Position numbers and translations under genes: made by a program. Shown piece by piece: positions 1 through 64,000 of a stretch of DNA of 64,000 nucleotides. Within the stretch, counting starts at the first letter, position 1. Every line of letters begins with the position of its first letter. This DNA comes from Planctomycetales bacterium 10988 (GTDB lineage: Bacteria; Planctomycetota; Planctomycetia; Pirellulales; Pb10988): assembly GCA_009664345.1 (NCBI GenBank), contig CP043547.1, positions 3,376,709-3,440,708 on the forward strand, in the 5' to 3' direction. Below the pieces are notes generated by a model. That model was not told where the DNA came from. It did no database searches and saw only the letters and a list, made by a program, of their open reading frames with translations.

Positions 1-644
1 GCTCGACTTCCCCTTTTTCCAACTCTCGCGTGACCACTTCCATCTCGCGGTCGAATTCGTTCTTTTCAAACGTGACATGCTGCATCGAATCGGCAATCAG
101 TTCGATCGCTGTCGAAGTCTTGTTGGAAGGGCAATCAATATAATAGGCGGTGATATCAACCGAGGTGTAGGCATTCGTTGCCCCGCCAAAGGTGTCAATG
201 ATCTCTTCAATTTCCTTTTCGGACCGATTCTTCGTTGTCCCGCCGGAGACCAAGTGTTCTACCAAGTGACTCAAGCCCGCACCGAGCCAACGGCCTTCGA
301 AGGAACTTCCAGTATTGTTGACATAACAGCGAACCGTCGCGACGGGAGCGACGTGGTTTTCTTGCACCAAAATCGTTAAGCCATTGGTCAACTTCGCCAG
401 AGTAATATCACCCGGCAGCGACTTGCGACTTAAGATAGCAGGAGGTTCGACCGGTTCCGCTTGAGTGTCCGTCCGTGACATGTCTTCACTTTCTAGAGGG
501 GCTTGGGCTGCAGGTTCCTGATCGGAATCGACCAACCGAGGCGTTTGTGTCGCTTGGGAAAACACCGACCCACTGATCGTGATTCCTACCAAGGCTGCCA
601 AGCAAGTCCATCGTCTCCAAGGAAAACGCAAAGGGTAATTCATC
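1..644 (-). CDS. M16 family zinc metalloprotease (insulinase-like), 3' part missing
   Basis: The first 214 codons are present; the gene runs off the left edge. Seen: an N-terminal signal-like segment (basic RFPWRRW, then a hydrophobic stretch to about residue 29), a Ser/Gln/Glu-rich linker, then from about residue 80 the start of an M16 domain (LTNGLTILVQENHVAPVATV) with the inverted zinc motif HLVEH at residues 126-130. The distal glutamate ligand region follows but is not fully within the window. M16 enzymes are zinc peptidases, commonly encoded as secreted or envelope proteins in planctomycetes. The ATG at 644 is chosen because AGGAG lies 10 nt upstream; an earlier ATG at 652 is only 2 nt from that site and opens a three-codon frame. 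A copy of the dispersed palindromic element lies about 150 nt upstream in the same orientation. Confidence 0.9.
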
Positions 645-796
645 TAGTCATTTCTCCTTTGTTCCATGATCCCGTCCTTGTGTGATGCCGGCGGAATACT
701 CCCTCCAGACCCTGCGGCCTAGCGGCAATCGACGAAAAGCAAGGGCGATAGAAACGCATTCGAGGTTGAAAACAGGGAGATAGTTGATTGAGCGTG

Positions 797-871
797 TAAG
801 AGCCACGGTCAAACGCTTTCATAAAAAGGCAAACACCTGGAAAAGGTGACCCTCCGTTAACGTTTGGCTAT
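797..871 (-). repeat. Dispersed palindromic element, copy A
   Basis: This lies in the 361-bp gap between the Nudix gene and the M16 gene. Read on the minus strand it contains CACCT, a TTTTC-type loop and AGGTG (plus-strand 834-848), an outer CAAACG/CGTTTG pair (861-866 with 810-815), and the conserved tail GACCGTGGCTCTTA. The other copies have a GGTCAAAA/TTTTGACC outer pair, so here the outer stem differs in sequence but still pairs. It points toward the M16 gene. The rest of the gap shows nothing else recognisable. Confidence 0.7.
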
Positions 872-1005
872 AAGCTCCAAAATCCTCCTAACTCCTACAA
901 TCCTTATTGTGGCATAATCCCCCCCTTCGGCAAAGTGGCGTCCTTGGGGAAATTCTCAGCAGGCAGATAGAGGAAATCGGAAGTGCGAACCTGGGGCGTT
1001 CGGGT

Positions 1006-1479
1006 TCAGGAGAATTCTCGGGGGAAGGACTCTTGATATCGCTCTCGATACCAAAGACGGAAAGCTTCCTGAAACTCAACCTTTCTCAAGTTGGCAAACG
1101 TCTCCTCAGGTGAAAACCATTCTCTTTCGCGAGAATTTTCTTCCGACCAATGCTCTGCAATAGAAGTCACTTCCAGCGGAAAGAGGGTGAGATGGCAACT
1201 TCCTTGCCATTTTTTCTTGAAGTAAATGACTTCAAGTAAAGGGCTTAGGGCATTTCCGGTGACTCCTGCTTCCTCACGGGTTTCCCGCAGGGCCGCCTCT
1301 TTTGCATCTTCGCCAGGATCGATGACTCCTTTGGGTAAGGTCCATTTCTTTTCGGTTTCGGTTGAACTAGAGGTTGTAATCAACAGAAATTCTGGCGGAT
1401 TTTCACCTTCCTGCCGAAAGGGAATCGTTCCCGCCTGTTGAAAAAAATGCTCTGGAACAATCGAGAAGAAAGAATGCAT
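1006..1479 (-). CDS. Nudix hydrolase (diadenosine polyphosphate hydrolase-like)
   Basis: 157 residues, normal for a single-domain Nudix enzyme. A perfect Nudix box is visible at residues 51-73 (G-x5-E-x7-REx2EExG), preceded by WTLPKG, as in the small enzymes that cleave dinucleoside polyphosphates or inositol pyrophosphates. The box glutamates bind the divalent metal. Substrate cannot be told from sequence, though the length and the KWTLPKG approach resemble Ap4A hydrolase/DIPP-type members. It is transcribed divergently from the marR gene and sits upstream of the M16 gene on the same strand, separated by 361 bp holding a palindromic element. No Shine-Dalgarno precedes the ATG, and a TATAAT sits 6 nt upstream, suggesting a leaderless transcript. 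Confidence 0.88.
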   Translation of the reverse strand: MHSFFSIVPEHFFQQAGTIPFRQEGENPPEFLLITTSSSTETEKKWTLPKGVIDPGEDAKEAALRETREEAGVTGNALSPLLEVIYFKKKWQGSCHLTLFPLEVTSIAEHWSEENSREREWFSPEETFANLRKVEFQEAFRLWYRERYQESFPREFS

Positions 1480-1484
1480 TGTAG

Positions 1485-1490
1485 ATTATA
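1485..1490 (-). promoter_or_regulatory. Possible -10 box for a leaderless Nudix transcript
   Basis: A consensus TATAAT on the minus strand ends 6 nt before the Nudix ATG. With that spacing transcription would begin at or next to the start codon. No good -35 hexamer was found at 16-18 nt, so the call is tentative. Confidence 0.35.
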
Positions 1491-1495
1491 ACCAC

Positions 1496-1526
1496 TTGAC
1501 AGGAATTTAATTGATGTATAAATTAA
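1496..1526 (+). promoter_or_regulatory. marR promoter with inverted-repeat operator
   Basis: TTGACA at 1496-1501 is followed by TATAAA at 1517-1522 (15-nt spacer) or TAAATT at 1519-1524 (17-nt spacer). The inverted repeat TTAATT-8-AATTAA (1507-1526) overlies the -10 region, where a MarR dimer would block RNA polymerase. It lies in the divergent gap between the Nudix and marR genes. A related palindrome precedes the pirin gene. Confidence 0.5.
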
Positions 1527-1555
1527 TATTGTGTCGATTATTTTAAGGGAGAAGT

Positions 1556-2044
1556 ATGAAACGTAAATCACTTCAGGATGACCTAAAAAAACGAGAGCCA
1601 TTTCGTTCCCAGGAACAAGAGGCCTGTTTAAATTTATTACGCACAGCGGACTTGTTTCAACTCAAGATGTCGCGACTTTTTCGGCAGTCAGGATTAACTT
1701 CCTCTCAGTACAATATCCTACGGATCTTGCGTGGAGAAGGAAAACCGCTTCCCTGTTTAGAGATCGCACAGCGGACCGTCACCATGGTTCCAGGGATCAC
1801 AGGCTTGATTGATCGCTTGGAAAAGGCTGGTTTTGTGAGTAGAAATCGCTCCGCGGAAGATCGTCGGGTGGTCTATATCTCGATCACGAAGGAGGGGATT
1901 GATTTGCTGGCAACTTTGGATGAGCCGGTCGAAGAGTTGCACAAGCAGCTCCTCGGGCATTTTACGGCTCACGAGCTGACGTTTCTCAATACGCTTTTGG
2001 AAAAAGCCCGAGACAATCCAGAGTTACAACGGGAGGAAGCTTAG
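1556..2044 (+). CDS. MarR family transcriptional regulator
   Basis: 162 residues with a winged helix-turn-helix of the MarR type: N-terminal dimerisation helix (ACLNLLRTADLFQLKMSRLFRQ), recognition region (LTSSQYNILRILRG ... LEIAQRTVTMVPGITGLIDRLEKAGFVSR) and the wing with RSAEDRRVVYISIT. MarR proteins are dimeric repressors that usually respond to phenolics or oxidants and control neighbouring genes. Here the next genes are pirin, doxX and dps on the same strand, and matching AT-rich palindromes lie before marR and pirin, so autoregulation plus control of pirin is the natural reading (inference). AAGGGAG precedes the ATG at a short but workable spacing. The 2045-2137 gap is strongly AT-rich. 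Confidence 0.92.
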   Translation: MKRKSLQDDLKKREPFRSQEQEACLNLLRTADLFQLKMSRLFRQSGLTSSQYNILRILRGEGKPLPCLEIAQRTVTMVPGITGLIDRLEKAGFVSRNRSAEDRRVVYISITKEGIDLLATLDEPVEELHKQLLGHFTAHELTFLNTLLEKARDNPELQREEA

Positions 2045-2087
2045 CCGCCAAAATATAGAAAATTTTTATAATAATAGTTTATATATT

Positions 2088-2109
2088 AATAAATTGAATG
2101 TAATTTATT
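2088..2109. promoter_or_regulatory. Operator-like palindrome before pirin
   Basis: A perfect AATAAATT-6-AATTTATT inverted repeat lies about 30 nt upstream of the pirin ATG, in a stretch with almost no G or C. Its centre (AATTGAATGTAATTT) resembles the centre of the palindrome over the marR promoter, so both may bind the MarR protein. Confidence 0.5.
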
Positions 2110-2137
2110 TAATTATCTATTGATAAAGGGTGATTCA

Positions 2138-2836
2138 ATGTTACAGTTACGACCTGCCGCAGAACGGGGAAGTGCGAATTATGGGTGGTTGAATACCCAT
2201 CATTCATTCTCCTTTGGCCGTTATTACGACCCCGAACATATGGGCTTCCGTAGTCTCAGGGTGATGAATGAAGATTGGGTTCAACCAGGCACCGGCTTTG
2301 GGATGCATGGTCATTCCGAGATGGAAATCCTCACCTATGTGCTTGAAGGAGAGTTGGCTCATCAAGATAGCATGGGAAACGGTTCAACGATCAGGGCCGG
2401 ACAATGGCAACGAATGTCTGCCGGCACGGGAATTCGCCATAGTGAAGCGAATCCTTCTGACACCGATTGGACCCATCTTTATCAAATTTGGCTGTTACCC
2501 AATCAGCCGGAAGTGACGCCCAGCTACGAAGAGAAAACCTTTTTCAACGACAAGGAACGCGACGGTTTTCGTCTGATTGCTTCTCCGGATGGCCGCGAAG
2601 ACTCTCTCACCATTCATCAGGATGCGTATCTCTATTTAGCGCAAATTACACCTGGAAAAGAGCTTACGTATTCCATCTCTTCTGGTCGAGGGATTTGGGC
2701 CCAGGTGCTTCGTGGGAAGGCTGAGCTAGCGGGGAAGGAATTACAAGAAGGGGATGGCATCGCGATTGAGGAGCAATCGAGTCTTCGCTTGCAGGCGAAA
2801 GAAGACGCGGAAGTCCTGATCTTTGATCTAGCCTAA
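2138..2836 (+). CDS. Pirin family cupin (YhhW-like, possible quercetin 2,3-dioxygenase)
   Basis: 232 residues with the two-cupin pirin fold. The metal site is complete: with the start at 2138 the ligands fall at His57, His59, His101 and Glu103 (HGHSEMEIL and IRHSEAN), the same numbering as in E. coli YhhW. Such enzymes bind iron or another divalent metal and some oxidise quercetin in vitro; the cellular role is often redox sensing. The ATG at 2138 follows AAAGGG with normal spacing and is preferred over a TTG 18 nt upstream. It stands directly behind marR, in a classic MarR-repressed arrangement, and ahead of doxX and dps. Confidence 0.9.
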   Translation: MLQLRPAAERGSANYGWLNTHHSFSFGRYYDPEHMGFRSLRVMNEDWVQPGTGFGMHGHSEMEILTYVLEGELAHQDSMGNGSTIRAGQWQRMSAGTGIRHSEANPSDTDWTHLYQIWLLPNQPEVTPSYEEKTFFNDKERDGFRLIASPDGREDSLTIHQDAYLYLAQITPGKELTYSISSGRGIWAQVLRGKAELAGKELQEGDGIAIEEQSSLRLQAKEDAEVLIFDLA

Positions 2837-2910
2837 AATCAGCTAAATCCTTATCGTAAGGCGATTTTATCTCCTACCTATCCAGGTTGATGGAGATCAG
2901 AAGTTGTAAG

Positions 2911-2922
2911 TGACAATTGTCA
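2911..2922. promoter_or_regulatory. Perfect 12-bp palindrome upstream of doxX
   Basis: TGACAATTGTCA lies 65 nt before the doxX ATG in the 150-bp gap after pirin. It differs from the AT-only palindromes before marR and pirin, so a second regulator is possible. Confidence 0.35.
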
Positions 2923-2986
2923 ATCTGACCTTTGTTTGTGTTGGTTAATATTTCTTCGAATTTTTGGTTAAAAAGAGAGGAATCTC

Positions 2987-3436
2987 ATGAGCGGACCACT
3001 CGCCGGACTCGTTAGTCTAATAGGACGTGTGTTGATTTGTTTGATCTTCATCATGAGCACCGTGGGGAATAAAATTCCCCAATTTAACGAAACGGTTGGC
3101 ATGATGGAGGCCAACGGAGTTCCTGCTCCTTCGATCATGCTGGGAGGAGCAATTATCTTTCTCCTGGTGGGTGGTCTTTCGATTGTTGTGGGATATAAAG
3201 CACGTATAGGAGCTTTGTTGCTTCTAATCTTTTTGGTCCTTGCGACTTACTACTTTCACGACTTCTGGACCATGGAGGGAGAAGCGGCTCACATGCAGAT
3301 GATTCAGTTTATGAAAAATCTTTCCATGATGGGTACGATGCTCTTCCTCATGGCAAATGGTCCCGGAGCGTGGAGTCTCGATAATTGTTATCAATCAAGT
3401 TCCCCTGAGACGACTTCAACGGATTCCGAAAAGTAA
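2987..3436 (+). CDS. DoxX family membrane protein
   Basis: 149 residues with four hydrophobic segments (about residues 5-23, 47-66, 70-90 and 104-123) in the DoxX/SURF4-like pattern, including GRVLICLIFIMSTVGNKIP and the following amphipathic stretch. DoxX proteins are small inner-membrane proteins; some work in oxidant detoxification complexes or thiosulfate-quinone reduction, but many have no assigned partner. GAGAGGAATCTC gives a good ribosome-binding site for the ATG. The neighbours (pirin upstream, dps 57 nt downstream) fit an oxidative-stress locus. The last 25 residues are hydrophilic and Ser/Thr-rich. Confidence 0.85.
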   Translation: MSGPLAGLVSLIGRVLICLIFIMSTVGNKIPQFNETVGMMEANGVPAPSIMLGGAIIFLLVGGLSIVVGYKARIGALLLLIFLVLATYYFHDFWTMEGEAAHMQMIQFMKNLSMMGTMLFLMANGPGAWSLDNCYQSSSPETTSTDSEK

Positions 3437-3493
3437 AGTGAAGACAAGTGGATGGAATCGTGTTGGTCGTCCACATCTGGATTGGAGTGAAAG

Positions 3494-4000
3494 ATGGCTA
3501 CGACGGTTTCGACAAAATCCTTCCCGACAAAAATTGATGTTGCCGATGCGACCAGAGCAGAGCTGGCCGAGTTGTTAAACGCCCGCTTGACGGATGTACT
3601 CGATTTGCGAATGCAAGCGAAACAGGCCCACTGGAACGTGAAAGGCCCTTCATTTATCGCTTTGCACGAGCTTTTTGATCAAGTCGCCGAAGAAATGGCG
3701 AACTTTTCCGATCTCATCGCCGAACGGATCACCATTCTCGGCCACGTAGCCGATGGACGGGTGGCTACGGTTGCTGAAGGCACCGGCATGCCTGCGTATC
3801 CTGGCGATATTGCCGATGGTCTCGATCATGTCGAGGCCCTTTCGACCAGCTTGGCGGCCTTTGGAAAGGTGATCCGCGAAGCAATCGAAAAGTCCGACGA
3901 ACTCGGCGATCCGACCACCGCGGACCTCTTTACGGAAGTCTCTCGCGGGACGGACAAATATCTCTGGTTTGTCGAAGCACATAATCACGCGAAGAAATAG
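3494..4000 (+). CDS. dps: Dps-type ferritin (DNA protection during starvation)
   Basis: 168 residues, a usual Dps length. The Dps signature is visible: QAHWNVKGPSFIALHELFDQ carries the ferroxidase ligands shared between subunits, followed by the four-helix-bundle pattern AERITILGHVADGR and the C-terminal helix DKYLWFVEAH. Dps dodecamers oxidise Fe2+ with peroxide and store it, lowering hydroxyl radical formation; some bind DNA through a basic tail. Here the N-terminal tail is short with a few lysines, so DNA binding is uncertain. GGAGTGAAAG precedes the ATG. A strong hairpin terminator follows at 4044. The gene ends the marR-pirin-doxX-dps group. Confidence 0.93.
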   Translation: MATTVSTKSFPTKIDVADATRAELAELLNARLTDVLDLRMQAKQAHWNVKGPSFIALHELFDQVAEEMANFSDLIAERITILGHVADGRVATVAEGTGMPAYPGDIADGLDHVEALSTSLAAFGKVIREAIEKSDELGDPTTADLFTEVSRGTDKYLWFVEAHNHAKK

Positions 4001-4043
4001 GCAAATAGCAAGCCGCTAAGCTTGTTAAACTACTAAGTAATCC

Positions 4044-4085
4044 AGGAGAATGGTTGGTTGATCCCTTCCATTCTCCTTTTTCTTT
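4044..4085 (+). terminator. Rho-independent terminator after dps
   Basis: AGGAGAATGG (4044-4053) pairs with CCATTCTCCT (4068-4077), followed by a T-rich run. It closes the redox-stress group. Confidence 0.8.
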
Positions 4086-4086
4086 G

Positions 4087-4140
4087 CTTGGACAGTGGAC
4101 TGAAGCTGGGAAAAAACAGTCAAAAAATCAACTGTCCAAG
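4087..4140. repeat. 10-bp inverted repeat between convergent genes
   Basis: CTTGGACAGT (4087-4096) and ACTGTCCAAG (4131-4140) are perfect inverted copies with a 34-nt loop. It lies between dps (+) and the TerB gene (-) and may form a hairpin at the 3' end of the minus-strand transcript. No T-run follows on the minus strand. Confidence 0.4.
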
Positions 4141-4177
4141 GGATGTGATAGCGTTCAATTTCAAGAATCTTTGACGA

Positions 4178-4810
4178 TTAACCAGCCAAGGGCGTGGCGG
4201 CGACTTCGGAAAGAATCCCTCGGAAGTGGGCTTTCGAAAGTCCCAAGGCACCCCCGAGTTGGCCTAGGAAACGTTGTTCCGATGGGTCGATCGTTCCGTC
4301 GGCGGCGGCAATCATATAGGCCGCTTTAACGATCATTTCTTTGCCGTGCTCATTGAGGGTTGTGGCAAACTGCTGCACTTTCGGCAAAATATCCTCACCC
4401 GACTGTTGCGTGCGATTCACATAGTCCAGCATATCTTGACGGGAAGCCTGATTGCCGGAAACCCGTTCATAGATCTCACAAGCACGATCGATTTCACTAT
4501 CGTCGACATTTCCATCCGCCAGCAGCATGGCAGTCATGACCGCGACCATGGCATGTTGATATTCCGCGGCGAACTCTTCGTTTTGCTTTTCTGGATTGAG
4601 GCTAAGAACCTTGACATGAAACGTCCCTCGGCAGCGATTGCATTCCACATACTCCCCTTTGGTATGAAGAGGAATCACGGGAATAAAGTAGAGAGTGAAC
4701 CAGCTTCGAATCTCTTGTCGCTTGAAAGGATTTTGGGCTTCGCACTGGGGACAATAAAAATTCCCACGCTCTTTCGTACTCGCCCGATCCCGCCAGCCAA
4801 AAATAATCAT
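4178..4810 (-). CDS. Zinc-ribbon plus TerB-like domain protein
   Basis: 210 residues. Residues about 19-65 form a zinc-ribbon-like unit with CPQC and CNRC pairs around a hydrophobic strand (SWFTLYFIPVIPLHTKGEYVEC), a module common at the start of small bacterial membrane-associated or trafficking proteins. From about residue 85 to the end is a helical TerB-like domain: AVMTAMLLADGNVDDSEIDRACEIYERV and MIVKAAYMIAAADGTIDPSEQRFLGQLGGALGLS, each half with an acidic DG(N/T)(V/I)D turn. TerB domains are linked to tellurite resistance and membrane-stress complexes, with metal binding by the acidic residues. A tellurium role cannot be inferred from one domain. It stands alone, convergent with dps. 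Confidence 0.8.
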   Translation of the reverse strand: MIIFGWRDRASTKERGNFYCPQCEAQNPFKRQEIRSWFTLYFIPVIPLHTKGEYVECNRCRGTFHVKVLSLNPEKQNEEFAAEYQHAMVAVMTAMLLADGNVDDSEIDRACEIYERVSGNQASRQDMLDYVNRTQQSGEDILPKVQQFATTLNEHGKEMIVKAAYMIAAADGTIDPSEQRFLGQLGGALGLSKAHFRGILSEVAATPLAG

Positions 4811-5120
4811 CTTTCGTCCCTAAAAAAAGAAAATGCAAGAAGAGGTGTATTTCTATACAGAAAATCCACCCTTTTACTATGATCTTTTCTCCGGTTTTCT
4901 GTCAAGTCAGTTCACTAATTATTTTTACCAGATTGTTCCCGTAAATCCTTGTATCCCCGTTTAGGGATTCTTTGGTTCCTGCAAAAGTTGAGGAAATGAA
5001 GCCACTTAATAGGTATCATGTGATTTGACCACGAAGCGATCTGGTTCATCAAGGCAAATTAAAATTCGCAAATAGTTGATGCTTAAATTAAATAAGTAGA
5101 AATAAATTGAGTTGAATCTA
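4811..5120. other. AT-rich gap before the S9 peptidase; possible relic of the palindromic element
   Basis: No gene is visible. Around 5004-5033, CCACTT, AGGTAT and GATTTGACCAC occur in the same order as in the dispersed element (GATTTGACCAC matches the copy before htrA exactly over 11 nt), but the outer left arm is absent. This could be a decayed copy pointing at the secreted peptidase, or chance. Confidence 0.3.
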
Positions 5121-7637
5121 ATGATGTTTAAAAGAATAATAGGGCCTCTATTGTTGGTAATGCTTTTAGAAACTCCGGGGCTTCTATGGGGTGGGGGCTC
5201 GGAAGCCGATTATCAGCGAGCGGCGGACTTGGCTCAAACGACCCGGCAAAAGGTCTTTCGAAAAGAAGTCGTTCCTCACTGGCAGCCAGATGGGAAAGCC
5301 TTTTGGTATAAGGTGTTCACGGCACCGCAGGAGTGGGAGTATGTCTTTGTTGATTGCGTCAAAGGAACGAGAGAGTTGGCATTTGACCATCAACAGCTCG
5401 CCCAACAATTGAGACAACAAGGGTTTGAAAAGGCAAAGGCGAAACGACTTCCTTTAGATAGCCTTTCCTTTCAAAGAGAGCGGAAGGAATGTTCCTTTAC
5501 TTGGCAGGGAAAAGGGTGGGTTTACAACATTCCTCAAAACAAGTTGGCGGAGGGCAACGTTTCGCCAGCGAGCCTCAAGCTCCAATCGCCGGAAAGTGGT
5601 CCTCGTTTCAGCGAGCGGTCGGGGGAGGCGACAACGATCACTTTTGAAAATCAATCGGAAGTCGCTTTTGACCTCTATTGGTTTAACTATACGGGACAGC
5701 GGCAATGGTACAAAACCTTGAAGCCGGGTTCTTCCCATCAACAGTCGACCTATGCGGGTCATGTTTGGTTGTTGCACGATGATCAACAGCAGCCGCGAGG
5801 AATCATTCGTGCACCTGCTCAAACGGTGAAGGTCACTTTAGATCAAGATATTTTACAATCGAAAATTGAGTCTCAAACTTATCGTCCACCTCCAGCCAGC
5901 AAGCGGTCTCCCAATGGAAAGTGGAAGGTAGAGGTTCGTGGGCACAATTTACAATTGGTTGATTTAAATAAACAGCAATCTTTTCCGTTAACAAAGGATG
6001 GAGTGCTAGGCGATGCTTATTGGGACCTTGTCTATTGGTCGCCCGACTCTTCCAAAGTGTTAACCATCAAACGGAAAGATGGAGACAAACGTCAGGTCCG
6101 CCTCATTGAATCCGCGCCGAAGGATCAACTTCAGCCAAAATTACACACTTTCACCTATCTTAAACCTGGTGACAAAGTTCAGGTAAATCAACCACGCTTG
6201 TTTGAAGTAAAAAATCAGCAGGAAATTCCGATAGAAAACTCTCTCTTTAAGCAGCCTTATCGCAATGACCGCTTTCGCTGGGCGGCGGATTCTTCGGCCT
6301 TTACATTTATATATAACCGGCGGGGGCATCAGGTGCTCCGACTGTTGAAAGTTGATGCAGAGAGTGGTGAAGTCTTTCCTTTGATTGAAGAGAAAAGCCA
6401 GACGTTTATTGATTATGCAGGAAAGTTTTATTTGCATTTTTTGGACGAGAGTCAGGAAGTGATATGGATGTCGGAACGGGATGGCTGGAATCATTTATAT
6501 TTAATTGATTTAAATACAGGCAAAGTAAAACAACAACTTACACAAGGGAAGTGGGTGGTTCGCGGGGTTGATCGAATTGATCCCATCAAGCGACAAGCTT
6601 GGTTTCGGGCAGGGGGGATCGATCCGCAGCAAGACCCTTATTATATCCATTACTGCCGGGTGAATTTTGATGGAACAGGCCTTGTTGATTTAACACCAGG
6701 AGATGGCACGCATGAAGTTGAATATTCACCGGATGGAACGTATCTTCTCGATCGCTATAGTCGGGTGGATTTGCCACCGGTGACGGAATTGCGATCCGTG
6801 GAAGATAGGAGTTACATTTGTTCTTTAGAAAAGGCAGATGCAACACATTTATTAAAAACAGGTTGGAAATTCCCTCAGCGATTTGTATCCAAAGCCCGCG
6901 ATGGAGAGACTGATATTTATGGAGTTATTTTCTTACCATCCAATAAAATAAAAGATGAAAAAGTCCCCGTGATTGAACAAATCTATGCCGGTCCACAAGG
7001 GGCTTTTGTTCCTAAAGATTTTATGGTGAATTCCAAACAACAAGAGCTTGCCGAGTTAGGCTTTGTTGTTGTACAGATTGATGGAATGGGGACATCTTAC
7101 CGTTCGAAAGCCTTTCATGATGTTTGTTGGGAAAATTTGGGAGATGCTGGATTTCCTGACAGGCGGTTGTGGATGGAAGCGGCGGCAAAAAAATATCCGC
7201 AAATGGATTTAACAAGAGTTGGGATTTATGGAGGGTCCGCAGGGGGGCAAAGTGCATTACGAGCACTTTTAATGCACGGAGATTTTTATCACGTGGGAGT
7301 GTCAGATTGCGGCTGTCACGACAATCGTATGGATAAAATTTGGTGGAATGAACTTTGGATGGGATGGCCGATCGGCTCACATTATGAAGAGCAGTCCAAT
7401 GTAACACAAGCTCACCGTTTACAAGGGAAGCTATTATTGATTGTAGGCGAACTCGACCGCAATGTTGATCCGGCAAGTACGATGCAAGTAGTGGATGCTT
7501 TAATTAAAGCAGATAAAGATTTTGACTTGTTAGTCATTCCTGGAGCAGGCCACGGAGCAGGAGCTTCTCCCTATGGCGTTCGCCGTTTAAGAGATTTTTT
7601 CGTGCGTCATTTATTAAAGGTTGAACCTCGGCAATAG
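5121..7637 (+). CDS. Secreted S9 (DPP IV-type) peptidase with an inserted VHL-beta-like domain
   Basis: 838 residues from the ATG at 5121. A signal peptide is clear (KRIIGPLLLVMLLETPG). The C-terminal alpha/beta hydrolase carries the serine protease triad: Ser706 in GGSAGG, Asp779 in GELDRNVDP and His811 in GAGHGAG. Upstream is a beta-propeller-like DPP IV N-terminal region (PNGKWKVEV, WSPDSSKVL, WAADSSAFTF, EYSPDGTYLLDRYS). Unusually, residues about 169-240 (5625-5840) match the beta domain of the von Hippel-Lindau protein in order: ITFENQSEVAFDLYWFNYTG, then WYKTLKPG, then TYAGHVWLL. Such enzymes remove dipeptides or cleave proline-containing peptides outside the cytoplasm. No Shine-Dalgarno is seen. 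The gene is more AT-rich than most of the window. A piece of its last codons recurs at 8224. Confidence 0.9.
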   Translation: MMFKRIIGPLLLVMLLETPGLLWGGGSEADYQRAADLAQTTRQKVFRKEVVPHWQPDGKAFWYKVFTAPQEWEYVFVDCVKGTRELAFDHQQLAQQLRQQGFEKAKAKRLPLDSLSFQRERKECSFTWQGKGWVYNIPQNKLAEGNVSPASLKLQSPESGPRFSERSGEATTITFENQSEVAFDLYWFNYTGQRQWYKTLKPGSSHQQSTYAGHVWLLHDDQQQPRGIIRAPAQTVKVTLDQDILQSKIESQTYRPPPASKRSPNGKWKVEVRGHNLQLVDLNKQQSFPLTKDGVLGDAYWDLVYWSPDSSKVLTIKRKDGDKRQVRLIESAPKDQLQPKLHTFTYLKPGDKVQVNQPRLFEVKNQQEIPIENSLFKQPYRNDRFRWAADSSAFTFIYNRRGHQVLRLLKVDAESGEVFPLIEEKSQTFIDYAGKFYLHFLDESQEVIWMSERDGWNHLYLIDLNTGKVKQQLTQGKWVVRGVDRIDPIKRQAWFRAGGIDPQQDPYYIHYCRVNFDGTGLVDLTPGDGTHEVEYSPDGTYLLDRYSRVDLPPVTELRSVEDRSYICSLEKADATHLLKTGWKFPQRFVSKARDGETDIYGVIFLPSNKIKDEKVPVIEQIYAGPQGAFVPKDFMVNSKQQELAELGFVVVQIDGMGTSYRSKAFHDVCWENLGDAGFPDRRLWMEAAAKKYPQMDLTRVGIYGGSAGGQSALRALLMHGDFYHVGVSDCGCHDNRMDKIWWNELWMGWPIGSHYEEQSNVTQAHRLQGKLLLIVGELDRNVDPASTMQVVDALIKADKDFDLLVIPGAGHGAGASPYGVRRLRDFFVRHLLKVEPRQ
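7607..7633. repeat. Direct repeat, left copy (end of S9 gene)
   Basis: The last 27 nt before the S9 stop codon recur at 8224-8250 with three mismatches; the terminal GAACCTCGGCA is identical. The two copies are 617 bp apart and flank the gene at 7771-8208. Confidence 0.6.
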
Positions 7638-7770
7638 AGATTCAATTAAAGTTAGTGGTAGGTAGCGGAGCAGGGAAGATTGTGCTGCTTTTATCAATAC
7701 TTTTGAGGGCCTTGTCGGTAATTCTCGTTGTGGAGATTTTCCCTATGTGTAACTTATGTTGAAAATAATT

Positions 7771-8208
7771 TCAGTGTGGTGAAGATTTTCCTTGATCCTT
7801 TTTTCCAGATTCGTAGTCAGTTTTGTGATACCACAAGATCGTGAAAAATCTTTCGTCTTCCACAAGGATGTTATGTATCATATTTAAGAAGGATGTAACG
7901 GTTGGAATTTTATCTATGCCAAAAGCCCATTGTTTAAATGTATGGGAATATTGAAACGACATCATCCAGTCATCACCTACCTGGAGAAGACACCAAATTT
8001 GAGTGTTGTCAAGTGTTGCGTTAAACTCCCATCCGTAATGGCTATGCTGGAGGACCTTCGAACAGCTAATGCCTTCCTCTATAAGTTGATTGTGAATGGC
8101 TTCGGTAATAATATAACCTCCCGGTACAAGGATGTTTCCTTGATCATCCCATTTGGAATCGTCGGGAAAGTTCGCATTGAAAGTTACGATCTCCGTATAT
8201 ATTGACAT
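7771..8208 (-). CDS. Unrecognised small protein, possibly immunity-type
   Basis: 145 residues, no signal peptide or membrane segment. I do not recognise a named family. It is rich in aromatic residues, with the pattern HYGWEFNATLDNTQIWCLLQVGDDWMMSF, a beta-hairpin style seen in some small bacterial immunity proteins; this is only a resemblance. The C-terminus is Lys/Ser-rich. No clear ribosome-binding site precedes the ATG at 8208. The gene opposes the S9 peptidase, is AT-rich, and is bounded on both sides by copies of the 27-bp direct repeat, which suggests it came in as a unit or survives from a duplicated S9 gene region. Confidence 0.6.
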   Translation of the reverse strand: MSIYTEIVTFNANFPDDSKWDDQGNILVPGGYIITEAIHNQLIEEGISCSKVLQHSHYGWEFNATLDNTQIWCLLQVGDDWMMSFQYSHTFKQWAFGIDKIPTVTSFLNMIHNILVEDERFFTILWYHKTDYESGKKDQGKSSPH

Positions 8209-8223
8209 TTGTTTTGCTATCGA

Positions 8224-8250
8224 TCAATTATTAAAAGTCGAACCTCGGCA
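8224..8250. repeat. Direct repeat, right copy
   Basis: 24 of 27 positions match the S9 gene end at 7607-7633. It sits 16 nt upstream of the small gene at 7771-8208, outside any coding region. Sequence on its two sides does not continue the match. Confidence 0.6.
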
Positions 8251-8291
8251 TCACACTGAATGATGCTTGGAATAAATAAAATATTTTGTGT

Positions 8292-8720
8292 TTATAACAG
8301 ATAATGAGGCTCGATCCAGCGACCTTTTTCTGCGATTCGGACAAGATGTTCAAGCGTGATGGGGGGTGGTTTTCTAACTGTAAAGCCAAAGAGCTTAGCT
8401 AAAGCGATAGAGAAGAGTAAAAGTAGCATGGTGATAGGCATGTCAAGGTAGATGGTCGTGAGGCAGAGTGTCAAAAGATAGAGTGCGACGAACGAATCCG
8501 CTAGCTTTGTCCCCTGATAAAAATAATCGTTTAATAAAAAATAGTTCATATCGACCGCAAAGCGAAATGAAAATTGATCGATATAATAGTAAGCTTCAGA
8601 AAATGTTAAATCCAAATCATGGTTGATAATTGTTTCTTTTGTAAAACCTTCCAGTGGATAACCTGTAAAACCCGCTGTAAACAGCTTGATCTCTTGTAGT
8701 AACTCTTCCTGTTTATCCAT
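8292..8720 (-). CDS. Unrecognised small membrane protein
   Basis: 142 residues. Residues about 80-96 and 98-114 are hydrophobic (SFVALYLLTLCLTTIYL and MPITMLLLLFSIALAKL), most likely a two-helix hairpin in the membrane with both ends in the cytoplasm. The first 75 residues are acidic and aromatic, including DLDLTFSEAYYYIDQFSF. I know no family with this arrangement. GGAG lies about 9 nt before the ATG. It lies behind the three divergent sulfatase genes and ahead of the small gene at 7771 on the same strand, 83 bp apart; a two-gene unit is possible. Confidence 0.6.
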   Translation of the reverse strand: MDKQEELLQEIKLFTAGFTGYPLEGFTKETIINHDLDLTFSEAYYYIDQFSFRFAVDMNYFLLNDYFYQGTKLADSFVALYLLTLCLTTIYLDMPITMLLLLFSIALAKLFGFTVRKPPPITLEHLVRIAEKGRWIEPHYLL

Positions 8721-8894
8721 AGCATTCCATCTCCATCAATTTCGTTGGTTTATGATTTTCGTAAGCCAGAGAAAGCAAAAACGACCTGCATTTTTCTGCT
8801 TGATTGCAATTCGAGAAAGGGGCTTTTACAATGAGGCTCGTTTTCGAATAGATCAACAATTGAACATTTTTTGAAAATAAAAGGGGATGGTTCG

Positions 8895-10316
8895 ATGCAT
8901 GGTCGTGACCGCTCAACAAAGTTCGTCAAGTTTTTCCTTTTAGGGCTATGGGGCGGGTTTTTGGTTTTGCCGTCGTTCCTGCATGCCGCCGACAAGCCGA
9001 ATGTGATCGTGATCTTTACCGACGATCATGGCTATGCGGATCTGTCTTGTCAGGGCATGGTTGAGGATATCAGAACTCCCAATATTGACAAACTTGCCAA
9101 GGGCGGAGTTCGCATGACTTCCGGGTATGTGACTGCGCCGCAATGCGTTCCTTCTCGCGGAGGTTTGTTGACCGGGAAGTATCAGAATCGCTTTGGCCTG
9201 GAAGCCAATAAACTTCCTCTGGATGGTTTTGATCAAGAGCAAACGCTCGCGGATCGTTTGAAAGAGGCGGATTATGCCACGGGGATGATCGGCAAGTGGC
9301 ATCTTGGTCCTTCGGCCTATATTGTCCGCCATGGGTTCGATGATGTTTTTTATCAAGATGGTAGCTGGGCGAATTTTGATGTGGAGGGAAATGATGTGCC
9401 GCCGGGTCGGAAGAAGCCTACGCTTTACCATATTGATGCCGGGAGTCAGGCGGCGTGTGCCTTTATTGATCGCCATCATGAGGAGCCTTTCTTTTTGTAC
9501 CTGGCTTATCGTGCTCCGCATGTTCCGCTGGATGCTACGCAGAAATATCTGAAGCGTTTTCCCGGAGAAATGCCAGAGCGGCGGCGGAAAGCTTTGGCGA
9601 TGATCTCGGCAGTTGACGATGGCGTCGGGCAAATTCTGGCTTCTTTGCAGCAGTATGAGATTGAGGAAAATACCTTGATTTTCTTCATCGGCGACAATGG
9701 GGCCCCGCTCAAGATTCACAAAGAGGATGCCCCCGGCGGCGGTCCCGGTTGGGATGGCTCGCTCAATACTCCGATGAATGGCGAGAAGGGGATGCTGACC
9801 GAAGGCGGGATTCGTGTGCCGTTTGTTGTTTATTGGAAAGGCACGATTCCGGCAGGGCAGGTCTATGAACATCCGGTGATTTCATTGGATGTCGCCGCGA
9901 CGGCGGTGAGCTCGGCGGGCTTGCCGGAAGACTCGGAGCTTGATGGTGTGAACTTGTTGCCTTATTTAAAGGGTGAAAACAAGGCCGCGCCGCACGATCA
10001 TTTGGTCTGGCGTTGGGTGGCCCAATCGGCCATTCGCCAAGGAAAATGGAAATATTTGCAAGGGGGCGAGCGGGATTATCTGTTCGATCTTTCGGTTGAT
10101 CCCGAGGAAACGAAGAACTTGATCGGTGAACAACCTGAGCTTGCCGGTCAGTTGCGGGACTTGTTGAAGGAAGAGACGCAACGCTTCGATCCGCCGGGAT
10201 TGGCGACCGATGAGATGTCTCAAGTCTGGGAGCTTTACTTTGATTTCTACCTAGACGGGAAGCCCGCCCCGCCGCTGAAGCCGCAAACGCGTGTGAGAAG
10301 ACGAAACAAGCAATAG
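8895..10316 (+). CDS. Secreted sulfatase (formylglycine-dependent), first of three
   Basis: 473 residues from the ATG at 8895, which AAGGGG precedes; a TTG 24 nt upstream is less likely. A signal peptide runs to about residue 34 (FFLLGLWGGFLVLPSFLHAA). The alkaline-phosphatase-like sulfatase fold is clear: NVIVIFTDDHGYADLSCQG for calcium binding, the formylglycine site CVPSRGGLLTGK with Cys84, GKWHLG, and FIGDNGAP. The cysteine is converted to formylglycine by a maturation enzyme not in this window. Planctomycete sulfatases remove sulfate from marine polysaccharides; the exact substrate cannot be read here. The next sulfatase starts 48 nt downstream, so the two are probably one operon. Confidence 0.95.
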   Translation: MHGRDRSTKFVKFFLLGLWGGFLVLPSFLHAADKPNVIVIFTDDHGYADLSCQGMVEDIRTPNIDKLAKGGVRMTSGYVTAPQCVPSRGGLLTGKYQNRFGLEANKLPLDGFDQEQTLADRLKEADYATGMIGKWHLGPSAYIVRHGFDDVFYQDGSWANFDVEGNDVPPGRKKPTLYHIDAGSQAACAFIDRHHEEPFFLYLAYRAPHVPLDATQKYLKRFPGEMPERRRKALAMISAVDDGVGQILASLQQYEIEENTLIFFIGDNGAPLKIHKEDAPGGGPGWDGSLNTPMNGEKGMLTEGGIRVPFVVYWKGTIPAGQVYEHPVISLDVAATAVSSAGLPEDSELDGVNLLPYLKGENKAAPHDHLVWRWVAQSAIRQGKWKYLQGGERDYLFDLSVDPEETKNLIGEQPELAGQLRDLLKEETQRFDPPGLATDEMSQVWELYFDFYLDGKPAPPLKPQTRVRRRNKQ

Positions 10317-10364
10317 TTCTTCTGTTCAACAAAATTCCTCACATTCCCAGCAAGTGAGTGTCTT

Positions 10365-11837
10365 ATGACTCTTTTTATCAAGCCCCTTTCGCTCGGCGGA
10401 ATGTTGTTTCTTTGTTTGATCCTTTCCCTAGAAAGTTCTTTTGCACAGAACAGGGCGAAAGCGAACGAGCGTCCGAACATTGTCTTGCTCTTTGCGGATG
10501 ATTTGGGCTATGGCGAATTGGGGTGTCAGGGGAATCCTGAAATTCCTACCCCGCATATTGATTCGATTGCCGCAAATGGGATTCGTTTCACCCAAGGTTA
10601 TGTCACGGCCTCTTACTGTAGTGCCTCGCGGGCGGGCTTGATAACGGGGCGGTATCAAGTTCGTTTTGGCTATGATTTCAATCCGATCGGATATTTGAAC
10701 GAAGACCCCCGCTTGGGATTGCCGCCAGAAGAGACGACCCTGCCGGAGCATCTTCAGCAGACCGGCTATGCAACGGGAATCGTGGGCAAATGGCATCTCG
10801 GAGGAACCGCGAAGTACCATCCTTTGCATCACGGCTTTGAGTCGTTCTTTGGTTTTCTGCATGAAGGGCATTATTTCGTGCCGCCGCCCTATCGCGGAGT
10901 GACGACGATGTTGCGACGCAAGGCTTTGCCGGACGGAACGCATGGCCGCTGGGTTCGTCCCGATGGCCGATTGATCCTTTCGACGCACATGGGAAGTGCC
11001 GAACCGGCGTACAATGCCGGCAATCCGATCCTTCACGATAGTCAGCCGGTGAACGAGACCGAGTATCTGACGGATGCCTTTACGCGAGAGGCGGTCGCTT
11101 TTATCGAAGAACATCAGAGCCGGCCTTTCTTCCTTTACGTGCCATACAATGCGGTGCATAGTCCGCTGCAAGGGGCCGAGTCCTACATGGAGCGATTCGC
11201 CGAGATTCCTGATGTGCATCGCCGGGTCTTTGCCGCGATGTTGAGCAATCTGGATGATAGCGTCGGGACGATCTTGCAAAAGCTGGAGGAAACCGGCCTC
11301 CGCGAGAATACCCTGGTCATCTTTTTAAGCGACAACGGCGGACCTACACGAGAGCTGACTTCCAGCAACTTGCCGCTACGAGGAGAGAAAGGTTCCCTCT
11401 ATGAAGGGGGGCTTCGTATCCCTTTCATGCTGCAATGGCCGGCGCGTCTTCCAGCAGGGGAAGTCTATCGCGAGCCGATTATTTCGCTCGATCTCCTGCC
11501 CACCATCGCCGCGGCAACCGCGACCCCGCTACGGAATCAGGAGCAACTTGATGGCGTTGATCTTTTGCCCTATCTAACGGGTGAACGGCCGGGCCGTCCT
11601 CACGATCGTCTTTTTTGGCGACAAAAGAAACGGGCCGCGCTTCGCTTCGAAGATTGGAAACTTGTGAAAAACCCCGGCCGCGGCGAACCCGATGGTTGGC
11701 AGCTTTTCGATCTTCGCGATGATATCGGCGAGCAGCGGAACCTGGCAGAGAAAGAACCCGAGCGGCTTCAAAAGCTGGTGAAAATGTGGGAAGATTGGAA
11801 CGAGCCGATGCCCGAGGCGATTCAACCTACGAAATAG
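10365..11837 (+). CDS. Secreted sulfatase (arylsulfatase A-like), second of three
   Basis: 490 residues. Signal peptide SLGGMLFLCLILSLESSFAQ. Sulfatase features: NIVLLFADDLGYGELGCQGNP, formylglycine site CSASRAGLITGRY with Cys85 (CxAxR rather than CxPxR, an accepted variant), GIVGKWHLGG, and FLSDNGGP. The HHGFESFFGFLHEGHYF segment resembles N-acetylgalactosamine 6-sulfatase/arylsulfatase A-type enzymes. It differs enough from the sulfatases on either side that the three probably act on different sulfate positions of one polysaccharide (inference). The gene follows the first by 48 nt and precedes the third by 47 nt. Confidence 0.94.
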   Translation: MTLFIKPLSLGGMLFLCLILSLESSFAQNRAKANERPNIVLLFADDLGYGELGCQGNPEIPTPHIDSIAANGIRFTQGYVTASYCSASRAGLITGRYQVRFGYDFNPIGYLNEDPRLGLPPEETTLPEHLQQTGYATGIVGKWHLGGTAKYHPLHHGFESFFGFLHEGHYFVPPPYRGVTTMLRRKALPDGTHGRWVRPDGRLILSTHMGSAEPAYNAGNPILHDSQPVNETEYLTDAFTREAVAFIEEHQSRPFFLYVPYNAVHSPLQGAESYMERFAEIPDVHRRVFAAMLSNLDDSVGTILQKLEETGLRENTLVIFLSDNGGPTRELTSSNLPLRGEKGSLYEGGLRIPFMLQWPARLPAGEVYREPIISLDLLPTIAAATATPLRNQEQLDGVDLLPYLTGERPGRPHDRLFWRQKKRAALRFEDWKLVKNPGRGEPDGWQLFDLRDDIGEQRNLAEKEPERLQKLVKMWEDWNEPMPEAIQPTK

Positions 11838-11884
11838 CCTTCCAGCCAAATACCTTTTCAATAGAAACGTCCCCCAAGGAGAAA

Positions 11885-13372
11885 ATGAATATGTTTGATA
11901 GGAAAATGTTGTTGGGCCTGATGGCCTGTCTGTTGGTGGCCGCTCCGCTGTGGAGTCAGGAAGCGAAAGAAAAACCGAACATTTTATTCATTGCGATTGA
12001 TGACCAAAACGACTGGATTGGGTGTATGGAGGGCCATCCCCAAATTAAAACCCCGAACATCGATCGCCTCGCCGCTCGCGGGACGCTCTTCACGAATGCC
12101 CACTGCCAAGCTCCTCTTTGCAATCCCTCGCGGACGAGCCTGCTCACTGGAAAGCGTCCTTCGACCACCGGGATTTATGGGCTGGCTCCGTGGTTCCGTA
12201 CGGTGGATGAGTTAAGCGATTTGGTCAGTTTACCTCAAGCGATGCAAAAAGCAGGCTATACGACTTACGCCACGGGCAAGATTTATCATGGCCGCTATGG
12301 TCGGGCGAATGATGATCAAGAATTCCAACATCTCGGCCCGGCCGCCAGCGGGGCTCCTTTTCCCAAAGAGAAATTGGTGAATACCCCGTCGGATATCAGG
12401 CTCATGGACTGGGGAACTTTTCCGCATAAAGACGAAGACAAAGGCGATTACAAAGTCGCTTCTTGGGCTGTTGAGCAACTTGACGCCAAACCGAAGGACC
12501 CTTTCTTTATGGCCGTCGGGTTTTTCCTTCCGCACGTTCCTTGCTATGTGACGCAAAAATGGTACGACATGTACCCCGAAGAAACCCTCCTTCTGCCGCC
12601 GATGCTGCCGAATGAACGTGATAACACCCCGCGATTTTCGTGGTATCTCCATTGGACCCTGCCCGAGCCGAGGCTCAAGTTCTTGCAAGAGAATAATGAA
12701 TGGAAAAACTTGGTTCGTTCCTACTTGGCCAGCACCAGTTTCATGGATAGCCAAGTTGGTCGCGTGCTGGATGCCCTCGATCGCAATGGTCTCAAGGACA
12801 ACACGATCGTCGTCCTGTGGTCTGATCATGGTTGGCATATCGGGGAAAAGCTGATCACCGGGAAGAATACCCTCTGGGATCGTTCGACGAATGTGCCGTT
12901 GGTTTTCGCCGGGCCGGGGATTTCCGAAGGGGCCGTTTGCGGTCAACCGGCGGAACTCTTGGATATTTACCCGACTTTATTGAAGTTATCCGGTGTGCCC
13001 AAGGTGAAAGGGTTGGAAGGACATAGCCTTGTTCCGCAGCTCAAAGACGCGGACAAAAAACGCAAATGGCCCGCCATCACCACGCACAATCAAGGCAATC
13101 ACGGCATTCGCACCGAAAAATGGCGATACATTCATTACGCGGACGGTACGGAAGAACTTTACAATATGCTCGAAGACCCGAACGAATGGGAGAACCTCGC
13201 CAGCGATCCTCAATATGCAACCGTTATTAAAAAGCTCAAAGCATGGCTTCCCAAGGTTGACGTCCCGCCTGCTCCTGGCAGTGCCAAGCGGATCTTGACT
13301 TATGAGAATGGCAACGCCGTTTGGGAAGAACAGCCAATCAATCCCAACGATCCCATTCCGGAGTTGTACTAA
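11885..13372 (+). CDS. Secreted sulfatase (iduronate-2-sulfatase-like), third of three
   Basis: 495 residues from the ATG at 11885, which follows AAGGAG; an ATG 6 nt later is also possible. Signal peptide MLLGLMACLLVAAPLWSQ. Sulfatase motifs: NILFIAIDDQNDWIGCMEGHP, formylglycine site CNPSRTSLLTGKRPSTTGIY with Cys79, and VLWSDHGWHIGEK. The last motif and the NDW spacing are typical of the iduronate-2-sulfatase branch, used on uronate-type sulfated glycans. It ends the sulfatase run; the 291-bp gap to ppa shows no gene, promoter or hairpin that I can support. Confidence 0.94.
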   Translation: MNMFDRKMLLGLMACLLVAAPLWSQEAKEKPNILFIAIDDQNDWIGCMEGHPQIKTPNIDRLAARGTLFTNAHCQAPLCNPSRTSLLTGKRPSTTGIYGLAPWFRTVDELSDLVSLPQAMQKAGYTTYATGKIYHGRYGRANDDQEFQHLGPAASGAPFPKEKLVNTPSDIRLMDWGTFPHKDEDKGDYKVASWAVEQLDAKPKDPFFMAVGFFLPHVPCYVTQKWYDMYPEETLLLPPMLPNERDNTPRFSWYLHWTLPEPRLKFLQENNEWKNLVRSYLASTSFMDSQVGRVLDALDRNGLKDNTIVVLWSDHGWHIGEKLITGKNTLWDRSTNVPLVFAGPGISEGAVCGQPAELLDIYPTLLKLSGVPKVKGLEGHSLVPQLKDADKKRKWPAITTHNQGNHGIRTEKWRYIHYADGTEELYNMLEDPNEWENLASDPQYATVIKKLKAWLPKVDVPPAPGSAKRILTYENGNAVWEEQPINPNDPIPELY

Positions 13373-13663
13373 ATACGATTGTTATAAGGAGGAAGACCAT
13401 TCAGGTTAGGCGATTTTTTCAGGAATCTGGAGAAAGAAGCTGACTGCTGGTTGCAGGCTTGGGCCGGAAGGCGTAGAACCGATGGCAAAGCCTTTGGTTT
13501 AACCTGTTCAAGACGAAGTGGCGAGGGGTTCCTTTCAGAGGCCCTCGCGGCGGACTCTTTCAAGTAAAAATTGGCGAACACCGGGGAGCTGGGATGCTTT
13601 TCTTAGCAAAAGAAAAGGACTTCTCGGTGTCGTCCCTCCTTTCTTATGTGAGTCTAAAAGACG

Positions 13664-14233
13664 ATGCACGCTTGGCACGATGTGACACCTGGGGAACGAC
13701 TTCCTCAAGAGTTTACCGCGGTAATCGAAATCCCCATGGGTTCCAGTGTGAAATATGAACTGGACAAAGAAACCGGGCTGATGCGGCTCGATCGCGTTCT
13801 TTTCTCTGCCGTCTATTATCCGGCCAATTATGGCTTTATCCCCCAAACATTGGCCGAAGATGACGATCCTTTGGATGTCTTGGTCCTTTGCCAAGAACCC
13901 GTGCAACCGATGACCTTGCTCAACGCCCGCACGATCGGCTTGATGACGATGATCGATAGCGGCAAACCGGATCATAAAATCCTGGCCGTCGCGGTCGATG
14001 ACCCTGAATACGAGGGATTTTCGGAAGCGGCCGACCTGCCGGGGCATCGCTGTTCCTTGCTTCGCCGTTTCTTCCAAGATTACAAAATCCTGGAAGGCAA
14101 GTCGGTGGAAGTCGATGAATTTCAACCGGCGGAAACCGCCGAGCCGATCATCGAAGATGCCTTGCAACGCTACAGTGCCCAACGCCGCCGCGGTTTCCGC
14201 GACCATGGCACCGGCCGAGCTTACTTCACCTGA
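13664..14233 (+). CDS. ppa: Inorganic pyrophosphatase (family I, soluble)
   Basis: 189 residues. The family I signature with metal-binding aspartates is at residues 66-71 (DDDPLD) followed by VLVL, with the upstream EIPMGSSVKYELDKETG and RVLFSAVYYPANYGFIP. It hydrolyses pyrophosphate to two phosphates in the cytoplasm, pulling biosynthetic reactions forward, and needs Mg2+. The length and motifs are standard. The start is the ATG at 13664; no strong ribosome-binding site is visible. It is alone; the next genes downstream are two small ORFs of unknown role. A hairpin-forming inverted repeat follows at 14294. Confidence 0.95.
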   Translation: MHAWHDVTPGERLPQEFTAVIEIPMGSSVKYELDKETGLMRLDRVLFSAVYYPANYGFIPQTLAEDDDPLDVLVLCQEPVQPMTLLNARTIGLMTMIDSGKPDHKILAVAVDDPEYEGFSEAADLPGHRCSLLRRFFQDYKILEGKSVEVDEFQPAETAEPIIEDALQRYSAQRRRGFRDHGTGRAYFT

Positions 14234-14266
14234 GCCCGGCATCTGCTCTTTTCCCACTTCTCAAAC

Positions 14267-14338
14267 TCCCAAGATCATACTCCACTTGGGAACTTTCTCC
14301 TGCGCGCTGACTTTTTCGGTCAGTCAATTCAGGAGAAA
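14267..14338. repeat. Two adjacent hairpins after ppa
   Basis: TCCCAAG (14267-14273) pairs with CTTGGGA (14285-14291). Directly next, TTTCTCCTG (14294-14302) pairs with CAGGAGAAA (14330-14338), enclosing CTGAC (14307-14311) and GTCAG (14319-14323). No T-run follows the outer stem. They could be a processing or attenuation structure between ppa and the small ORFs at 14492. Confidence 0.5.
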
Positions 14339-14491
14339 TCCGTAAGCTGGCAAGGCTGCGTAGGGTCTAGTTTTCCCAGGAAAACCCCCAAAGATCATTT
14401 GCTTCAAAGCCGATGATTGTTTCGCAACCCTTGTGGATGGAGACAAGATGTGTTCATCCCACGGATCGCGATTTCTCCTTGGAGTATCATC

Positions 14492-14602
14492 ATGGATCAA
14501 GAGAACCCTCCCGAGCAGTTGACGGCTAACAACCAAGCCTTACAAGAACAACTTGAAGCACTCTTCGCCCAAGTCAAACCGCAAAAAGAGGAAGAGGAGT
14601 AA
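14492..14602 (+). CDS. Very small acidic protein (36 residues), unrecognised
   Basis: 36 residues, starting MDQENPPEQL and ending QPKQ-like with four glutamates. TGGAG lies 7 nt before the ATG, and the stop is 2 nt before the next gene's ATG, so the two are probably translated together. The central stretch LTANNQALQEQLEALFAQV can form an amphipathic helix. No family is recognised. The good ribosome-binding site and tight spacing are the main support; an ORF this short could still be noncoding. Confidence 0.5.
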   Translation: MDQENPPEQLTANNQALQEQLEALFAQVKPQKEEEE

Positions 14603-14604
14603 CG

Positions 14605-14880
14605 ATGTCTCAGCGACCGATTCAAGACATTCGACCCATGATTCAGGAAGCCTTCCACGCTTTAGGCGTTTCGGAATCGGAACTGGATCAAATGCAAGAT
14701 ACGCTTTTGATCCAAGATGGCCGCTTTACCGGACGAACGTTTCGGGCCGGGAATCTGATGGCCATGTTTATGGTCGATATCGGTTTAATACAAGTTTATG
14801 CCGAGCATGGCGAACTATTGAAAACCTACTCCACGCATGCCGCCCCTGCCGCCACGCAACCCCAATCGAAAGCGGCTTAA
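14605..14880 (+). CDS. Small conserved-looking protein, unrecognised
   Basis: 91 residues: helical N-terminus (DIRPMIQEAFHALGVSESELDQ), then a beta-rich part (TLLIQDGRFTGRTFRAGNLMAMFMVDIGLIQVYAEHG), then a short Ala/Gln-rich tail. No signal peptide or membrane segment. GAGGAG precedes the ATG and the gene follows the 36-residue ORF by 2 nt. I do not recognise the family. Its stop codon overlaps the end of the convergent CPBP gene by 4 bp. Confidence 0.75.
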   Translation: MSQRPIQDIRPMIQEAFHALGVSESELDQMQDTLLIQDGRFTGRTFRAGNLMAMFMVDIGLIQVYAEHGELLKTYSTHAAPAATQPQSKAA

Positions 14881-15896
14881 GCCAAAAACCTTAAAGCTTC
14901 CATAATGAACACTTGAATTGTTGAAAGATCAATTATTTTTCCAACAGTTTCCGGAGTTTCATTTTGAAAGAAAAAGATTCCTGCCAGTGAAGTTCCATTT
15001 AAGCAGGCATGAACCACGATGCAGGGGACTAAACTTTGTGTGTAGTGATAGAGATATCCCAAGATCACGGCAAACAAGAATAATGTCATCGGGGCAGGCC
15101 ATTGCTCGAAATGCAAGGCTGCGAAGATCACTGCCCCGATGCTAATTGGGAGAATGGTCCCCAACACCGGGAGGGTTCCGTCCTTCTTTGACCAAGTTCC
15201 CAGCCTGGTGATTAACCATCCCTGCAAAACGCGGCGAAAGAGAAACTCTTCCCAAATCGGGGCGGCCACAACGACGGCCAGCCCACATATTATGAAGTTG
15301 AACCCACTCGGGTAACGGGTCAAGAATTGCTCAACCGCATGCGGAGTCGCATCCTCTCCGACTAGCTGTGTCAGCAACCATTGAAGACCCATCACTCCCG
15401 GAATCGCGGCAATGGCCACTGCCATTCCCAAGCCAACATCTTGCAGCCGGCGATTCCATTTCCAGCCTAATTGCTCGAAGATTTCCCGCTTCGTTTGGTA
15501 ATCGATTCGCTTTTCTGCCGAATACAAAAGCCAAAGATTAGCCGCCATTAGCGAAAACCCCATGGCCAAGGCGGAAGAGATGAACATGATTTGCATCGTC
15601 TGAGGATCGAGTCCTTCGGAGGTTTCCTTTCCGAAGTTGGCTGCTAAGTCGGGATAAATCGTAACGGTTGCCAATAAATACAGTACCAGGCTGAAGCCAA
15701 GAACCAGCAACAAATTTCCCATCACCAACCAAAAGAAAAAGAAGATTGGCCCCCAAAAGACAGGCTTGAACGGTTCTCTCGGCACTTGTTTTTTTACGAA
15801 GAATGTCAGCCCCATCAACATCATCACAGAATAAACAATGGTCATCCATGCCCCTAAAGTTTCCCCATTCAGTGTCCATTCAGCAGAATCGAGCAT
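14877..15896 (-). CDS. CPBP family intramembrane protease, last of three paralogs
   Basis: 339 residues from the ATG at 15896, chosen because it makes the N-terminus equal in length (49 residues to the PVFWG/PVPWG motif) with the first paralog; an ATG at 15941 that overlaps the upstream stop (ATGA) is a real alternative. About eight membrane helices. The CPBP/Abi motifs are complete: EEFLFRR (EExxxR), FAALHFEQW, and HACLNG (HxxxN). Such enzymes are glutamate/histidine membrane proteases related to Rce1 and to bacteriocin self-immunity. Three tandem copies suggest divergence of substrates after duplication. It converges with the small gene at 14605. Confidence 0.88.
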   Translation of the reverse strand: MLDSAEWTLNGETLGAWMTIVYSVMMLMGLTFFVKKQVPREPFKPVFWGPIFFFFWLVMGNLLLVLGFSLVLYLLATVTIYPDLAANFGKETSEGLDPQTMQIMFISSALAMGFSLMAANLWLLYSAEKRIDYQTKREIFEQLGWKWNRRLQDVGLGMAVAIAAIPGVMGLQWLLTQLVGEDATPHAVEQFLTRYPSGFNFIICGLAVVVAAPIWEEFLFRRVLQGWLITRLGTWSKKDGTLPVLGTILPISIGAVIFAALHFEQWPAPMTLFLFAVILGYLYHYTQSLVPCIVVHACLNGTSLAGIFFFQNETPETVGKIIDLSTIQVFIMEALRFLA

Positions 15897-15937
15897 GTGT
15901 AAAAAATCCCAACAAGGAAGAATAGGGGAAACGAGTT

Positions 15938-16876
15938 TCATGCAGCAGTAAGGATGAAGATCGTAGCCGCATTGAAACAGACATGATAGATAATGCAAGG
16001 CAGTATATTTTGCGTTCGGTGAAAGAGATAGCCTGCGATCATGGAAAAGAAGAAATAAACAATCATGAACGGTCCCCAAGCGATGTGCATCAAGGCGAAA
16101 AAGATCGAAGTGAAGAAGATCACAGGGAAAGTTTTTACATGATCGCCGAAAGTCTGGTCTACGCCGTCAGCCTCAGAATGGGTGGGATGTGAGCTTTGTC
16201 CAAAGACATCCATGAGCCAACCTTGCATATAGGCTCGATAGAACAATTCTTCCCAAATTGGAGTCAAGATGATTTGATAGCATAGAATAAAAAGAAAGTT
16301 GTCCGTTGGAAGTGGTAGGCCCGGTAGGTTGTTAGAATTCGAAAGATTTTCCAAGAGATCGAGTATCAGAAATTGTAATCCGCACAGCCCCGGAAAAGTT
16401 GTTAATATTACCAAAAGAACAAGTGAAATATCGTGTTCGCTTTGCTCTGATTTCCACCCAATCTCGGCCCAAGAGCACTTATGTAGATACCGTAGGTTGA
16501 GCATACTTAACAGGGATGCTGCGGCCATACTAATGATGAGTAAAACAAGACCGAGGGTGATGCCTCTATCAAATACATCCTTTCTATATTCCGCCGCACG
16601 TTCTCTATAATAATCTGAATAGAAATGCCTCAGGGCAGAGGGATCGACTACATAGTCTGACGGTTCGAAAATTGAAATGTACTTTATAAAGATTGTCTCG
16701 CCAGCATAGATTAACCCGGTTGGAAGGGCATAGTACCCTACTACAAACCAAAAGACGATAAACACAATTCCCCAGCTTACCGGTTCGGAGGGAACCGCTG
16801 GAAATATTTTTCTACAGAAAATGATAAAGATCAAAAACCCTACCAGTGAGCCAATGATCGCTTGGAACGCAAACAT
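15938..16876 (-). CDS. CPBP family intramembrane protease, middle of three paralogs
   Basis: 312 residues from the ATG at 16876, which follows GGAAGG by 7 nt; a TTG 27 nt upstream is an alternative. Hydrophobic throughout, with the CPBP motifs EELFYRAYMQGW, FALMHIAWGP and HVCFNAA. The loop around residues 60-110 is longer and more charged than in the paralogs (DPSALRHFYSDYYRERAAEYRK). The gene is clearly more AT-rich than its two neighbours, so it may have a different history or be under less constraint. Its stop overlaps a possible start of the last paralog (ATGA). Confidence 0.87.
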   Translation of the reverse strand: MFAFQAIIGSLVGFLIFIIFCRKIFPAVPSEPVSWGIVFIVFWFVVGYYALPTGLIYAGETIFIKYISIFEPSDYVVDPSALRHFYSDYYRERAAEYRKDVFDRGITLGLVLLIISMAAASLLSMLNLRYLHKCSWAEIGWKSEQSEHDISLVLLVILTTFPGLCGLQFLILDLLENLSNSNNLPGLPLPTDNFLFILCYQIILTPIWEELFYRAYMQGWLMDVFGQSSHPTHSEADGVDQTFGDHVKTFPVIFFTSIFFALMHIAWGPFMIVYFFFSMIAGYLFHRTQNILPCIIYHVCFNAATIFILTAA

Positions 16877-16958
16877 CGTTGAACCTTCCGAAAAATCTAA
16901 CAAATCGAACCTTAAAATTTCCTGTTAGATATCAAGTCGCATCCTTTTCTTTAGATAT

Positions 16959-17905
16959 TTACCAAGCAGTTAAAAGAAGGACTGCGGCGAGATTAAAACA
17001 GGCATGATAAAGAATGCAAGGTAAAAGACTTTGGGTACGGTGAAATAAATAACCGGTGATGATCGAGAAAAAGAAAAGTGTAATCGGTCCCGGCCATTGA
17101 TCGTAATGGAGACCGGCAAAGATGAGTGAAGTAATCATGATAGCCCCAAAGGTTTCCACTTGATCGGTTCTATCAAGGTCAAGCCTTTCCCCTTCGGGTT
17201 CGTCTTTTGACTCCGGCGAAGAAGTTTTTCGTTTTAAAACTTTCATCAACCAGCCTTGTAGAATTCTACGAAAGAATAATTCCTCCCAGAGCGGGGCGAG
17301 AACGACGGCAATCATTCCACAGTAGATCACATCAAAGGTATCATTATTCAAGATTAGAAATTTTTCGACCATTCCAGGTCTGACCGAGTCCCCTGAGATC
17401 AACTCCAGGGCGGTCTGCAATCCATGGAGTCCTGGATAAGTGATCGCAAACATCAACAGGCCGAATAAAAAGTCTCTAGCCACATTTTTGGATTGCCAGC
17501 CTAGGTCCGCAAGGCGATCGCCGGAGTACCGCAATCGCCAGTACATGACGGCAAGGAAAGAAAGAACAAGCGGGATGGGAAGGGCATAGACCGTCGCGTT
17601 GACAATGGCTTTCTCCGCATAGATGGCAAATTCTACGGGAGAGCGGCTTGTACTTTGGGCGAGGTCCAGATCGGGGCCGATGACATAGACAATCCCTACC
17701 CCCACGAGCAGTGGCAGAATGAGACAACTCATCAATAGCCAGAACACTGTAAACCAAGCACCCCAAGGGACCGGGCGGAACGGGATCATCGGGAAGGTTT
17801 TGCGAGCGATCCCCCAAAAAACGAAAAAGACGAGGATGGAGCCCCCATCGTTCCGAGTGCTAGGGTCATCTCGCCTTCCCACGTCATCGGTTCTTGGTCA
17901 AACAT
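16959..17905 (-). CDS. CPBP family intramembrane protease, first of three paralogs, apparent frameshift near the start
   Basis: The main open frame (from a GTG at 17882) carries intact CPBP motifs EELFFRRILQGW, FAGLHYDQW and HACFNLA and about eight helices. The natural start seems to be the ATG at 17905 in another frame: it follows GGAAGAG by 4 nt and gives MFDQEPMTWEGEMTLALGT. Joining the two frames at the five-G run (plus strand 17842-17846) by adding one G restores an N-terminus of exactly 49 residues up to PVPWG, the same as the last paralog. So either one base is missing by sequencing error in a homopolymer, or the gene is broken or uses slippage or the GTG start. Confidence 0.8.
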
Positions 17906-18120
17906 TTAGCTCTTCCGATATGTGATTAGAAAAATAGTGAAGTGTTCTTCGCCATTCTAGCGTTTTGTATCTGCTTTTCCTATCCTTCTTATGGACTTTT
18001 GCTGGTTCTTGCAAAGTTTCCCTCTCCTTTCTTTTTCATTTCTTAAAAAAATGTCCCGGCGTGCGATCGCGAGACCAATAAAGGCAAAAGGTTTTTCCGG
18101 ATTTCACAGGAAAGGATGCG

Positions 18121-18660
18121 ATGAGCTCCCTGAATGCCCAAGAGTTGTTCGAGATTTTAGTTCGCGATCATGCGGAAATGCTGACGTTGTACCTGCGTTC
18201 TTTAATCCGCGATCCCGGCACGGTGGATGATTTGTTTCAAGAAACGATGCTCGTTGCCTGGCGAAGGCTCGATGACTTCGACCGTAATCGTTCGTTTGGT
18301 CCTTGGTTGCGGGGAATCGCCGGCAAGTTGGTCTTGGCCCATCGCCGGAAATATGCCACTTCCAAGGCGATTACTTGCGAAGAAGAAGTCTTGCAACACC
18401 TCGAAGGGCGAATGCAGCAAGTGCAAAAACAGGCTGGCGATACCTTGCCGGAGAAATTGGCCGGGCTGGAATATTGCCTGCAAGCCTTGCCGGAAAAGTA
18501 CGGAAAAGTCGTCAAGCTTCGCTATCGGGAGGAACTGTCTATTGGAAGTTTGGCGGAAAGGCTCGAACTCACTGTCGAAACGGCCAAGAAACGCCTGCAA
18601 CGAGGCCGGGCACGCCTGCTCGATTGCCTCAAGCGGAGAATGGCCACCTCGGTTTCGTAA
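18121..18660 (+). CDS. ECF sigma factor (RNA polymerase sigma-70 family)
   Basis: 179 residues with region 2 (DPGTVDDLFQETMLVAWRRL, then FGPWLRGIAGKLVLAHRRK) and region 4 (LRYREELSIGSLAERLELTVETAKKRLQRGRARL), lacking regions 1 and 3 as usual for ECF factors. It directs RNA polymerase to a small regulon. A membrane protein follows 78 nt downstream on the same strand, the usual place for an anti-sigma partner. The ATG at 18121 is preceded by AGGAAAGGATGCG. The regulon is unknown. Confidence 0.92.
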   Translation: MSSLNAQELFEILVRDHAEMLTLYLRSLIRDPGTVDDLFQETMLVAWRRLDDFDRNRSFGPWLRGIAGKLVLAHRRKYATSKAITCEEEVLQHLEGRMQQVQKQAGDTLPEKLAGLEYCLQALPEKYGKVVKLRYREELSIGSLAERLELTVETAKKRLQRGRARLLDCLKRRMATSVS

Positions 18661-18738
18661 GACATTCAAGGCAGCAAGCTTCACCTCTATTTAAGAATGC
18701 TGCCAAGGTTTGGATTTTAAAGAGGAAGGACACGTCAC

Positions 18739-19908
18739 ATGAGTGATTCGCATGACCCGGCGGATGCCTCGAAATCGCCGACCCCTGCCGAGCGGGCCTC
18801 TCGCATCTTGGAAGAAGGTTTGCCGGAGGATCTCCGCGATTTGCAGTTGGAAGAACAGCAAGAAATACTCGACCATTGTTGGATGGATGCCGTTCTAGAA
18901 ACTGTCCTTCATCCCGATTCCGGGGCGAAAGAGACCCGAATACAAAGGGTGTTTGCCGCGATTGAAGAGGAAAAACGTTCGCAAACAGGGGCTGCTCCCC
19001 TCCGTCCTGTTTCCTCGGACTTGCAACCGACTCTGCCGGAGCGGAGTGTCCGCAAATGGAGGTTTCCCCAGACTTTTCTAACGGCGACCGCGGCGATCGC
19101 GGCGTTGCTCCTATTAAGTTGGGGACTAAGTTTGCTCACTCCGGGGCAAGGCCCGAATCAGCCCATTGGCCTGCCGACGCGTTCGGTGCAAGCGGCCATC
19201 AATCAAACTTTGGCCCAAGTCCAAAAGCCGATCGATCGCCAGTACCGCCTGACTTTTGAAAAGAAAGAACGGAACGTCCCGCTGCCGGTCGATGAGCTGT
19301 TGCTTTACACCCGAGGCGGCCATCAGCTGGCTTTCGAGATGGAGCTTCCGGTGGTGGGAACTGTCTGGTTTGGGGGAACGCCTGAACGGACGTGGCTCGT
19401 GCCGCCCATTGGCCGAGTGCTGGTGAGCAATGACCCGTTCCTTCTCAAGCGATGGTTAGAGCAACGTGGCAGTGATGCCTGGGAAGATGCCGAACATTCG
19501 ATGCCGTTTTTGCATTTGGAGACTGCCCTCACTCGTTTGAAGGAACGCTATCATCTGGAGATCGTCGCGGAAAATGTAAAGCCCCAGGACTTGGGCTTGG
19601 AACCGTCCGAAGAATCCAAAGAAGCAAAAAACACTTTTGAAGAGTTAGCGACCACCGAACCGCGTTGGCTGCACATTCGCGGAATCAAGGAAGACGAAGC
19701 CGACCGCTTTTGGCCGGAAACGATCGATCTTTTCACGGAAGAAACCACCGGGGTTGCTCAACGGATGGTCTTCCATTGGAAGCCGGAAGGCCGCGAGCTG
19801 GTCTTGAGCTACTTGGGAGAGGGCCCGATGCCCGAGGACTGGTATCTCCACCAAGGCCACCACGGAGCCTTCCGCCGCGTGATGGAATTTCATCAACCCG
19901 CTGAGTAA
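18739..19908 (+). CDS. Single-pass membrane protein, probable partner of the ECF sigma factor
   Basis: 389 residues. A cytoplasmic N-terminal part of about 108 residues (acidic, helical, with EEQQEILDHCWMDAVLETV) is followed by one membrane helix (about 109-132, FLTATAAIAALLLLSWGLSLL) and an extracytoplasmic region of about 250 residues rich in beta-strand patterns. This topology is what an anti-sigma factor of a sigma-first gene pair looks like, and no zinc-binding HxxxCxxC motif is visible, so the anti-sigma role rests on position and topology only. AGGAAGGA precedes the ATG. The C-terminal half resembles nothing I can name. Confidence 0.7.
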   Translation: MSDSHDPADASKSPTPAERASRILEEGLPEDLRDLQLEEQQEILDHCWMDAVLETVLHPDSGAKETRIQRVFAAIEEEKRSQTGAAPLRPVSSDLQPTLPERSVRKWRFPQTFLTATAAIAALLLLSWGLSLLTPGQGPNQPIGLPTRSVQAAINQTLAQVQKPIDRQYRLTFEKKERNVPLPVDELLLYTRGGHQLAFEMELPVVGTVWFGGTPERTWLVPPIGRVLVSNDPFLLKRWLEQRGSDAWEDAEHSMPFLHLETALTRLKERYHLEIVAENVKPQDLGLEPSEESKEAKNTFEELATTEPRWLHIRGIKEDEADRFWPETIDLFTEETTGVAQRMVFHWKPEGRELVLSYLGEGPMPEDWYLHQGHHGAFRRVMEFHQPAE

Positions 19909-19956
19909 CTTCTCTTCCTCTTCTCTCTTTATCTCTTCGATGAAAAGGCTTTTATT

Positions 19957-22011
19957 ATGAACCTTCCTCGTCCAAGCAATCAACATTTCTACCGCACGAA
20001 TAGGTATAAAATCGCCACGCTGAGTCTGCTGATGATCCTGTGTTGGAATGCTTTTCCGTTACTTGCTTCCGAGAATGCAGAACGTCCTTTCGCTGAAATC
20101 AGCCTTCCGCGGACGCATCTCCCTTTAGCCTCTGGAGGGGTTGCCGATCTGCAAACAATGAAAGGAGAGAAGGCCACCCTCCTGGTTTTCATGTCTACGC
20201 ACTGTCCGATCTCGAATGGTTACATTCCCGAACTCAAGCAAATTGCCGAGGAATACAAGGCGGACGGTCTCAAGGTCATCGGGCTGAATCCAAATGCCGG
20301 ACAATCGTTGCGAGAGATGGCCGCCCATGCCGAAGAATATAGCTGGGAATTTCCCTTGCTTCGTGATGCCGGTGCCCAAGTGGCTGCCGCTGTCGGGGTT
20401 TCCATTTGTCCCGAAGTGGTCCTCTTCGACGGACAGGGAAAGTTGGCCTATCGAGGGCGAATCGATGACCGCTACGTCTTCCGCGGAGGTGCTCCTCGAA
20501 ACACGCGGCAAGCCGATTTAAGGGTGGCGATCGACTCGCTTCTTCATCGTGAATCGATTGCGACTCCAAAGACCGAGGCCCTCGGCTGTCCGATCCTTTT
20601 TCCTAAACAAGCAAAGACGAGCAAGGAAGGGAACTCACTCCTTCCGCCGGAAGTAACCTATTCGCAACAGGTCTCCCGAATCTTGCGGAATCGCTGCGAG
20701 TCATGCCATCGTGAAGGGGGAATCGGGCCTTTTTCCCTGACGAATTTGGAAGAGGCGACACTTTGGGCCGACGATATCAAGCATTTTACCGCAGATGGCA
20801 CGATGCCGCCTTGGAAGCCGGTCGATGGGTTCGGGGAGTTTGAAAACAAACGAAGTATGCCGCAGGAAGAAATCGAACTTCTCGCCCGTTGGGTCGCGTT
20901 GGGTTGTCCCGAAGGAGACCCTTCCCAGCTACCACCCCCTGCTGAATTTCAGGAAGGATGGACGTTGGGACAGCCCGATGCGATCTTTTCCCCGCAAGAA
21001 AGCTATACGGTTTCCTCCGAAGGCTTGGACGATTACCGCTGTTTTGTGATCCCGACCAACTTCGACACGGATCAATATGTCGTTGCCATGGAAGTCCTGC
21101 CGGGCAATGCCAGCGTCGTCCATCATGTGATTGCTTTCTTGGATCAAAGCGGAGCCGCTCGCCGAATGGACGCCCGAACCCCTGGCCCTGGCTATTCGAC
21201 GCCAGCGGGTTTTCCCGGCTTCCTGCCCAGTGGCGGCCTCGGAGGTTGGGCACCGGGGAATGTTCCAGACCCGCTTCCCGCAAGCATGGCCAAAATCTTG
21301 CCAGCCGGGGCCGATTTGGTCATTCAAGTTCATTATCACAAAACGGGAAAAGTCGAAGTCGATCGGACACAAATCGGGCTTTATTTCTCGGAAGTCCCCG
21401 TGGATCGAGCGGTCTATTCGATGCCTTTGGCTCCCTTTGGCGGTCCGTTCGGGGGCATGACAATCCCCGCAAGGGAATCGCATTACAAAGTCGAAGCCAG
21501 CCGTACCCTCTATCGAGATGCCTTGGCCGTGGAAGTAACTCCCCACATGCACCTCTTAGGGAAAGAAATGAAAGTCACTGCTACTTTTCCCAATGGAAAA
21601 ACAGCACCGATTATTTATATCAAAGATTGGGACTTTAATTGGCAAGAAACCTATCAGTTTAAAGAGCCGTTTTATTTACCAAAAGGAACGACTTTAAATT
21701 TAACAGCCTACTTTGATAACTCGGAAGGAAACCCTTACAATCCCCATCATCCCCCGCAAGAGGTTCGTTGGGGGCCGCAAACAACGGATGAAATGTGTAT
21801 AGCTTTTTTTAGCTTCGTTCCTCAAGAAAAAGCCTCTTCACAAGCAAAACTTCAACAAGTGAAACCGAGAGAATTAATGCTCGATGCTTTTCGAGATCAA
21901 TGGCAAAGAAAGTTTAATTCTTCCAAAAATTCAAACTCTCCCCCGAATCCGATTCAACGTTTTTTACAACTTAGAAATAACTCCGAAGTTGCCCCTTCTT
22001 TAAAGCAATAA
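19957..22011 (+). CDS. Secreted thioredoxin-like / cytochrome c / copper type II monooxygenase-like fusion
   Basis: 684 residues with a signal peptide (YKIATLSLLMILCWNAFPLLAS). Domain 1, about 45-205: redoxin/AhpC-like fold with a single CPIS cysteine where CxxC would be expected, so it may not act as a classical disulfide reductase. Domain 2, about 235-310: cytochrome c-like with CESCH at 247-251 and TMPPWKP as a possible distal methionine. Domain 3, about 340-640: copper type II ascorbate-dependent monooxygenase-like (PHM) fold, with HHVIAF, VQVHYHKTGK and PHMHLLGKEM supplying histidines and a distal methionine in DEMCIAFF. This architecture is seen in planctomycetes but its substrate is not known to me. 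It is 48 nt after the anti-sigma-like gene. The last ~470 nt are conspicuously AT-rich. Confidence 0.85.
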   Translation: MNLPRPSNQHFYRTNRYKIATLSLLMILCWNAFPLLASENAERPFAEISLPRTHLPLASGGVADLQTMKGEKATLLVFMSTHCPISNGYIPELKQIAEEYKADGLKVIGLNPNAGQSLREMAAHAEEYSWEFPLLRDAGAQVAAAVGVSICPEVVLFDGQGKLAYRGRIDDRYVFRGGAPRNTRQADLRVAIDSLLHRESIATPKTEALGCPILFPKQAKTSKEGNSLLPPEVTYSQQVSRILRNRCESCHREGGIGPFSLTNLEEATLWADDIKHFTADGTMPPWKPVDGFGEFENKRSMPQEEIELLARWVALGCPEGDPSQLPPPAEFQEGWTLGQPDAIFSPQESYTVSSEGLDDYRCFVIPTNFDTDQYVVAMEVLPGNASVVHHVIAFLDQSGAARRMDARTPGPGYSTPAGFPGFLPSGGLGGWAPGNVPDPLPASMAKILPAGADLVIQVHYHKTGKVEVDRTQIGLYFSEVPVDRAVYSMPLAPFGGPFGGMTIPARESHYKVEASRTLYRDALAVEVTPHMHLLGKEMKVTATFPNGKTAPIIYIKDWDFNWQETYQFKEPFYLPKGTTLNLTAYFDNSEGNPYNPHHPPQEVRWGPQTTDEMCIAFFSFVPQEKASSQAKLQQVKPRELMLDAFRDQWQRKFNSSKNSNSPPNPIQRFLQLRNNSEVAPSLKQ

Positions 22012-22053
22012 ATGTTTATTTAATGCTAAATACAATAAATAAACATCTCGCCT

Positions 22054-22097
22054 GCCGGTCCTTCTCAATAATTTTAGAAGGGCCGGCTTTTATTTTT
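22054..22097 (+). terminator. Rho-independent terminator after the fusion gene
   Basis: GCCGGTCCTTCT (22054-22065) pairs with AGAAGGGCCGGC (22076-22087), followed by TTTTATTTTT. Between here and 22331 no gene is seen. Confidence 0.85.
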
Positions 22098-22331
22098 AAA
22101 AGGAACCAAACCTTCATCTCTCCCAGAACTGGCGAGTGGAGGGGTTAGGCGGAATGGTTCGTGGGTGAATCCGAAGAATTCTGAGATTTAAACAAGTTTT
22201 TTATGGTTCTTGGTTGAGACCACTCATTTCAGCCCTTAAAATTAGGATACGTCAGATAAGAGGATTTTTGAATCAAAGGCAAGTATCACACTACTAGATC
22301 GATCTGAGTTGAAGGCGATAGGGGGGCCAGG

Positions 22332-25300
22332 ATGTCGCAACTTCAAGAAGCATATTCACTCTTTTTGGGAATCATCTCCCAGCAGGGTCCGCTCAACTAT
22401 TATCAACTCTTGGGGTTGGAAAATCCCAATGCTTCCGCCGAGGAAATCACCCAAGCGGCCAAGCGGCAACTCGCCAAATTGAAGAAACATGCGGGTTCCG
22501 AAACATTGGCTGCGGAACGAAAGCAACTCGCTCAAGAGATCAAAAAAGCCTATGCTCTGCTCACAAATACTGAGAAGAAAAAGGTTTACGATTCTAGACT
22601 TCAGGAGACAACCCTCAGCGAAACGGACCGACCTACGCTCGCGATGGGGCCAAAGAGCGGTTCCACCGATACCATCCGCATCGAAAAAGAAGTCACCCCG
22701 GTAGAGGATGCTTCGCCTGCCAAAGAATCGGCAGAGATTCGTCAGAAGAAAAAAAGTCCCGCCCGGAAATCGTCGGAAATTGCCGGGAGTTCCAAGGATG
22801 CTGCCAATCGTTGGGGGGACGCCGAGGTTCTGTTGGCCGCTTCCAAGCCGGAGTTGCTTCGTGAAAAAATGATTCTCCTTTGCGGTGGAATTGCCGGGGC
22901 GATCGGGTTGGTGACCCTCGGCATTCTTTATTGGCAGCTCTCGGCAAGCGGCTACTTTGATGGTCCGCAAGTCGTTTCTGTTCCTGCTTTTGCGCCCGCC
23001 TGGCACGCGGAGGAGACAGAACAACATACCTTTCAGAGTTCAGCGGTTCCGTTGATCGATGTGCTTGCCCAAGTGGAGGAAGGGACGGGGCTTCAAGTGG
23101 AGCTTGAGCCTTCACTAGAGAATGGTCCCTGGAAAGCCCGTTCGGTTTCGGTGCAGGCGGAACAGCTCAGTTCGCCCCTTTTAGTGCAAGCAATCGCGGA
23201 GCCTTTGGAACTGACTTGGAAGCAACTCGGTCCCAAGCAATATCAACTCACCAAAATTACCGACTGGCGAAATGGTTGGGCCTTCCTTTCGGATGAAGGC
23301 ATGGAAAACCTCCTCGCCGGTCCGACTGCCTCCGAAGTCGATTCTCCTTCTATCGTTAGAACAAATGGATCAGGAAATTCCGTGCCGGTAGTTGCCTCGG
23401 AAGAAAATCAAACGCCCGGTTTTCAGAATTCGGAATCGATGAGCGAAGACCCCTTTGAGGCGATTTCTACAAGCTCCTTGATCTCCCATCCTGCTTGGGA
23501 ATCTGCGGCACTTAAGACTGTTGCCCTGGTGAAGATCGAGTTCGACAGCGGAAGAGAACAGCTCCATCATGGGCTAGTTGTTGGCTCTCCCTATTTAGTT
23601 GCTGTTGATGAAAGACACCTGGGAACGCAGCAGATCCGTTCCATCAAGGTGTATTTTAATGAAGGTGCCGGAGCCCTCCGCGAGGCTCAAGTTAACGGAA
23701 CCTTGGAGATGCCTAGTGGGGAACTTGTCCTTTTAAAAGTGGATCAGGCTTCGCCGGATGAACAATTCTTGACCATTGCCGCTGCGATGCCTCGTTCAAA
23801 AGAGGTCTATTTACTTCATGGAAGCATTCCCCGACTTCCTCTTTCCCGCTCAGAAAATTTCCAACTGTCACTCTCAATCCGAGACAATCCAGGTGCTTCC
23901 TCCGAAGATTGGGTCGTGTTTGCTGCTCAGCAGGTGGTTCCCAAGTTTCGTGTCTTGCTGGATGGGAAAGGAAACTTGTTGTCGTTGGCTTCCAAATATG
24001 GAACCTTTAGCCAAGCCAATCGAAATGTTGTTGTCCGCCCGATTGTAGGGTTACAAGGGGATTTGGCTTCGCTGGTGCATGCAGAACCCAAGCCGGTTAC
24101 CGATGCTGCTCCATCCAATCAAATCGCGTTGCCGGATGGGACGATTGTTCATTTGGATCAAATCTCTATTCCCTGGGAAAGGACGATGGCCTCGGTACCG
24201 ACGACCTATTCTCGGATTCGCGATGATCAGGGAAATCAAACCGCGGCGAATGTTCAGAGTGGAATGTTTGTCGGAACGGCGTTTGTCTATTCGCCCAGCG
24301 GAGAGCCGCGACTGATGGGGAATTACCAACCAGGTCAGCTTTTCAATCAGCCCCAGAGTTTCCGCCAGGGCCCGTTTTACTATGGAGATACAAGCGGCAA
24401 CTTGGTGCTGTGGGCCTATTACAATCAAGCTCAGCGGGACAGAACGTGGGTCTATTTCGAAGACGGCGAGCCTGCGATCATTCAACAATACGAATATGGT
24501 CAGCTTCGAAGGCAGTACCTTTGCGAAGACAGGCAGGTGACAAAGACGCTCAACGAATCGGACCCTTTCAGTTCGGACTGGGCTGTTTCAGCGCAGACCG
24601 TCTTGCAAGCCGAACGGCAAATCATGACGTTTGAATATCAGATGAGTTCAAAGTATCAAGCTCGTTTTCCCATCAATCCCGAGGTGCTGAACCAAATCCA
24701 AAGCAATCAAAACCTTGGACGAAACAATCCGGGCTTTACCGGAGGAATGGACCCCTTTTCCGACTTCACGCCAGAGCCGCAAGTTCCCGAGGGGCAAGGA
24801 GTAACCGATGGGTTGCAGGCACTTTTGGAGTTGGGGATTACTTCTGGAGGGATTGGAGATTTAGTCGACAAGCTAAAAACCTTCGGTATTCCTCCGACGT
24901 TGCCGGACGAGAACTTTTCGGAAGTCCTCTCTTCTTCCGAGGATTATTATGTCGCCGCGATGCGAATGGGGGCGGAGTTCAACGGCCTCGTGATGGCTTG
25001 GGATGAAGAAGGCACGCAACGATTTGCCGCGATTTATGAGAAAGGGGATCGAAGTGATCTCCTCATTTATGCCGATGCCAAAGGAACGATTCGCTACGCC
25101 GCCGAACATCAAAACGACCGGAAGAACGGTTGGGTGTGTCTCTTTGATGAAGCGGGACTTCCTTGGCTCGTCCAAGATTATGAAACTTATCGGGTGGATG
25201 AACAATGGTTTTGTAAAGAGGGAAAGCTTGTCCGGCATTACCCGAATCCAGAGAGTTTTGATAGCGACTTGAGGGTGGCTCGGGAGGCTTTGGCAGAGGT

Positions 25301-25490
25301 TGAACAAGAGGCAAAGATGTTGGAGATCGATTTGGAAAAAGGTCTCCGGGAGCAGGACGAAGAAGAGCGGATGGAGCGGGCGATCGAGAACAGTAAAAAC
25401 AGCCGGGATCAAATTACCCAACGTATGCGACAGCGTGCCCAAGATCGACAACAGAGGATTGGAGAGATGCAAGAACGTTTTTCAAATTAG
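22332..25490 (+). CDS. Large membrane protein: degenerate J-like domain, pseudo-protease-like region, C-terminal repeat
   Basis: 1052 residues. Residues about 20-90 resemble a J-domain (YYQLLGLENPNASAEEI, then IKKAYALLTNTEKKKVYDS), but HAG stands where the HPD needed to stimulate Hsp70 would be. One membrane helix at about 180-202. Residues about 230-305 look like an STN/secretin-type small domain. Residues about 395-570 follow a trypsin/HtrA order (VALVKIEF, GLVVGSPYLVAVDERHL, GELVLLKVD, LLDGKGNLLSLAS) without the catalytic His and Ser. Two diverged copies of a WVxF...QxYE...C unit occur near 695-770 and 925-995. The C-terminus is charged coiled-coil. Cytoplasmic J-part, outside rest. The ATG follows GGGGGGCCAGG. 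Function unknown. Confidence 0.7.
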   Translation: MSQLQEAYSLFLGIISQQGPLNYYQLLGLENPNASAEEITQAAKRQLAKLKKHAGSETLAAERKQLAQEIKKAYALLTNTEKKKVYDSRLQETTLSETDRPTLAMGPKSGSTDTIRIEKEVTPVEDASPAKESAEIRQKKKSPARKSSEIAGSSKDAANRWGDAEVLLAASKPELLREKMILLCGGIAGAIGLVTLGILYWQLSASGYFDGPQVVSVPAFAPAWHAEETEQHTFQSSAVPLIDVLAQVEEGTGLQVELEPSLENGPWKARSVSVQAEQLSSPLLVQAIAEPLELTWKQLGPKQYQLTKITDWRNGWAFLSDEGMENLLAGPTASEVDSPSIVRTNGSGNSVPVVASEENQTPGFQNSESMSEDPFEAISTSSLISHPAWESAALKTVALVKIEFDSGREQLHHGLVVGSPYLVAVDERHLGTQQIRSIKVYFNEGAGALREAQVNGTLEMPSGELVLLKVDQASPDEQFLTIAAAMPRSKEVYLLHGSIPRLPLSRSENFQLSLSIRDNPGASSEDWVVFAAQQVVPKFRVLLDGKGNLLSLASKYGTFSQANRNVVVRPIVGLQGDLASLVHAEPKPVTDAAPSNQIALPDGTIVHLDQISIPWERTMASVPTTYSRIRDDQGNQTAANVQSGMFVGTAFVYSPSGEPRLMGNYQPGQLFNQPQSFRQGPFYYGDTSGNLVLWAYYNQAQRDRTWVYFEDGEPAIIQQYEYGQLRRQYLCEDRQVTKTLNESDPFSSDWAVSAQTVLQAERQIMTFEYQMSSKYQARFPINPEVLNQIQSNQNLGRNNPGFTGGMDPFSDFTPEPQVPEGQGVTDGLQALLELGITSGGIGDLVDKLKTFGIPPTLPDENFSEVLSSSEDYYVAAMRMGAEFNGLVMAWDEEGTQRFAAIYEKGDRSDLLIYADAKGTIRYAAEHQNDRKNGWVCLFDEAGLPWLVQDYETYRVDEQWFCKEGKLVRHYPNPESFDSDLRVAREALAEVEQEAKMLEIDLEKGLREQDEEERMERAIENSKNSRDQITQRMRQRAQDRQQRIGEMQERFSN

Positions 25491-25680
25491 AGCTTTTTTT
25501 CTAAAACATTTAGATCTATCCGCGTTTGCTTTGCGTTATGCAATCTATAACGGAAACCAAGAGCCGGTGGTTAAAACCCGACAGAAACGGAAAAACCTTG
25601 GTAAGCGTGAATCTCAAGTAACCTTTGGCCACAAACTCAAAACAATCTCTTCTCATTTTCGATAGCGAAAGGCAAGTTCC

Positions 25681-26778
25681 ATGGGGAAGCGAGCGAGTAC
25701 CGCCCTTTCGGCCGCAGCATTGCTTTACGGAAGTCTCTTCTTGATCGAGTTTGCCTCGCAAGCCCAAGCTCAGGTGATTCCGTTGCCTTCGACGCAACGC
25801 CCAACGGTGATTTTGCCGGATGCCCGCGGAGCCACGGCGGCTTCAACGATCATTCATGCGAAAGCGGCCTTAGCGGTTGGCTTGGGACAATTGGCCGAAT
25901 CGCTTGCCATTGCACGGCGGCATCATGCGGCGGCGGTCGAGCATGAGATGCAAAATCGTCGCCAGTGGGTCGATACCTATTTTGAAATGCGGGCGGCCAA
26001 CCGGGCTTATCGCCGAGAAGAAGACCCGCCGTTCTTGGAACGAGCCGCCAAACGGCACGCCCAACGCGAACGCGTCATTTATGATCAAACGTATCTCATT
26101 CAAGGAAAAGAGATCAGTGCGGATGATCTCAATTTCCTCTTGCGGGAGTTGGCCATCGCGCCCTCTTTGGCATCGACGCTTCTCAATGGCGGCCTGGATG
26201 TCGGGCAAGAATCGCTCTCCCAAGACGAACTGAAACATATCCGCTTGACTGACGGGGCGATGAGCGAAGGCTCGCGGATGGTCTTCCGTGCCCACGATGG
26301 TCAGGTGTTGCGAACGGATTGGCCCTTCTTGTTGCGAAGTCCCGAATTTGAGCAGGCTCGGCTTCACTTCGAAGAGTTGCGAGATGCTTCCTTGGCGAAG
26401 CTGAAAGCGGGCGGCTCGCTGACTCCAGAGGAAGAGGCCAATCTGATGCTGGCTGTCGATGATTTGGCGACGCAGCTGGAATTGGAATACCCTCGCGAGC
26501 GGCGAACGAATGACTATTTAACGTTCTCTCGTTATAAGGGTGCCAAACTCTTTTTGCAGGAACTGGCCCTCGGGATCTATCGCTTGCTGGAAACCAATGA
26601 CCAAGAGGCGATCAGCGGCGGACTGGCCTTCGAAGGGGATAGCATCGGCGGATTGGTTTTGCATCTGTTGCAACAAAGTCTGGAGTTTGCCCCTCCGGAA
26701 GCCGGTGACGAGCGAGTTTATAAGAAGCTCTTTTTAGCACTGCGAGAAATGGCCCAAGCCGTCGATGGCCGTGGCTAG
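25681..26778 (+). CDS. Secreted alpha-helical protein, unrecognised
   Basis: 365 residues with a signal peptide (ALSAAALLYGSLFLIEFASQAQAQ, about residues 8-31). The rest is predicted mostly helical with many Arg/Glu/His residues (LAESLAIARRHHAAAVEHEMQNRRQW ..., LTPEEEANLMLAVDDLATQLELEYPRERR). No family recognised, no cysteines, no repeats. It lies 190 bp after the J-like protein and about 100 bp before the FHA-like protein on the same strand, so it is probably part of this group and located outside the membrane. The ATG at 25681 has a modest AAAGGCAAG upstream. Confidence 0.7.
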   Translation: MGKRASTALSAAALLYGSLFLIEFASQAQAQVIPLPSTQRPTVILPDARGATAASTIIHAKAALAVGLGQLAESLAIARRHHAAAVEHEMQNRRQWVDTYFEMRAANRAYRREEDPPFLERAAKRHAQRERVIYDQTYLIQGKEISADDLNFLLRELAIAPSLASTLLNGGLDVGQESLSQDELKHIRLTDGAMSEGSRMVFRAHDGQVLRTDWPFLLRSPEFEQARLHFEELRDASLAKLKAGGSLTPEEEANLMLAVDDLATQLELEYPRERRTNDYLTFSRYKGAKLFLQELALGIYRLLETNDQEAISGGLAFEGDSIGGLVLHLLQQSLEFAPPEAGDERVYKKLFLALREMAQAVDGRG

Positions 26779-26882
26779 ATTTCCGTTCCTGTTGCCGCTA
26801 TTCTCAAGGGAAAAGCGGGCTTTTGCCAAGCGGCGAGCCGGAGGGAGAAAATCCAAGGTCGCGGAACACCGAAAGAGATAAA

Positions 26883-28889
26883 ATGCCCATTGAATTGTTA
26901 GTCCTTTCCGGGTCGCGGCAGGGCGAACGGATCGAGCTTGATTCGGAAAAGATTACCATCGGCGATCAGGTCGATTGCTCTTTGCAGTTCGGCGCGAAGA
27001 CCGATCCGGCGGCTCGCGGTCGCTGCTTGGAATTGTATCACGAAACCGATGGCTGGCGGATTCGCTCGCTTGGCCAAGGGCTTTCCTTTCTGAATGCCGA
27101 TCCTCTTAGCCAAGATATGGCCCTGCGATCCGGCGATATGGTCCGGCTTTCCGCCAGTGGCCCGGATGTCCGCTTCAGTATCTTACGGCAAGCCTCCGCT
27201 GGAGGACAGAAAAGTGGTCCGGCCGCATCCAGCGCGGCGACTTCCACTTCAAGGGAAAATGCGGAGCCGATTGCTTCGGTCGAACCTCCTACTGCAAAGC
27301 CGACTGCCCGTTATTCAACTTCGCCGCCTCCGGAAAGTTCGCTGGATGATTTCATCGAAGCGAAGGTCCAGCGCGTCGCGGCCAAACCAAAATCCGAACA
27401 ACCCACCGTTGGGGTCATTCCCAAACAGGTTTTGGTAGCTGGTGGAATCCTTGCGGTTTTGGCCACCTGTTTCTTGGCTCTGGCGGTACCAATAGGATTT
27501 GGATTGATCGCCATTAGCGGGTTTTGGGATGAATCGGTAGCCGAGGAGAATGTCGTCCCGTTTGAAATTCTCATTCCCGAAGACTATGCCTTGAACTCGA
27601 TTCCGGCCTTGGAAGAAGGTAAGCTCTTCCAAGCTTCGGTCAAACTCGACGCCCCGCCGGAGTGGGGAAACCTGACCTATTCGGTGAAGGATGCTCCGGA
27701 CGGATTGCGAATCGATCCGGTCTCTGGCGAGATGACCTGGACGCCGAGCGAGGAAGACGGCCCTGGCGAATACGATCTCTTTTTGCATATCCTCTCCGAT
27801 GCCCCCATCGACGACAAACGCTATCCTTTCACGCTGAAAGTCAAAGAATCTCCCCAGCCGCCGGTCTGGCAACGCGTGCCGGATCAGGAAGTTTTGGCAG
27901 GCAAAGAGTTGCGGCTCACGGTCTCCGCCGAGGATGCCGATCTGCCCAAGCAAGCAATAAACTATAGTATTGTCGGCGAAAAACCCGAGGGCATGTTGCT
28001 CGATTCAAACACCGGCCTTTTGAGTTGGCTGACAAGTTCTGAAGATGCCGGAAAAAAATGGACCATCTTGCTCAAGGCGACCGATTCGGGAACGCCGCCG
28101 CAGTCGGCCCAGCAGTATGTCGATCTCTCGGTGGTTGCGGAAGAATCGAGCATGACCCCGAAGGCCGTTGCCGGCAAGAATCCTGCCGTCTGGCTGATCG
28201 CGGTTGATAGTCCCGAGGGGAAAGGGCTTTGGTCTTTGGCCACTGCCTGTGCCATTGAAGAACACACGTTCTTGACAAGTGCGACCGTCGCCGTGCAAGT
28301 GCAAACGTTTCAAGAACAAGGCTGGGTGCCCTATGCCGTGCGGCAGGATTTGCAAAAGAAAGTTCCCATTACGGAGCCGCTTGTCCACAAAGCCTTTGAA
28401 ATTTTGGCCGATCGCCCGACTGAACAACTCTATTTCGATCTTGGTTTGTTAATGACCGAGGACACGCTTTCCGAAACGCTCCAGCTTGCCACCGCGGAAG
28501 AACTGGGCACCTTGGAACTCGGCTCGCCGCTCGATGCCTTGGTAATTCCGCACGATGCCGATCGCTTGACCCGATTTGATCTTTTGCAGCCGGAACCATT
28601 TCTTGTGCAGCTTTATCAAGCGACGGCTTCCAGTGCCGAAGAAATTCCCGACGAGGCCAGGCCGGTCCTGTTGCATTTAAAAGGAGAGGTGCCGCCGAAT
28701 GCCTATGGCGGGGCGATTGTCAATGAAGCGGGGCATCTGGTCAGTATCTATGCGGAGCGATCCGGGGCCGAACCGGATGCCGACGACAACCGGATTCACT
28801 ACGGGCCGACTTTGGAAACGATCGCCTTTTGGCTGCAACAAAACAATCGTGAAATTTGGGTCACTCCCACTGCTGCCCCCTCGGAATAA
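26883..28889 (+). CDS. Membrane protein: degenerate FHA domain, two Ig/cadherin-like domains, pseudo-protease domain
   Basis: 668 residues. Start at 26883 gives MPIELLVLSG; an upstream in-frame ATG at 26823 adds 20 charged residues without homology to the fold. Residues 1-103 look like an FHA domain, but the phosphothreonine-contact residues (GR, SxxH) are not conserved. A membrane helix lies at about 183-212. Residues about 225-420 form two Ig/cadherin-like repeats (YSVKDAPDGLRIDPVSGEMTW and YSIVGEKPEGMLLDSNTGLL). Residues about 425-660 follow the trypsin/HtrA pattern with FLTSATVA where LTNAHV would be, FDLGLLM for the Asp strand, and NAYGGAIVNEAGHLVSIY where GNSGGP would be, so the His and Ser are lost. 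Likely a structural or binding protein in the envelope. Confidence 0.7.
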   Translation: MPIELLVLSGSRQGERIELDSEKITIGDQVDCSLQFGAKTDPAARGRCLELYHETDGWRIRSLGQGLSFLNADPLSQDMALRSGDMVRLSASGPDVRFSILRQASAGGQKSGPAASSAATSTSRENAEPIASVEPPTAKPTARYSTSPPPESSLDDFIEAKVQRVAAKPKSEQPTVGVIPKQVLVAGGILAVLATCFLALAVPIGFGLIAISGFWDESVAEENVVPFEILIPEDYALNSIPALEEGKLFQASVKLDAPPEWGNLTYSVKDAPDGLRIDPVSGEMTWTPSEEDGPGEYDLFLHILSDAPIDDKRYPFTLKVKESPQPPVWQRVPDQEVLAGKELRLTVSAEDADLPKQAINYSIVGEKPEGMLLDSNTGLLSWLTSSEDAGKKWTILLKATDSGTPPQSAQQYVDLSVVAEESSMTPKAVAGKNPAVWLIAVDSPEGKGLWSLATACAIEEHTFLTSATVAVQVQTFQEQGWVPYAVRQDLQKKVPITEPLVHKAFEILADRPTEQLYFDLGLLMTEDTLSETLQLATAEELGTLELGSPLDALVIPHDADRLTRFDLLQPEPFLVQLYQATASSAEEIPDEARPVLLHLKGEVPPNAYGGAIVNEAGHLVSIYAERSGAEPDADDNRIHYGPTLETIAFWLQQNNREIWVTPTAAPSE

Positions 28890-28956
28890 CCCCTTCTTAT
28901 GACATTCTTTGCATTTAGCTTGCAGAGAATGGGATCGATCGTGCCATGAGGAATTG

Positions 28957-31017
28957 ATGACCATGACGGCAGCAGCAGAGGCTCCCCCGATCGGGATTGA
29001 TCTAGGCACGACGATTTCGGTGCTGGCCACCCTCGACGAGTTGGGGCATCCTTTTACCTTGCTCAATGAAATTGGCGAGGCCCTGACCCCGAGTGCCCTT
29101 TTATTTGAAGAGGGAGAACTCGTCATCGGCCGCGAGGCCATTCGGGGTTCGGTCATGCTTCCGCAAGGGTTTGCCGATTGTTTCAAGCGGAATATGGGCC
29201 AAGAATTCTACGATCGCCCGGTGCTCGGCCAGCGGGTGCCACCGGAGATTCTCAGTGCATTTCTCTTGGAACGGCTGAAAAACGAAGCGACCGAACAGCT
29301 AGGCGAAGTCGGTCCCGCCGTGATTACCGTGCCGGCCTACTTCGATCAAACCCGACGGATGGCCACGCAGGTCGCCGGGCAACTGGCAGGGTGGGACGTC
29401 CTTGATATCATCAACGAACCGACGGCCGCAGCGGTCTATGTTTGTTTTCAAGATGGCTCGCTCACCCGAGGCGATGCCCAACCGCGTCGCGTGCTCGTCT
29501 TCGATCTCGGCGGCGGAACCTTCGATGTGACGTTGCTGGAAATCAAAGGCCGGTCGTTGCGGACACTCGCGACCGACGGCGAAGTGCAGCTTGGCGGAAA
29601 GGATTTTGATGAACGCCTAGTCGATTTTCTGGCTGAGGAATTCGCCGCTGCCCACGGCATCGACCCGCGAAGCGAACCGGAGGACTTTGCCCAACTTTGG
29701 ATTCAAGCCCAAGAGGCCAAGCATGCCCTGAGCCAAAAGCGGCGGACCTTTGTTTCGATGGCGTTCGCCTCCGTCCGGCATCGGGTGGAATTGACGCTCG
29801 ATCAGTTTCAGGAAATGACCGAAGACTTGCTCGAACGCACCCAAACCGTGACTTCGATGGTCCTCAATCAAGCCAGCCTGAAATGGTCGGAGGTCGATCA
29901 AGTCTTGCTCGTCGGTGGCGGTTCTCGCTTGCCGATGGTTTCGCAACAGTTGGAGGAACTCACCGGAAAGAAGCCGCAACGGGTCCGTTCCCCCGATGAA
30001 GCCGTGGCTCAAGGCGCCGCCCTTTATGCCGGCATGACCACCGGCCGCCGCTGGCAGGGGGAACCGTGCGAGTTGGTGAATGTCAATTCGCATTCGCTCG
30101 GCGTCATCGGCAAGCATCCGCGAACAGGTTACAAGACCAATGCGATTCTCATTCCGAAGAATAGCCCGCTTCCTTGCCAGGCGAGTCGTGTCTTTCGCAC
30201 CATCAAACCCAATATGAAATCGGTCCAAGTCCCAGTCGTCGAAGGCGAAAGCGAACGCCCCGAAGCCTGCATTCCATTGGGGCAGTGTCTCGTGCATGAC
30301 TTGCCGGATGGGCTCCCCGAGCGTTCAAAGATCACCGTGACCTTTCGCTATCAGCCGAACGGGACGTTGGATGTCTACGCGGATATTCCCGAAATCCACC
30401 GTTCCGCGAAAGTCAAAATTCAGCGAACTCGCTCGCAGCCTTTGGAAACGCTCGACGTTTGGCGAGAGCGGCTCTTGGGCACTTCCCCGGCAAAACCGAA
30501 AGCGATATCTGCTGCCAAGAGTGCGGCTTCCTCTGTTCCACAAACAAAGCTTAAAGTGGAGACTTCTTCGCCTCCGCCGGAACCGACCTCCTCAGAGCCG
30601 CTCGTGGATCGTTCGGTGAAACCTGCTCCGACGGCGAATTCGCAACATCTATCAAAGGTTCTTCAGCAGTTGGATGACCGTTGTGTTCAACTCGGTCGGC
30701 TCTGTGCTTCCTTGCCACTCCCAGCGGAACTGGCGGGCAGTCAAGCGGAACTCGAAGCGGCCTTTGCCGAACAACGCCAAGCGAGTCTCGATTTTGAACA
30801 AGCCAGCAAAGCCCTGCAATCGATGCCGCCGGCCTCGGTCCTGCCGACCGTTAAGGCGAACTTGGCCAAAGCCCGGGAGTCCCGCAATCGGGCCGATGAA
30901 CGAGTCCGCTTCGCCCTCCTGGTCCTTGGTCGTTCCTGTGCTGCCGCGGATGCGGTTCCCCCCGGAGGTGCAAGCCTCGTCTTAGAGATTAAGCGGTTGC
31001 AAGCGGAGTTGGGGTGA
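28957..31017 (+). CDS. Divergent stand-alone Hsp70 (DnaK-like) chaperone
   Basis: 686 residues. The ATPase domain has all Hsp70 motifs: IGIDLGTTISVLA, VITVPAYFDQTRR, INEPTAAAVYV, VFDLGGGTFDVTLLEI, VLLVGGGSRLPMV. The substrate-binding beta part is shortened (VNVNSHSLGVIG through IPEIHRSAKVKIQR). A Ser/Pro/Lys-rich linker of about 60 residues (about 505-570) leads to a helical segment of about 110 residues that is not a typical DnaK lid. The ATG at 28957 follows GAGG and is preferred over one 48 nt upstream. It is cytoplasmic, lacks grpE or dnaJ next to it, and sits within the J-like/FHA group, suggesting service to that group rather than general proteostasis (inference). Confidence 0.9.
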   Translation: MTMTAAAEAPPIGIDLGTTISVLATLDELGHPFTLLNEIGEALTPSALLFEEGELVIGREAIRGSVMLPQGFADCFKRNMGQEFYDRPVLGQRVPPEILSAFLLERLKNEATEQLGEVGPAVITVPAYFDQTRRMATQVAGQLAGWDVLDIINEPTAAAVYVCFQDGSLTRGDAQPRRVLVFDLGGGTFDVTLLEIKGRSLRTLATDGEVQLGGKDFDERLVDFLAEEFAAAHGIDPRSEPEDFAQLWIQAQEAKHALSQKRRTFVSMAFASVRHRVELTLDQFQEMTEDLLERTQTVTSMVLNQASLKWSEVDQVLLVGGGSRLPMVSQQLEELTGKKPQRVRSPDEAVAQGAALYAGMTTGRRWQGEPCELVNVNSHSLGVIGKHPRTGYKTNAILIPKNSPLPCQASRVFRTIKPNMKSVQVPVVEGESERPEACIPLGQCLVHDLPDGLPERSKITVTFRYQPNGTLDVYADIPEIHRSAKVKIQRTRSQPLETLDVWRERLLGTSPAKPKAISAAKSAASSVPQTKLKVETSSPPPEPTSSEPLVDRSVKPAPTANSQHLSKVLQQLDDRCVQLGRLCASLPLPAELAGSQAELEAAFAEQRQASLDFEQASKALQSMPPASVLPTVKANLAKARESRNRADERVRFALLVLGRSCAAADAVPPGGASLVLEIKRLQAELG

Positions 31018-31197
31018 AGGCGGGGAAACGCCGCGCAGCGGGGCTTTATCAACACTAGGGTAATGGATCGTGTTCGGTTTTCAGTGTTCGGTATTTGGGG
31101 GTGAACTTTTATTGGCAGGTGATTACGGACTTGCTTATAAAGCAAAAAGTGTTTTTTAAATCAAAGATTCGACTTTCAACTAATGTAAACTAAAGTC

Positions 31198-31260
31198 CCC
31201 CGAACCCCGAACCCCGAACCCTGAACCCCGAACCCTGAACCCTGAACCCTGAACCCTGAA
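31198..31260. repeat. Heptamer tandem array CCCYGAA, nine units
   Basis: Nine units of 7 bp: CCCCGAA three times, CCCTGAA, CCCCGAA, then CCCTGAA four times. About 120 nt earlier, GTGTTCGG occurs twice (31071-31091) and is the reverse-complement flavour of the same GAAC/GTTC theme. The array occupies the 364-bp gap between the Hsp70 and transglutaminase genes, which holds no gene. Heptameric arrays of this sort are known as mobile or slippage-prone noncoding repeats in several bacteria; no function is implied. Confidence 0.9.
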
Positions 31261-31381
31261 TTGACTTTCAAACTTACCAATGAACCATTAAACTTAAGAA
31301 TGTAAATTTGCTTTCAATTGATTCGTTTTGAAATAAAAAGCCGTCTTAACGCATCCCCAGCGACCCAGAGGAGGTTTTCTG

Positions 31382-34300
31382 ATGTCGCAATCACGCCCCC
31401 CTCGTCCGCCGTCATCCAATCAGCCGCCGCGTGCCGCAGGTCCGCCGCCGGGACCTCCGTCGCCGAATCTTCCTCCACAAAGCCAACCGCCAGCTCCGCC
31501 TGCTCCCCCGGCGCCGCCGCAAGCAGGCCCTCCGGGAATGCCGACGCCTCCGCCACCGGCCCCACCCGTTGCTGGCCCGCCCACCGCGAAACCTGCCATG
31601 GCTCGCCCCGCAGTCGCACGCCCGGCGATGGCCCAACCTGCCGGAAGTTCGCTGGAGCCGCCTTCGGAATTTGCCTTTGCTTCGGAAGGATCAAGCATTG
31701 CCGAAATGGCTCGGAAAAAACGAGGCTTCGGCTGGATGACGTACGTTGTCCTGCTTCTTTTCTTGGGGGCGATCGGGACAGGTTTGTACTTCGGTTTGGT
31801 TTCACCAACGATCACGATTGCCGAGTTGGAAGAAGCCCCGCCGCAAGTGGCCAAAGAGATGGAGGCCTTCGTCTTTGCCGTTCCTTTCAAACTTTCCGAG
31901 GGAATTTCCGATGAAGACCTCACTTTTGAAATGCTCGAAGGTCCCGAAGGAGCTGCCATCAACGATATGACGGGCCGTATCACCTGGACCCCGCAAGAGG
32001 AACAGTCTCCCGGCACGCACCTCGTCAAAGTGCGGCTCAGTGTCAAAGGTCAGCCCGATCTGACGAACGAACGGAGTTACCAGCTTGTCACCGAAGAGAA
32101 CAATCAGCCGCCAACAATGGAGGCCATTCCCGATCAAGAAATCCGTTCCGGCGAAACTTTGAAGCTGAAGTTCGCGGCCTCGGACCCGGACAATCCCCCG
32201 GCGGAGATGGAATTCTTCTTGAAAACGAAGAAGCTGACCGGGATGTACCTCCACCCCGAAACCGGCGAGTTTGAATGGAAGGTCATGCCTGCCGAAGGCG
32301 AACGGATCGAGACGATCACCGTTTCCGCGAAGGAAGCCTTGCGGGATGGCCTTTCGGCGGAGCGGACGTTCTATGTCAAAGTGCTGCCGATGCTTTCGGA
32401 GTTGGAAGAGTTGGTCGCGAAGCTCGAAGGCCCGGAAGTGAAGATCGGTTGGACGAATGAACTCAATGCGACGCTTCCGTTGCGTGGCACGATGTTCCAA
32501 GCGACCGTCAATAGCGAATCGCTGAAAGCTTTCGAATATTTCACCGCCGATCAAGCCGCGGATGAATCTTTGGATATCGCACCGAACGCCGTGATGGTCG
32601 CGGGAGCCGAGCCGCAATGGGCGAAGTCCCCGCACTTTTACCGCTATGATCGTTGGATTTTTCTCTACGAAGGCGACTCCGCCCCGGTCTTGTCTGCTTT
32701 GCGAAGGGAACTCGGCGATCCAATTGCTGAAGGGAAACCTTCCGACCCCTCGGCGATGATGGCCAAGTCGGAAGCCGATAGCGAAACCCCCGCCGGCCCG
32801 GATGCCTTCGATGATCGGGTGCTTGATCTTTTCAAAAAGAATCGGCTGCTGAGCACCCGCGAGTATCCGACGTTGCGAAAGATTGCCGCCGATCGCTTTG
32901 CGGATAAGTATTCGAGTGAGATCGAGATGGGGCTTGGGGATTCCCAAAGTCCGCTACGAAATTGGCTGAAGGAACATCCGGAAATTCAAGAGGAACTTTA
33001 TGTCGCCCTCGATCCGGAACTCGATCAAATCGTGCCCGCCCTCACGGTTTTCCGTCAGCTCTACGAGGCCTTTCCCGAAGAGATGGAGACGTATGGCGAC
33101 CTGGCGATTGCAACGGCGGTGACTTGGGATAATCCCGATGCAGTCTATTCTTACGAGCGTCATCAAGAGCGGACCCGCAGCACGTTGCCCGAGACGCCTC
33201 AACTCGATGCCGTCGAGAATTTCCGCTATTTCCTGGAAAAAGAACGGATCATGCAGGGGAGGGCGAAGTTCCTGCCGTGGGAGTTCTTGGTCCATTTGAT
33301 CAATCACCGGACGCCGCTCGATGAACGTGATTGGGCTGTGAAACAGTATTTGCCGAAGCGGACGATGTTCGGAGAATGCTACGAAAATGTGCCCTATGAT
33401 ACAGAGATGCTTACCAGTGGGGGCGAAGTTTGCCGCTTGGCGAATAAAGAATATACGCTGCCTAACTTGGTGAACTATGGTGGCGTTTGTGCCATGCAGG
33501 CGGATTTCGCGGCCCGGGTTGGGAAAAGTCTCGGCGTTCCGGCGGAATATGTTCGCGGCGAATCCAATTCGCAAGGGCTGCACGCTTGGGTCATGTGGGT
33601 GGAAGTGAAGAGCGTCAACCAAGGGAGCATCAAGTTCACTTTGGAATCGCACGGCCGCTATAACATCGATAAGTATTATGTCGGCACGTTGCTTCACCCG
33701 CAGACTGGCCAGCAGTGGACCGATCGCGAATTGGAACTTCAACTGCAAACGGTCGGGCTGGACCCGAAAGCCGCCCGGCATGCCGAACTGGCGATGGCCA
33801 CCTTCCCGCTCATTCAAAAAGAGGAAGAGCTGAACGTCACCGAGCAGTTGCAATTTTTGATCAAAGTGCAGCAGCTTTCGCCGGGCAACCAAGCAGCGTG
33901 GTTCCAAATTGCCGAGATGTGCCGCCGGGGCGATTTCAGCCGCGAGCATACGCGACAATTGACGCCGCTGTTTGAGCGTATGTTCCGCACGTTCGCCCAG
34001 TTTCCCGATTTCACTTGGAAGGTCTTCCCCGATCTGGCCGAGTTCATCGAAAACTTCAAGACGAAGATGACGACCTATGAACGGCTTGTCGATCTTTACG
34101 AAGCTCAAGAGCGTCCGGACCTGGCGGCGGAGGCCCGCTTGAAGATGGCTGATCTTTACCAAACGAATAATATGATCCCCGAGGCAATTGCGGGCCTCGT
34201 CGTTACGGTCAAGAAATTCCCCGACGAAGGGCGATACGTTCCGCAAATGCTCGACCGGATTGAATCGCTGGTGCAAACGGACCAGAGCCTCCGGCCGCAA

Positions 34301-34483
34301 ATGCTCCAGTTCTATCAAGAATTAGTACCGAAAGTTCCCCGCTATCGGGGTGATACGCCCAGCCAGTATTGCATGGAGCTTTACGAGCGGGTGATTCGCC
34401 TCTTCAATCAATCAGGGCGTGCTCGCATTGCTGAGGTTTATCAACAAGAACTGGATCGAATGCGGATTAATCAACCTCAGTAA
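31382..34483 (+). CDS. Membrane-anchored transglutaminase-like protein with proline-rich cytoplasmic tail
   Basis: 1033 residues; GAGGAGG precedes the ATG. Residues 2-90 are over half Pro/Ala (PPAPPAPPAPPQAGPPG type), cytoplasmic. One membrane helix at about 117-141. Residues about 150-345 carry two Ig/cadherin-like domains related to those of the FHA-type protein (INDMTGRITWTPQEE, MEAIPDQEIRSGETLKLKF). A transglutaminase-like papain-fold core follows at about 650-780: Cys703 in GGVCAMQ, His734 in GLHAWVMW, and a possible Asp in YNIDKYY. The last 220 residues are helical, tetratricopeptide-like. Such domains cleave or cross-link peptides; here it would act in the periplasm. It follows the Hsp70 gene after the heptamer array and ends in a terminator. 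Confidence 0.8.
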   Translation: MSQSRPPRPPSSNQPPRAAGPPPGPPSPNLPPQSQPPAPPAPPAPPQAGPPGMPTPPPPAPPVAGPPTAKPAMARPAVARPAMAQPAGSSLEPPSEFAFASEGSSIAEMARKKRGFGWMTYVVLLLFLGAIGTGLYFGLVSPTITIAELEEAPPQVAKEMEAFVFAVPFKLSEGISDEDLTFEMLEGPEGAAINDMTGRITWTPQEEQSPGTHLVKVRLSVKGQPDLTNERSYQLVTEENNQPPTMEAIPDQEIRSGETLKLKFAASDPDNPPAEMEFFLKTKKLTGMYLHPETGEFEWKVMPAEGERIETITVSAKEALRDGLSAERTFYVKVLPMLSELEELVAKLEGPEVKIGWTNELNATLPLRGTMFQATVNSESLKAFEYFTADQAADESLDIAPNAVMVAGAEPQWAKSPHFYRYDRWIFLYEGDSAPVLSALRRELGDPIAEGKPSDPSAMMAKSEADSETPAGPDAFDDRVLDLFKKNRLLSTREYPTLRKIAADRFADKYSSEIEMGLGDSQSPLRNWLKEHPEIQEELYVALDPELDQIVPALTVFRQLYEAFPEEMETYGDLAIATAVTWDNPDAVYSYERHQERTRSTLPETPQLDAVENFRYFLEKERIMQGRAKFLPWEFLVHLINHRTPLDERDWAVKQYLPKRTMFGECYENVPYDTEMLTSGGEVCRLANKEYTLPNLVNYGGVCAMQADFAARVGKSLGVPAEYVRGESNSQGLHAWVMWVEVKSVNQGSIKFTLESHGRYNIDKYYVGTLLHPQTGQQWTDRELELQLQTVGLDPKAARHAELAMATFPLIQKEEELNVTEQLQFLIKVQQLSPGNQAAWFQIAEMCRRGDFSREHTRQLTPLFERMFRTFAQFPDFTWKVFPDLAEFIENFKTKMTTYERLVDLYEAQERPDLAAEARLKMADLYQTNNMIPEAIAGLVVTVKKFPDEGRYVPQMLDRIESLVQTDQSLRPQMLQFYQELVPKVPRYRGDTPSQYCMELYERVIRLFNQSGRARIAEVYQQELDRMRINQPQ

Positions 34484-34539
34484 GGGGGCTTTTATAAAAA
34501 GCACTTTTTGCGATTTAGTAGTAAACATCAAAGAAAAAA

Positions 34540-34577
34540 CCCGGAGCTACCTGATGGCGGCTCCGGGCTTTTTTATT
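34540..34577. terminator. Bidirectional terminator between convergent genes
   Basis: CCCGGAGC (34540-34547) pairs with GCTCCGGG (34560-34567). A T-run follows on the plus strand and an A-run precedes it, so it can end both the transglutaminase gene and the Gfo/Idh/MocA gene. Confidence 0.85.
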
Positions 34578-34625
34578 TTCAACGTCTAAGTAACTTCCGA
34601 AGAAGTCAAAAAACGCTTTTGGTAT

Positions 34626-36116
34626 CTAGCTTTGTTGTTCGGGCGGGACGCCGTTTTTCCACGGGCCGGCAAGTTCCATGTAGTCCGGAGGACTCAAGGT
34701 GCTGCCGGTATCGCCAGCGTTCCAACCAGGAATGTGGCTCGGTTTGCCGCGTTGTTCGGAACGTGCTTCCCACATCTTCGACCAACTGCCATCGGCATCG
34801 CTGACGGTCATGGTTTCGTCGTTGAAGCGGAAGACTTTGCCTTGACGGTAGCTGCGGGCACCGAGGTTGACCAAGGTGATGGCGGCAGCTCCGAGGTCCG
34901 GAGGGTTGTTGCAAGCCATTTGATCGCCCGATTCCATGGCCGCAATCCAGTTTTGGAAGTGGGCATAGGTGGTGTTCGGGATTTGTTCGGTGCTGATGCG
35001 TTTGATATCGCCACGGCGAATCGAACCGATGCCGGTGACTTGCGGACGTTCGGGGACGAAATCAAAGCCGTCGAAGCGTTCGCCATTTCCGAAGACAAAC
35101 GAACCGTTATGACCGCGGATCAATTGGCGAATCGGGGTGTCTTCGCAGCACATAGTCGCGGTGACCAAGCCTTGAACGCCTTCTTTAAAGTCGGCAACCA
35201 CGGTCGCGACATCGGGCACATCGCGGCCATCGTATTCCAGATAAAGACCACCACCGCCGGTGACGCGGGCCGGGAATCGCAAGCCGGTCGCTTTGAGCAT
35301 CGAGGTGGTTCGGTGAACGAAGAGGTCGGTGAACATCCCCGAACCGAACGGCCAGTAACAACGCCATTGGGCGAAGACGGAGCGATCGAACGGCATTTCA
35401 GGAGCAAGCCCTTCCTTGACGCCGAGCCAACGATCCCAATCGACCGTTTCGGGGCTCATGTCTTTGGTCAAGTTGTAGTAACGCCATTGACCGACGTTGG
35501 AGTTACGGAAGTACTCGGTTTGGTACATGAGGACCTTCCCGAGTTCGCCGGCGTTCAAGCGTTCGCGGACTTCATTCCACAGCGGCAAGCTGGTCGATTG
35601 GACCCCGACTTGCATAATCTTGCCGGTCTCTTTCCAGACGTTGACGACATCGATCGCTTCTTCGACCGAGTGGGTCATCGGCTTTTCGCAGTAGACGTGT
35701 TTGCCGGCTTTCATGGCATCGACGGTTTGCAAATGGTGCCAGTGATCCGGCGTTCCAATACAAACGGCATCGACTTTTTCATCGGCCAGCATGTCGCGAT
35801 AATCGACGTAGCGGGTGGGATCGTTGCCGGTTTTCTTTTTGATGTATTCCGCGGCACGGTTCATGTTGGCTTCGTATACATCCGAAACGGCGACCAATTC
35901 GACATTGGCCCCTTCGTTTTGCAATTGAGCCAACGATTTGACGTGAGCCCCAAAACCACGACCACCCGGGCCGATGAAACCAATACGAATACGGCCGTTG
36001 GCCCCTTGAGCACGGGCAGGAGCGGGAGCGGACAACGCTCCGGCAACCGCACCAGCGGCGGCAACCCCGGCAGCCGAGGTTTGTACAAATTCTCTGCGAG
36101 AGACAGGTTTGTCCAT
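34626..36116 (-). CDS. Tat-exported Gfo/Idh/MocA family oxidoreductase
   Basis: 496 residues from the ATG at 36116, which follows AAGGAG. A twin-arginine signal is present (SRREFVQTSAAGVAAAGAVAGA), so the folded protein with its NAD(P) cofactor is exported. The Rossmann start is IRIGFIGPGGRGFGAHV; the Gfo/Idh/MocA motif CEKPMTHSVEEA supplies the catalytic lysine region. These enzymes oxidise, epimerise or hydrolyse sugars; planctomycetes carry many exported copies. Substrate unknown. It lies downstream of mtdB on the same strand, separated by 269 bp that hold no gene, so it is probably separately transcribed. Confidence 0.93.
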   Translation of the reverse strand: MDKPVSRREFVQTSAAGVAAAGAVAGALSAPAPARAQGANGRIRIGFIGPGGRGFGAHVKSLAQLQNEGANVELVAVSDVYEANMNRAAEYIKKKTGNDPTRYVDYRDMLADEKVDAVCIGTPDHWHHLQTVDAMKAGKHVYCEKPMTHSVEEAIDVVNVWKETGKIMQVGVQSTSLPLWNEVRERLNAGELGKVLMYQTEYFRNSNVGQWRYYNLTKDMSPETVDWDRWLGVKEGLAPEMPFDRSVFAQWRCYWPFGSGMFTDLFVHRTTSMLKATGLRFPARVTGGGGLYLEYDGRDVPDVATVVADFKEGVQGLVTATMCCEDTPIRQLIRGHNGSFVFGNGERFDGFDFVPERPQVTGIGSIRRGDIKRISTEQIPNTTYAHFQNWIAAMESGDQMACNNPPDLGAAAITLVNLGARSYRQGKVFRFNDETMTVSDADGSWSKMWEARSEQRGKPSHIPGWNAGDTGSTLSPPDYMELAGPWKNGVPPEQQS

Positions 36117-36385
36117 GAAGATTCTCCTTGCGTCAGTAACGATGAGGTAGGTAGCAGTGAATGTTGTGTTAAAAATGCGTCTTGCTAAAACAGGTCTATT
36201 ATAAGGCACGAGATCTCGGTTTGCACTAAGACCTGTGAATGGAAGAGAGAATAATCCGAATTTGCGTTTAACTTCACTTTCAACAAATCTAGATGTTTTG
36301 ATGCTTTGGTGCAAGGGGCGGGATTGAGGGAGGTAGGTTCGGTTCAAAGTCCGCTGGGGAACCTCATTATCGAAGAAACTTGTCG

Positions 36386-37255
36386 CTATTCTTCAAGCTT
36401 TTTGGCCAAATCGAGCATTTCTTCCGCGTCGAAGATTTGATTGTTCTGTTCAAAAAGCTTTTCCAGAGCAGTCCGGTGAATCTTCATTTTCGTTCCGCCG
36501 ACGCCCAAGGCTCCGTAACAAGCCGCCCCGTCGCGGAGTTTGGCCTTGTCTTGCATGTCAACGCCTTCCAGCCCCAACGGAGGCACGGCGTTCAGATCAA
36601 TCGCCACCACTAGGTCTTTTGCTTGTTTGCGTTCTTCTTCCGAAAGCAATTGCACTCCGGCTGCTCCGGCGGCGACGACGATTTGCACGCCTTCTAAAGC
36701 GGCGGCAAGATCAGACGATTCCGCATTGGAGATCGGGACCAGATTCCCGGAAGAAACCTGTTTGCTGATCGCTTCGCAGGTCACATTTGCCCGATCAAGC
36801 GAGCGCGAACCGATGCGAACTTCTGCTCCAGAACCAGCCAACAGCCGGGCCACCCGCTGTCCCACCGGGCCGGTTCCGCCTAAGACCAGGGCCTTTGCGT
36901 TTTCTAAATCGACATGCTTTCCGGCCAAGTGAACGGCTGCCGCGGAGGTCGTATTGGAACCATTGGGATCGAGCAACACCGAGACGGCAAACGGGCCGAA
37001 GAAGGCTTTCTTCACCGCTTTGAAGAGGGCTTCCCCTTGGGAAACGTTCGAACCGCCAACAAAAACCGCCGAATAGCGGAGGTCATCCGGTTTTCGGGTA
37101 AAGAGCAACCCATGCACCAATCCGGCGACCTGCTCCGCTTCGACTGAACCATGCCGGAAAAGCTGATCGACCCCACTATCGACCGCGACCACACTATCAA
37201 AAACACTCGGCTGAGCATCGCCATCGAGCTGCAACAAAATTTTCGCAGGTGCCAT
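36386..37255 (-). CDS. mtdB: NAD(P)-dependent methylene-tetrahydromethanopterin dehydrogenase
   Basis: 289 residues. The start at 37255 (MAPAKILLQLDGD) follows GGGAG and matches the usual N-terminus of this family; an upstream extension adds 30 residues of no known motif. The Rossmann core is clear: VDLENAKALVLGGTGPVGQRVARLLAGSGAEVRIGSRS. The N-terminal half has VAVDSGVDQLF and FVGGSNVSQGEALF. It oxidises methylene-H4MPT to methenyl-H4MPT, the step after formaldehyde capture. Fae is encoded 99 bp upstream on the same strand, so they form a C1-oxidation unit. MtdB versus MtdA subtype is not certain from the sequence. Confidence 0.88.
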   Translation of the reverse strand: MAPAKILLQLDGDAQPSVFDSVVAVDSGVDQLFRHGSVEAEQVAGLVHGLLFTRKPDDLRYSAVFVGGSNVSQGEALFKAVKKAFFGPFAVSVLLDPNGSNTTSAAAVHLAGKHVDLENAKALVLGGTGPVGQRVARLLAGSGAEVRIGSRSLDRANVTCEAISKQVSSGNLVPISNAESSDLAAALEGVQIVVAAGAAGVQLLSEEERKQAKDLVVAIDLNAVPPLGLEGVDMQDKAKLRDGAACYGALGVGGTKMKIHRTALEKLFEQNNQIFDAEEMLDLAKKLEE

Positions 37256-37354
37256 GCTTTCTCCCTGTTGGCGGATTGTTCGAGGTTCGAAAGAAAACGC
37301 CTTCGACCAGAGACGGCCCAAGGCGTTTTGAAAATCGTTATCCATGAAAGACGT

Positions 37355-37852
37355 TTAGAAGCCTTTGAAGGGGTGTTGAGCGGAATCTTTTCCGGCCAAC
37401 ATTTCTTCCACCGACGGAGCATTCTTCATTGCATTGGCAATGGCGTCGCGGGTGGCTTGATAGTTGTAGTCATAAATCTTTTTGTCGTCTTCGGCTTCCG
37501 GATGGATAAAGACCCCGCAGACGATGACCAAATCTTCGGCTTGATCTTGGGGAATGACTTTATCGGCGACCGAATCGGCCACGGCTTGAGCGACCGCGGC
37601 TTGGGCGGGGCCGAACATTTGCACGGCTTGCTTCATCCCTTTGATGGTGACTTTCGTGATCATGACCGTGGCGGGTTTGACGGCCAAGTTCGGAGCCAGC
37701 ACAGCCAAAAGGTTCGTGTGCCCTTCGCTTTGACGTGCCAAGGCGTTGGCAAAAGCGGTCCCAACGGGACCATCTTTGCTTCCGATCAAGAGGTCAATAT
37801 GAGCAATTTCATTATCACCGCCAACGAGGGCTTCCCCAACATACATCGACAT
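37355..37852 (-). CDS. fae: Formaldehyde-activating enzyme
   Basis: 165 residues, standard for Fae. The conserved core is complete: VGEALVGGDNEIAHIDLLIG, TNLLAVLAPNLAVKPATVMITKVTI, AVQMFGPAQ, VIPQDQAEDLVIVCGVFIHPEA and a terminal AQHPFKGF. Fae condenses formaldehyde with tetrahydromethanopterin to give methylene-H4MPT, both detoxifying formaldehyde and feeding oxidation to formate. AAGGAG lies 8 nt before the ATG. It is first in a unit with mtdB, with a divergent ATP-grasp gene across a 191-bp gap. Planctomycetes are known to carry these archaeal-like C1 genes. Confidence 0.95.
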   Translation of the reverse strand: MSMYVGEALVGGDNEIAHIDLLIGSKDGPVGTAFANALARQSEGHTNLLAVLAPNLAVKPATVMITKVTIKGMKQAVQMFGPAQAAVAQAVADSVADKVIPQDQAEDLVIVCGVFIHPEAEDDKKIYDYNYQATRDAIANAMKNAPSVEEMLAGKDSAQHPFKGF

Positions 37853-38043
37853 TCCAAATTCTCCTTCAATAAACGTTACAAATGGGGGGATACGATAACC
37901 GTAATGTCTTGTTTTTCACGCGATCAGGCCAGATAATGGGATGCCCCGGCAAGCGGCCCAATCGCAAGAGTGAACTGGAACCATAAACGGACCTTGCTGT
38001 AAAATCAAGCACTTCACCCAGTGTTTCTTAGGAGATTGATTCT

Positions 38044-39222
38044 GTGTTGTCCAATCAGAAGTCTATCTTGATTGTCGGAGCAAGCGTGCGAGCAGCGATG
38101 CAATCGGCCCAGCGAGCGGGGTTTTCTCCCTATGGAATGGACCTTTTTGCCGATCAAGACACCCAAGCAGCCGGTTCGGTCCAGGCGATTTCGCCCTATC
38201 CTGAAGGGATAATTTCGCATTCAAAAAAAATCCCTGCCAGCCCCTGGATTTATACCGGGGCTCTAGAAAATTATCCCCGGACAATCGCCGAACTTTCCCG
38301 TTCACGCCCGCTTTTGGGAAATGGTCCGAAGGTACTTCGCAAGGTTCGCGATCCTTTTTGGTTAGCGGAGACCTGCCGTGAAATATTGCCCACGGTTCCG
38401 CAACTTGCTTTGTGGAAAGATCATCAATCATTAACCGATTCGGATTGGCTTTTAAAGCCTTTTCATTCCGCGGCAGGGCGTATGGTTCAATCCCTGCAAA
38501 CTGTGCTTGAAAAAAAAGAAAGAAATCCTTCCATTGTTAAAGAATTTAAAGAGAAAAAATTCTATTTGCAACAAAGAATGAAAGGGGAAACCCAATCAGC
38601 TCTCTATTTTGCCACGCAAGGAAAAGCGGTTCTTTGGGGAGTGACACAACAATTGTCAGGATGCAAATTTTTAAATGCGAAAGAGTTTCATTACGCCGGT
38701 TCTATTGGGCCGTTGAGTTTAACAAAAGAACAAACACAAGACTGGCAGGCGTTAGGGGATCACCTTGTTCAAAAGGCAAATTTAAAAGGGGTCTTTGGAT
38801 TGGATGCCGTGGTGAATCAAGAAGGAATTTGGCCTCTGGAAGTCAATCCTCGCTGGACGGCAAGTGTGGAGCTTTACGAACGGGCGTATGGAATTTCCGC
38901 GTTTTTAAATCATGTTCATGCTGTAAATGATGAATCCGTAACGGTACCTGACTTTAAAAATCTGACACCGTCGAGCTATTGGGCAAAAGGGATTCTTTAT
39001 GCAAAACAAGAAATTGAAATTAAAGAACCTCTTGCTGCACGATTATTAAAACATAGTGAAACGACCCCTCCTTGGCCGTGTTTGGCCGATTTACCTACCG
39101 CTGGAGCGATCATTCCGCCAGGGGCACCTATTTTGACATTTTTTATTGCTTGTCCTGTGCGAGAACAATTAAATCAAAGACTTAAAAAGTTTGCTGGTAT
39201 TTATCACCAATTTTTTAAATAG
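38044..39222 (+). CDS. ATP-grasp protein linked to the H4MPT C1 genes
   Basis: 392 residues starting at a GTG that follows TAGGAG. The ATP-grasp fold is visible in LLKPFHSAAGRMVQSL (ATP-binding lysine and loop) and FGLDAVVNQEGIWPLEVNPRWTAS (metal-binding Glu and Asn). ATP-grasp enzymes join a carboxylate to an amine or thiol through an acyl phosphate. Homologous ATP-grasp genes sit in the H4MPT-linked C1 clusters of methylotrophs and planctomycetes, where a role in cofactor biosynthesis has been proposed. It is divergent from fae. Codon use changes from about 38440 on, becoming strongly AT-rich (TTA, AAA, ATT). A hairpin terminator follows. Confidence 0.8.
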   Translation: MLSNQKSILIVGASVRAAMQSAQRAGFSPYGMDLFADQDTQAAGSVQAISPYPEGIISHSKKIPASPWIYTGALENYPRTIAELSRSRPLLGNGPKVLRKVRDPFWLAETCREILPTVPQLALWKDHQSLTDSDWLLKPFHSAAGRMVQSLQTVLEKKERNPSIVKEFKEKKFYLQQRMKGETQSALYFATQGKAVLWGVTQQLSGCKFLNAKEFHYAGSIGPLSLTKEQTQDWQALGDHLVQKANLKGVFGLDAVVNQEGIWPLEVNPRWTASVELYERAYGISAFLNHVHAVNDESVTVPDFKNLTPSSYWAKGILYAKQEIEIKEPLAARLLKHSETTPPWPCLADLPTAGAIIPPGAPILTFFIACPVREQLNQRLKKFAGIYHQFFK

Positions 39223-39233
39223 AAATCAATCAT

Positions 39234-39279
39234 TAAAAAAAGAGGTCAACATTCAATGAAGAATATGACCTCTTTTTTC
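39234..39279. terminator. Bidirectional terminator
   Basis: AGAGGTCA (39241-39248) pairs with TGACCTCT (39266-39273), flanked by an A-run on the left and a T-run on the right, so it can end both the ATP-grasp gene and the convergent repeat-protein gene. Confidence 0.85.
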
Positions 39280-39320
39280 TATATATAATTTAAATCAAAT
39301 TGAAGTGGATAAATTCTTTA

Positions 39321-42300
39321 TTATTGAATTCCTAGGCCGCTGAAAAGTTTATCGATTTTTTCCGCTTCACTATAAAATTCATCGACCTCTTCCCACCAGG
39401 ATTTTTTCTGTTCCGAATGCTCGGGGAGGGTGTCTTCGGGAGCTTCTTCCGATTGAACCTCTGCGAAGAAAGGCTGTGAGAATGGGCTTGGGAGAGAATC
39501 GGTATTCGTGAGCCCTCCTGCGATGAAAAGTCCACTTGTTTCCGAGGAAGGTCCAGAGTAGAAGTTTGCCAAGTCCGCTAAATCCACGCCGCTAAACGCT
39601 CGGGTGTGCGGGCCTCCCGTGGAACCGGGAACCGTGAGGATATCGAAGAACTCATCCTGATTGATATCGGCGGAAGCGACGCGGACCCCGCCGGTGAAAG
39701 AGGGGTCATAAGCATAAAAGTTCTGCAAGAGCGAAGCATCCGCTGAACTGAAAACTTTCACATGCGGCCCGCCGCCTGCTCCGGGAGAGGTGATGATGTC
39801 ATCAAGGCCATCGTTATCGACATCGCCCGCTGCCACAAAAATCCCGGTGAGAACATTCGAGGCATAGGCATAAAAATTCGTGGCGGCTCCGGTCATTTGC
39901 TCGCCGGTCATTCCACTAAAGACGCGAACGTGCGGCCCGCCGCCTGCTCCGGGTCCGGTGATGATGTCCGCAAAGCCATCGCCATCGATATCCCCGGCGG
40001 CAACGCGAACCCCGCCGGTGAAGCTGGGATCATAGGCGTAAAACTCGGTGATTATCTCTCCGGTGAGACCGTCGAAGACTTTCACATGGGGGCCACCTCC
40101 GGCATCGGCAGCGGTGATGATGTCGTCGCGGCCATCATTATTCACATCGCCGACAGCAATATAGACTCCGCCCGTGAAACTGGGATCATAGGCATAAAAA
40201 TCCCGGATTCCGCCAAAAGTTAAATCTCCCGGGGTGGAGCTATCAAAGACCGAAACTCTCGGACCACCCCCTGGTCCGGCGGCGGTGACGATGTCGAGGA
40301 TGCCATCCCCATTGATATCCCCGGTCGCCACACGAATGCCTCCGGTGAAGGCTTTCGTATAAGGATAGAAGCTTGCCAACTCGGTGCCTGATTCATCAAA
40401 CATTCGTACGAATCCGGCAGTACCCGCATCGGTCCCGGTGACGATCAGCGGGGTTTTTGGTTCCAAATCGACCAAGAAAAGCTCTTTGCCATAGTCGGCA
40501 GTTCGTGCGGCAAAGAAGAGCGTTCCATTGACGTTCGCGAGATACTCTGGGTCCGCACCATAGGTGGCTTGCTCAAGTTCATAGGCAAGAACCGTCCCTG
40601 CGGAAGTTCCATCCGTTTTCCAGATATCCTCAATATCCTCACTTGATTCAGCGACGAAGTAGAGCGTTCCGTTTACTTCCTCAAAATGGCTGGGATAGGA
40701 ACCCTGGCTCCCCTCGTGGATATCTTTAATAAGCATCGTTCCTGCCGAGGTCCCGTTGCTCATCCACAATTCGCTGCCATTGATGCCGTCAGTCGCTGCA
40801 AAAAAGAGGGTGCCGTTAAAATTGTAGAAATGAGAGCTGCTGGAACTGTTGGCCCCTGGGCGGATGTCCGCAACGAGCATCGTTCCGGCAGAGGTTCCAT
40901 CGCTTATCCACAGCTCTTGGCCATAGGAACCTTCATTCGCTCTGAAAAAGAGGGTGCCATTCACATTGGTCAGTCGAGAGGGAGAAGAGTCGTCGGCCCC
41001 TGGGCGGATATCCACGACAAGCATGGTTCCCGCGGACGTTCCATCGCTCATCCATAATTCTGAGCCATGGCAACCATCATTTGCTTCGAAAAAGAGGGTA
41101 CCATTCACATTGACAAGGTTATCTGGCCAGGAATTTTCCGAATCTGGGTGGATGTCTGCAACGAGCATGGTCCCCGCGGACGTTCCATTGCTCATCCATA
41201 GCTCTTGGCCATAGGAACCGTCATTTGCTTTAAAAAAGAGGGTTCCATTTACATTGACGAAGCTACTTGGATTCGAGGATTCAGTGCCGGCATTAATGTC
41301 CTTAACTAACTGTGTCCCTGCCGAAGTTCCATCACTTTTCCAAAGCTCGTAGCCATAGCTTTCTAAGTGAGCCGAGAAGAACAGCGTCCCGTTGACATTG
41401 GTCAGATGGTAAGTGTAGCGATTGTCGGTCGTGTTAAAGGCTCGGATCATTTCCGTTCCGGCAGTCGTCCCATCGGATTTCCACAGGGTATATCCATAGA
41501 GACCGGTATCTGCCACGAAGAACAATGTCCCGTTGACATTGGTGAGTTCATAAGGGTTGGAATCGGCTGTACCATCCGCGATATCGGCCAAGAGGAAAGT
41601 GCCTGCGGAGGTTCCATTAGAGATACGTGGTTCATGTCCAACCACGCCATCGGAAGCGCCGAAAAAAAGTTGCCCATTGAAATTCGTGAGCGACGTGATA
41701 TTCGTCTTCGCGGAAGGACCATCAATCAGCTCAAAGGCAAGGATGGTTCCCGCGGAGGTTCCATCACTCATCCATAATTCTTCCCCGTATTCTTGGGTCG
41801 TTGCTGAGAAGTAGAGTGTTCCGTTGACGTTGATGAGTTCGTTCGGGTAGGAACCATCGGTTCCCGGTTCAAGGTCTTTGACCAACACCGTTCCGGCCGA
41901 CGTTCCATTGGTCATCCAGAGTTCTGAGCCATAGCTGCCCTCCCTCGCTCTGAAGAACAGCGTGCCATTGAGATTGACAAATTCGTCAGGGGATGAGGAG
42001 TCGCTACCGCTTTGAATGTCTTTGACCAGCACTGTTCCGGCAGAGGTCCCGTTACTCATCCAGAGTTCATTTCCGTAGCCCCCAACAAATGCCGTAAAAA
42101 AGAGGGTCCCGTTGACATTCGTTGGTTCGGAAATACTGGTGGAACTTAGACCACTATTCATGTCTTTCACCAGTTGCGTCCCTGCGTAGGTTCCATCACT
42201 TTTCCAAAGTTCAAATCCATAGCCTTGAGAATAAGCACGGAAGAACAGCGTCCCACTGACATTGGTAAGTGCATTCGGGGAACTACCGCTACTACTGCCT

Positions 42301-43022
42301 CCTGATCGAATATCGCGTACAAGTTCGGTTCCCGCGGAAGTTCCGTTGCTCTTCCACAGTTCAGAGCCATAAACTCCGTCATTGGCAGAGAAAAAAAGCG
42401 TCCCACTTAGATTGGTAAGATAGTTCAGAGAGGAGGAACCTGTCCCGCTACGAATATCCTTAACGAGCTGTGTGCCGGCCGACGTTCCGTCCGTCATCCA
42501 GAGTTCGTTGCCATAGGTATCCTCTTGTGCGGTAAAATAAAGGGTGCCATGGAAATTCACGAAGTTGGATGGGAAGGCGTTCTCCGCACCGGGGTCGAGG
42601 TCTTTTACCAGCTGCGTCCCGGCGGTGGAACCATCCGTTTTCCACAGTTCCGCACCATAAGTATCGTCGTATGCACTAAAAAAGAGTGTCCCGTTCACGT
42701 TCAACAATTCAGGAGCGATCGGTCCGTAAGCGTATGGGCTGAGGTCTTTGATGAATTGTGTCCCCACGGTGGTCCCGTCCGTCATCCATAACGATCTGCC
42801 GTTTTCGTCATTGATGGCTGTAAAGTACAGGGTGGCATTGACTTCAGTCGCGCTATCGATACCAGAGCCCTGGCCGGTCGGATTGATATCAATTAAAACC
42901 GGGTCCGCGGAAAGAAGCTGGCGGGGTTCAAGTTGTTCAAGATTGAGGGAGGTATCTCGCAGCTCTTTGAGGTGAGATTGCTTTTGCTGTTCGGAAGAAG
43001 TGGAAAAGAAAGAACGCCACAT
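39321..43022 (-). CDS. Giant surface protein: LEPR motif, 16-17 ELW/GTSAGT repeats, five FG-GAP-like calcium repeats
   Basis: 1233 residues. Residues about 31-40 carry LEQLEPRQLLSAD, the planctomycete surface-protein motif that follows a charged leader and is thought to mark exported cell-envelope proteins. Then 16 full and one partial copies of a ~47-residue unit follow (NGTLFFxAxxxxxGxELWxSxGTSAGTxLVxDI); the ninth has HEPRISNGT in place of ELW. After residue about 880, five FG-GAP/VCBS-like repeats with calcium loops (GDINGDGILD, GDVNNDGRDD, GDIDGDGFAD, GDVDNDGLDD, ADINQDEFFD), the last poorer in Asp. The tail is acidic with WWEEVDEFYSEAEKI. It is likely an adhesin or cell-surface structural protein. 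GAGGATTCGCTTT precedes the ATG. Confidence 0.88.
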   Translation of the reverse strand: MWRSFFSTSSEQQKQSHLKELRDTSLNLEQLEPRQLLSADPVLIDINPTGQGSGIDSATEVNATLYFTAINDENGRSLWMTDGTTVGTQFIKDLSPYAYGPIAPELLNVNGTLFFSAYDDTYGAELWKTDGSTAGTQLVKDLDPGAENAFPSNFVNFHGTLYFTAQEDTYGNELWMTDGTSAGTQLVKDIRSGTGSSSLNYLTNLSGTLFFSANDGVYGSELWKSNGTSAGTELVRDIRSGGSSSGSSPNALTNVSGTLFFRAYSQGYGFELWKSDGTYAGTQLVKDMNSGLSSTSISEPTNVNGTLFFTAFVGGYGNELWMSNGTSAGTVLVKDIQSGSDSSSPDEFVNLNGTLFFRAREGSYGSELWMTNGTSAGTVLVKDLEPGTDGSYPNELINVNGTLYFSATTQEYGEELWMSDGTSAGTILAFELIDGPSAKTNITSLTNFNGQLFFGASDGVVGHEPRISNGTSAGTFLLADIADGTADSNPYELTNVNGTLFFVADTGLYGYTLWKSDGTTAGTEMIRAFNTTDNRYTYHLTNVNGTLFFSAHLESYGYELWKSDGTSAGTQLVKDINAGTESSNPSSFVNVNGTLFFKANDGSYGQELWMSNGTSAGTMLVADIHPDSENSWPDNLVNVNGTLFFEANDGCHGSELWMSDGTSAGTMLVVDIRPGADDSSPSRLTNVNGTLFFRANEGSYGQELWISDGTSAGTMLVADIRPGANSSSSSHFYNFNGTLFFAATDGINGSELWMSNGTSAGTMLIKDIHEGSQGSYPSHFEEVNGTLYFVAESSEDIEDIWKTDGTSAGTVLAYELEQATYGADPEYLANVNGTLFFAARTADYGKELFLVDLEPKTPLIVTGTDAGTAGFVRMFDESGTELASFYPYTKAFTGGIRVATGDINGDGILDIVTAAGPGGGPRVSVFDSSTPGDLTFGGIRDFYAYDPSFTGGVYIAVGDVNNDGRDDIITAADAGGGPHVKVFDGLTGEIITEFYAYDPSFTGGVRVAAGDIDGDGFADIITGPGAGGGPHVRVFSGMTGEQMTGAATNFYAYASNVLTGIFVAAGDVDNDGLDDIITSPGAGGGPHVKVFSSADASLLQNFYAYDPSFTGGVRVASADINQDEFFDILTVPGSTGGPHTRAFSGVDLADLANFYSGPSSETSGLFIAGGLTNTDSLPSPFSQPFFAEVQSEEAPEDTLPEHSEQKKSWWEEVDEFYSEAEKIDKLFSGLGIQ

Positions 43023-43154
43023 AAAGCGAATCCTCTAGGGAGTATGAGGGAATCGAATAAGTTGGGATCGAGGGGATGACATGAATAACGTGAGAACGGA
43101 AAGAAATTCCACGATCAATATACCAGAGCCTTTGTCGAAGACGGTCCAAGAAAG

Positions 43155-43185
43155 AAAAAGGGCCGTATTCCCGTGAATACGACCC
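43155..43185 (-). terminator. Terminator after the 863-residue protein gene
   Basis: On the minus strand GGGTCGTATTC pairs with GAATACGGCCC across a 4-nt loop (plus-strand 43160-43185), followed by TTTTTCTTTCTT. Confidence 0.85.
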
Positions 43186-43227
43186 CTTGAACGAATGCAA
43201 AATTGCAAGGCTTAGCAGAAGCGGAGA

Positions 43228-45819
43228 CTACTTGGCGGAAACGTCCTGCCAATACGTTTGCGTCTTCGTGACAGTGGCATCGCCTTCTTTGTAGGTGACG
43301 GTTTGATACCCTCGGAAGATCTTAAAGAACTCCATCAGCTTTTGAACGTACTCGACTTTTTCTTCCGTAGGAAGTTCTTGCCAAGTTTCCATGGCCTCTT
43401 CAAGCTTTCTTTCAAATTCTTCTGATTGCTCCTCGGCAAACTCTTCGAAGGACTTTGCTTCTTCAAATTCCATCGTTTCGTCACCTTCTTGGGGCAACCC
43501 GACGATTGGTTCCTCGACTGGGTTAACCTTGATTTTTTTGGTTTCCTCGTCGACTTCCGTCTCGATATCGATGCCGATTTTCTCTTCAACCTCTACATCT
43601 TCTTCGGCAGGGTCCGCCTCTTCGAGGTCTTTCCACTCTTTCTCTAAAGCCTTTTGATGGGCCTCTTGCTCTTTCTGCATTTCACGCTTGCGAGCTTCAT
43701 ACTCAAAGTAGGTGCGGGAAGCTCCGACAAAAACCGGCGTGTAGGTATCGATCAGTTGTTCCCAATCCATGACAAAGAAGCGATAGGCGGGGTCTTCGGC
43801 GGCGTCGGGTAACATACCGGGCATTTCCAAAGATCGTGGCGTCATAAGCCGTTGGATTTGTCTCTCCGTCACCCCGGCGACAGCGAATTCTTCGCCAATT
43901 CCCAGGAAAAGACCATAGTCTTCCAAGGGCGGGAGACCACTTTTCTTCCCGAGATCATACCAATAAAGGGTACCGTAATCGGTTTCTTTCGAATTGGGGA
44001 CCGGGATTTGATAGTCGGGGACAATCTCTGGAGACTTCTGATGCGTCGCGGCAATCACATCGTTGAACAATTCGTAATAGCTGGCGAGCGCGGTCTGATA
44101 GAGGTCCGCGTCTTCGAGTTGACCGATGAGGCCCGCTTCGACGGTTTCCACCGGGGGAATGCCAGGAAGTGGCACCGGAACCGGTTCGCCGCGAGTAAAG
44201 GCAACCGCTCGTTCTCGTCCCAAGGAAGGCAAATATTCTTTCATCGTGATACGGTGAAAGCGACGCACGATAGGATAGATTTTCTCGGTCGCGCTATCAA
44301 ATTCTTTCTGCTCTCGGGGCGAGAGTTTCATCTTGGGAAGAATATAGTCTTGGAAATAGCCGTATCCAATCTTCCCCCAATACACAACGCGGGGATAAGG
44401 ATTGATCGCCGGTTCCAACCAAGCGGAAGCAATCAAAGGTTGCCCATCAAGGTGTTCCCGAATGGCCAAGACTTCCGGCTCGGATCGCCCTGGATATTTT
44501 TCATAGAAATACGTGAAAGTCGCATACCCTTCTTCATTCCGATAGCAATATCCGACATTCGCCCCTAACTCCGGCCAGGCCGAAGCGATTTCATTACAAA
44601 GTCGTGTTAAATCTTTACGTGCTCTTTCCGCATCTTCTTCGTCGAATTCCGACCAATCAATCCCTTTTGGAAAGTTTCTAATTTGTTGCTTTGTAAAAGT
44701 GCTGCCTTGAAGAAAATCTTGAGAAACATAATTCATGGAATTCAACGATTTATCAAAGTTTTCAAGAATAGGTTTCAACTCTTCTTTATCTTTTAAAAGC
44801 GGACCCGTTCCAAGCGTTTTTAAAGGTTCTTGAGAACCGCTGAAACTTATTAATAGATAATTGCGAAAGAGGCCAAAGTGAAAGTAAAGATACTTTTCTT
44901 TAATGATCCTGTTTGCTAGACGGCGTTGTTTTGGAGTTAAATCTTTAAACTCTTTTTTTAATTCTTTCGAGTTGAAAATTTTCTCTACATCAAACTTGCA
45001 TTCGTAATAGGTTCCTTCGCCCAAAGTGACTTTTTGAAAGGGAGAGAGTGCCCCTTTTGTTTCTTTTTCAATCTCTTCATTTACTTTGTCGAAGAAGGAT
45101 TGCTTTTCGATGGCATCAAGCAGCCGCTTGGCTTTTTGTATATCCTTAATTTGGAACCCAAGCAAAACACTCGGTATTTTTAGCTGCTTGGCATTTCGAG
45201 AATAAACTTCAATCACTTGATTGTTGATTTTCTCTTCAAATTCGTCCGAATCAAGCTCGTCTAAATCAAATTCTTCCAGGTCTTCGTCATCTTCGATCTC
45301 CTCCTCTTCCTTTTCTTCCTCGAATAATTTTTCAAGGCCAAATTCTAGGATGGTACGATACTGTGCGATGTTTACCTTGTTGTTGACTTGTAGAGTTTTT
45401 GATAGCTCCGGACCTAGATAAAGAAAGATTTCTTCCGAGATCATTTCTTTACCAAGTTGCTTCAAAGCCTTTCCTTGTTTGCTCTGAAAAAACTTGACCA
45501 TTTTCCTAAAATTTTCCCCTTCTTTGCCTTCCTTTTCCATTGCTTCTTGGAAGCCTTTTTTAAAAGCTTGGGAAAATTCTTCTTTGTATAATTCTACAAT
45601 TTTGCTGGAAGCGATTTGTTTCCAAGCATTGCTATCAAACAGAATTTTCCATTCTTCGGCAATGTTTAAATTCGCGCCATAGACGGCGGCATCGGCGGGG
45701 ATAAAGTCGAGAGAACTGTTCGTTTCTTCCGCTGAAAGGGGAGGCGATGTCAGAAAGAGTGTCAAACTCAGTATCCATAGGATTGTCCCAGGGTGGAATC
45801 GTCGATTTCTATTTTTCAT
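43228..45819 (-). CDS. Large secreted protein, unrecognised
   Basis: 863 residues with a signal peptide (TILWILSLTLFLTSPPLSAEE). The opening LDFIPADAAVYGANLNIAEEW resembles secreted planctomycete proteins with a lipocalin- or DUF3352-like start, but I cannot assign a family. There are two acidic, helical stretches: residues about 170-200 (Glu/Asp-rich, EEEKEEEEIEDDEDLEEFDL) and about 725-810 (EKEWKDLEEADPAEEDVEVEEKI). Between them is a mixed alpha/beta part with WLEPAINPYPRVVYWGKIGYGYF. AAGGGGAACAAAG precedes the ATG. The half encoded by 44600-45819 is much more AT-rich than the rest. A terminator follows at 43160-43185. Confidence 0.75.
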   Translation of the reverse strand: MKNRNRRFHPGTILWILSLTLFLTSPPLSAEETNSSLDFIPADAAVYGANLNIAEEWKILFDSNAWKQIASSKIVELYKEEFSQAFKKGFQEAMEKEGKEGENFRKMVKFFQSKQGKALKQLGKEMISEEIFLYLGPELSKTLQVNNKVNIAQYRTILEFGLEKLFEEEKEEEEIEDDEDLEEFDLDELDSDEFEEKINNQVIEVYSRNAKQLKIPSVLLGFQIKDIQKAKRLLDAIEKQSFFDKVNEEIEKETKGALSPFQKVTLGEGTYYECKFDVEKIFNSKELKKEFKDLTPKQRRLANRIIKEKYLYFHFGLFRNYLLISFSGSQEPLKTLGTGPLLKDKEELKPILENFDKSLNSMNYVSQDFLQGSTFTKQQIRNFPKGIDWSEFDEEDAERARKDLTRLCNEIASAWPELGANVGYCYRNEEGYATFTYFYEKYPGRSEPEVLAIREHLDGQPLIASAWLEPAINPYPRVVYWGKIGYGYFQDYILPKMKLSPREQKEFDSATEKIYPIVRRFHRITMKEYLPSLGRERAVAFTRGEPVPVPLPGIPPVETVEAGLIGQLEDADLYQTALASYYELFNDVIAATHQKSPEIVPDYQIPVPNSKETDYGTLYWYDLGKKSGLPPLEDYGLFLGIGEEFAVAGVTERQIQRLMTPRSLEMPGMLPDAAEDPAYRFFVMDWEQLIDTYTPVFVGASRTYFEYEARKREMQKEQEAHQKALEKEWKDLEEADPAEEDVEVEEKIGIDIETEVDEETKKIKVNPVEEPIVGLPQEGDETMEFEEAKSFEEFAEEQSEEFERKLEEAMETWQELPTEEKVEYVQKLMEFFKIFRGYQTVTYKEGDATVTKTQTYWQDVSAK

Positions 45820-45900
45820 CTTTGTTCCCCTTGCAATGAAATAAGTGTTCGATCGTAGATTCTTGTCGAGAAGGAAGCGACCGAAGTTTTTTAGAGTATG

Positions 45901-45974
45901 TGGTCAAAAGTAAATTAGGAGTCACCTTTTTCAGGTGTTTACCTGTTTCTGAATGGTTTTGACCATAGCTTTTA
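45901..45974 (+). repeat. Dispersed palindromic element, copy B
   Basis: Perfect 9-bp outer arms TGGTCAAAA (45901-45909) and TTTTGACCA (45957-45965), inner hairpin CACCT-5-AGGTG (45923-45937), an overlapping alternative hairpin AGGT-4-ACCT (45933-45944), and the tail AGCTTTTAG. It is the best-preserved copy and lies in the 644-bp gap between the 863-residue protein gene and htrA, pointing to htrA. Confidence 0.75.
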
Positions 45975-45980
45975 GTGCTC

Positions 45981-46033
45981 GGTCACTTTCTCCAGGTATT
46001 ACAGTGTTTTTGGGTTTTGACCATTGGCGTTTC
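45981..46033 (+). repeat. Dispersed palindromic element, degenerate copy C
   Basis: GGTCACTTTCTCCAGGTATT at 45981-46000 and TTTTGACCATTGGCGTTT at 46015-46032 match the centre and right part of copy B in order. The left outer arm is missing. It lies directly behind copy B, so the two are tandem. Confidence 0.55.
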
Positions 46034-46342
46034 GAAGGAAGTTCGGCTTGCCGACCGCACGCTTTTTCTGGTTCCCATTCAATCGTTTCCTGTGTTCAAG
46101 TTGTAGCTAACTGGCTTCCTCTTGCAATGGTCGATCGCAGAAGAATCGAAAAAATTACTGTAATCGCTACCTTTTAAATGGGTTCGCGATTCTCGATGGA
46201 AGCTCGTTGTACAAAGGATCGCTCTCAAGCTCATTGGATGTATTTTTCCTTCTTGGCAAGGCGTACTATAATGTCAATCAGTTCCGGATTCGCTATAGTG
46301 GAAATGAAGAACCGAGCGGCTGGAAAGCGTTTTTCGGCGAGC

Positions 46343-46415
46343 GGTCAAAAGTAAAGTGAGCTGAACTTTTTCAGGTGTTTACCTACTTTCAAAAGATTTG
46401 ACCACTGGCTCTTAG
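46343..46415 (+). repeat. Dispersed palindromic element, copy D, directly before htrA
   Basis: Outer arms GGTCAAA (46343-46349) and TTTGACC (46397-46403). The inner part keeps AGGT-4-ACCT (46373-46384) but the CACCT arm is AACTT, so only the alternative hairpin can form. The tail is ACTGGCTCTTAG. It ends 49 nt before the htrA ATG, so it must overlap the promoter or the 5' leader. Confidence 0.7.
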
Positions 46416-46463
46416 ACGAGACTTTACCAGGCATTTCGCCCTGAATGGAAGACGAGAGAGATC

Positions 46464-47642
46464 ATGACACCCCCTCCTGGATCAGCTACGCCGCAACTCC
46501 CGAACGTCCTGGCTCGTTTGATGGGAATCGGCTTTATCCTCATGCTCATTTTTGGGTTTTTGTTGGCCCTCTTCATGAAAGGCTTGCATGAGGTCAATGA
46601 CCCGGATGCCTGGATGCCGGAACTGAATCCCGAGGCGACTTTGCGAGAAGTTGCCGATCGTGGAGACCTACGGAATGACGAAATTGCGACGATTCAAGTC
46701 TTTCGCGAAGCGGCACCTTCGGTGGTTTATATTGAAACGGGAAAGATTCAGCTGCGATTCAATGTCGACCCGATCGAGATTCCCCAAGGAACGGGAAGTG
46801 GCTTTGTATGGAGTGAAGATGGCCTGATCATTACGAACTATCATGTGATCGAAAACGCCGACACTGCGAAGGTTTATCTGGCGGATCAAAGTGCCCGTTC
46901 GGCCAAGCTGGTGGGAGCGGCTCCGCATAAAGACTTGGCAGTGCTGAAGATCGATGTCAATCCTGATGAACCATTGCGGCCGATTCCTGTAGGGGTCTCC
47001 GCGGAACTGCAAGTCGGTCAAACTGTGCTTGCCATTGGGAATCCTTTTGGTTTGGATCACACGTTGACCACCGGAGTGATTAGTGGTTTGGATCGCGAAA
47101 TCCAATCCGTCACCGGGCGGCCGATCGGAGGCGTCATTCAAACGGATGCGGCCATTAATCCTGGGAATTCCGGCGGTCCTTTGCTCGATAGTGCCGGGCG
47201 TTTGATCGGGATCAATACGGCGATTAAGTCCAATTCCGGGCAGTATGCGGGGATTGGATTCGCGGTTCCGGTCGATCTTGTCAATAATATTGTGACGGAA
47301 CTGGTTCGAGAAGGGCGGGTTCGCCGACCGGGTCTCGGAGTCACGATTGTCGATGATCGGATCGTCAATCAATTGCGGCAAACGGGGCAAATTCAAGAAG
47401 AGGGCGTGCTCATTTACTCCATCGGTGCCGATTCGGCAGCGTTCAAAGCAGGCCTCAAACAGACCCTTAGTCGCGAAGAGTTAGGGGACTTAATCGTTGC
47501 CATTGATGGACAACCGATCAAAAATTCCATTGATCTCTTCCGTGCCTTGGACCAGCATTCGGTAGGCGAAACGGTTGAAGTGACCGTGATTCGAAATGGC
47601 AAGGAACTCACCCTGGAGGTGACCTTACAACCGTTAGAGTAA
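46464..47642 (+). CDS. HtrA/DegP-type serine protease with PDZ domain
   Basis: 392 residues. An N-terminal membrane helix (LARLMGIGFILMLIFGFLLALFM, about 15-37) anchors it on the periplasmic side. The trypsin-like domain has a full triad: His127 in TNYHVI, Asp157 in HKDLAVL, Ser236 in NPGNSGGPL. A single PDZ domain at about 295-385 (GVLIYSIGADSAAFKAG, then GDLIVAIDGQPIKN) binds substrate C-termini. One PDZ and one helix is the DegS/HhoA-type layout rather than DegP. It serves envelope protein quality control. Three copies of the palindromic element lie in the upstream gap. The ATG follows GAGAGA. Confidence 0.94.
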   Translation: MTPPPGSATPQLPNVLARLMGIGFILMLIFGFLLALFMKGLHEVNDPDAWMPELNPEATLREVADRGDLRNDEIATIQVFREAAPSVVYIETGKIQLRFNVDPIEIPQGTGSGFVWSEDGLIITNYHVIENADTAKVYLADQSARSAKLVGAAPHKDLAVLKIDVNPDEPLRPIPVGVSAELQVGQTVLAIGNPFGLDHTLTTGVISGLDREIQSVTGRPIGGVIQTDAAINPGNSGGPLLDSAGRLIGINTAIKSNSGQYAGIGFAVPVDLVNNIVTELVREGRVRRPGLGVTIVDDRIVNQLRQTGQIQEEGVLIYSIGADSAAFKAGLKQTLSREELGDLIVAIDGQPIKNSIDLFRALDQHSVGETVEVTVIRNGKELTLEVTLQPLE

Positions 47643-47735
47643 AGCGTTGTTCCAGCCTTGGGGCCTGTTAAAATTGACCTATTGTAAATAACAAGTTGTG
47701 TAATGATTCAAAGATAGTTGATAGAGGATTCTTCA

Positions 47736-49055
47736 ATGACAGTTCGAACCGTTGGTTCATGCTTCCTTTGCTTGGTAGCTTGCTCGCTTACTTGGGGGCT
47801 CGTCACTTTTTCCGAAGCGAGTGCCCAGGAATGGACCCGCTTTCGTGGACCCAATGGGGATGGCCACGGTGTCGCCCCGAACTTGCCGGTGAGTTGGACC
47901 CTGGAGGATTATGCCTGGTCGCAAGAACTCCCCGGTGAAGGGCATGCTTCTCCCGTCTTGTGGGGAACGAAGCTCTTTACGACCTCCGCTGATCCCGAGA
48001 GCGGCTTGCGAATGATCCTCGCCCTGGATGCTTTGGATGGAAAAATCCTCTGGACTTACGAGGTGGAGGCCGATTCCAATCGCAAACACCGCAAAAACAG
48101 TTTCGCTTCTGCGACCCCGGCGGTTGATGCCGACCATGTCTATGTGACCTTTGCGGACCGAGAACATAACTACCTGATTGCGGTTTCCCACGAGGGGCAG
48201 CTTGTTTGGAAACGCGATCTTGGCCCGTTTTTGGGAGGCCATGGCTCGGCGAATTCCCCGATTGTCTTCAAGGATATGGTCATTCTGGGGAATGATCAGG
48301 AGGCCGAAAGTAATCTCTTTGCCTTCGATCGTTTGACCGGAGATACCCGCTGGAAAGTACCGCGGACCAGCGATCGGGCGACCTATTCGACCCCTTGTAT
48401 TTATCAGCCGGATTCCGATTCTCCCGAGGTGATCTTCACCGATTGGCAGCAAGGGATCACCAGCGTTGATGCGGCCACTGGGGAAGTGAACTGGGAGGTC
48501 AATGTCTGGGATAAATCGAACAAGCGGGCGATCGGCTCTCCGGTAGTAACTCCCAATTTGGTGATTGGCACCTGCGGCTTTTTTATGGGCAAGCGGTATC
48601 TGACCGTCGTTCGTCCGCCGCAATCGCCCCTTGCCGCCATTGATCCCGCTTCGAAGGAAGCCGAAGAGGTCTATACTCTCGATCGTTATATTCCCCACAT
48701 TCCCACGCCGCTGATCGAGAACGATTTGGTTTTTCTCTGGGGGGATCGCGGGGTTTCTTCGTGCTATCGACTTAGTGATGGAAAGAAAGTGTGGGTCGAG
48801 CGGGTGGACGGGGAGTACTTCGGTTCCCCGGTGTTGATCGAGGATCGGCTCTATGCTCTGTCCAGTGAAGGCGAAGTCGTCGTCCTAGCAGCGAGCGAAG
48901 AGTTTGAAATTCTCGCCCGCAACCCGATCGGAGAAGCCTCCCAAAGTACCCCGGCGGTTGCCCTGAATCGCGTTTTTTTCCGCACGGTCAGTCATCTTTA
49001 TTGTTTGGCAAGCCCTGAAGCCCCTTCGCGGGAGGAACTTTCGCAGCAGGAATAA
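47736..49055 (+). CDS. Secreted PQQ-type beta-propeller protein
   Basis: 439 residues from the ATG at 47736, which AGAGGA precedes by 7 nt; the frame could start 18 nt earlier. Signal peptide CFLCLVACSLTWGLVTFSEASA. The repeated pattern RFRGPNGDGHGVAPNLPVSW, DALDGKILWTYEV, DRLTGDTRWKVP, DAATGEVNWEV and LSDGKKVWVERV marks the pyrrolo-quinoline quinone enzyme-like eight-bladed propeller seen in many planctomycete secreted proteins, most with no quinone and unknown function. It follows htrA by 93 nt and precedes the WD40 lipoprotein; the three may be one unit for envelope homeostasis (inference). Confidence 0.88.
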   Translation: MTVRTVGSCFLCLVACSLTWGLVTFSEASAQEWTRFRGPNGDGHGVAPNLPVSWTLEDYAWSQELPGEGHASPVLWGTKLFTTSADPESGLRMILALDALDGKILWTYEVEADSNRKHRKNSFASATPAVDADHVYVTFADREHNYLIAVSHEGQLVWKRDLGPFLGGHGSANSPIVFKDMVILGNDQEAESNLFAFDRLTGDTRWKVPRTSDRATYSTPCIYQPDSDSPEVIFTDWQQGITSVDAATGEVNWEVNVWDKSNKRAIGSPVVTPNLVIGTCGFFMGKRYLTVVRPPQSPLAAIDPASKEAEEVYTLDRYIPHIPTPLIENDLVFLWGDRGVSSCYRLSDGKKVWVERVDGEYFGSPVLIEDRLYALSSEGEVVVLAASEEFEILARNPIGEASQSTPAVALNRVFFRTVSHLYCLASPEAPSREELSQQE

Positions 49056-49185
49056 AAGGGGCCCAGCGCGGTATAACTGTGCATCGACGATGATTCATCG
49101 AAACCTCTCCCAGCAGTATGTGTTTTAGTAGTAGCCCAAGTTTCCCAGCCAAGCCAACCTTAACAACCTGAGGGAGTGTGTTCTT

Positions 49186-50445
49186 GTGAATCCACCCGCC
49201 AAACGATCCCGAACGCGACCTCAAAAGCGGCGTTTCTGTTCTTGCCCCTCGCTTGCAATCGGCTTGCTCTTTGGATTGACAGGGCTCTTGCTTCCCGGCT
49301 GTGGAGAGAGTCAGCCAGCGTCGGAGACTGTCTTTGTGGTTCCCGACACGGGATCGCCGGACGAGGGAGTCCCGGACTTTGCCGATGCGGGAACTCCGCT
49401 GGAGCCAGAAGATACTTCCGCTGAAAAACCGCCGGGCGTCATGCCTGTCTTTGTAAAAAAACAGCTAGAGGCATCCAACTTTGACGCTCAGCCAATGGCA
49501 GTGGCTTATGCGAACGACCGCAAACCTTGGCTCGCCGCCGGTTACAATACCCACGAGATTATCCTCTGGGACCCGCAAGAGGGCACCGAGCTTCAAGTGA
49601 TGAAAGGGCATACCGACTTCGTCGAGGATTTGCTCTTCACTCCCAATAACCGCTTTTTGTATTCGGCCGGTTGGGATGGAGCTTTGATCAAGTGGGACCC
49701 GGAAAGTGGAGATTTGGTTCGCAAATGGGATTCGTACCATCCGGGGAAGATCTACACTTTAGCCTATTCCCCGCAACACAATCTGCTCGTCACCGGCGGA
49801 GAAGATCAAACGGTCTTGCTCTTGGGAACACAGACCGAACGTTCCCTTGGTTCTCTCCAAGGGTTCGGGGGGCATATTGCCGATCTTGCCTTTCATCCTA
49901 GTGGGAAATGGCTGGCGGTCGGGTCCGGTGACGGAGTCGTGACCTTGTGGGAATTTCCGAAAGAATCAAAGCCTCGCGATGGAAAGTTTGCGGACTCGTT
50001 GAAGAAAATCGCTACGATCAATGAAACCCAAGACGAGTCGACTCACATCGAATCCGTCGCCTTCAGTCCGGATGGGCGTTGGCTGGCCTTCAGCAATTGG
50101 AATAGCAATATTTATGTTTGGGACTTGGAAACTTCCAGCATGCGGACCGTCCTGACTGGGCATACCACGATCCCCTTTGATCTTGTTTTTTCGCATGACA
50201 GCCGGCATTTAATCTCTTGCGACCGCAACGATGGGCAACTGTATCTTTGGAAAGTCAATCCTTTTCGGAAGCAGAATGCCTTTCAATTTGGAGACCGCTC
50301 AGCCTTCCTTGTCCCGAGTTTTCGTAGGATGGTCCTCGATTCCAATGGCAGTGAATTGGCGATCAGCGGGGGCTTCTGGGACGTGATTCTCTGCGATGTG
50401 GATCGCATGATGGAAATCGCTTACGGAGAAGATTCCGAAGGCTAA
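49186..50445 (+). CDS. WD40-repeat lipoprotein
   Basis: 419 residues starting at a GTG after GGGAG. A lipobox LLLPGC puts the lipidated cysteine at residue 39 after a basic N-terminus and a hydrophobic stretch (LAIGLLFGLTGLLL). From about residue 95 there are WD40 repeats: PWLAAGYNTHEIILWDPQEG, GHTDFVEDLLFTPNNRFLYSAGWDGALIKWDPESG, YSPQHNLLVTGGEDQTVLLL, FHPSGKWLAVGSGDGVVTLWEF, FSPDGRWLAFSNWNSNIYVWDL. WD40 propellers serve as binding platforms. It is the third same-strand gene after htrA; a bidirectional terminator follows. Confidence 0.9.
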   Translation: MNPPAKRSRTRPQKRRFCSCPSLAIGLLFGLTGLLLPGCGESQPASETVFVVPDTGSPDEGVPDFADAGTPLEPEDTSAEKPPGVMPVFVKKQLEASNFDAQPMAVAYANDRKPWLAAGYNTHEIILWDPQEGTELQVMKGHTDFVEDLLFTPNNRFLYSAGWDGALIKWDPESGDLVRKWDSYHPGKIYTLAYSPQHNLLVTGGEDQTVLLLGTQTERSLGSLQGFGGHIADLAFHPSGKWLAVGSGDGVVTLWEFPKESKPRDGKFADSLKKIATINETQDESTHIESVAFSPDGRWLAFSNWNSNIYVWDLETSSMRTVLTGHTTIPFDLVFSHDSRHLISCDRNDGQLYLWKVNPFRKQNAFQFGDRSAFLVPSFRRMVLDSNGSELAISGGFWDVILCDVDRMMEIAYGEDSEG

Positions 50446-50462
50446 GCCTTATCAATAAACAG

Positions 50463-50515
50463 AAAAAAGCCCAGGGGGGAAGCGGTCCCTGCCTGGGCAA
50501 TTCTTAAAAAGTAGT
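50463..50515. terminator. Bidirectional terminator between convergent lipoprotein genes
   Basis: GCCCAGG (50469-50475) pairs with CCTGGGC (50492-50498), with an A-run on the left that serves the minus strand and a weaker T-containing stretch on the right. Confidence 0.7.
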
Positions 50516-50536
50516 TTTTAATTGGATCGTCGGAAG

Positions 50537-51562
50537 CTATTCGGAATCTTCGGCAGTTGGTTCTTCTTCGATCTCAACGTCCAGCGGAGGGCCACTCATT
50601 CCGGGTCCGGTCATTCCAGGGCCACTGCCCATGCCGGGAATCGGCAGGTTTTGCGGGATCATTTTCCCAATGCCTTGCATGGTCGTATCGATCATCGTGT
50701 TGAACTCTTCCTGTGATTCGGCTTCCTCCAGCGATTCCAGGAAGTTTTTGATGAGCTTCATCTGAGCGAGAATATCTTCTTTTTTATCTTCAAGCTTGAT
50801 ATCCTCGATAGCTTCTTGGGCTTGTTCGATCATCTGCTCCCATTCATCGGCCATTTTCGCGGGAACCCATTGTCCTTCGACTTTGATCAGTTTTTCCTCG
50901 CGGGGGTCTTCTCCTTCAACCAAAATCCGCACGGTCGCTTCTTCTTCGGTCTCTTCGAGGACTTCGACCTTAACCTCGGTCATGTTTTCAATTTTCTCGT
51001 TGATCGGATCCCCCGGAAACATTTTGGAAATGCCTTCGGCTTGTTGCATCAGCCGCCCTCCGGTATCGGAGAGAAAGACGCCAGGGTCCATTTCTTTCAA
51101 TTTATTCAAATCGCTGACATCGCTATGGGTGAGAATCGCCAAAAATTCCACCAGCGAATTCCAATGCTCGGCTGCGTCCTCAGTGGAAACGCCCGACATC
51201 ATAAAGAGCGGGTGACCGAGAATGTATTCTTGCTTATTCCGCAGCACTTCGGTCAACTGATCCGCAGTCGCAAAGCCTTCGCTCCAGACCTCTCCATCCA
51301 TCTTGTTGGCAAACTCTTCCAACAAGGCCTCGGTATCTTCATGGTATTTCGGAGGCAACATCTCCCAATACGCGGCCAAATCCCCTTCGGCCATCTTCTG
51401 ATAAATCTTTTTGACGGCTTCATCAGGAGGCACATCCCCTTCCACTTCGGAAAGGTGCAATTCGTCAAAAGCATCCTGTTTTTCTTCGACAGTCGGGGCA
51501 TCCGTACAGCCAAGAAAGAGCAAAAAGCCCATGCAATAACCAATGATCCAGCATCGTCCCAT
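50537..51562 (-). CDS. Lipoprotein, unrecognised
   Basis: 341 residues with a lipobox (FLLFLGC, Cys19) after a short basic start. The remainder is acidic and mostly helical (EEDAAEHWNSLVEFLAIL, EQMIEQAQEAIEDIKLEDKKEDILAQM), ending in a Gly/Met/Pro-rich tail (GMGSGPGMTGPGMSGPP) and acidic terminus. No catalytic motif is seen. It is divergent from nothing and convergent with the WD40 lipoprotein; the two share a terminator. The gap of 364 bp to the Hsp20 gene upstream contains that gene's terminator and otherwise nothing. Confidence 0.8.
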   Translation of the reverse strand: MGRCWIIGYCMGFLLFLGCTDAPTVEEKQDAFDELHLSEVEGDVPPDEAVKKIYQKMAEGDLAAYWEMLPPKYHEDTEALLEEFANKMDGEVWSEGFATADQLTEVLRNKQEYILGHPLFMMSGVSTEDAAEHWNSLVEFLAILTHSDVSDLNKLKEMDPGVFLSDTGGRLMQQAEGISKMFPGDPINEKIENMTEVKVEVLEETEEEATVRILVEGEDPREEKLIKVEGQWVPAKMADEWEQMIEQAQEAIEDIKLEDKKEDILAQMKLIKNFLESLEEAESQEEFNTMIDTTMQGIGKMIPQNLPIPGMGSGPGMTGPGMSGPPLDVEIEEEPTAEDSE

Positions 51563-51810
51563 GCGTTGGTTCCTTCTTTTGAAGTGGTTGAAAATCGCGA
51601 AAAAGTATAAAAACAGCGTGTTTTTGAGTTACTGCTGCTATTTTATCAAGCAGTCCATTGAGAATTGTAGCGGGTTAGTAGCATGTTCCCAGATCTGCTG
51701 GAAGCAATCTTGAAGAAACTCCCGTCTAAAGGCAAGGATTTTTTGAGGAAAACGTTCGAGGGCGTGGATTAGTAAGAACGGTGCAAAGCGTGGAATGGTT
51801 CAAAGTCGGG

Positions 51811-51870
51811 AAAGGAAAAAAGCCTGAGAAACAACCCACCGCAGGGCGGCGAGAAGTTCTCAGGCTTTTC
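51811..51870 (-). terminator. Terminator after the second Hsp20 gene
   Basis: AGCCTGAGAA (51821-51830) pairs with TTCTCAGGCT (51857-51866); on the minus strand the stem is followed by TTTTTTCC. The surrounding 51563-51926 gap has no gene. Confidence 0.8.
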
Positions 51871-51926
51871 GTTCAGGAGGAGACAGCCATGTCGAGGGGC
51901 TGATCAGGGGTCGTTTTCAATGAATA

Positions 51927-52283
51927 CTAGCCGTGATGAACTTGAACTTGGATCTTTTTGGGTTGAGCCTGCTTCTTCGGCAAGGTCAACTTGAGGACCC
52001 CCTGTTCATAGCGGGCTTCGATCTTTTCATCATCAATCGTTTCATGAATGCGGAATGTCCGGCGGTAATTGCCAATGCCATATTCTCGGGCAAAATACTT
52101 GGTTTCGTCCGCTTGACGAGGTTCGATCGCGGCCTCAATCGTCAAGGTTTCGTCATGATATTGAAGGTCGATCGAGTCACTTTTGGCACCAGGGAGATCG
52201 AGATAAAGGACGAAATCGTTTTCTCGTTCCACGATATCCGCATGAGGAGTATAGGTTTTCTTTTGTTCCAAGGTTGCTTGCAT
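51927..52283 (-). CDS. Small heat-shock protein (Hsp20/alpha-crystallin)
   Basis: 118 residues, mostly the alpha-crystallin domain: DIVERENDFVLYLDLPGAKSDSIDLQYHDETLTIEA, then RTFRIHETIDDEKIEARYEQGVLKLTLPKK, with the C-terminal IQV in place of the IxI motif. It binds unfolding proteins in ATP-independent oligomers. AAGGAATAAAACC precedes the ATG. It lies downstream of the second Hsp20 gene on the same strand, separated by 148 bp containing a strong hairpin. A terminator follows. Confidence 0.93.
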   Translation of the reverse strand: MQATLEQKKTYTPHADIVERENDFVLYLDLPGAKSDSIDLQYHDETLTIEAAIEPRQADETKYFAREYGIGNYRRTFRIHETIDDEKIEARYEQGVLKLTLPKKQAQPKKIQVQVHHG

Positions 52284-52338
52284 GGTTTTATTCCTTCATT
52301 CGTTTGTTATCGAAACGGTTTTTATTTGAAATCCTAAG

Positions 52339-52387
52339 GCAAGCCGGGAGGCATCATGAAGGGGCAGGAGACAACCTCCCGGCTTGC
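52339..52387 (-). other. Strong hairpin between the two Hsp20 genes
   Basis: GCAAGCCGGGAGG (52339-52351) and CCTCCCGGCTTGC (52375-52387) form a perfect 13-bp stem. On the minus strand it is followed by TTAGG rather than a T-run, so it is more likely an RNA processing or attenuation structure than a plain terminator. It ends 56 nt before the second gene's ATG. Confidence 0.7.
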
Positions 52388-52431
52388 TGACCATCAAAGT
52401 AAACAAACAATTATTATCTACTTTAACGACC

Positions 52432-52878
52432 TTACTCTTGGGTGATATTGATCTTGCGAGGTTTCGCTTCCGGGGTTTTGGGCAAAGTCAAAGTCAGAAC
52501 CCCGTTGGCAAGCACGGCTTTAACTTCATCCGCCGAAACACTGGTCGGCAAGCGGAAGACACGTTCAAACTTCCCACGAACACGTTCGCGACGATGAACC
52601 TTGACGTCTTCTTCATCCGAAACTTTGCGTTCGCCCTTGATGGTTAGCTCTTCACCGAGGACGTAAATTTCAAGATCGTCCAGCGAAAAACCCGGGAGTT
52701 CCGCTTCGGCATAAAGATTGTCATCATCTTCCCAAAGGTTGACTAATGGGAAACGCGGGACGTTAAACGGAGAGTTGCCTTGCCAATTTTGCGGCGACAA
52801 AACTTCATCAAAAAACGATTCCATTTGTTGTTGCCAACGATTTAAAGGAAGACCATTTTGAGTACGATTCGCAACCAT
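52432..52878 (-). CDS. Small heat-shock protein (Hsp20/alpha-crystallin)
   Basis: 148 residues. N-terminal arm VANRTQNGLPLNRWQQQMESFFDEVL, then the alpha-crystallin domain (VNLWEDDDNLYAEAELPGFSLDDLEIYVLGEELTIKGERK and RVFRLPTSVSADEVKAVLANGVLTLTLPK), ending KPRKINI with the IxI-type tail. This is the HSP20 form with a full arm, so oligomers are probably larger than those of the neighbour. AAAGGAGC precedes the ATG. It is the first gene of the pair. No CIRCE element or sigma-32-type promoter was found in the 52879-53193 upstream region. Confidence 0.95.
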   Translation of the reverse strand: MVANRTQNGLPLNRWQQQMESFFDEVLSPQNWQGNSPFNVPRFPLVNLWEDDDNLYAEAELPGFSLDDLEIYVLGEELTIKGERKVSDEEDVKVHRRERVRGKFERVFRLPTSVSADEVKAVLANGVLTLTLPKTPEAKPRKINITQE

Positions 52879-53193
52879 TTTTATTGCTCCTTTGCTTCAT
52901 TCAACGGACTGTCGAAAAAACAAACTTTGAGTATTTAATTTGTGAGTAAGGAGTTGAAAGTGTTTGACTTTCTCTGCGTCCCTTCCACTTTCACTTCTCT
53001 AGAAAGCAAGCAGCGCGCCAAAATATTCTTTTTAATGCGAATTTCCTTAAGCTACTTATCTGAAATAACTTGCGGCAATGTGTTTTCGATGCCAGAGAAA
53101 ATCGCCATTGGGCAAGGCTGACAAACTGGCGTCAGATCGGTTGTCAAAGTGTCAGATTTGTCTGTTTATAATGGGCAAGTTGTAGAAAAGAAA
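52879..53193. other. Upstream region of the Hsp20 pair
   Basis: No gene. The stretch 53117-53164 contains several short GTCA-type words in both orientations, including GTCAGAT twice, but I could not resolve a clean inverted repeat. Heat-shock operators of the CIRCE or sigma-32 type are not present. Confidence 0.4.
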
Positions 53194-53228
53194 AATCCTA
53201 GCCTCCTTCTATTTTGAAGGCTAGGATT
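53190..53228 (-). terminator. Terminator after rtcB
   Basis: AATCCTAGCCT (53194-53204) pairs with AGGCTAGGATT (53218-53228); on the minus strand it is followed by TTTTTC. Confidence 0.85.
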
Positions 53229-53297
53229 GAGTATAAAAATTATAAAAGTGTCTATATAAGAATGAACAAGGAATTACTGTCAGATTTACTTGTTGAT

Positions 53298-54692
53298 TCA
53301 ATCTTCGGCCTTGGAGCCGTCGCCGCACATCATCACGACTTTGGGAGTGAAGGTAGCGACGATCTCGACGAGGTCTTCTTGGTCTTGCATGACTTGGCGA
53401 ATGTCTTTGTAAACACCGGGGACTTCATCCAAACCGGCAGCCAACAGACGGACACCATGCTTTTTCAAATGGTCTCGCCATTCTGGCCAACGATAGCGAC
53501 GGAAGGCCTCCCGACGCGACATCCGCCGACCTGCTCCATGGGAAGAGGAATTCAAACTCGCCGGGTTTCCTTTTCCACGGACAATATACGAGGGACTCGC
53601 CATGCTGCCGGGGATGACTCCGAGGACTCCTTCGCCAGCTGGCGTCGCTCCCTTGCGGTGAACGATCACCTCGCGGCCATCGTGGACTTCTTTCCAAGCG
53701 AAGTTGTGGTGATTCTCCACCCCGGTGAGGGCTTCGGCTCCGGCCAATTTAAGGACATTACGGTGAATGACAGCGTGATTCGCCGAGGCATAATCCCCCA
53801 TCAAGTTCATTGCAGCCCAATATTCTTGGCCTTCTTGCGAATCGAGCGAGAGCCATCCCAGCCGATCAAGGTGTCGATAGCGGCTCGGAATCTGCTGCCG
53901 GGCGATCCGACTATATTGATCACAGACAGCGGCCCCCGTTCCGCGACTTCCAGAATGGCTGAGCAAAGCGACATATTCCCCGGCTCCGAGACCCATTTCA
54001 CCTTCGGGAACCTCGACGATTCCCCATTCGACGAAATGATTGCCCGAACCGCTGGTGCCGAGTTGTGCCCAAGCTTTATCCTTCTTTTGAGCCGTCAGCG
54101 GCGTGACCGACCAATCGAGGTCCATCGCGTCATGGTTTTGTCGCCGTTTCCACGTCTTGCCGACGCCGAAGACCGTCCCTTTTTGCAAAGATTCATCGAT
54201 CATCGAGGGCTTTTCTTTAAAAACATCAGTTGGCAAATCGGTGATGCTGATCTTCATCCGGCAGGCGATATCGACGCCTACGGCATACGGAATGACAGCC
54301 CCTTCGGTTGCCAGGACTCCGCCGATGGGCAGACCGTAACCGAGATGCGCATCCGGCATCAACGCCCCACGGACGGCGATTGGCAAGGAGCAGGCCTCCT
54401 GAAGTTGTTGCAAGGAATTCTGATCCCAATCCTTTCCCCAAGTCTGATAGGTGGCCGGTTCGGCAGCGGCATATTTCCGATCGAGCCGTTCTTCTTCAAG
54501 GATCTTATTGGCCAAAGTTCCAAAGACCGGATCATTCACGAACGTGCTCGGCTGTTCCAAGACCGCTTCGATCTCTTTTCCCGCTTTTTTTCCTTTAAAT
54601 CGCTTTTCTTGCACGCCTTGGCTGATGGCGAAAATCGCATCGCCCAAACAAGTCTCAGGAACTCCTAATTCACGTAATTGCTTTTTATTCAT
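53298..54692 (-). CDS. rtcB: RtcB-type RNA ligase
   Basis: 464 residues. The RtcB core is complete: ALMPDAHLGYGLPIGGVLA, GVDIACRM (metal Cys), SGNHFVEWG, HSGSRGTG, and SSSHGAGRRMSR, where the histidine takes GMP. RtcB joins RNA 3'-phosphate (or 2',3'-cyclic phosphate) to 5'-OH ends with GTP and Mn2+, repairing broken RNA. No archease or rtcA gene lies beside it. The length is longer than some bacterial forms but within range. The start is the ATG at 54692. Confidence 0.94.
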   Translation of the reverse strand: MNKKQLRELGVPETCLGDAIFAISQGVQEKRFKGKKAGKEIEAVLEQPSTFVNDPVFGTLANKILEEERLDRKYAAAEPATYQTWGKDWDQNSLQQLQEACSLPIAVRGALMPDAHLGYGLPIGGVLATEGAVIPYAVGVDIACRMKISITDLPTDVFKEKPSMIDESLQKGTVFGVGKTWKRRQNHDAMDLDWSVTPLTAQKKDKAWAQLGTSGSGNHFVEWGIVEVPEGEMGLGAGEYVALLSHSGSRGTGAAVCDQYSRIARQQIPSRYRHLDRLGWLSLDSQEGQEYWAAMNLMGDYASANHAVIHRNVLKLAGAEALTGVENHHNFAWKEVHDGREVIVHRKGATPAGEGVLGVIPGSMASPSYIVRGKGNPASLNSSSHGAGRRMSRREAFRRYRWPEWRDHLKKHGVRLLAAGLDEVPGVYKDIRQVMQDQEDLVEIVATFTPKVVMMCGDGSKAED

Positions 54693-54928
54693 CGTTTTAC
54701 TTCTATTTCTTTTCGTAACCTTGATTCACTGTGTATGGGACGAATGAAAGATCGCCTTGGTTCACTGGATTTGGAAATTTTCTCTCTTGACGGAGGCCGT
54801 TTTCAGTTGCCGAATCTTGAGGTATTTTAAAAAATAGAAGAAGAGTACGTATAGAACACCAAGGGAGTTAGGCTCGCCAGGGGTCTACTGTGTGAAGGCC
54901 GAACGAGTCAAGAACAAAGGGAACAACG

Positions 54929-55759
54929 ATGGACATTACCGGTGCCGGAACGATCTTAGATGAAATTGTCGCGACGAAGCAGACAGAATTGACGAAAACC
55001 CCAGAAAAGGCTTCTCCCGCTTTTTGGCAAGAAGCCCTGAGCGAGGCCCCGCCCGTACGCGATTTTCTCGCCGCGGTGACTTCTCGGGATTTGGAGAGTG
55101 GAGAACGATTAGAACCCGTGGCTTTGATCGCGGAAGTGAAGCGGGCAAGTCCTTCCGCCGGGCTGATTCGGGAAGACTTCGATCCGGTGAAGATCGCGAA
55201 AATTTATGAAGAAGCAGGGGCTTCCGCCATTAGTGTCCTCACCGAGTCACATTATTTTCAAGGTTCTTTGGATTACTTGAAAGCGATTCGCGAAGAAGTC
55301 CAGCTTCCGATTTTGCGAAAAGATTTTATTTTGGCCCCGTCACAAATCTGGGAGGCCCGCGCGGCAGGAGCCGATGCGGTTTTGCTGATTGCCGAGTGTC
55401 TGAACAACCAAGATTTAAGAATTCTTTATGAAGAGACCCTCGCGTTTGGGATGACCCCGCTGGTCGAACTTTATGATCCTGAGAACTTGACGCGTGTCTT
55501 GGACTTAGGGGCCAAGCTAATCGGGATTAATAATCGAAACTTGCGGACTTTTGAAACGGATTTGGGGCATACGAAACGCCTTCGGAAGGAAATTCCAATG
55601 GATCGAGTGGTTGTCGGCGAAAGTGGGATTCGCACTTTCGACGATGTGCAGTCCTTGGCCGATGCCGAGGTGGACGCGATGTTGGTTGGGGAAAGTCTCA
55701 TGCGACAAGCGGACCTTCACCAAGCAGTCCAAGGGCTTCTCGGGAAAAAAAGAGGGTAA
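54929..55759 (+). CDS. trpC: Indole-3-glycerol phosphate synthase
   Basis: 276 residues. Standard TrpC motifs: LDEIVATKQTEL, LIAEVKRASPSAGLIRED (catalytic Lys/Glu), SVLTESHYFQGSLDYL, LPILRKDFILAPSQIWEARAAGADAVLLI, LIGINNRNLRTFETDL, VGESGIRTFDDV. It converts carboxyphenylamino-deoxyribulose phosphate to indole glycerol phosphate in tryptophan synthesis. It is not next to other trp genes, as often in planctomycetes. AAAGGGAACAACG precedes the ATG. The 235-bp upstream gap has no recognised attenuator or Trp-rich leader. Confidence 0.95.
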   Translation: MDITGAGTILDEIVATKQTELTKTPEKASPAFWQEALSEAPPVRDFLAAVTSRDLESGERLEPVALIAEVKRASPSAGLIREDFDPVKIAKIYEEAGASAISVLTESHYFQGSLDYLKAIREEVQLPILRKDFILAPSQIWEARAAGADAVLLIAECLNNQDLRILYEETLAFGMTPLVELYDPENLTRVLDLGAKLIGINNRNLRTFETDLGHTKRLRKEIPMDRVVVGESGIRTFDDVQSLADAEVDAMLVGESLMRQADLHQAVQGLLGKKRG

Positions 55760-56545
55760 ATTTTTTAGTCCTCCCTTTCGCTACAGAAGGATTTCCCAAC
55801 GAGTTAGGGCGAATCTATAGATTCCCTTCGCTTTTTTTGTCAGTCGAGGCTTGCATCTAAATAGTTGTGAAGCACAATCATGAAGAGTAAGCAAATCCTC
55901 TCCTTCTGCGATCACTGCAACAAACGTTGTGCTTTTTGGGCAAGGCACCGTTTTTGACAAGCCATCCTTGAGTAAATGAATAGGAATGATAGAGTATTGG
56001 TGGCCTATTCGATTTCATTCTTTTCGTTATGCTAAGTAGTTTTTGACGCAAGGGTCTCTTCAAGGTCTTGGCTGATCTTTTTAGTTGAAGACAGGAAGGG
56101 ACCGTTTCCACTTGAAACAACCTAGCTAGCCGATGTCTTGGCAAGCTAAAAAATTCGATCGATTTCATCTTTTTGGTAGCAGAAAATGACTGGACATTTG
56201 CTTTTACCGCTACCATGATTGAGTTTTGCGAAACTTTCCTTCCGGTTTCGAAGTTGAATACGATGAAAAGTGTCCTACGCGAAGGCCCTTTCGTTTGTGA
56301 TCGCGGGCGAATTGAATGAACATTTCTCCAGAGAGGAAGCTTTTGAGAGAGACGCATTCGCGGTTCTTCTAAGAAAATCGGATTCTCTCCGATGATCCTT
56401 ATAATAAACTTTGGCGGAGAAAGACGATTAAATTCGGTTCCATTTCTAAATTTTGAGCAACCTGAATGGAAAATGGTTTGCATATTCGCATCGAATTGAA
56501 GAAAATTGGTATGGTCGAATTGGAATCACCATTATCGAGAAGACC
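55760..56545. other. 786-bp gap with no supported gene
   Basis: It lies between trpC and the giant J-like protein gene. A 201-codon minus-strand open frame (55878-56483) lacks a recognisable motif and a clear ribosome-binding site, and runs into the next gene's start; I do not call it. No terminator after trpC was found. Confidence 0.5.
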
Positions 56546-59500
56546 ATGAGCTTTGATCCTTATTATAAATGGCTGGGAATTGCTCCCGAAGAGCGCCCGA
56601 TCCACCACTATCGCTTGCTGGGCATTCGCCCGTTCGAGAGCGATTTGGATGTGATCGAAGCGGCAGCAGATCGCCAGATGGGGCATTTGCAGACTTATAA
56701 AACAGGTAAGCATTCGGACATCTCTCAAAAATTGCTGAACGAGATGGCCTCGGCAAAGATCTGTTTGCTCAATCCTCAGAAGAAGTCGAAGTATGACGCA
56801 AAGCTACGCGAGGATTTACAGGGGCAAACCGATACGTTTGCTTTAGGCACAACGCCGCTTTCCACGCCGAGCCCGACTAATGCCGCCGGAAAATCGCCGG
56901 TCCCGATCTCTAAGTCGGGAAGTGGCTCAAGTTTAAGGTTGGCCTCTCCCGCGGAATCCGAAGATGAAATCGATTTGGAAACCGAATATGAAGACCCTTC
57001 TGGAAGCAATGCCTTTGGAAGTGGACTCGGTTCGGGATTGGGAATGCCTTCGACTTCCGATGTCTTCGCCGATTCCGGAATGGGGTCCAAGTCCGCACCG
57101 AACCGGGTTTTTCAAGAGCAATCCACTTCGGTCTTGGGAGTCGATTTAGGGGTCCTGCCGATCTCTCTGAAAACCTTGGGGATCATCGCCGTCGGCTGTA
57201 TTGTCCTTGGTATCTTGGCGGGGACGATTCTTTCGTTTTCTGGCGATGAACCGATCGCAGAGATCACGCCTTCCGGCAAAGTTGTCTTTGATTGGCCGGA
57301 TGACGAGCGAGGAGATATCTCGCTGATGATCGATGGTAGCCCGCATGATTTCCCGGCTTCTGGTCCACTGGAAGTCGCTTTGGACCCTGGAAAACATATC
57401 GTTTCGGTAAGCCGTCCCGGTTCAAAGCCTTATCAAGAAACCATCACTTTAGAAGAAAACGAAGAGGTTTCCTTACCTTGGCAGTGGGAGCCGGAATCGC
57501 GAATTGTGTTGGCTTGGCCGGAATCGGACCGAGTTGGCGTACAGCTTGAAATTGACGGAGAACCTCAAAATTGGCTCGATTTAGGAGCCGTCACTACGCC
57601 GGAGCAGGTCTCATTTCCGCTCAAAGCAGGTTTTCATACGATCCATCTGACCGCTGAAGATGGCCGCTCCTTCGTGAAAGAGGTAAACCTTGCCGAAGGG
57701 GAAGAAGCCTCGCTGACCCCGATCTTCGAAGTTGCCACGGTTGAAGACCCCAAGATGAATCCGGAGAAAGACCCTGACCCGGATATGGTGGTTGCGGAAA
57801 CCGATCCCCCGACGAAGTCAAACCCGGATGCAATCAATTTGCTTCAAATGATCGATGCCGCGCGGGATCGCCGCTCGGGCCTTTGGAAAATTGGTGAAGA
57901 CGGGACGCTCTTTGGTGGCGGAGGTGTCTTGCAAATCCCCTACGAACTACCGGAAAACTTCGATTTGATCTTCAAGCTTGCTTGGGATGAAGGGGCCGAT
58001 CCGCTGATGGTGCTGTTGCCAACGGAGCCGCCGTGGATGATAGGCGTTGCCTCCCCGAAATCAGGCACGGTGGAAGAAGAGAATTTCATGAACGTTCCCG
58101 AACGCGAAGATCGGTTCCGCGAACCCCGCGGTCCTCGTGATCGCCGAGAAGGGGGACGACCTTTTGCCTTCCGATCGTATCTCAAGGAAGGGTTGGAAGA
58201 TCAAGAATTTGTGGAACTCAAGGTTCAACTGCGAAGGGAAAACGTCGCTGTCTTTCTCGATGGCGAACAACGGGTGGCGGATGCCTTCCCTGTGTTGGAA
58301 GAGTTCTTGGAACTTCCGGTGCCAGGTGGGCCTTTAGATCGTTTCCGACAACCCCCCAATGGCCGCCCGGGAGCCGGAGGCCCTGGTCCTGGAGCCGGAG
58401 GACCTGGACAAGGGCCAGGATTTGATCGACCGCAAGGACCATTTCGTAGTCCTTATATGCATCTTTCCACCGGAGCCTCCTCCTATTACTTTGCCAAAAT
58501 CGACCTAGTGCCGGTCACCTCGGATTCTTCAGAGAACCCCATTGTCAAAGGCGACCCTTCGCGTCTGCCGCCTGGGGCTGATCCTCTGTTGCATCAACGG
58601 CTGCGAAACGCAGGTTGGACCATCAATGATTCCGCCGCGACGGGAAGTCCTCAACTCTTGAAACTCTCGCCTCAGGGAACGTGGCTTGTCTATGCGACTC
58701 AAGGGAAGTTTGAAGACGCGACCTATCACCTGATGGTGAAACATTTAGAAACCGGGGAAGATTTGCCCTTACCGGGGCATCAAAACCTTCTCAAACAAGC
58801 CCGCTTTTCTGCCGACGAACGGTATTTAGCTACCTTCGACCAAGGTCCCAGCGGCTCGAATTTGTTGTTGTGGGACTTGCATACCGGTTCGGAACTTCAG
58901 CGATTGGAAGGCTTACAGACGGTTCACGATGTGGCATTTTCCGAAACGGGAGACCTGCTGGTCGTCACTCAACAGAAGCAAGCAGTCGTCTATTCGATGG
59001 TCGAAAATCAATTCAAACCGGATCGGCCTCCGCTGATCGCCGACGGTGTGATTCTCCAAGTGGAGATTTCTCCAGAGCAGCAATTCGCACTTCTTTCCAC
59101 GGAGTCGGGGGAACTTTTGGCCTATGATCTCAACACAAGTCAGAAAGTAAAGACTTTCCCTTTGCAAGATTCTTTCAAAGACCAATCGCTTACCATCGGT
59201 TTCTTGGAAGAAGGAACGCAAGTCTTCTGCCTGGCCCGAGGGGATCAGGTGGAGGGGGCCGTTTGGGATTTTGATTCGCAACAGGAACTTGGGAGTTATC
59301 AGGTCGAAGCGACATTCGACGCCATCATCCCTGCTCCGAAGTTGAAGGCTTTCGTCACGATTGCTCGGAATGCTCCGTATCAGCCTGAGTCTGAAGGGGC
59401 CGCCCCGTCCGATCCTCGCGATTCCTCGATAAGCTTGTGGAGTTTGACGAGCGGGAAGTTGTTGGAACATGAGCAACTCCCGATGAAGATCACTACGGAA

Positions 59501-61372
59501 GATGCGGTTCCTTCGCAGGAGATGTTCATCGCGGTGGATGACCGGCTGGAAGTTCGGGGTTTTCATTTTCCCAAACAGGAACATTCCGATTCGCAGATCC
59601 CTTCCGCGCCCCCCGATCAACCTGTCGTCGGCACCGAAACCGGAGGGATGGAGGAGCCGGAAGATAACCGCGTCTTACCACCGGGTTTCATCGAAGAAGA
59701 ATATGAACGCTTGCAAGTCGAACTTTCCGAAATCACGCATCCTTTAGCCGATAAGGAAATGAACTGGGGGTCGATCAACCGCAAACCGATCCCCTCCATG
59801 GAACCCCGTGAGCAAGCCCGCGTGACAGTGCAAGCGGACATCAAGGATCAAGCCCCGGAAGAACGCTCCCCCGAAGAGCATCAGAAGCTGGCCGCGTATT
59901 TGCTGGCGACCGCCAAGCAGCAGGAAGAAGACAGCCTGAAATATGAATATCTGCTGGCGGCCGAAAAGGAAGCCATGGCGGCAGGAGATGCCCGACTCGC
60001 CTTGCAAGCACTCGAACAACGGGTGGGGAACTATAAGCTGGATGGAGAAAAACTCTTTCCCGATTTCGCCCGAAAGGTCGCCAATTTCGAGCCGAAAGAA
60101 CTGGCCGCTGAGCAACTTGCTGCCATTTCCTTGCCGCTGGTCCAGCGTTCTTGGGAGATGGGGAGCCTCAGACCGACCGGGCTTCTGATTGAAGTCAACA
60201 ATGCCGGACAGCTTGCCGGACGAGACGATGTGGTCGAGGTCTACACCAACGTTCGGGAGTTGCTGACGAATGAGGTCCCGGTAATGAATGCCGCCTCGAC
60301 GAATGCGAAGCGATCGCTTCTTAACAAAGACCCCAACGCCCTTTCCGAGCGGGAACGTGAAGAGCTACACCGCAAAGTCGGCCTCTTCCTTCTATGTGTG
60401 CAAGGGGATTTTCTGGACGGTTTGCTGCACCTCGGCGTCGGTTCCGATCTTCGGCTTCAGGCGATTGCCCGTGATGACTTGGCGGTTCCCGAAACCGTTG
60501 AAGAGAAACTGAGCTTGGCGAATCGTTGGTGGAAAATGAGCCAAGAGGTTTCTCCCTTGGAAAAGATCGGCTTTGAACGTCGAGCCGTCCAATGGTATCG
60601 GCTTCTCCTGTCGGAACTCTCTGAAGAAGATCGGCAGCTTGCCGAAGAGCGAATCGGTACTTACCGCGATCTTTATGCGGTTGAAGAGACGGCCTCCATC
60701 GCTCCTACGGAAGAGACCGCGGAGCCTTCCCCGATGGGGTCAGGTGGCCAAGCTTCTCAGCTTTCTTTTGATGGGGAAGACGACTATGTACTCATTCCGG
60801 ACTTAATCTTTTCGCGACCGGATGTCACCTTCACCGTGGAAGCCACCATTACGTTCTCCGAAAATGCCATCACTGGGCCAAAGGCGATTCTTGGGAATGG
60901 AACGAAAAGCGGCTTGATGCTCGGCCTTACCGAGGCGAATTGTTGGGAATTCACGTTCTATGATAAGACGGGAATCCGCAGTATTCGCTCTTCGCAACCG
61001 GCCGAGCCGGGAGAACGTTATCACGTCGCCGCGGTTTGGGACTCACGGACCATTCGGCTGTATGTCAATGGAGAGGTTGAAGAAACCCCGATCCCCACCT
61101 CGTCCACGCATCGCCCTTCCCGATTTCCCTTCACAATCGGAGCCGTTCCCGATGCCGATGGGCAGCCAACTTCCTTCTTTTGCGGCATGATTGAAGATGT
61201 GCGGATTTCCAATACCGTCCGCTATTCAAAGCCTTTCACTCCGCCCAAGGCTTTCTTGCCGGATCGCGGAACGGTCGCCCTTTTCCAGCTCAATCAAGGC
61301 AAGGGAGACAAGGCCCTCGATTCCACTTCGCGTAACCAACATGGCCGCATCCTCGGAGCCACTTGGAAATAG
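56546..61372 (+). CDS. Giant membrane protein: J-like domain, PEGA-like segments, WD40 propeller, LamG domain
   Basis: 1608 residues from the ATG at 56546. Residues about 8-85 show the planctomycete J-like module (IHHYRLLGIRPFESDLDVIEAAADRQMGHLQTYKTGKHSD ... KKSKYDAKL), without HPD. A membrane helix lies at about 205-232 (LGIIAVGCIVLGILAGTILSF). Next are three PEGA-like units, about 245-410 (KVVFDWPDDERGDISLMIDG, RIVLAWPESDRVGVQLEIDG). A Gly/Pro-rich stretch at about 610-640 is followed by WD40-like blades, about 690-1010. A long helical part leads to a C-terminal LamG-like lectin fold, about 1430-1600 (WEFTFYDKTGIRSIRS, VAAVWDSRTIRLYVNG). It is anchored with J-part inside and propeller and lectin outside. 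No function is known. The start was chosen because it opens the J-like module; the SD is weak. Confidence 0.8.
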   Translation: MSFDPYYKWLGIAPEERPIHHYRLLGIRPFESDLDVIEAAADRQMGHLQTYKTGKHSDISQKLLNEMASAKICLLNPQKKSKYDAKLREDLQGQTDTFALGTTPLSTPSPTNAAGKSPVPISKSGSGSSLRLASPAESEDEIDLETEYEDPSGSNAFGSGLGSGLGMPSTSDVFADSGMGSKSAPNRVFQEQSTSVLGVDLGVLPISLKTLGIIAVGCIVLGILAGTILSFSGDEPIAEITPSGKVVFDWPDDERGDISLMIDGSPHDFPASGPLEVALDPGKHIVSVSRPGSKPYQETITLEENEEVSLPWQWEPESRIVLAWPESDRVGVQLEIDGEPQNWLDLGAVTTPEQVSFPLKAGFHTIHLTAEDGRSFVKEVNLAEGEEASLTPIFEVATVEDPKMNPEKDPDPDMVVAETDPPTKSNPDAINLLQMIDAARDRRSGLWKIGEDGTLFGGGGVLQIPYELPENFDLIFKLAWDEGADPLMVLLPTEPPWMIGVASPKSGTVEEENFMNVPEREDRFREPRGPRDRREGGRPFAFRSYLKEGLEDQEFVELKVQLRRENVAVFLDGEQRVADAFPVLEEFLELPVPGGPLDRFRQPPNGRPGAGGPGPGAGGPGQGPGFDRPQGPFRSPYMHLSTGASSYYFAKIDLVPVTSDSSENPIVKGDPSRLPPGADPLLHQRLRNAGWTINDSAATGSPQLLKLSPQGTWLVYATQGKFEDATYHLMVKHLETGEDLPLPGHQNLLKQARFSADERYLATFDQGPSGSNLLLWDLHTGSELQRLEGLQTVHDVAFSETGDLLVVTQQKQAVVYSMVENQFKPDRPPLIADGVILQVEISPEQQFALLSTESGELLAYDLNTSQKVKTFPLQDSFKDQSLTIGFLEEGTQVFCLARGDQVEGAVWDFDSQQELGSYQVEATFDAIIPAPKLKAFVTIARNAPYQPESEGAAPSDPRDSSISLWSLTSGKLLEHEQLPMKITTEDAVPSQEMFIAVDDRLEVRGFHFPKQEHSDSQIPSAPPDQPVVGTETGGMEEPEDNRVLPPGFIEEEYERLQVELSEITHPLADKEMNWGSINRKPIPSMEPREQARVTVQADIKDQAPEERSPEEHQKLAAYLLATAKQQEEDSLKYEYLLAAEKEAMAAGDARLALQALEQRVGNYKLDGEKLFPDFARKVANFEPKELAAEQLAAISLPLVQRSWEMGSLRPTGLLIEVNNAGQLAGRDDVVEVYTNVRELLTNEVPVMNAASTNAKRSLLNKDPNALSEREREELHRKVGLFLLCVQGDFLDGLLHLGVGSDLRLQAIARDDLAVPETVEEKLSLANRWWKMSQEVSPLEKIGFERRAVQWYRLLLSELSEEDRQLAEERIGTYRDLYAVEETASIAPTEETAEPSPMGSGGQASQLSFDGEDDYVLIPDLIFSRPDVTFTVEATITFSENAITGPKAILGNGTKSGLMLGLTEANCWEFTFYDKTGIRSIRSSQPAEPGERYHVAAVWDSRTIRLYVNGEVEETPIPTSSTHRPSRFPFTIGAVPDADGQPTSFFCGMIEDVRISNTVRYSKPFTPPKAFLPDRGTVALFQLNQGKGDKALDSTSRNQHGRILGATWK

Positions 61373-61505
61373 CTTTCGCTATGAGTTTCTAAATAGGACC
61401 TAGAGAGAAACTATTTTTTGACTAATCAAAAAGTGTCTGCCGTCCGAAGAATAGAACTGTGTTTGGTGCTTTTTACTCACCATCCAGTTTCTGAATTCAA
61501 ACTTT

Positions 61506-61590
61506 TTAGAGTTTGTGGTCAAAAGTAAGCTGAGAGTCACTTTTTCCAAGTGCCTAACAGCGTTCGTCAGGTTCTGACCGCTAGCTTTTC
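61506..61590 (+). repeat. Dispersed palindromic element, copy E
   Basis: Begins TTAGAGTTTGTGGTCAAAAG, matching copy B's left flank as well as its arms. Outer arm TGGTCA (61516-61521) pairs less well with TGACCG (61575-61580). Inner hairpin CACTT-5-AAGTG (61539-61553): both sides changed together relative to CACCT/AGGTG in copy B. Tail CTAGCTTTTC. It lies about 105 nt before the barrel-protein ATG, same orientation. The rest of the 323-bp gap shows nothing. Confidence 0.7.
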
Positions 61591-61695
61591 ATAACTCGGA
61601 CAAACTCTTCGGATGCGGAAGATACACTTCGTTTGAGTGTTTCCGTCAATCTCGAATCAGCTTTGTCGGAGCTTTCTAGAGGGGACGGAATACCG

Positions 61696-62625
61696 ATGTG
61701 CCGTGGTTCAATAAAAATAAGAGCGATTGCCTTTGCACTTCTGATCAGTGCTTTCGTTTCGGTTGGGGAGGCCCAAGAAGGCTGCTCCTCCTACGGGCCT
61801 TGGTTCGAAGAACAGGCGGGGTGCGATCCTTGTTCTGTCTCTGGAGGCACCTTGTTCCGTTGGAGCCAGGACCTTTCCGCTAGCGGTGGACCGGATTTGA
61901 CGGAGCCACTTGTCACCGATCGGCCCGACTTTACCGAGTCGAGTTCCACGGTAGGGCGAGGCGTTCTCCAACTGGAGATGGGTTATACCTACAGCTTTGA
62001 CAATGATGGAACCGAGCAACTCCGTTCGCATTCCTACCCGGAAACGTTGTTCCGTTACGGGATTTTGGCCGATTGGTTGGAACTGCGGCTCGATTGGAAC
62101 TATGCCGAAGAAGAAATTCGGGGAGCCAATCCGGACCTGCTTTCCGGGGGCGAGGACTTGGGCCTTGGCTTGAAAGTGGCACTGACGCCGCAAGCGGGGC
62201 TTCTGCCAGAGATGGCGTTGATTCCGCAAATGTCTGTGCCGACCGGGAGTTCCGCGTTCTCCGACGAAGAGGTTCTACCAGGAGTGATTTGGATTTATAG
62301 CTGGGAGGTTTCTGATCGGATCAGCACTGCGGGGAGTTCTCAAATCAATCGGGCCATCGACGGGCTGTCCGGGGAAGCGTACCTTGAGTTTGCTCAATCG
62401 TGGGCGGCGTCGCTTAGCTTTTCCGAAAAACTCGGGGGTTATTGCGAGTGGTATGGTTTGATCCCATCAAGTGCGGAATCCGTTTTGCCGGAGCATTATT
62501 TCAATGGCGGCCTGACCTACTTGATCAACAACGATCTCCAACTCGACATCCGAGCGGGAACCGGTTTGAATGATGCGGCCCTCGATTACTTTGTCGGCAC
62601 CGGGATTTCGATTCGAATGCCCTAA
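61696..62625 (+). CDS. Secreted outer-membrane-type barrel protein (MetA-pathway/phenol transporter-like)
   Basis: 309 residues from the ATG at 61696, which follows GAGGGGACGGA; an in-frame start at 61633 adds 21 residues without signal character. Signal peptide IAFALLISAFVSVGEAQ. The early TDRPDFTESSSTVGRGVLQLEMGYTYSF and the alternating beta pattern to the end, with a terminal phenylalanine-free GTGISIRMP strand, match outer-membrane barrel proteins of the MetA-pathway of phenol degradation/putative transporter type. It would sit in the outer membrane; the ligand is unknown. A palindromic element precedes it. Confidence 0.8.
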   Translation: MCRGSIKIRAIAFALLISAFVSVGEAQEGCSSYGPWFEEQAGCDPCSVSGGTLFRWSQDLSASGGPDLTEPLVTDRPDFTESSSTVGRGVLQLEMGYTYSFDNDGTEQLRSHSYPETLFRYGILADWLELRLDWNYAEEEIRGANPDLLSGGEDLGLGLKVALTPQAGLLPEMALIPQMSVPTGSSAFSDEEVLPGVIWIYSWEVSDRISTAGSSQINRAIDGLSGEAYLEFAQSWAASLSFSEKLGGYCEWYGLIPSSAESVLPEHYFNGGLTYLINNDLQLDIRAGTGLNDAALDYFVGTGISIRMP

Positions 62626-62649
62626 GGCGGAAATGCTAAAAGCACTTTT

Positions 62650-64000
62650 TTAGTTTACCGCATCATCCTTAGGGACTTGCTCGAAGGCCGCTTGCAGCTG
62701 CTTGCCTTTTTCAGGTTGAACCATCGAGATATAGGCAATCATCCCTTGCACCCAGCCTGCGAAATGGGGATGATTTTCTCGATTTTGGGCAGCGAGTCCG
62801 GTCTTTTGGGCTTGATGCAAGATCGCACGGAGACGGCGAACGACCGGGCGAGGAACCCCAGGGCGATCATTGACGACGATCCCGGTAACCTGTTGCCGTT
62901 GCGAAGGCCGTTGAATCCGTGTCTTCTGCTCATTCAAAGCAAAAGTCTCTTCATCGATGATCGCGAGGACTTGCGAGAGCAGATAGCCGTAATTGGGTTG
63001 TTTCCCATTCTCTCCGGCACTTCCCTTCCAAGAGAAGGTCAAGTCATCGGCATAACGGCTATAAGTCCAGCCGATTTTTTGAGACATGCCGGTCAGTCGA
63101 GCGTCGAGTTTTCTGGCGATCAGATTGCTCAGCGCCGGGCTGGTACAGGCCCCTTGTGGCAAAGACCGCGGCCCTTCGGCCACATAATAGCGTTTGCCGC
63201 TTAGCTCGATCGTTCGTCTCGGGGCTTCGGTACAAAGCAAGGCGAGAATCGTGGCGATTGCCGGCGAATAGCCGAACGATTCGAACAGCCCTCGCACACG
63301 CGGAAACGTGATCGAGGGGAAAAAGTCTGCTAAATCCATCTGTGCGACGAGGTCACAACCGACATGCAGGTTCGCATGAGTCACGGTACTTCGGCCGGGT
63401 ACAAAACCATGTGCCGCTTCATGCGTCGGCAGCTTTTGCAAGATGTTCGTCAAAACCCATTGCTGCGTTTTGGACAAGGCTTGATGGGGGGCCGAGAGAA
63501 TGCGACTTCCACCACTTTTTTTGGGGATTTCAAATTGCAGATAGTGAGTCCGTTCGGCGGCCTCATTATGAAAAGTGAGCCACCGGAGTTGCGGGATTTC
63601 GACCTCGAGGATCTTGGCCAACTCATCGGGATGATCTAGAAACGGCAGTTGTAGCTGATCTAACTGTTCACGATTGCTTTGGCGATTGGCCAGACCTTGC
63701 GACACCCCACGACCGAGATAAACAATGTCCGTTTTTTTGGCGAGTTCGATCTCGGCCTGACGGACGGCCGCTCGCCGCGCGGCTTCCTTCTTCTTTTCTT
63801 CCTTGATTTTTTGCTTGTCTTGCTCTTCCGCAGCGACCTGTTGCCGGGCAAGTTCCAAAGCATGCTCCCGCAATGGACGCAGTTCGTCCATCTCAGCCCC
63901 AACGCGATGGATCTCTTCAAGTTCCTCCGCAGTAATCAACCCATGGCCGATCATGGCCCGATCGATCAAGCTGGTACGTGGATTTTCCAAGGAAGGAATG
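62650..64000 (-). CDS. Retron-type reverse transcriptase (myxobacterial-branch-like), 5' end missing
   Basis: At least 450 residues; the frame stays open past a TTG at 63990 and through the right edge, so the start is missing. Numbering from that TTG: residues 35-90 are a charged, coiled-coil-like region (EEQDKQKIKEEKKKEAARRA), then the RT fold: IPKKSGGSRILSAP, HGFVPGR, QMDLADFFPSI (Asp219), LPQGACTSP, SRYADDLTFSW (313-316 YADD) and QVTGIVVND. The VTG motif at 368-370 and the spacing are retron-like. The NAxxH motif before the first Asp is HANLH here (Asn replaced by His). The long N-terminal part resembles Mx162-type retron RTs. The noncoding RNA and any effector would lie beyond 64000, so a retron is inferred, not shown. 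Confidence 0.85.
   Translation of the reverse strand, partial: IPSLENPRTSLIDRAMIGHGLITAEELEEIHRVGAEMDELRPLREHALELARQQVAAEEQDKQKIKEEKKKEAARRAAVRQAEIELAKKTDIVYLGRGVSQGLANRQSNREQLDQLQLPFLDHPDELAKILEVEIPQLRWLTFHNEAAERTHYLQFEIPKKSGGSRILSAPHQALSKTQQWVLTNILQKLPTHEAAHGFVPGRSTVTHANLHVGCDLVAQMDLADFFPSITFPRVRGLFESFGYSPAIATILALLCTEAPRRTIELSGKRYYVAEGPRSLPQGACTSPALSNLIARKLDARLTGMSQKIGWTYSRYADDLTFSWKGSAGENGKQPNYGYLLSQVLAIIDEETFALNEQKTRIQRPSQRQQVTGIVVNDRPGVPRPVVRRLRAILHQAQKTGLAAQNRENHPHFAGWVQGMIAYISMVQPEKGKQLQAAFEQVPKDDAVN

What the first reader, a model, noticed from the sequence alone, without database searches (positions are those of the whole stretch)
22332..34483. Possible envelope-spanning assembly: J-like, FHA-like, Hsp70 and transglutaminase proteins encoded together
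Five same-strand genes: a degenerate J-domain membrane protein, a secreted helical protein, a degenerate-FHA membrane protein, a stand-alone Hsp70 with a non-standard C-terminus, and a membrane transglutaminase with a proline-rich cytoplasmic tail. Three have one membrane helix each, and two share related Ig/cadherin-like pairs. No grpE or true dnaJ is present. A dedicated chaperone with membrane partners is a plausible undescribed system.
Basis: partly seen in the sequence, partly recalled or inferred. Interest (0 to 1): 0.68.

Follow-up and report, generated by a model that had tools for sequence, protein, structure and literature searches.

The report
Hsp70 module spanning the cell envelope
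In some planctomycete bacteria an Hsp70 chaperone gene sits in a recurring set with genes for a membrane protein, a secreted protein and often an atypical membrane J-like protein, and the contact between J protein and Hsp70 that is otherwise treated as invariant appears to be chemically reversed, suggesting a separate chaperone system built for the envelope.

Summary
The five genes are real but not one unit. S (exported) - FHA-TM-pseudo-S1C - Hsp70 recurs in Pirellulales: the FHA-Hsp70 pair in 6 genomes, S directly upstream in 4 (a fifth fits across a contig break), a J-like gene beside the set in 4. The transglutaminase is a passenger: three full-architecture relatives stand without J, S or FHA. 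Elsewhere S and FHA-TM genes sit with Ser/Thr-kinase genes and keep the FHA NG motif (13 of 14); with Hsp70 it is lost (0 of 6). The J-like domain lacks HPD. Of 150 listed J-like profile hits 36 lie within 3 kb of a listed Hsp70 (0.63 expected). In all 36 pairs Hsp70 has Asp at DnaK R167; the J-like domain has no HPD and Arg/Lys at the HPD His (35 of 36). E. coli DnaK, HscA, HscC and the organism's own DnaKs keep R167. Best reading: a membrane-tethered Hsp70/J-like system, insulated from DnaK/DnaJ by a charge swap, serving an envelope module that elsewhere uses kinases. Gene sets and residues are shown; mechanism is inferred.

The parts
22332..25490 (+). J: HPD-less J-like domain (about residues 1-100), membrane helix (about 181-199), extracytoplasmic part ending in two copies (641-783, 881-1043) of a tail domain shared with two other cluster J proteins and one kinase
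22482..22493 (+). codons of K51-K52-H53-A54, where DnaJ has HPD (alignment uncertain by one or two residues)
25681..26778 (+). S: exported (by eye), mainly helical protein of unknown fold; relatives in the order and elsewhere in the class, usually beside an FHA-TM gene
26883..28889 (+). FHA protein: degenerate FHA (1-102), Pro-rich linker, membrane helix (about 176-214), cadherin-like pair (about 242-425), trypsin-like S1C domain without catalytic His and Ser (about 431-644)
28957..31017 (+). Hsp70: intact ATPase signature and SBD-beta, no usual lid, C-terminal helical domain (about residues 560-686) kept in 5 of the 6 FHA-cluster Hsp70s (the L040 frame stops before it)
29404..29406 (+). codon of Asp150, equivalent of DnaK R167
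30079..30081 (+). codon of Asn375, equivalent of DnaK D393 in the interdomain linker (NVNSHSLG for DVTPLSLG)
31198..31260 (.). 9 copies of a 7-bp repeat (CCCTGAA) in the 365-bp gap between Hsp70 and TG
31382..34483 (+). TG: Pro-rich N-terminus, membrane helix, cadherin-like pair, transglutaminase-like core (sub-threshold), TPR-like tail; neighbour, not a conserved member

Best explanation
J-S-FHA-Hsp70 encode an envelope-spanning module; TG is a lineage-specific neighbour. Outside the membrane, the cadherin pair and dead S1C domain of the FHA protein, exported S and the tail of J form the sensing or assembly face (inferred). Inside, the FHA protein and the J-like domain face a special Hsp70. 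In a wider set of planctomycetes S and an FHA-TM protein (mostly with the S1C domain) are encoded with further FHA and Ser/Thr-kinase genes and keep canonical FHA motifs; in this lineage the partner gene is an Hsp70 and the FHA motifs are gone (shown by gene neighbourhoods and residues; the direction of the exchange is inferred). The J-like domain probably docks on this Hsp70 through a reversed salt bridge (J Arg/Lys - Hsp70 Asp instead of J Asp - Hsp70 Arg), which would insulate the system from the cell's own DnaK/DnaJ; the membrane J-like protein would thus switch Hsp70 on at the membrane, to remodel the FHA complex or its clients when the outer domains report a change (inferred).
For: FHA-TM-pseudo-S1C directly upstream of the Hsp70 in 6 genomes (window, L040, L041, L042, L090, L108); ORFs overlap start-on-stop in L042 and L090 and for the short FHA-TM forms L093, L094 (mechanical starts). 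S upstream in window, L042, L090, L108; in G097 S, a J-like gene and the FHA start lie at the end of one contig, the rest of FHA plus Hsp70 begin another. Cluster Hsp70s one branch, 99/96. J tail shared with J of L090 and L140: E 8e-7 and 2.6e-12 for its two copies among 5466 ORFs, with a profile built without the window. S tree: 5 Hsp70-context and 13 kinase-context S proteins on opposite sides of a branch, 98/99. FHA NG motif in 13 of 14 kinase-context and 0 of 6 Hsp70-context FHA-TM proteins. J-like profile hits: 36 of 150 listed within 3 kb of one of 150 listed Hsp70s, 0.63 expected. In those 36 pairs: Asp at R167 36/36, Q378 replaced 36/36, HPD 0/36, Arg/Lys at the His33 column 35/36; 30 of the 36 J-like frames have a membrane stretch by hydropathy. 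All 6 cluster Hsp70s: D167, Y378, R217, N393; E. coli DnaK, HscA, HscC keep R167, Q378, D393. The R167-D35 contact has genetic and structural support (PMC7289447 passages and section 14; PMC13012618 passages; PMC8215388 passages). A kinase-Hsp70 fusion exists in G108 (L105).
Against: No interaction, expression or phenotype data. Asp167 marks a whole non-DnaK Hsp70 clade (57 of 63), also in loci with no J-like hit in the stretch read (for example L044-L046, L049-L052), so swap and adjacency may go back to one or few ancient events. 114 of the 150 listed J-like hits are not within 3 kb of a listed Hsp70 (both lists capped). In the window J is three genes from Hsp70, and its HPD region aligns ambiguously; one J-like domain (L106) has HPM there. 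G063 and G009 have no J-like gene beside the cluster, G009 no adjacent S. S precedes the FHA gene in the Hsp70 sets but follows it in the kinase sets except L134, so this is no simple in-place replacement. L108 keeps a kinase gene next to its Hsp70; L205 has kinases but an FHA without the NG motif. S has no known fold.
Confidence: 0.4

Rival explanations
1. The HPD-less J-like domain is not an activating co-chaperone. Like mitochondrial Pam16/Magmas (degenerate J; recalled), it tethers or inhibits, and the Asp-type Hsp70 runs without J stimulation. The residue pattern is an old clade trait that followed loss of J control.
For: Changing the HPD His or Asp abolished stimulation in every system tested (PMC8215388 passages); altering R167 or its partners raises basal ATPase and makes JDP stimulation ineffective (PMC7289447 section 14), so natural Asp167 could mean J-independence. 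Asp167 also occurs in Hsp70s with no J-like hit in the stretch read.
Against: A basic residue at the His33 column in 35 of 36 and Asp167 in 36 of 36 neighbours look maintained, not drifting; adjacency is tight (35 of 36 within 1 kb).
Confidence: 0.28
2. The Hsp70 is an assembly chaperone only: it folds or inserts the FHA/S envelope complex during biogenesis and has no signalling role.
For: Overlap of FHA and Hsp70 frames; SBD-beta kept; S looks exported and the S1C domain lies beyond the membrane helix.
Against: Kinase-context sets have related S and FHA-TM proteins and no Hsp70 hit in the stretches annotated, so these parts do not need a linked Hsp70 in general; a kinase-Hsp70 fusion exists.
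Confidence: 0.2
3. It is a planctomycete offshoot of the GAP1-N2 or ternary conflict systems, which also combine HSP70, DnaJ-FNIII proteins, kinases, trypsins and membrane Ig-like domains.
For: PMC7159879 section 29 describes HSP70+GrpE with DnaJ-FNIII proteins and an alternative kinase theme; a passage says that nearly all trypsin domains in effector position there are inactive.
Against: No GTPase, MoxR or vWA domain in the Pfam scan of ten window genes; no PADLOC match below E 0.004 for the five proteins. Absence was not tested in the related loci.
Confidence: 0.07

Closest known systems
HscC with membrane J proteins DjlB/DjlC (E. coli)
   Same: [quoted passage not shown] gene order)
   Different: HscC keeps R167, Q378 and D393; no FHA, S1C or S gene is annotated beside it
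GAP1-N2 GTPase-centric systems (PMC7159879, section 29 read)
   Same: HSP70, DnaJ fused to extracellular-type beta domains, and a kinase alternative
   Different: GTPase/GAP1 core and GrpE not seen among the window genes scanned
Planctomycete Ser/Thr kinase - FHA - FHA-TM(-pseudo-S1C) - S gene sets (found here; no published name found)
   Same: Related S and FHA-TM-pseudo-S1C proteins
   Different: Kinase partner, FHA NG motif kept, S usually after the FHA gene
RsgI9 S1C-NTF2 (7sjy) and Rv3671c (3k6y)
   Same: Trypsin-like domain; Foldseek matches at E 3e-8 and 2.4e-7; both membrane-bound with the domain outside (recalled)
   Different: No FHA or Hsp70 link known to me; that RsgI9's S1C is inactive is recalled
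Pam16/Magmas
   Same: Degenerate J domain in a membrane-linked Hsp70 machine (search listing only; details recalled)
   Different: Mitochondrial; partner Hsp70 canonical (recalled)

Membership tests
Hsp70 | NBD with DnaK K70, E171, T199 | tested here: met
   kept in 6 of 6 cluster Hsp70s; Pfam 354 bits
Hsp70 | R167 and linker D393 of the J-controlled latch | tested here: not met
   D and N in 6 of 6
Hsp70 | SBD-alpha lid | tested here: not met
   best stretch ends at profile position 506 of 599; another C-terminal domain instead, without a Pfam match above cut-off
J-domain protein (DnaJ type) | HPD motif | tested here: not met
   0 of 12 aligned, 0 of 36 neighbours of Hsp70
J-domain protein (DnaJ type) | homology to J domains | tested here: met
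   PDB phmmer E 1.2e-5; Pfam just under cut-off for the protein, over it in the genome search
J-domain protein (DnaJ type) | stimulates Hsp70 ATPase | not testable with these tools
   needs biochemistry
FHA domain | phosphothreonine pocket motifs | tested here: not met
   0 of 6 Hsp70-context proteins keep them
S1C/Trypsin_2 peptidase | trypsin-like fold | tested here: met
   Foldseek on the window protein; Pfam Trypsin_2 27.7 against 27.6 for L042, none for the window protein
S1C/Trypsin_2 peptidase | catalytic His and Ser | tested here: not met
   absent in 7 of 7 aligned, judged by eye on the alignment
Transglutaminase | Transglut_core match | tested here: inconclusive
   14.0 bits against cut-off 23
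HscC-DjlB/DjlC | HscC residues at the J interface (R167, Q378, D393) | tested here: not met
GAP1-N2 system | GAP1 and GTPase genes | tested here: not met
   none among ten window genes scanned; related loci not scanned for it

The most novel reading that the evidence does not exclude
Planctomycetes run a second Hsp70-J system beside DnaK/DnaJ in which the supposedly invariant salt bridge is reversed (Asp in Hsp70, Arg/Lys in an HPD-less, mostly membrane-bound J-like domain). One lineage has wired it into an FHA/pseudo-protease envelope module that elsewhere works with Ser/Thr kinases, turning a phospho-signal module into a chaperone-output module.
Probability: 0.38. Interest if true: 0.85.

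Novelty: new variant of a known kind. Interest (0 to 1): 0.7.

Why it matters
The HPD Asp - R167 contact is described as invariant on both sides (PMC7289447 section 14). A natural, paired reversal would show how a cell can run two insulated Hsp70 systems and would give a ready orthogonal pair for testing how J domains trigger Hsp70. The apparent exchange of kinase for Hsp70 as the partner of one membrane module, with loss of the FHA pocket motifs, would be a clean case of output swapping in bacterial signalling.

Tried and rejected
Rejected: (1) a trypsin-like domain in J (hhalign probability 0.5%). (2) S as a BAG-like exchange factor: Foldseek E 0.64, not significant, and S looks exported. 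(3) A claim about DnaK D481: Asn there also occurs in DnaKs of other bacteria (alignments), so it was dropped. (4) TG as a member of the module. (5) An anti-phage defence reading: no PADLOC match of note for the five proteins. (6) Asp167 as a trait of non-proteobacterial Hsp70s in general: the three actinobacterial Hsp70s looked at, the best plasmid hits, keep Arg. (7) Co-transcription could not be tested; promoter and terminator scans were at chance level.

Rows dropped and limits: loci L109-L112 duplicate G063, G097, G009 and G148 and were left out of the Hsp70 counts. L205 was not in the S tree; L133, L135, L113, L138 and L200 were in it without a label. L091 (partner gene off the contig) keeps the FHA motifs and L113 (likewise) lacks them; neither is in the 13 of 14 or 0 of 6 counts, nor are the short FHA-TM proteins L093 and L094, which lack them. 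Of the 14 kinase-context FHA-TM proteins, L134 and L205 gave no S1C hit. The test uses only the 150 rows that each listed, a mean genome size of 5.5 Mb, and no correction for relatedness. The J-like profile also finds ordinary DnaJ weakly: the weakest of the ten own-genome hits but the last in rank is one; the 150 listed rows are far stronger (E 6e-34 or better), but HPD was read only in the 36 pairs and the 12.
Full report
Place. The window is part of a 6.65-Mb single-contig genome; the 20 held relatives drawn were of the same order but other families. Named records of the nearest cluster carriers are MAGs labelled Pirellulales, Planctomycetaceae or Planctomycetota. The genome holds eight strong Hsp70 matches, three J proteins with HPD and DnaKs with Arg at position 167.

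The five genes. J (1052 aa) has an N-terminal J-like domain, one membrane helix and a large part beyond it. S (365 aa) looks exported and is mainly helical, with no Pfam family above cut-off and no significant fold match. The FHA protein (668 aa) has a degenerate FHA domain, a membrane helix, two cadherin-like domains and a trypsin-like S1C domain; Foldseek finds cadherins, RsgI9 S1C, Rv3671c and MucD. In 7 of 7 aligned S1C domains the catalytic His and Ser are missing, judged by eye. Hsp70 (686 aa) has an intact ATPase signature but, in place of the lid, a linker and a C-terminal helical domain kept in 5 of 6 cluster Hsp70s. TG (1033 aa) shares the cadherin pair with the FHA protein (E 1.9e-16).

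Conservation. With the window Hsp70 as query, 116 of 117 genomes of the order had matches; the best were G097, G009 and G063 at 53-55%. In all three an FHA-TM-pseudo-S1C gene lies immediately upstream. A profile of that protein over 246 genomes gave strong matches (E below 1e-29) in 6 (G000, G063, G009, G097, G148, and G022, the last for the S1C part only); most weaker rows are the FHA part alone, while G021, G062, G121 and G236 match the S1C part. One genome-contig scan returned 6 loci, of which L108 (NIOZ-UU7) and L113 were new. S stands directly upstream of FHA in window, G063, G148 and L108; in G097 the order is broken by contig ends but fits. J-like genes flank the set in window, G148, L108 and G097 (there on the S contig), not in G063 or G009. 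The tail domain of J occurs twice in the window J, in the J proteins of G148 and G097, and behind the membrane helix of a kinase in G004. The six cluster Hsp70s form one branch, 99/96. In family f6 a short FHA-TM protein overlaps the start of an Hsp70 gene (L093, L094), and in G023 a kinase-like protein with an FHA-like stretch and membrane helix precedes one.

Kinase or Hsp70. S matches (E up to 0.001, some weak) occurred in 16 of 146 genomes of the order and 16 of 392 of the phylum, all in the same class. Of the S loci outside the Hsp70 sets that I fetched, 12 have an FHA-TM-pseudo-S1C gene and a kinase hit (L097, L136, L137, L139, L141-L145, L201-L203); L134 and L205 have a kinase and an FHA-TM gene without S1C hit. 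Others: L133 and L135 have S without such neighbours on short contigs; L138 and L200 have the FHA genes with no kinase hit next to them; L204 has two S with separate FHA genes; L206 has S alone; L113 has S after a degenerate FHA-TM-pseudo-S1C gene and a J-like fragment, with the contig ending there. The S tree puts 5 Hsp70-context and 13 kinase-context proteins on opposite sides of one branch, 98/99, with L133 and L135 on the Hsp70 side. The FHA NG motif is kept in 13 of 14 kinase-context proteins (L205 the exception) and 0 of 6 Hsp70-context ones. Against a simple replacement: S precedes FHA in the Hsp70 sets but follows it in the kinase sets except L134, and L108 still has a kinase gene convergent with its Hsp70. 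A kinase-Hsp70 fusion exists in G108. The direction of change is inferred from the wider spread of the kinase form.

TG. In 20 relatives no other genome matched. In 392 genomes of the phylum 40, the own one included, had TG-region matches; three others (G499, G548, G597, 43-53%, all family f21 of another order) share membrane helix, Ig pair, core and tail, without a J-like, S or FHA hit in the 20-kb stretches read; G499 has the start of an Hsp70 gene about 7 kb away. The 365-bp gap before TG holds a 7-bp repeat array. TG is therefore set aside.

J-like domain and Hsp70. The J-like profile matched in 96 of 117 genomes, 1-20 hits each, the weakest possibly ordinary DnaJ. Of the 150 hits listed, 36 lie within 3 kb of one of 150 listed Hsp70s (0.63 expected; Poisson 9e-50, which ignores relatedness), in 33 of 65 genomes. 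I read all 36 pairs. Hsp70: D at R167 36/36; H, Y or F at Q378 36/36; K70, E171, T199 36/36. J-like: HPD 0/36; R 32, K 3, Q 1 at the His33 column; A 31, S 3, Q 2 at the Asp35 column (a gap next to the motif leaves a residue or two of doubt). Among the 12 J-like domains, 10 have R or K there, one Q, and L106 has His (HPM). Over 66 Hsp70s, R167 is kept only by three canonical DnaK-type proteins; of the 63 others 57 have D, 4 G, 1 N, 1 gap. E. coli DnaK, HscA and HscC keep R167, Q378 and D393; three actinobacterial Hsp70s keep R167 and the DnaK linker. In DnaK, R167 and Q378 are the partners of DnaJ D35 (PMC8215388 passages); R167H suppresses DnaJ D35N, and the contact is treated as invariant (PMC7289447 passages and section 14; PMC5519331 passages; PMC13012618 passages). 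Both sides have changed here in a complementary way.

Literature. I found no description of this module or of the reversed contact in the listings of searches of the held library, which lacks most subscription journals; the bacterial J-protein survey of Barriot et al. 2020, cited in PMC8215388, I did not look up. PMC11032199 (passages) treats planctomycete kinases but, in the passages seen, none of these gene sets.

Verdict. Module: well supported for FHA-Hsp70 with S, less evenly for J, not for TG. Reversed J-Hsp70 interface: strong residue pattern, untested function. Signalling role at the envelope: inference.

Noticed in passing
window 56453-61372 (+): A second HPD-less J-like + membrane protein (1639 aa) with PEGA and laminin-G-like domains and sub-threshold beta-propeller matches.
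   Followed up: partly
window 62650-63990 (-): Reverse transcriptase gene at the window end, best PADLOC match RT_XIII (E 9e-162).
   Followed up: no
L044, L045, L049-L059: Tandem Hsp70 pairs in all 13 of these loci: one with a C-terminal membrane helix, one short (about 510-560 aa); in four genomes of family f13 (L053, L055, L056, L058) the membrane member has Gly at R167 and an altered NEP motif.
   Followed up: partly
L105 7966-10800 (+): Single ORF fusing a Ser/Thr kinase domain to an Hsp70.
   Followed up: partly
window 31198-31260: Nine copies of a telomere-like 7-bp repeat CCCTGAA between Hsp70 and TG.
   Followed up: no
window 14877-17882 (-): Three consecutive multi-membrane proteins that look like CAAX-protease relatives by eye.
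   Followed up: no
window 39321-43022 (-): Large protein with many 'SDGTSAGT'-type repeats and FG-GAP repeats; planctomycete extracellular motif below cut-off.
   Followed up: no

What the first reader, a model, noticed from the sequence alone, without database searches (positions are those of the whole stretch)
45901..46415. Unrecognised palindromic element family, three copies stacked upstream of htrA
Seen: 9-bp perfect outer arms (TGGTCAAAA/TTTTGACCA), an inner CACCT/AGGTG hairpin, an overlapping AGGT/ACCT hairpin and a conserved tail GACC-x-GGCTYTTA. Copy D ends 49 nt before the htrA start. Two mutually exclusive inner hairpins are a pattern of RNA switches; perfect outer arms also fit a short mobile palindrome (REP/MITE type). 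I do not recognise it as a named family. If it acts as RNA or operator, HtrA points to envelope-stress control (inference).
Basis: partly seen in the sequence, partly recalled or inferred. Interest (0 to 1): 0.72.

Follow-up and report, generated by a model that had tools for sequence, protein, structure and literature searches.

The report
IS5-derived MITE family in one planctomycete
The palindromes upstream of htrA are three of roughly 150 copies of a tiny non-coding transposon (a MITE) that a resident IS5-family insertion sequence most likely moved around this genome, so they are ordinary mobile DNA and not a switch controlling the stress protease.

Summary
In detail: a ~79-bp palindromic element lies at all five stated places, plus an unlisted sixth (25561-25638, minus). 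The genome holds about 150 copies (148 scored, 73 on + and 75 on -). None turned up in 391 other genomes of the phylum.

It is a miniature inverted-repeat transposable element (MITE). The ends are 16-bp terminal inverted repeats, GAG(TTT/CCA)GTGGTCAAAA. A 3-bp target-site duplication of TNA type is demonstrable: 63 of 124 copies match exactly (34 expected, shuffle maximum 48), and of 64 flanking position pairs only the middle TNA base is correlated. The same genome carries at least 12 full-length ~890-bp IS5-family insertion sequences with matching ends, the same CTWAG target and a two-frame transposase.

A switch or envelope-stress control is not supported: no orientation bias (43 v 39), no strand bias in stem changes, no significant covariation of the 'alternative' hairpin, unrelated neighbours, no recurrence beside htrA-like genes. 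The CACCT/AGGTG inner hairpin does covary, and convergent gene pairs are avoided; both are unexplained.

Verdict: new member of a known kind.

The parts
800..877 (-). MITE copy A, full length, decayed terminal repeats
   Evidence: CM R1 58.3 bits; flanks TTG/TTA
25561..25638 (-).
   Evidence: CM R1 43.2 bits; flanks TTT/TTG
45894..45971 (+). MITE copy B, full length
   Evidence: CM R1 91.2 bits
45891..45893 (.). left target-site duplication TTA of copy B
   Evidence: sequence; exact TTA/TTA pair
45972..45974 (.). right target-site duplication TTA of copy B
   Evidence: sequence; exact TTA/TTA pair
45894..45909 (+). left terminal inverted repeat of copy B, GAGTATGTGGTCAAAA
   Evidence: sequence; shared with the ends of the resident IS5-family element
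45957..45971 (+). right terminal inverted repeat of copy B, TTTTGACCATAGCTT
   Evidence: sequence
45923..45937 (+). inner hairpin of copy B, CACCT-TTTTC-AGGTG
   Evidence: inner pairs covary: rank 1 and rank 13 of 2850 column pairs, p = 0.0009
45981..46033 (+). MITE copy C, 3'-half fragment abutting copy B
   Evidence: sequence alignment; weak BLAST match 28 bits
46335..46411 (+). MITE copy D, nearest to htrA, decayed left end
   Evidence: CM R1 48.4 bits; flanks TTT/TTA
61509..61587 (+). MITE copy E, full length
   Evidence: CM R1 75.8 bits; flanks TTA/TTC
46464..47642 (+). context only: htrA-type serine protease (Trypsin_2 + PDZ), divergent from the gene at 43228-45819 minus; not part of the element
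   Evidence: Pfam; NCBIfam TIGR02037 301 bits, below its 416-bit cut-off

Best explanation
It is a non-autonomous DNA transposon (MITE) of about 79 bp with 16-bp imperfect terminal inverted repeats and no coding capacity. A resident IS5-family insertion sequence (about 890 bp, IS1031/IS427-like, transposase split over two frames) most likely recognises these ends in trans, moves the element into CTWAG-like sites and duplicates 3 bp (TNA). Copies have accumulated over a long time, mostly between genes, and decay after insertion. The three stacked copies upstream of htrA are separate insertions, one of them now a fragment, in a ~640-bp divergent intergenic region. Shown: family, copy number, ends, target duplication, ends shared with the IS. 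Inferred: mobilisation in trans by that IS, and neutrality of most copies.
For: 148 scored copies, 73 on + and 75 on -; 10 copies in 400 kb of evenly spaced sample, which extrapolates to about 166. Exact 3-bp duplication in 63 of 124 copies against 34.2 expected (maximum 48 in 10,000 shuffles); of 64 flank position pairs only -2/+2, the middle TNA base, is correlated; rare duplications TAG/TAG, TTC/TTC, TAT/TAT and TTG/TTG also occur. At least 12 full-length IS copies end in GAGCCTGTGGTCARAAC (with minor variants) and sit at the same CTWAG target, 6 of 12 with an exact TNA duplication. Its transposase halves match NF033580 (IS5 family) at positions 3-114 and 114-256 of 258 and Pfam DUF4096 + DDE_Tnp_1. 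Related IS in other genomes of the order have GAR...CAAAAC ends with TTA/TAA duplications. 145 of 148 copies are intergenic. Not found in 391 other genomes of the phylum.
Against: No empty site could be shown, because no genome of the same family is held. The element shares only the terminal ~16 bp with the IS, not its subterminal sequence. Half of the copies lack an exact duplication, as decay would produce. The inner hairpin covaries, which end recognition alone does not require.
Confidence: 0.94

Rival explanations
1. A cis-acting RNA switch or operator that controls htrA and other envelope-stress genes through two mutually exclusive hairpins.
For: Consensus-like copies fold better than shuffled sequence, z -3.2 to -4.9. 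Inner-hairpin columns covary. Convergent gene pairs are avoided (6 copies against about 22 expected), so copies tend to lie 5' of genes.
Against: No orientation bias in same-direction contexts (43 v 39). One-step stem changes split about evenly between G-U and A-C (113 v 89 outer, excluding the two ancestral T-G columns; 65 v 62; 48 v 54). The alternative hairpin has no significant covariation. No second htrA-like gene in the fetched neighbourhoods of copies and mixed neighbour functions. Absent from other genomes of the order. Target duplications.
Confidence: 0.02
2. A REP/REPIN-type palindrome moved by a RAYT (Y1 tyrosine) transposase.
For: High copy number, intergenic, palindromic.
Against: 79 bp rather than 20-40 bp, paired terminal repeats with a 3-bp target duplication, and ends matching those of a DDE-type IS5 element.
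Confidence: 0.01
3. A MITE, but with some copies co-opted as promoters, RNA-processing sites or insulators, possibly including the htrA cluster.
For: Each end carries an outward TTGACC hexamer (sequence). Convergent intergenic regions hold far fewer copies than expected. Correia elements in Neisseria carry promoters and lie upstream of genes (PMC10969869).
Against: No enrichment of a -10-like hexamer at promoter spacing outside the ends. No orientation preference.
Confidence: 0.1

Closest known systems
ISLrh and the IS1031 subgroup of the IS5 family (PMC12016507), for the partner IS
   Same: 887-891 bp against 857 bp, ends GAGCCTGTGGTCARAAC against GAACCTGTCTAGTATCT, two overlapping transposase frames, TNA target and 3-bp duplication.
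   Different: Different species; the group assignment (IS1031 or IS427) was not settled by a tree here, and IS427-group members also carry two frames (PMC3281130). The MITE itself has no transposase.
Bacterial MITEs: Correia/NEMIS, RUP, ERIC, Nezha (PMC3733652, PMC10969869)
   Same: 70-300 bp, 15-30 bp terminal repeats, no coding capacity, intergenic, strong foldback structure, resident IS with the same ends.
   Different: Unrelated sequence, IS5-type TNA duplication, found so far in one genome only.
REP / GTAG- and CGTC-tagged repeats (PMC3733652)
   Same: Palindromic, many copies, extragenic; that class is reported from planctomycetes.
   Different: REPs are 20-40 bp and tied to IS200/IS605-type transposases; this element has two terminal repeats and a target duplication.

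Membership tests
MITE | 70-300 bp, 15-30 bp terminal inverted repeats | tested here: met
   79 bp; 16-bp imperfect repeats with GTGGTCAAAA perfect in the consensus
MITE | no coding capacity | tested here: met
   79-bp element; 145 of 148 copies lie outside predicted genes
MITE | target-site duplication | tested here: met
   63/124 exact 3-bp, 34.2 expected; only -2/+2 correlated
MITE | shares ends with an autonomous element in the genome | tested here: met
   at least 12 full-length IS with GAGCCTGTGGTCARAAC ends
MITE | empty site in a relative | not testable with these tools
   no genome of the same family is held (one search lists only same-order genomes)
MITE | actual transposition in trans | not testable with these tools
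   needs an assay
IS5 family (partner IS) | IS5-type DDE transposase | tested here: met
   NF033580 halves 3-114 and 114-256 of 258, each below the 110-bit whole-protein cut-off because the gene is split; PF13340 and PF01609 above cut-off
IS1031 subgroup (partner IS) | TNA target with 3-bp duplication, GAG/GAA-type ends | tested here: met
   6 of 12 IS copies with an exact TNA duplication
IS1031 versus IS427 subgroup | placement of the transposase in a subgroup tree | not tested
   no reference set of subgroup transposases at hand
REP/RAYT | 20-40 bp palindrome without a terminal-repeat pair and target duplication | tested here: not met
   79 bp with two terminal repeats and 3-bp duplications
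Riboswitch / structured cis-RNA | covariation supporting the proposed alternative helices | tested here: not met
   alternative helix p = 0.08; 150 of 500 shuffles reach its covariation score
Riboswitch / structured cis-RNA | fixed orientation relative to the regulated gene | tested here: not met
   43 v 39 in same-direction contexts
Rfam families | match to a described RNA family | tested here: not met
   no match at E up to 1

The most novel reading that the evidence does not exclude
The inner hairpin is under selection independently of the ends, for example as a folded DNA intermediate in transposition or as a processing site in transcripts, so this MITE lineage has been selected for its foldback core while the core sequence changed between subfamilies.
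Probability: 0.12. Interest if true: 0.45.

Novelty: new member of a known kind. Interest (0 to 1): 0.2.

Why it matters
It explains about 150 scattered palindromes in this genome and pairs them with a resident IS that is the likely mover, so these repeats need not be mistaken for regulatory RNAs or operators. Beyond that it is a routine annotation result; the covarying core and the avoidance of convergent gene pairs are modest open points.

Tried and rejected
RNA-switch reading: tested by covariation, strand bias and orientation, not supported. Portable-promoter reading: no -10 enrichment outside the ends. Search for an empty site by comparing flanks of copies with each other: the only paralogous flank pair followed (408242/5087225 with 5179775) carries a copy at both places and is not informative. 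MITE inserted inside an IS copy at 4083166: the IS similarity ends about 100 bp before the element, so it is not an insertion into the IS. The two weak hits in other genomes (E 0.055 and 0.089) were treated as chance.

Full report
Observation. The palindromes are in the sequence as described. A covariance model built from 29 copies places them at 800-877 minus, 45894-45971 plus, 46335-46411 plus and 61509-61587 plus, and adds one at 25561-25638 minus. The fifth listed copy, 45981-46033, is a fragment of the right half. The matches are far beyond chance (E about 1e-8 to 1e-21 in 584 kb).

Family. In the window's own 6.65-Mb genome the model scores 148 copies above 25 bits, 73 on + and 75 on -. 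The consensus is GAGTTTGTGGTCAAAAGTAAATTGGGAGTCACCTTTTCCAGGTGTTTACCTGNTTCTGAANGGTTTTGACCACTGGCTC, with terminal repeats GAGTTTGTGGTCAAAA and GAGCCAGTGGTCAAAA. Core sequences fall into subfamilies (for example CACTT...AAGTG instead of CACCT...AGGTG), and further copies keep the ends with very different or deleted cores. No match at E up to 1e-4 was found in 391 other genomes of the phylum, and no exact paired-end pattern in 116 other genomes of the order. Rfam has nothing similar.

Transposition. The element is flanked by a 3-bp TNA duplication. Among 124 copies scoring above 40 bits, 63 have identical triplets on both sides; shuffling gives 34.2 on average and never more than 48 in 10,000 trials. 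Of all 64 pairs of flanking positions only left -2 and right +2, the middle base of the triplet, are correlated. Duplications other than the usual TTA or TAA also occur (TAG, TTC, TAT, TTG). Copy B in the window has TTA on both sides.

Partner. A transposase-family search showed many IS5-like genes in the genome. A search for the element's ends showed that one group of these has the same ends. At least twelve copies of 887-891 bp begin and end with GAGCCTGTGGTCARAAC or a close variant and lie in the same CTWAG context, six with an exact TNA duplication. In the eight copies read, the transposase is split over two overlapping frames; the two halves together cover NCBIfam NF033580, IS5 family transposase, and match Pfam DUF4096 and DDE_Tnp_1. 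ISLrh of the IS1031 subgroup has the same plan: 857 bp, GAACCTGT... ends, two frames, TNA target, 3-bp repeat (PMC12016507). Related elements in other genomes of the order carry GAR...CAAAAC ends next to TTA or TAA duplications. That the IS moves the short element in trans is inferred from the shared ends and target.

Not a switch. 145 of 148 copies are intergenic in a genome that is 83-84% coding by the same script. In same-direction contexts the element points with the genes 43 times and against them 39 times. Single changes in paired columns produce G-U and A-C about equally often once the two ancestral T-G columns are set aside, so there is no sign of selection on one folded strand. The second, overlapping hairpin shows no significant covariation (p = 0.08). 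The genes next to sampled copies are unrelated (amino-acid permease, citrate synthase, aminotransferase, response regulator, sigma factor, prolipoprotein transferase and others). Apart from the window's own htrA, htrA-like genes were found only in two of the random background samples (L205, L208), not in any locus fetched around a copy. No -10-like hexamer is enriched outside the ends.

What remains open. The CACCT/AGGTG inner hairpin does covary: its pairs include rank 1 and rank 13 of 2850 column pairs, p = 0.0009, while slid controls show nothing; the terminal stem is weaker, p = 0.010. Rank 1 is the C-G to T-A change that separates subfamilies, so it may reflect few events, and repair templated by the opposite arm of a palindrome could also produce it without selection (inference). 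Copies are rare between convergent genes, 6 against about 22 expected from intergenic length or site counts, p about 0.0005 to 0.001; disruption of terminators is one possible reason, untested.

Verdict. A new MITE family of the IS5 group, found in one genome: a new member of a known kind, of modest interest.

Noticed in passing
own genome, L031:1565-1690, L129:2560-2700, L145:4380-4510, L094:2800-2930, L024:1560-1685 and others: A second dispersed repeat of about 95-105 bp with ends GCTCTGACAAAAC / GCTCGGACAAAAC, sometimes directly beside a copy of the 79-bp element; probably a second MITE family. Its ends were not found in the IS5-like loci checked.
   Followed up: partly
own genome, G000:C1 408242-408320 and 5087225-5087303 (L015, L013): Two copies of the element with near-identical flanks of at least 400 bp on each side (99-100%), so a duplicated segment.
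   Followed up: no
own genome, G000:C1 3235376-3235533 and 6358072-6358951: Other stacked copies of the element (tandem pair; cluster of three), so the htrA cluster is not unique.
   Followed up: partly
window 39321-43022 minus: 1233-aa protein with 16 ELWxxDGT repeats (NCBIfam TIGR04534), two genes from htrA.
   Followed up: no
148 copies, own genome: Strong under-representation of the element between convergent genes (6 observed, about 22 expected); cause unknown.
   Followed up: partly
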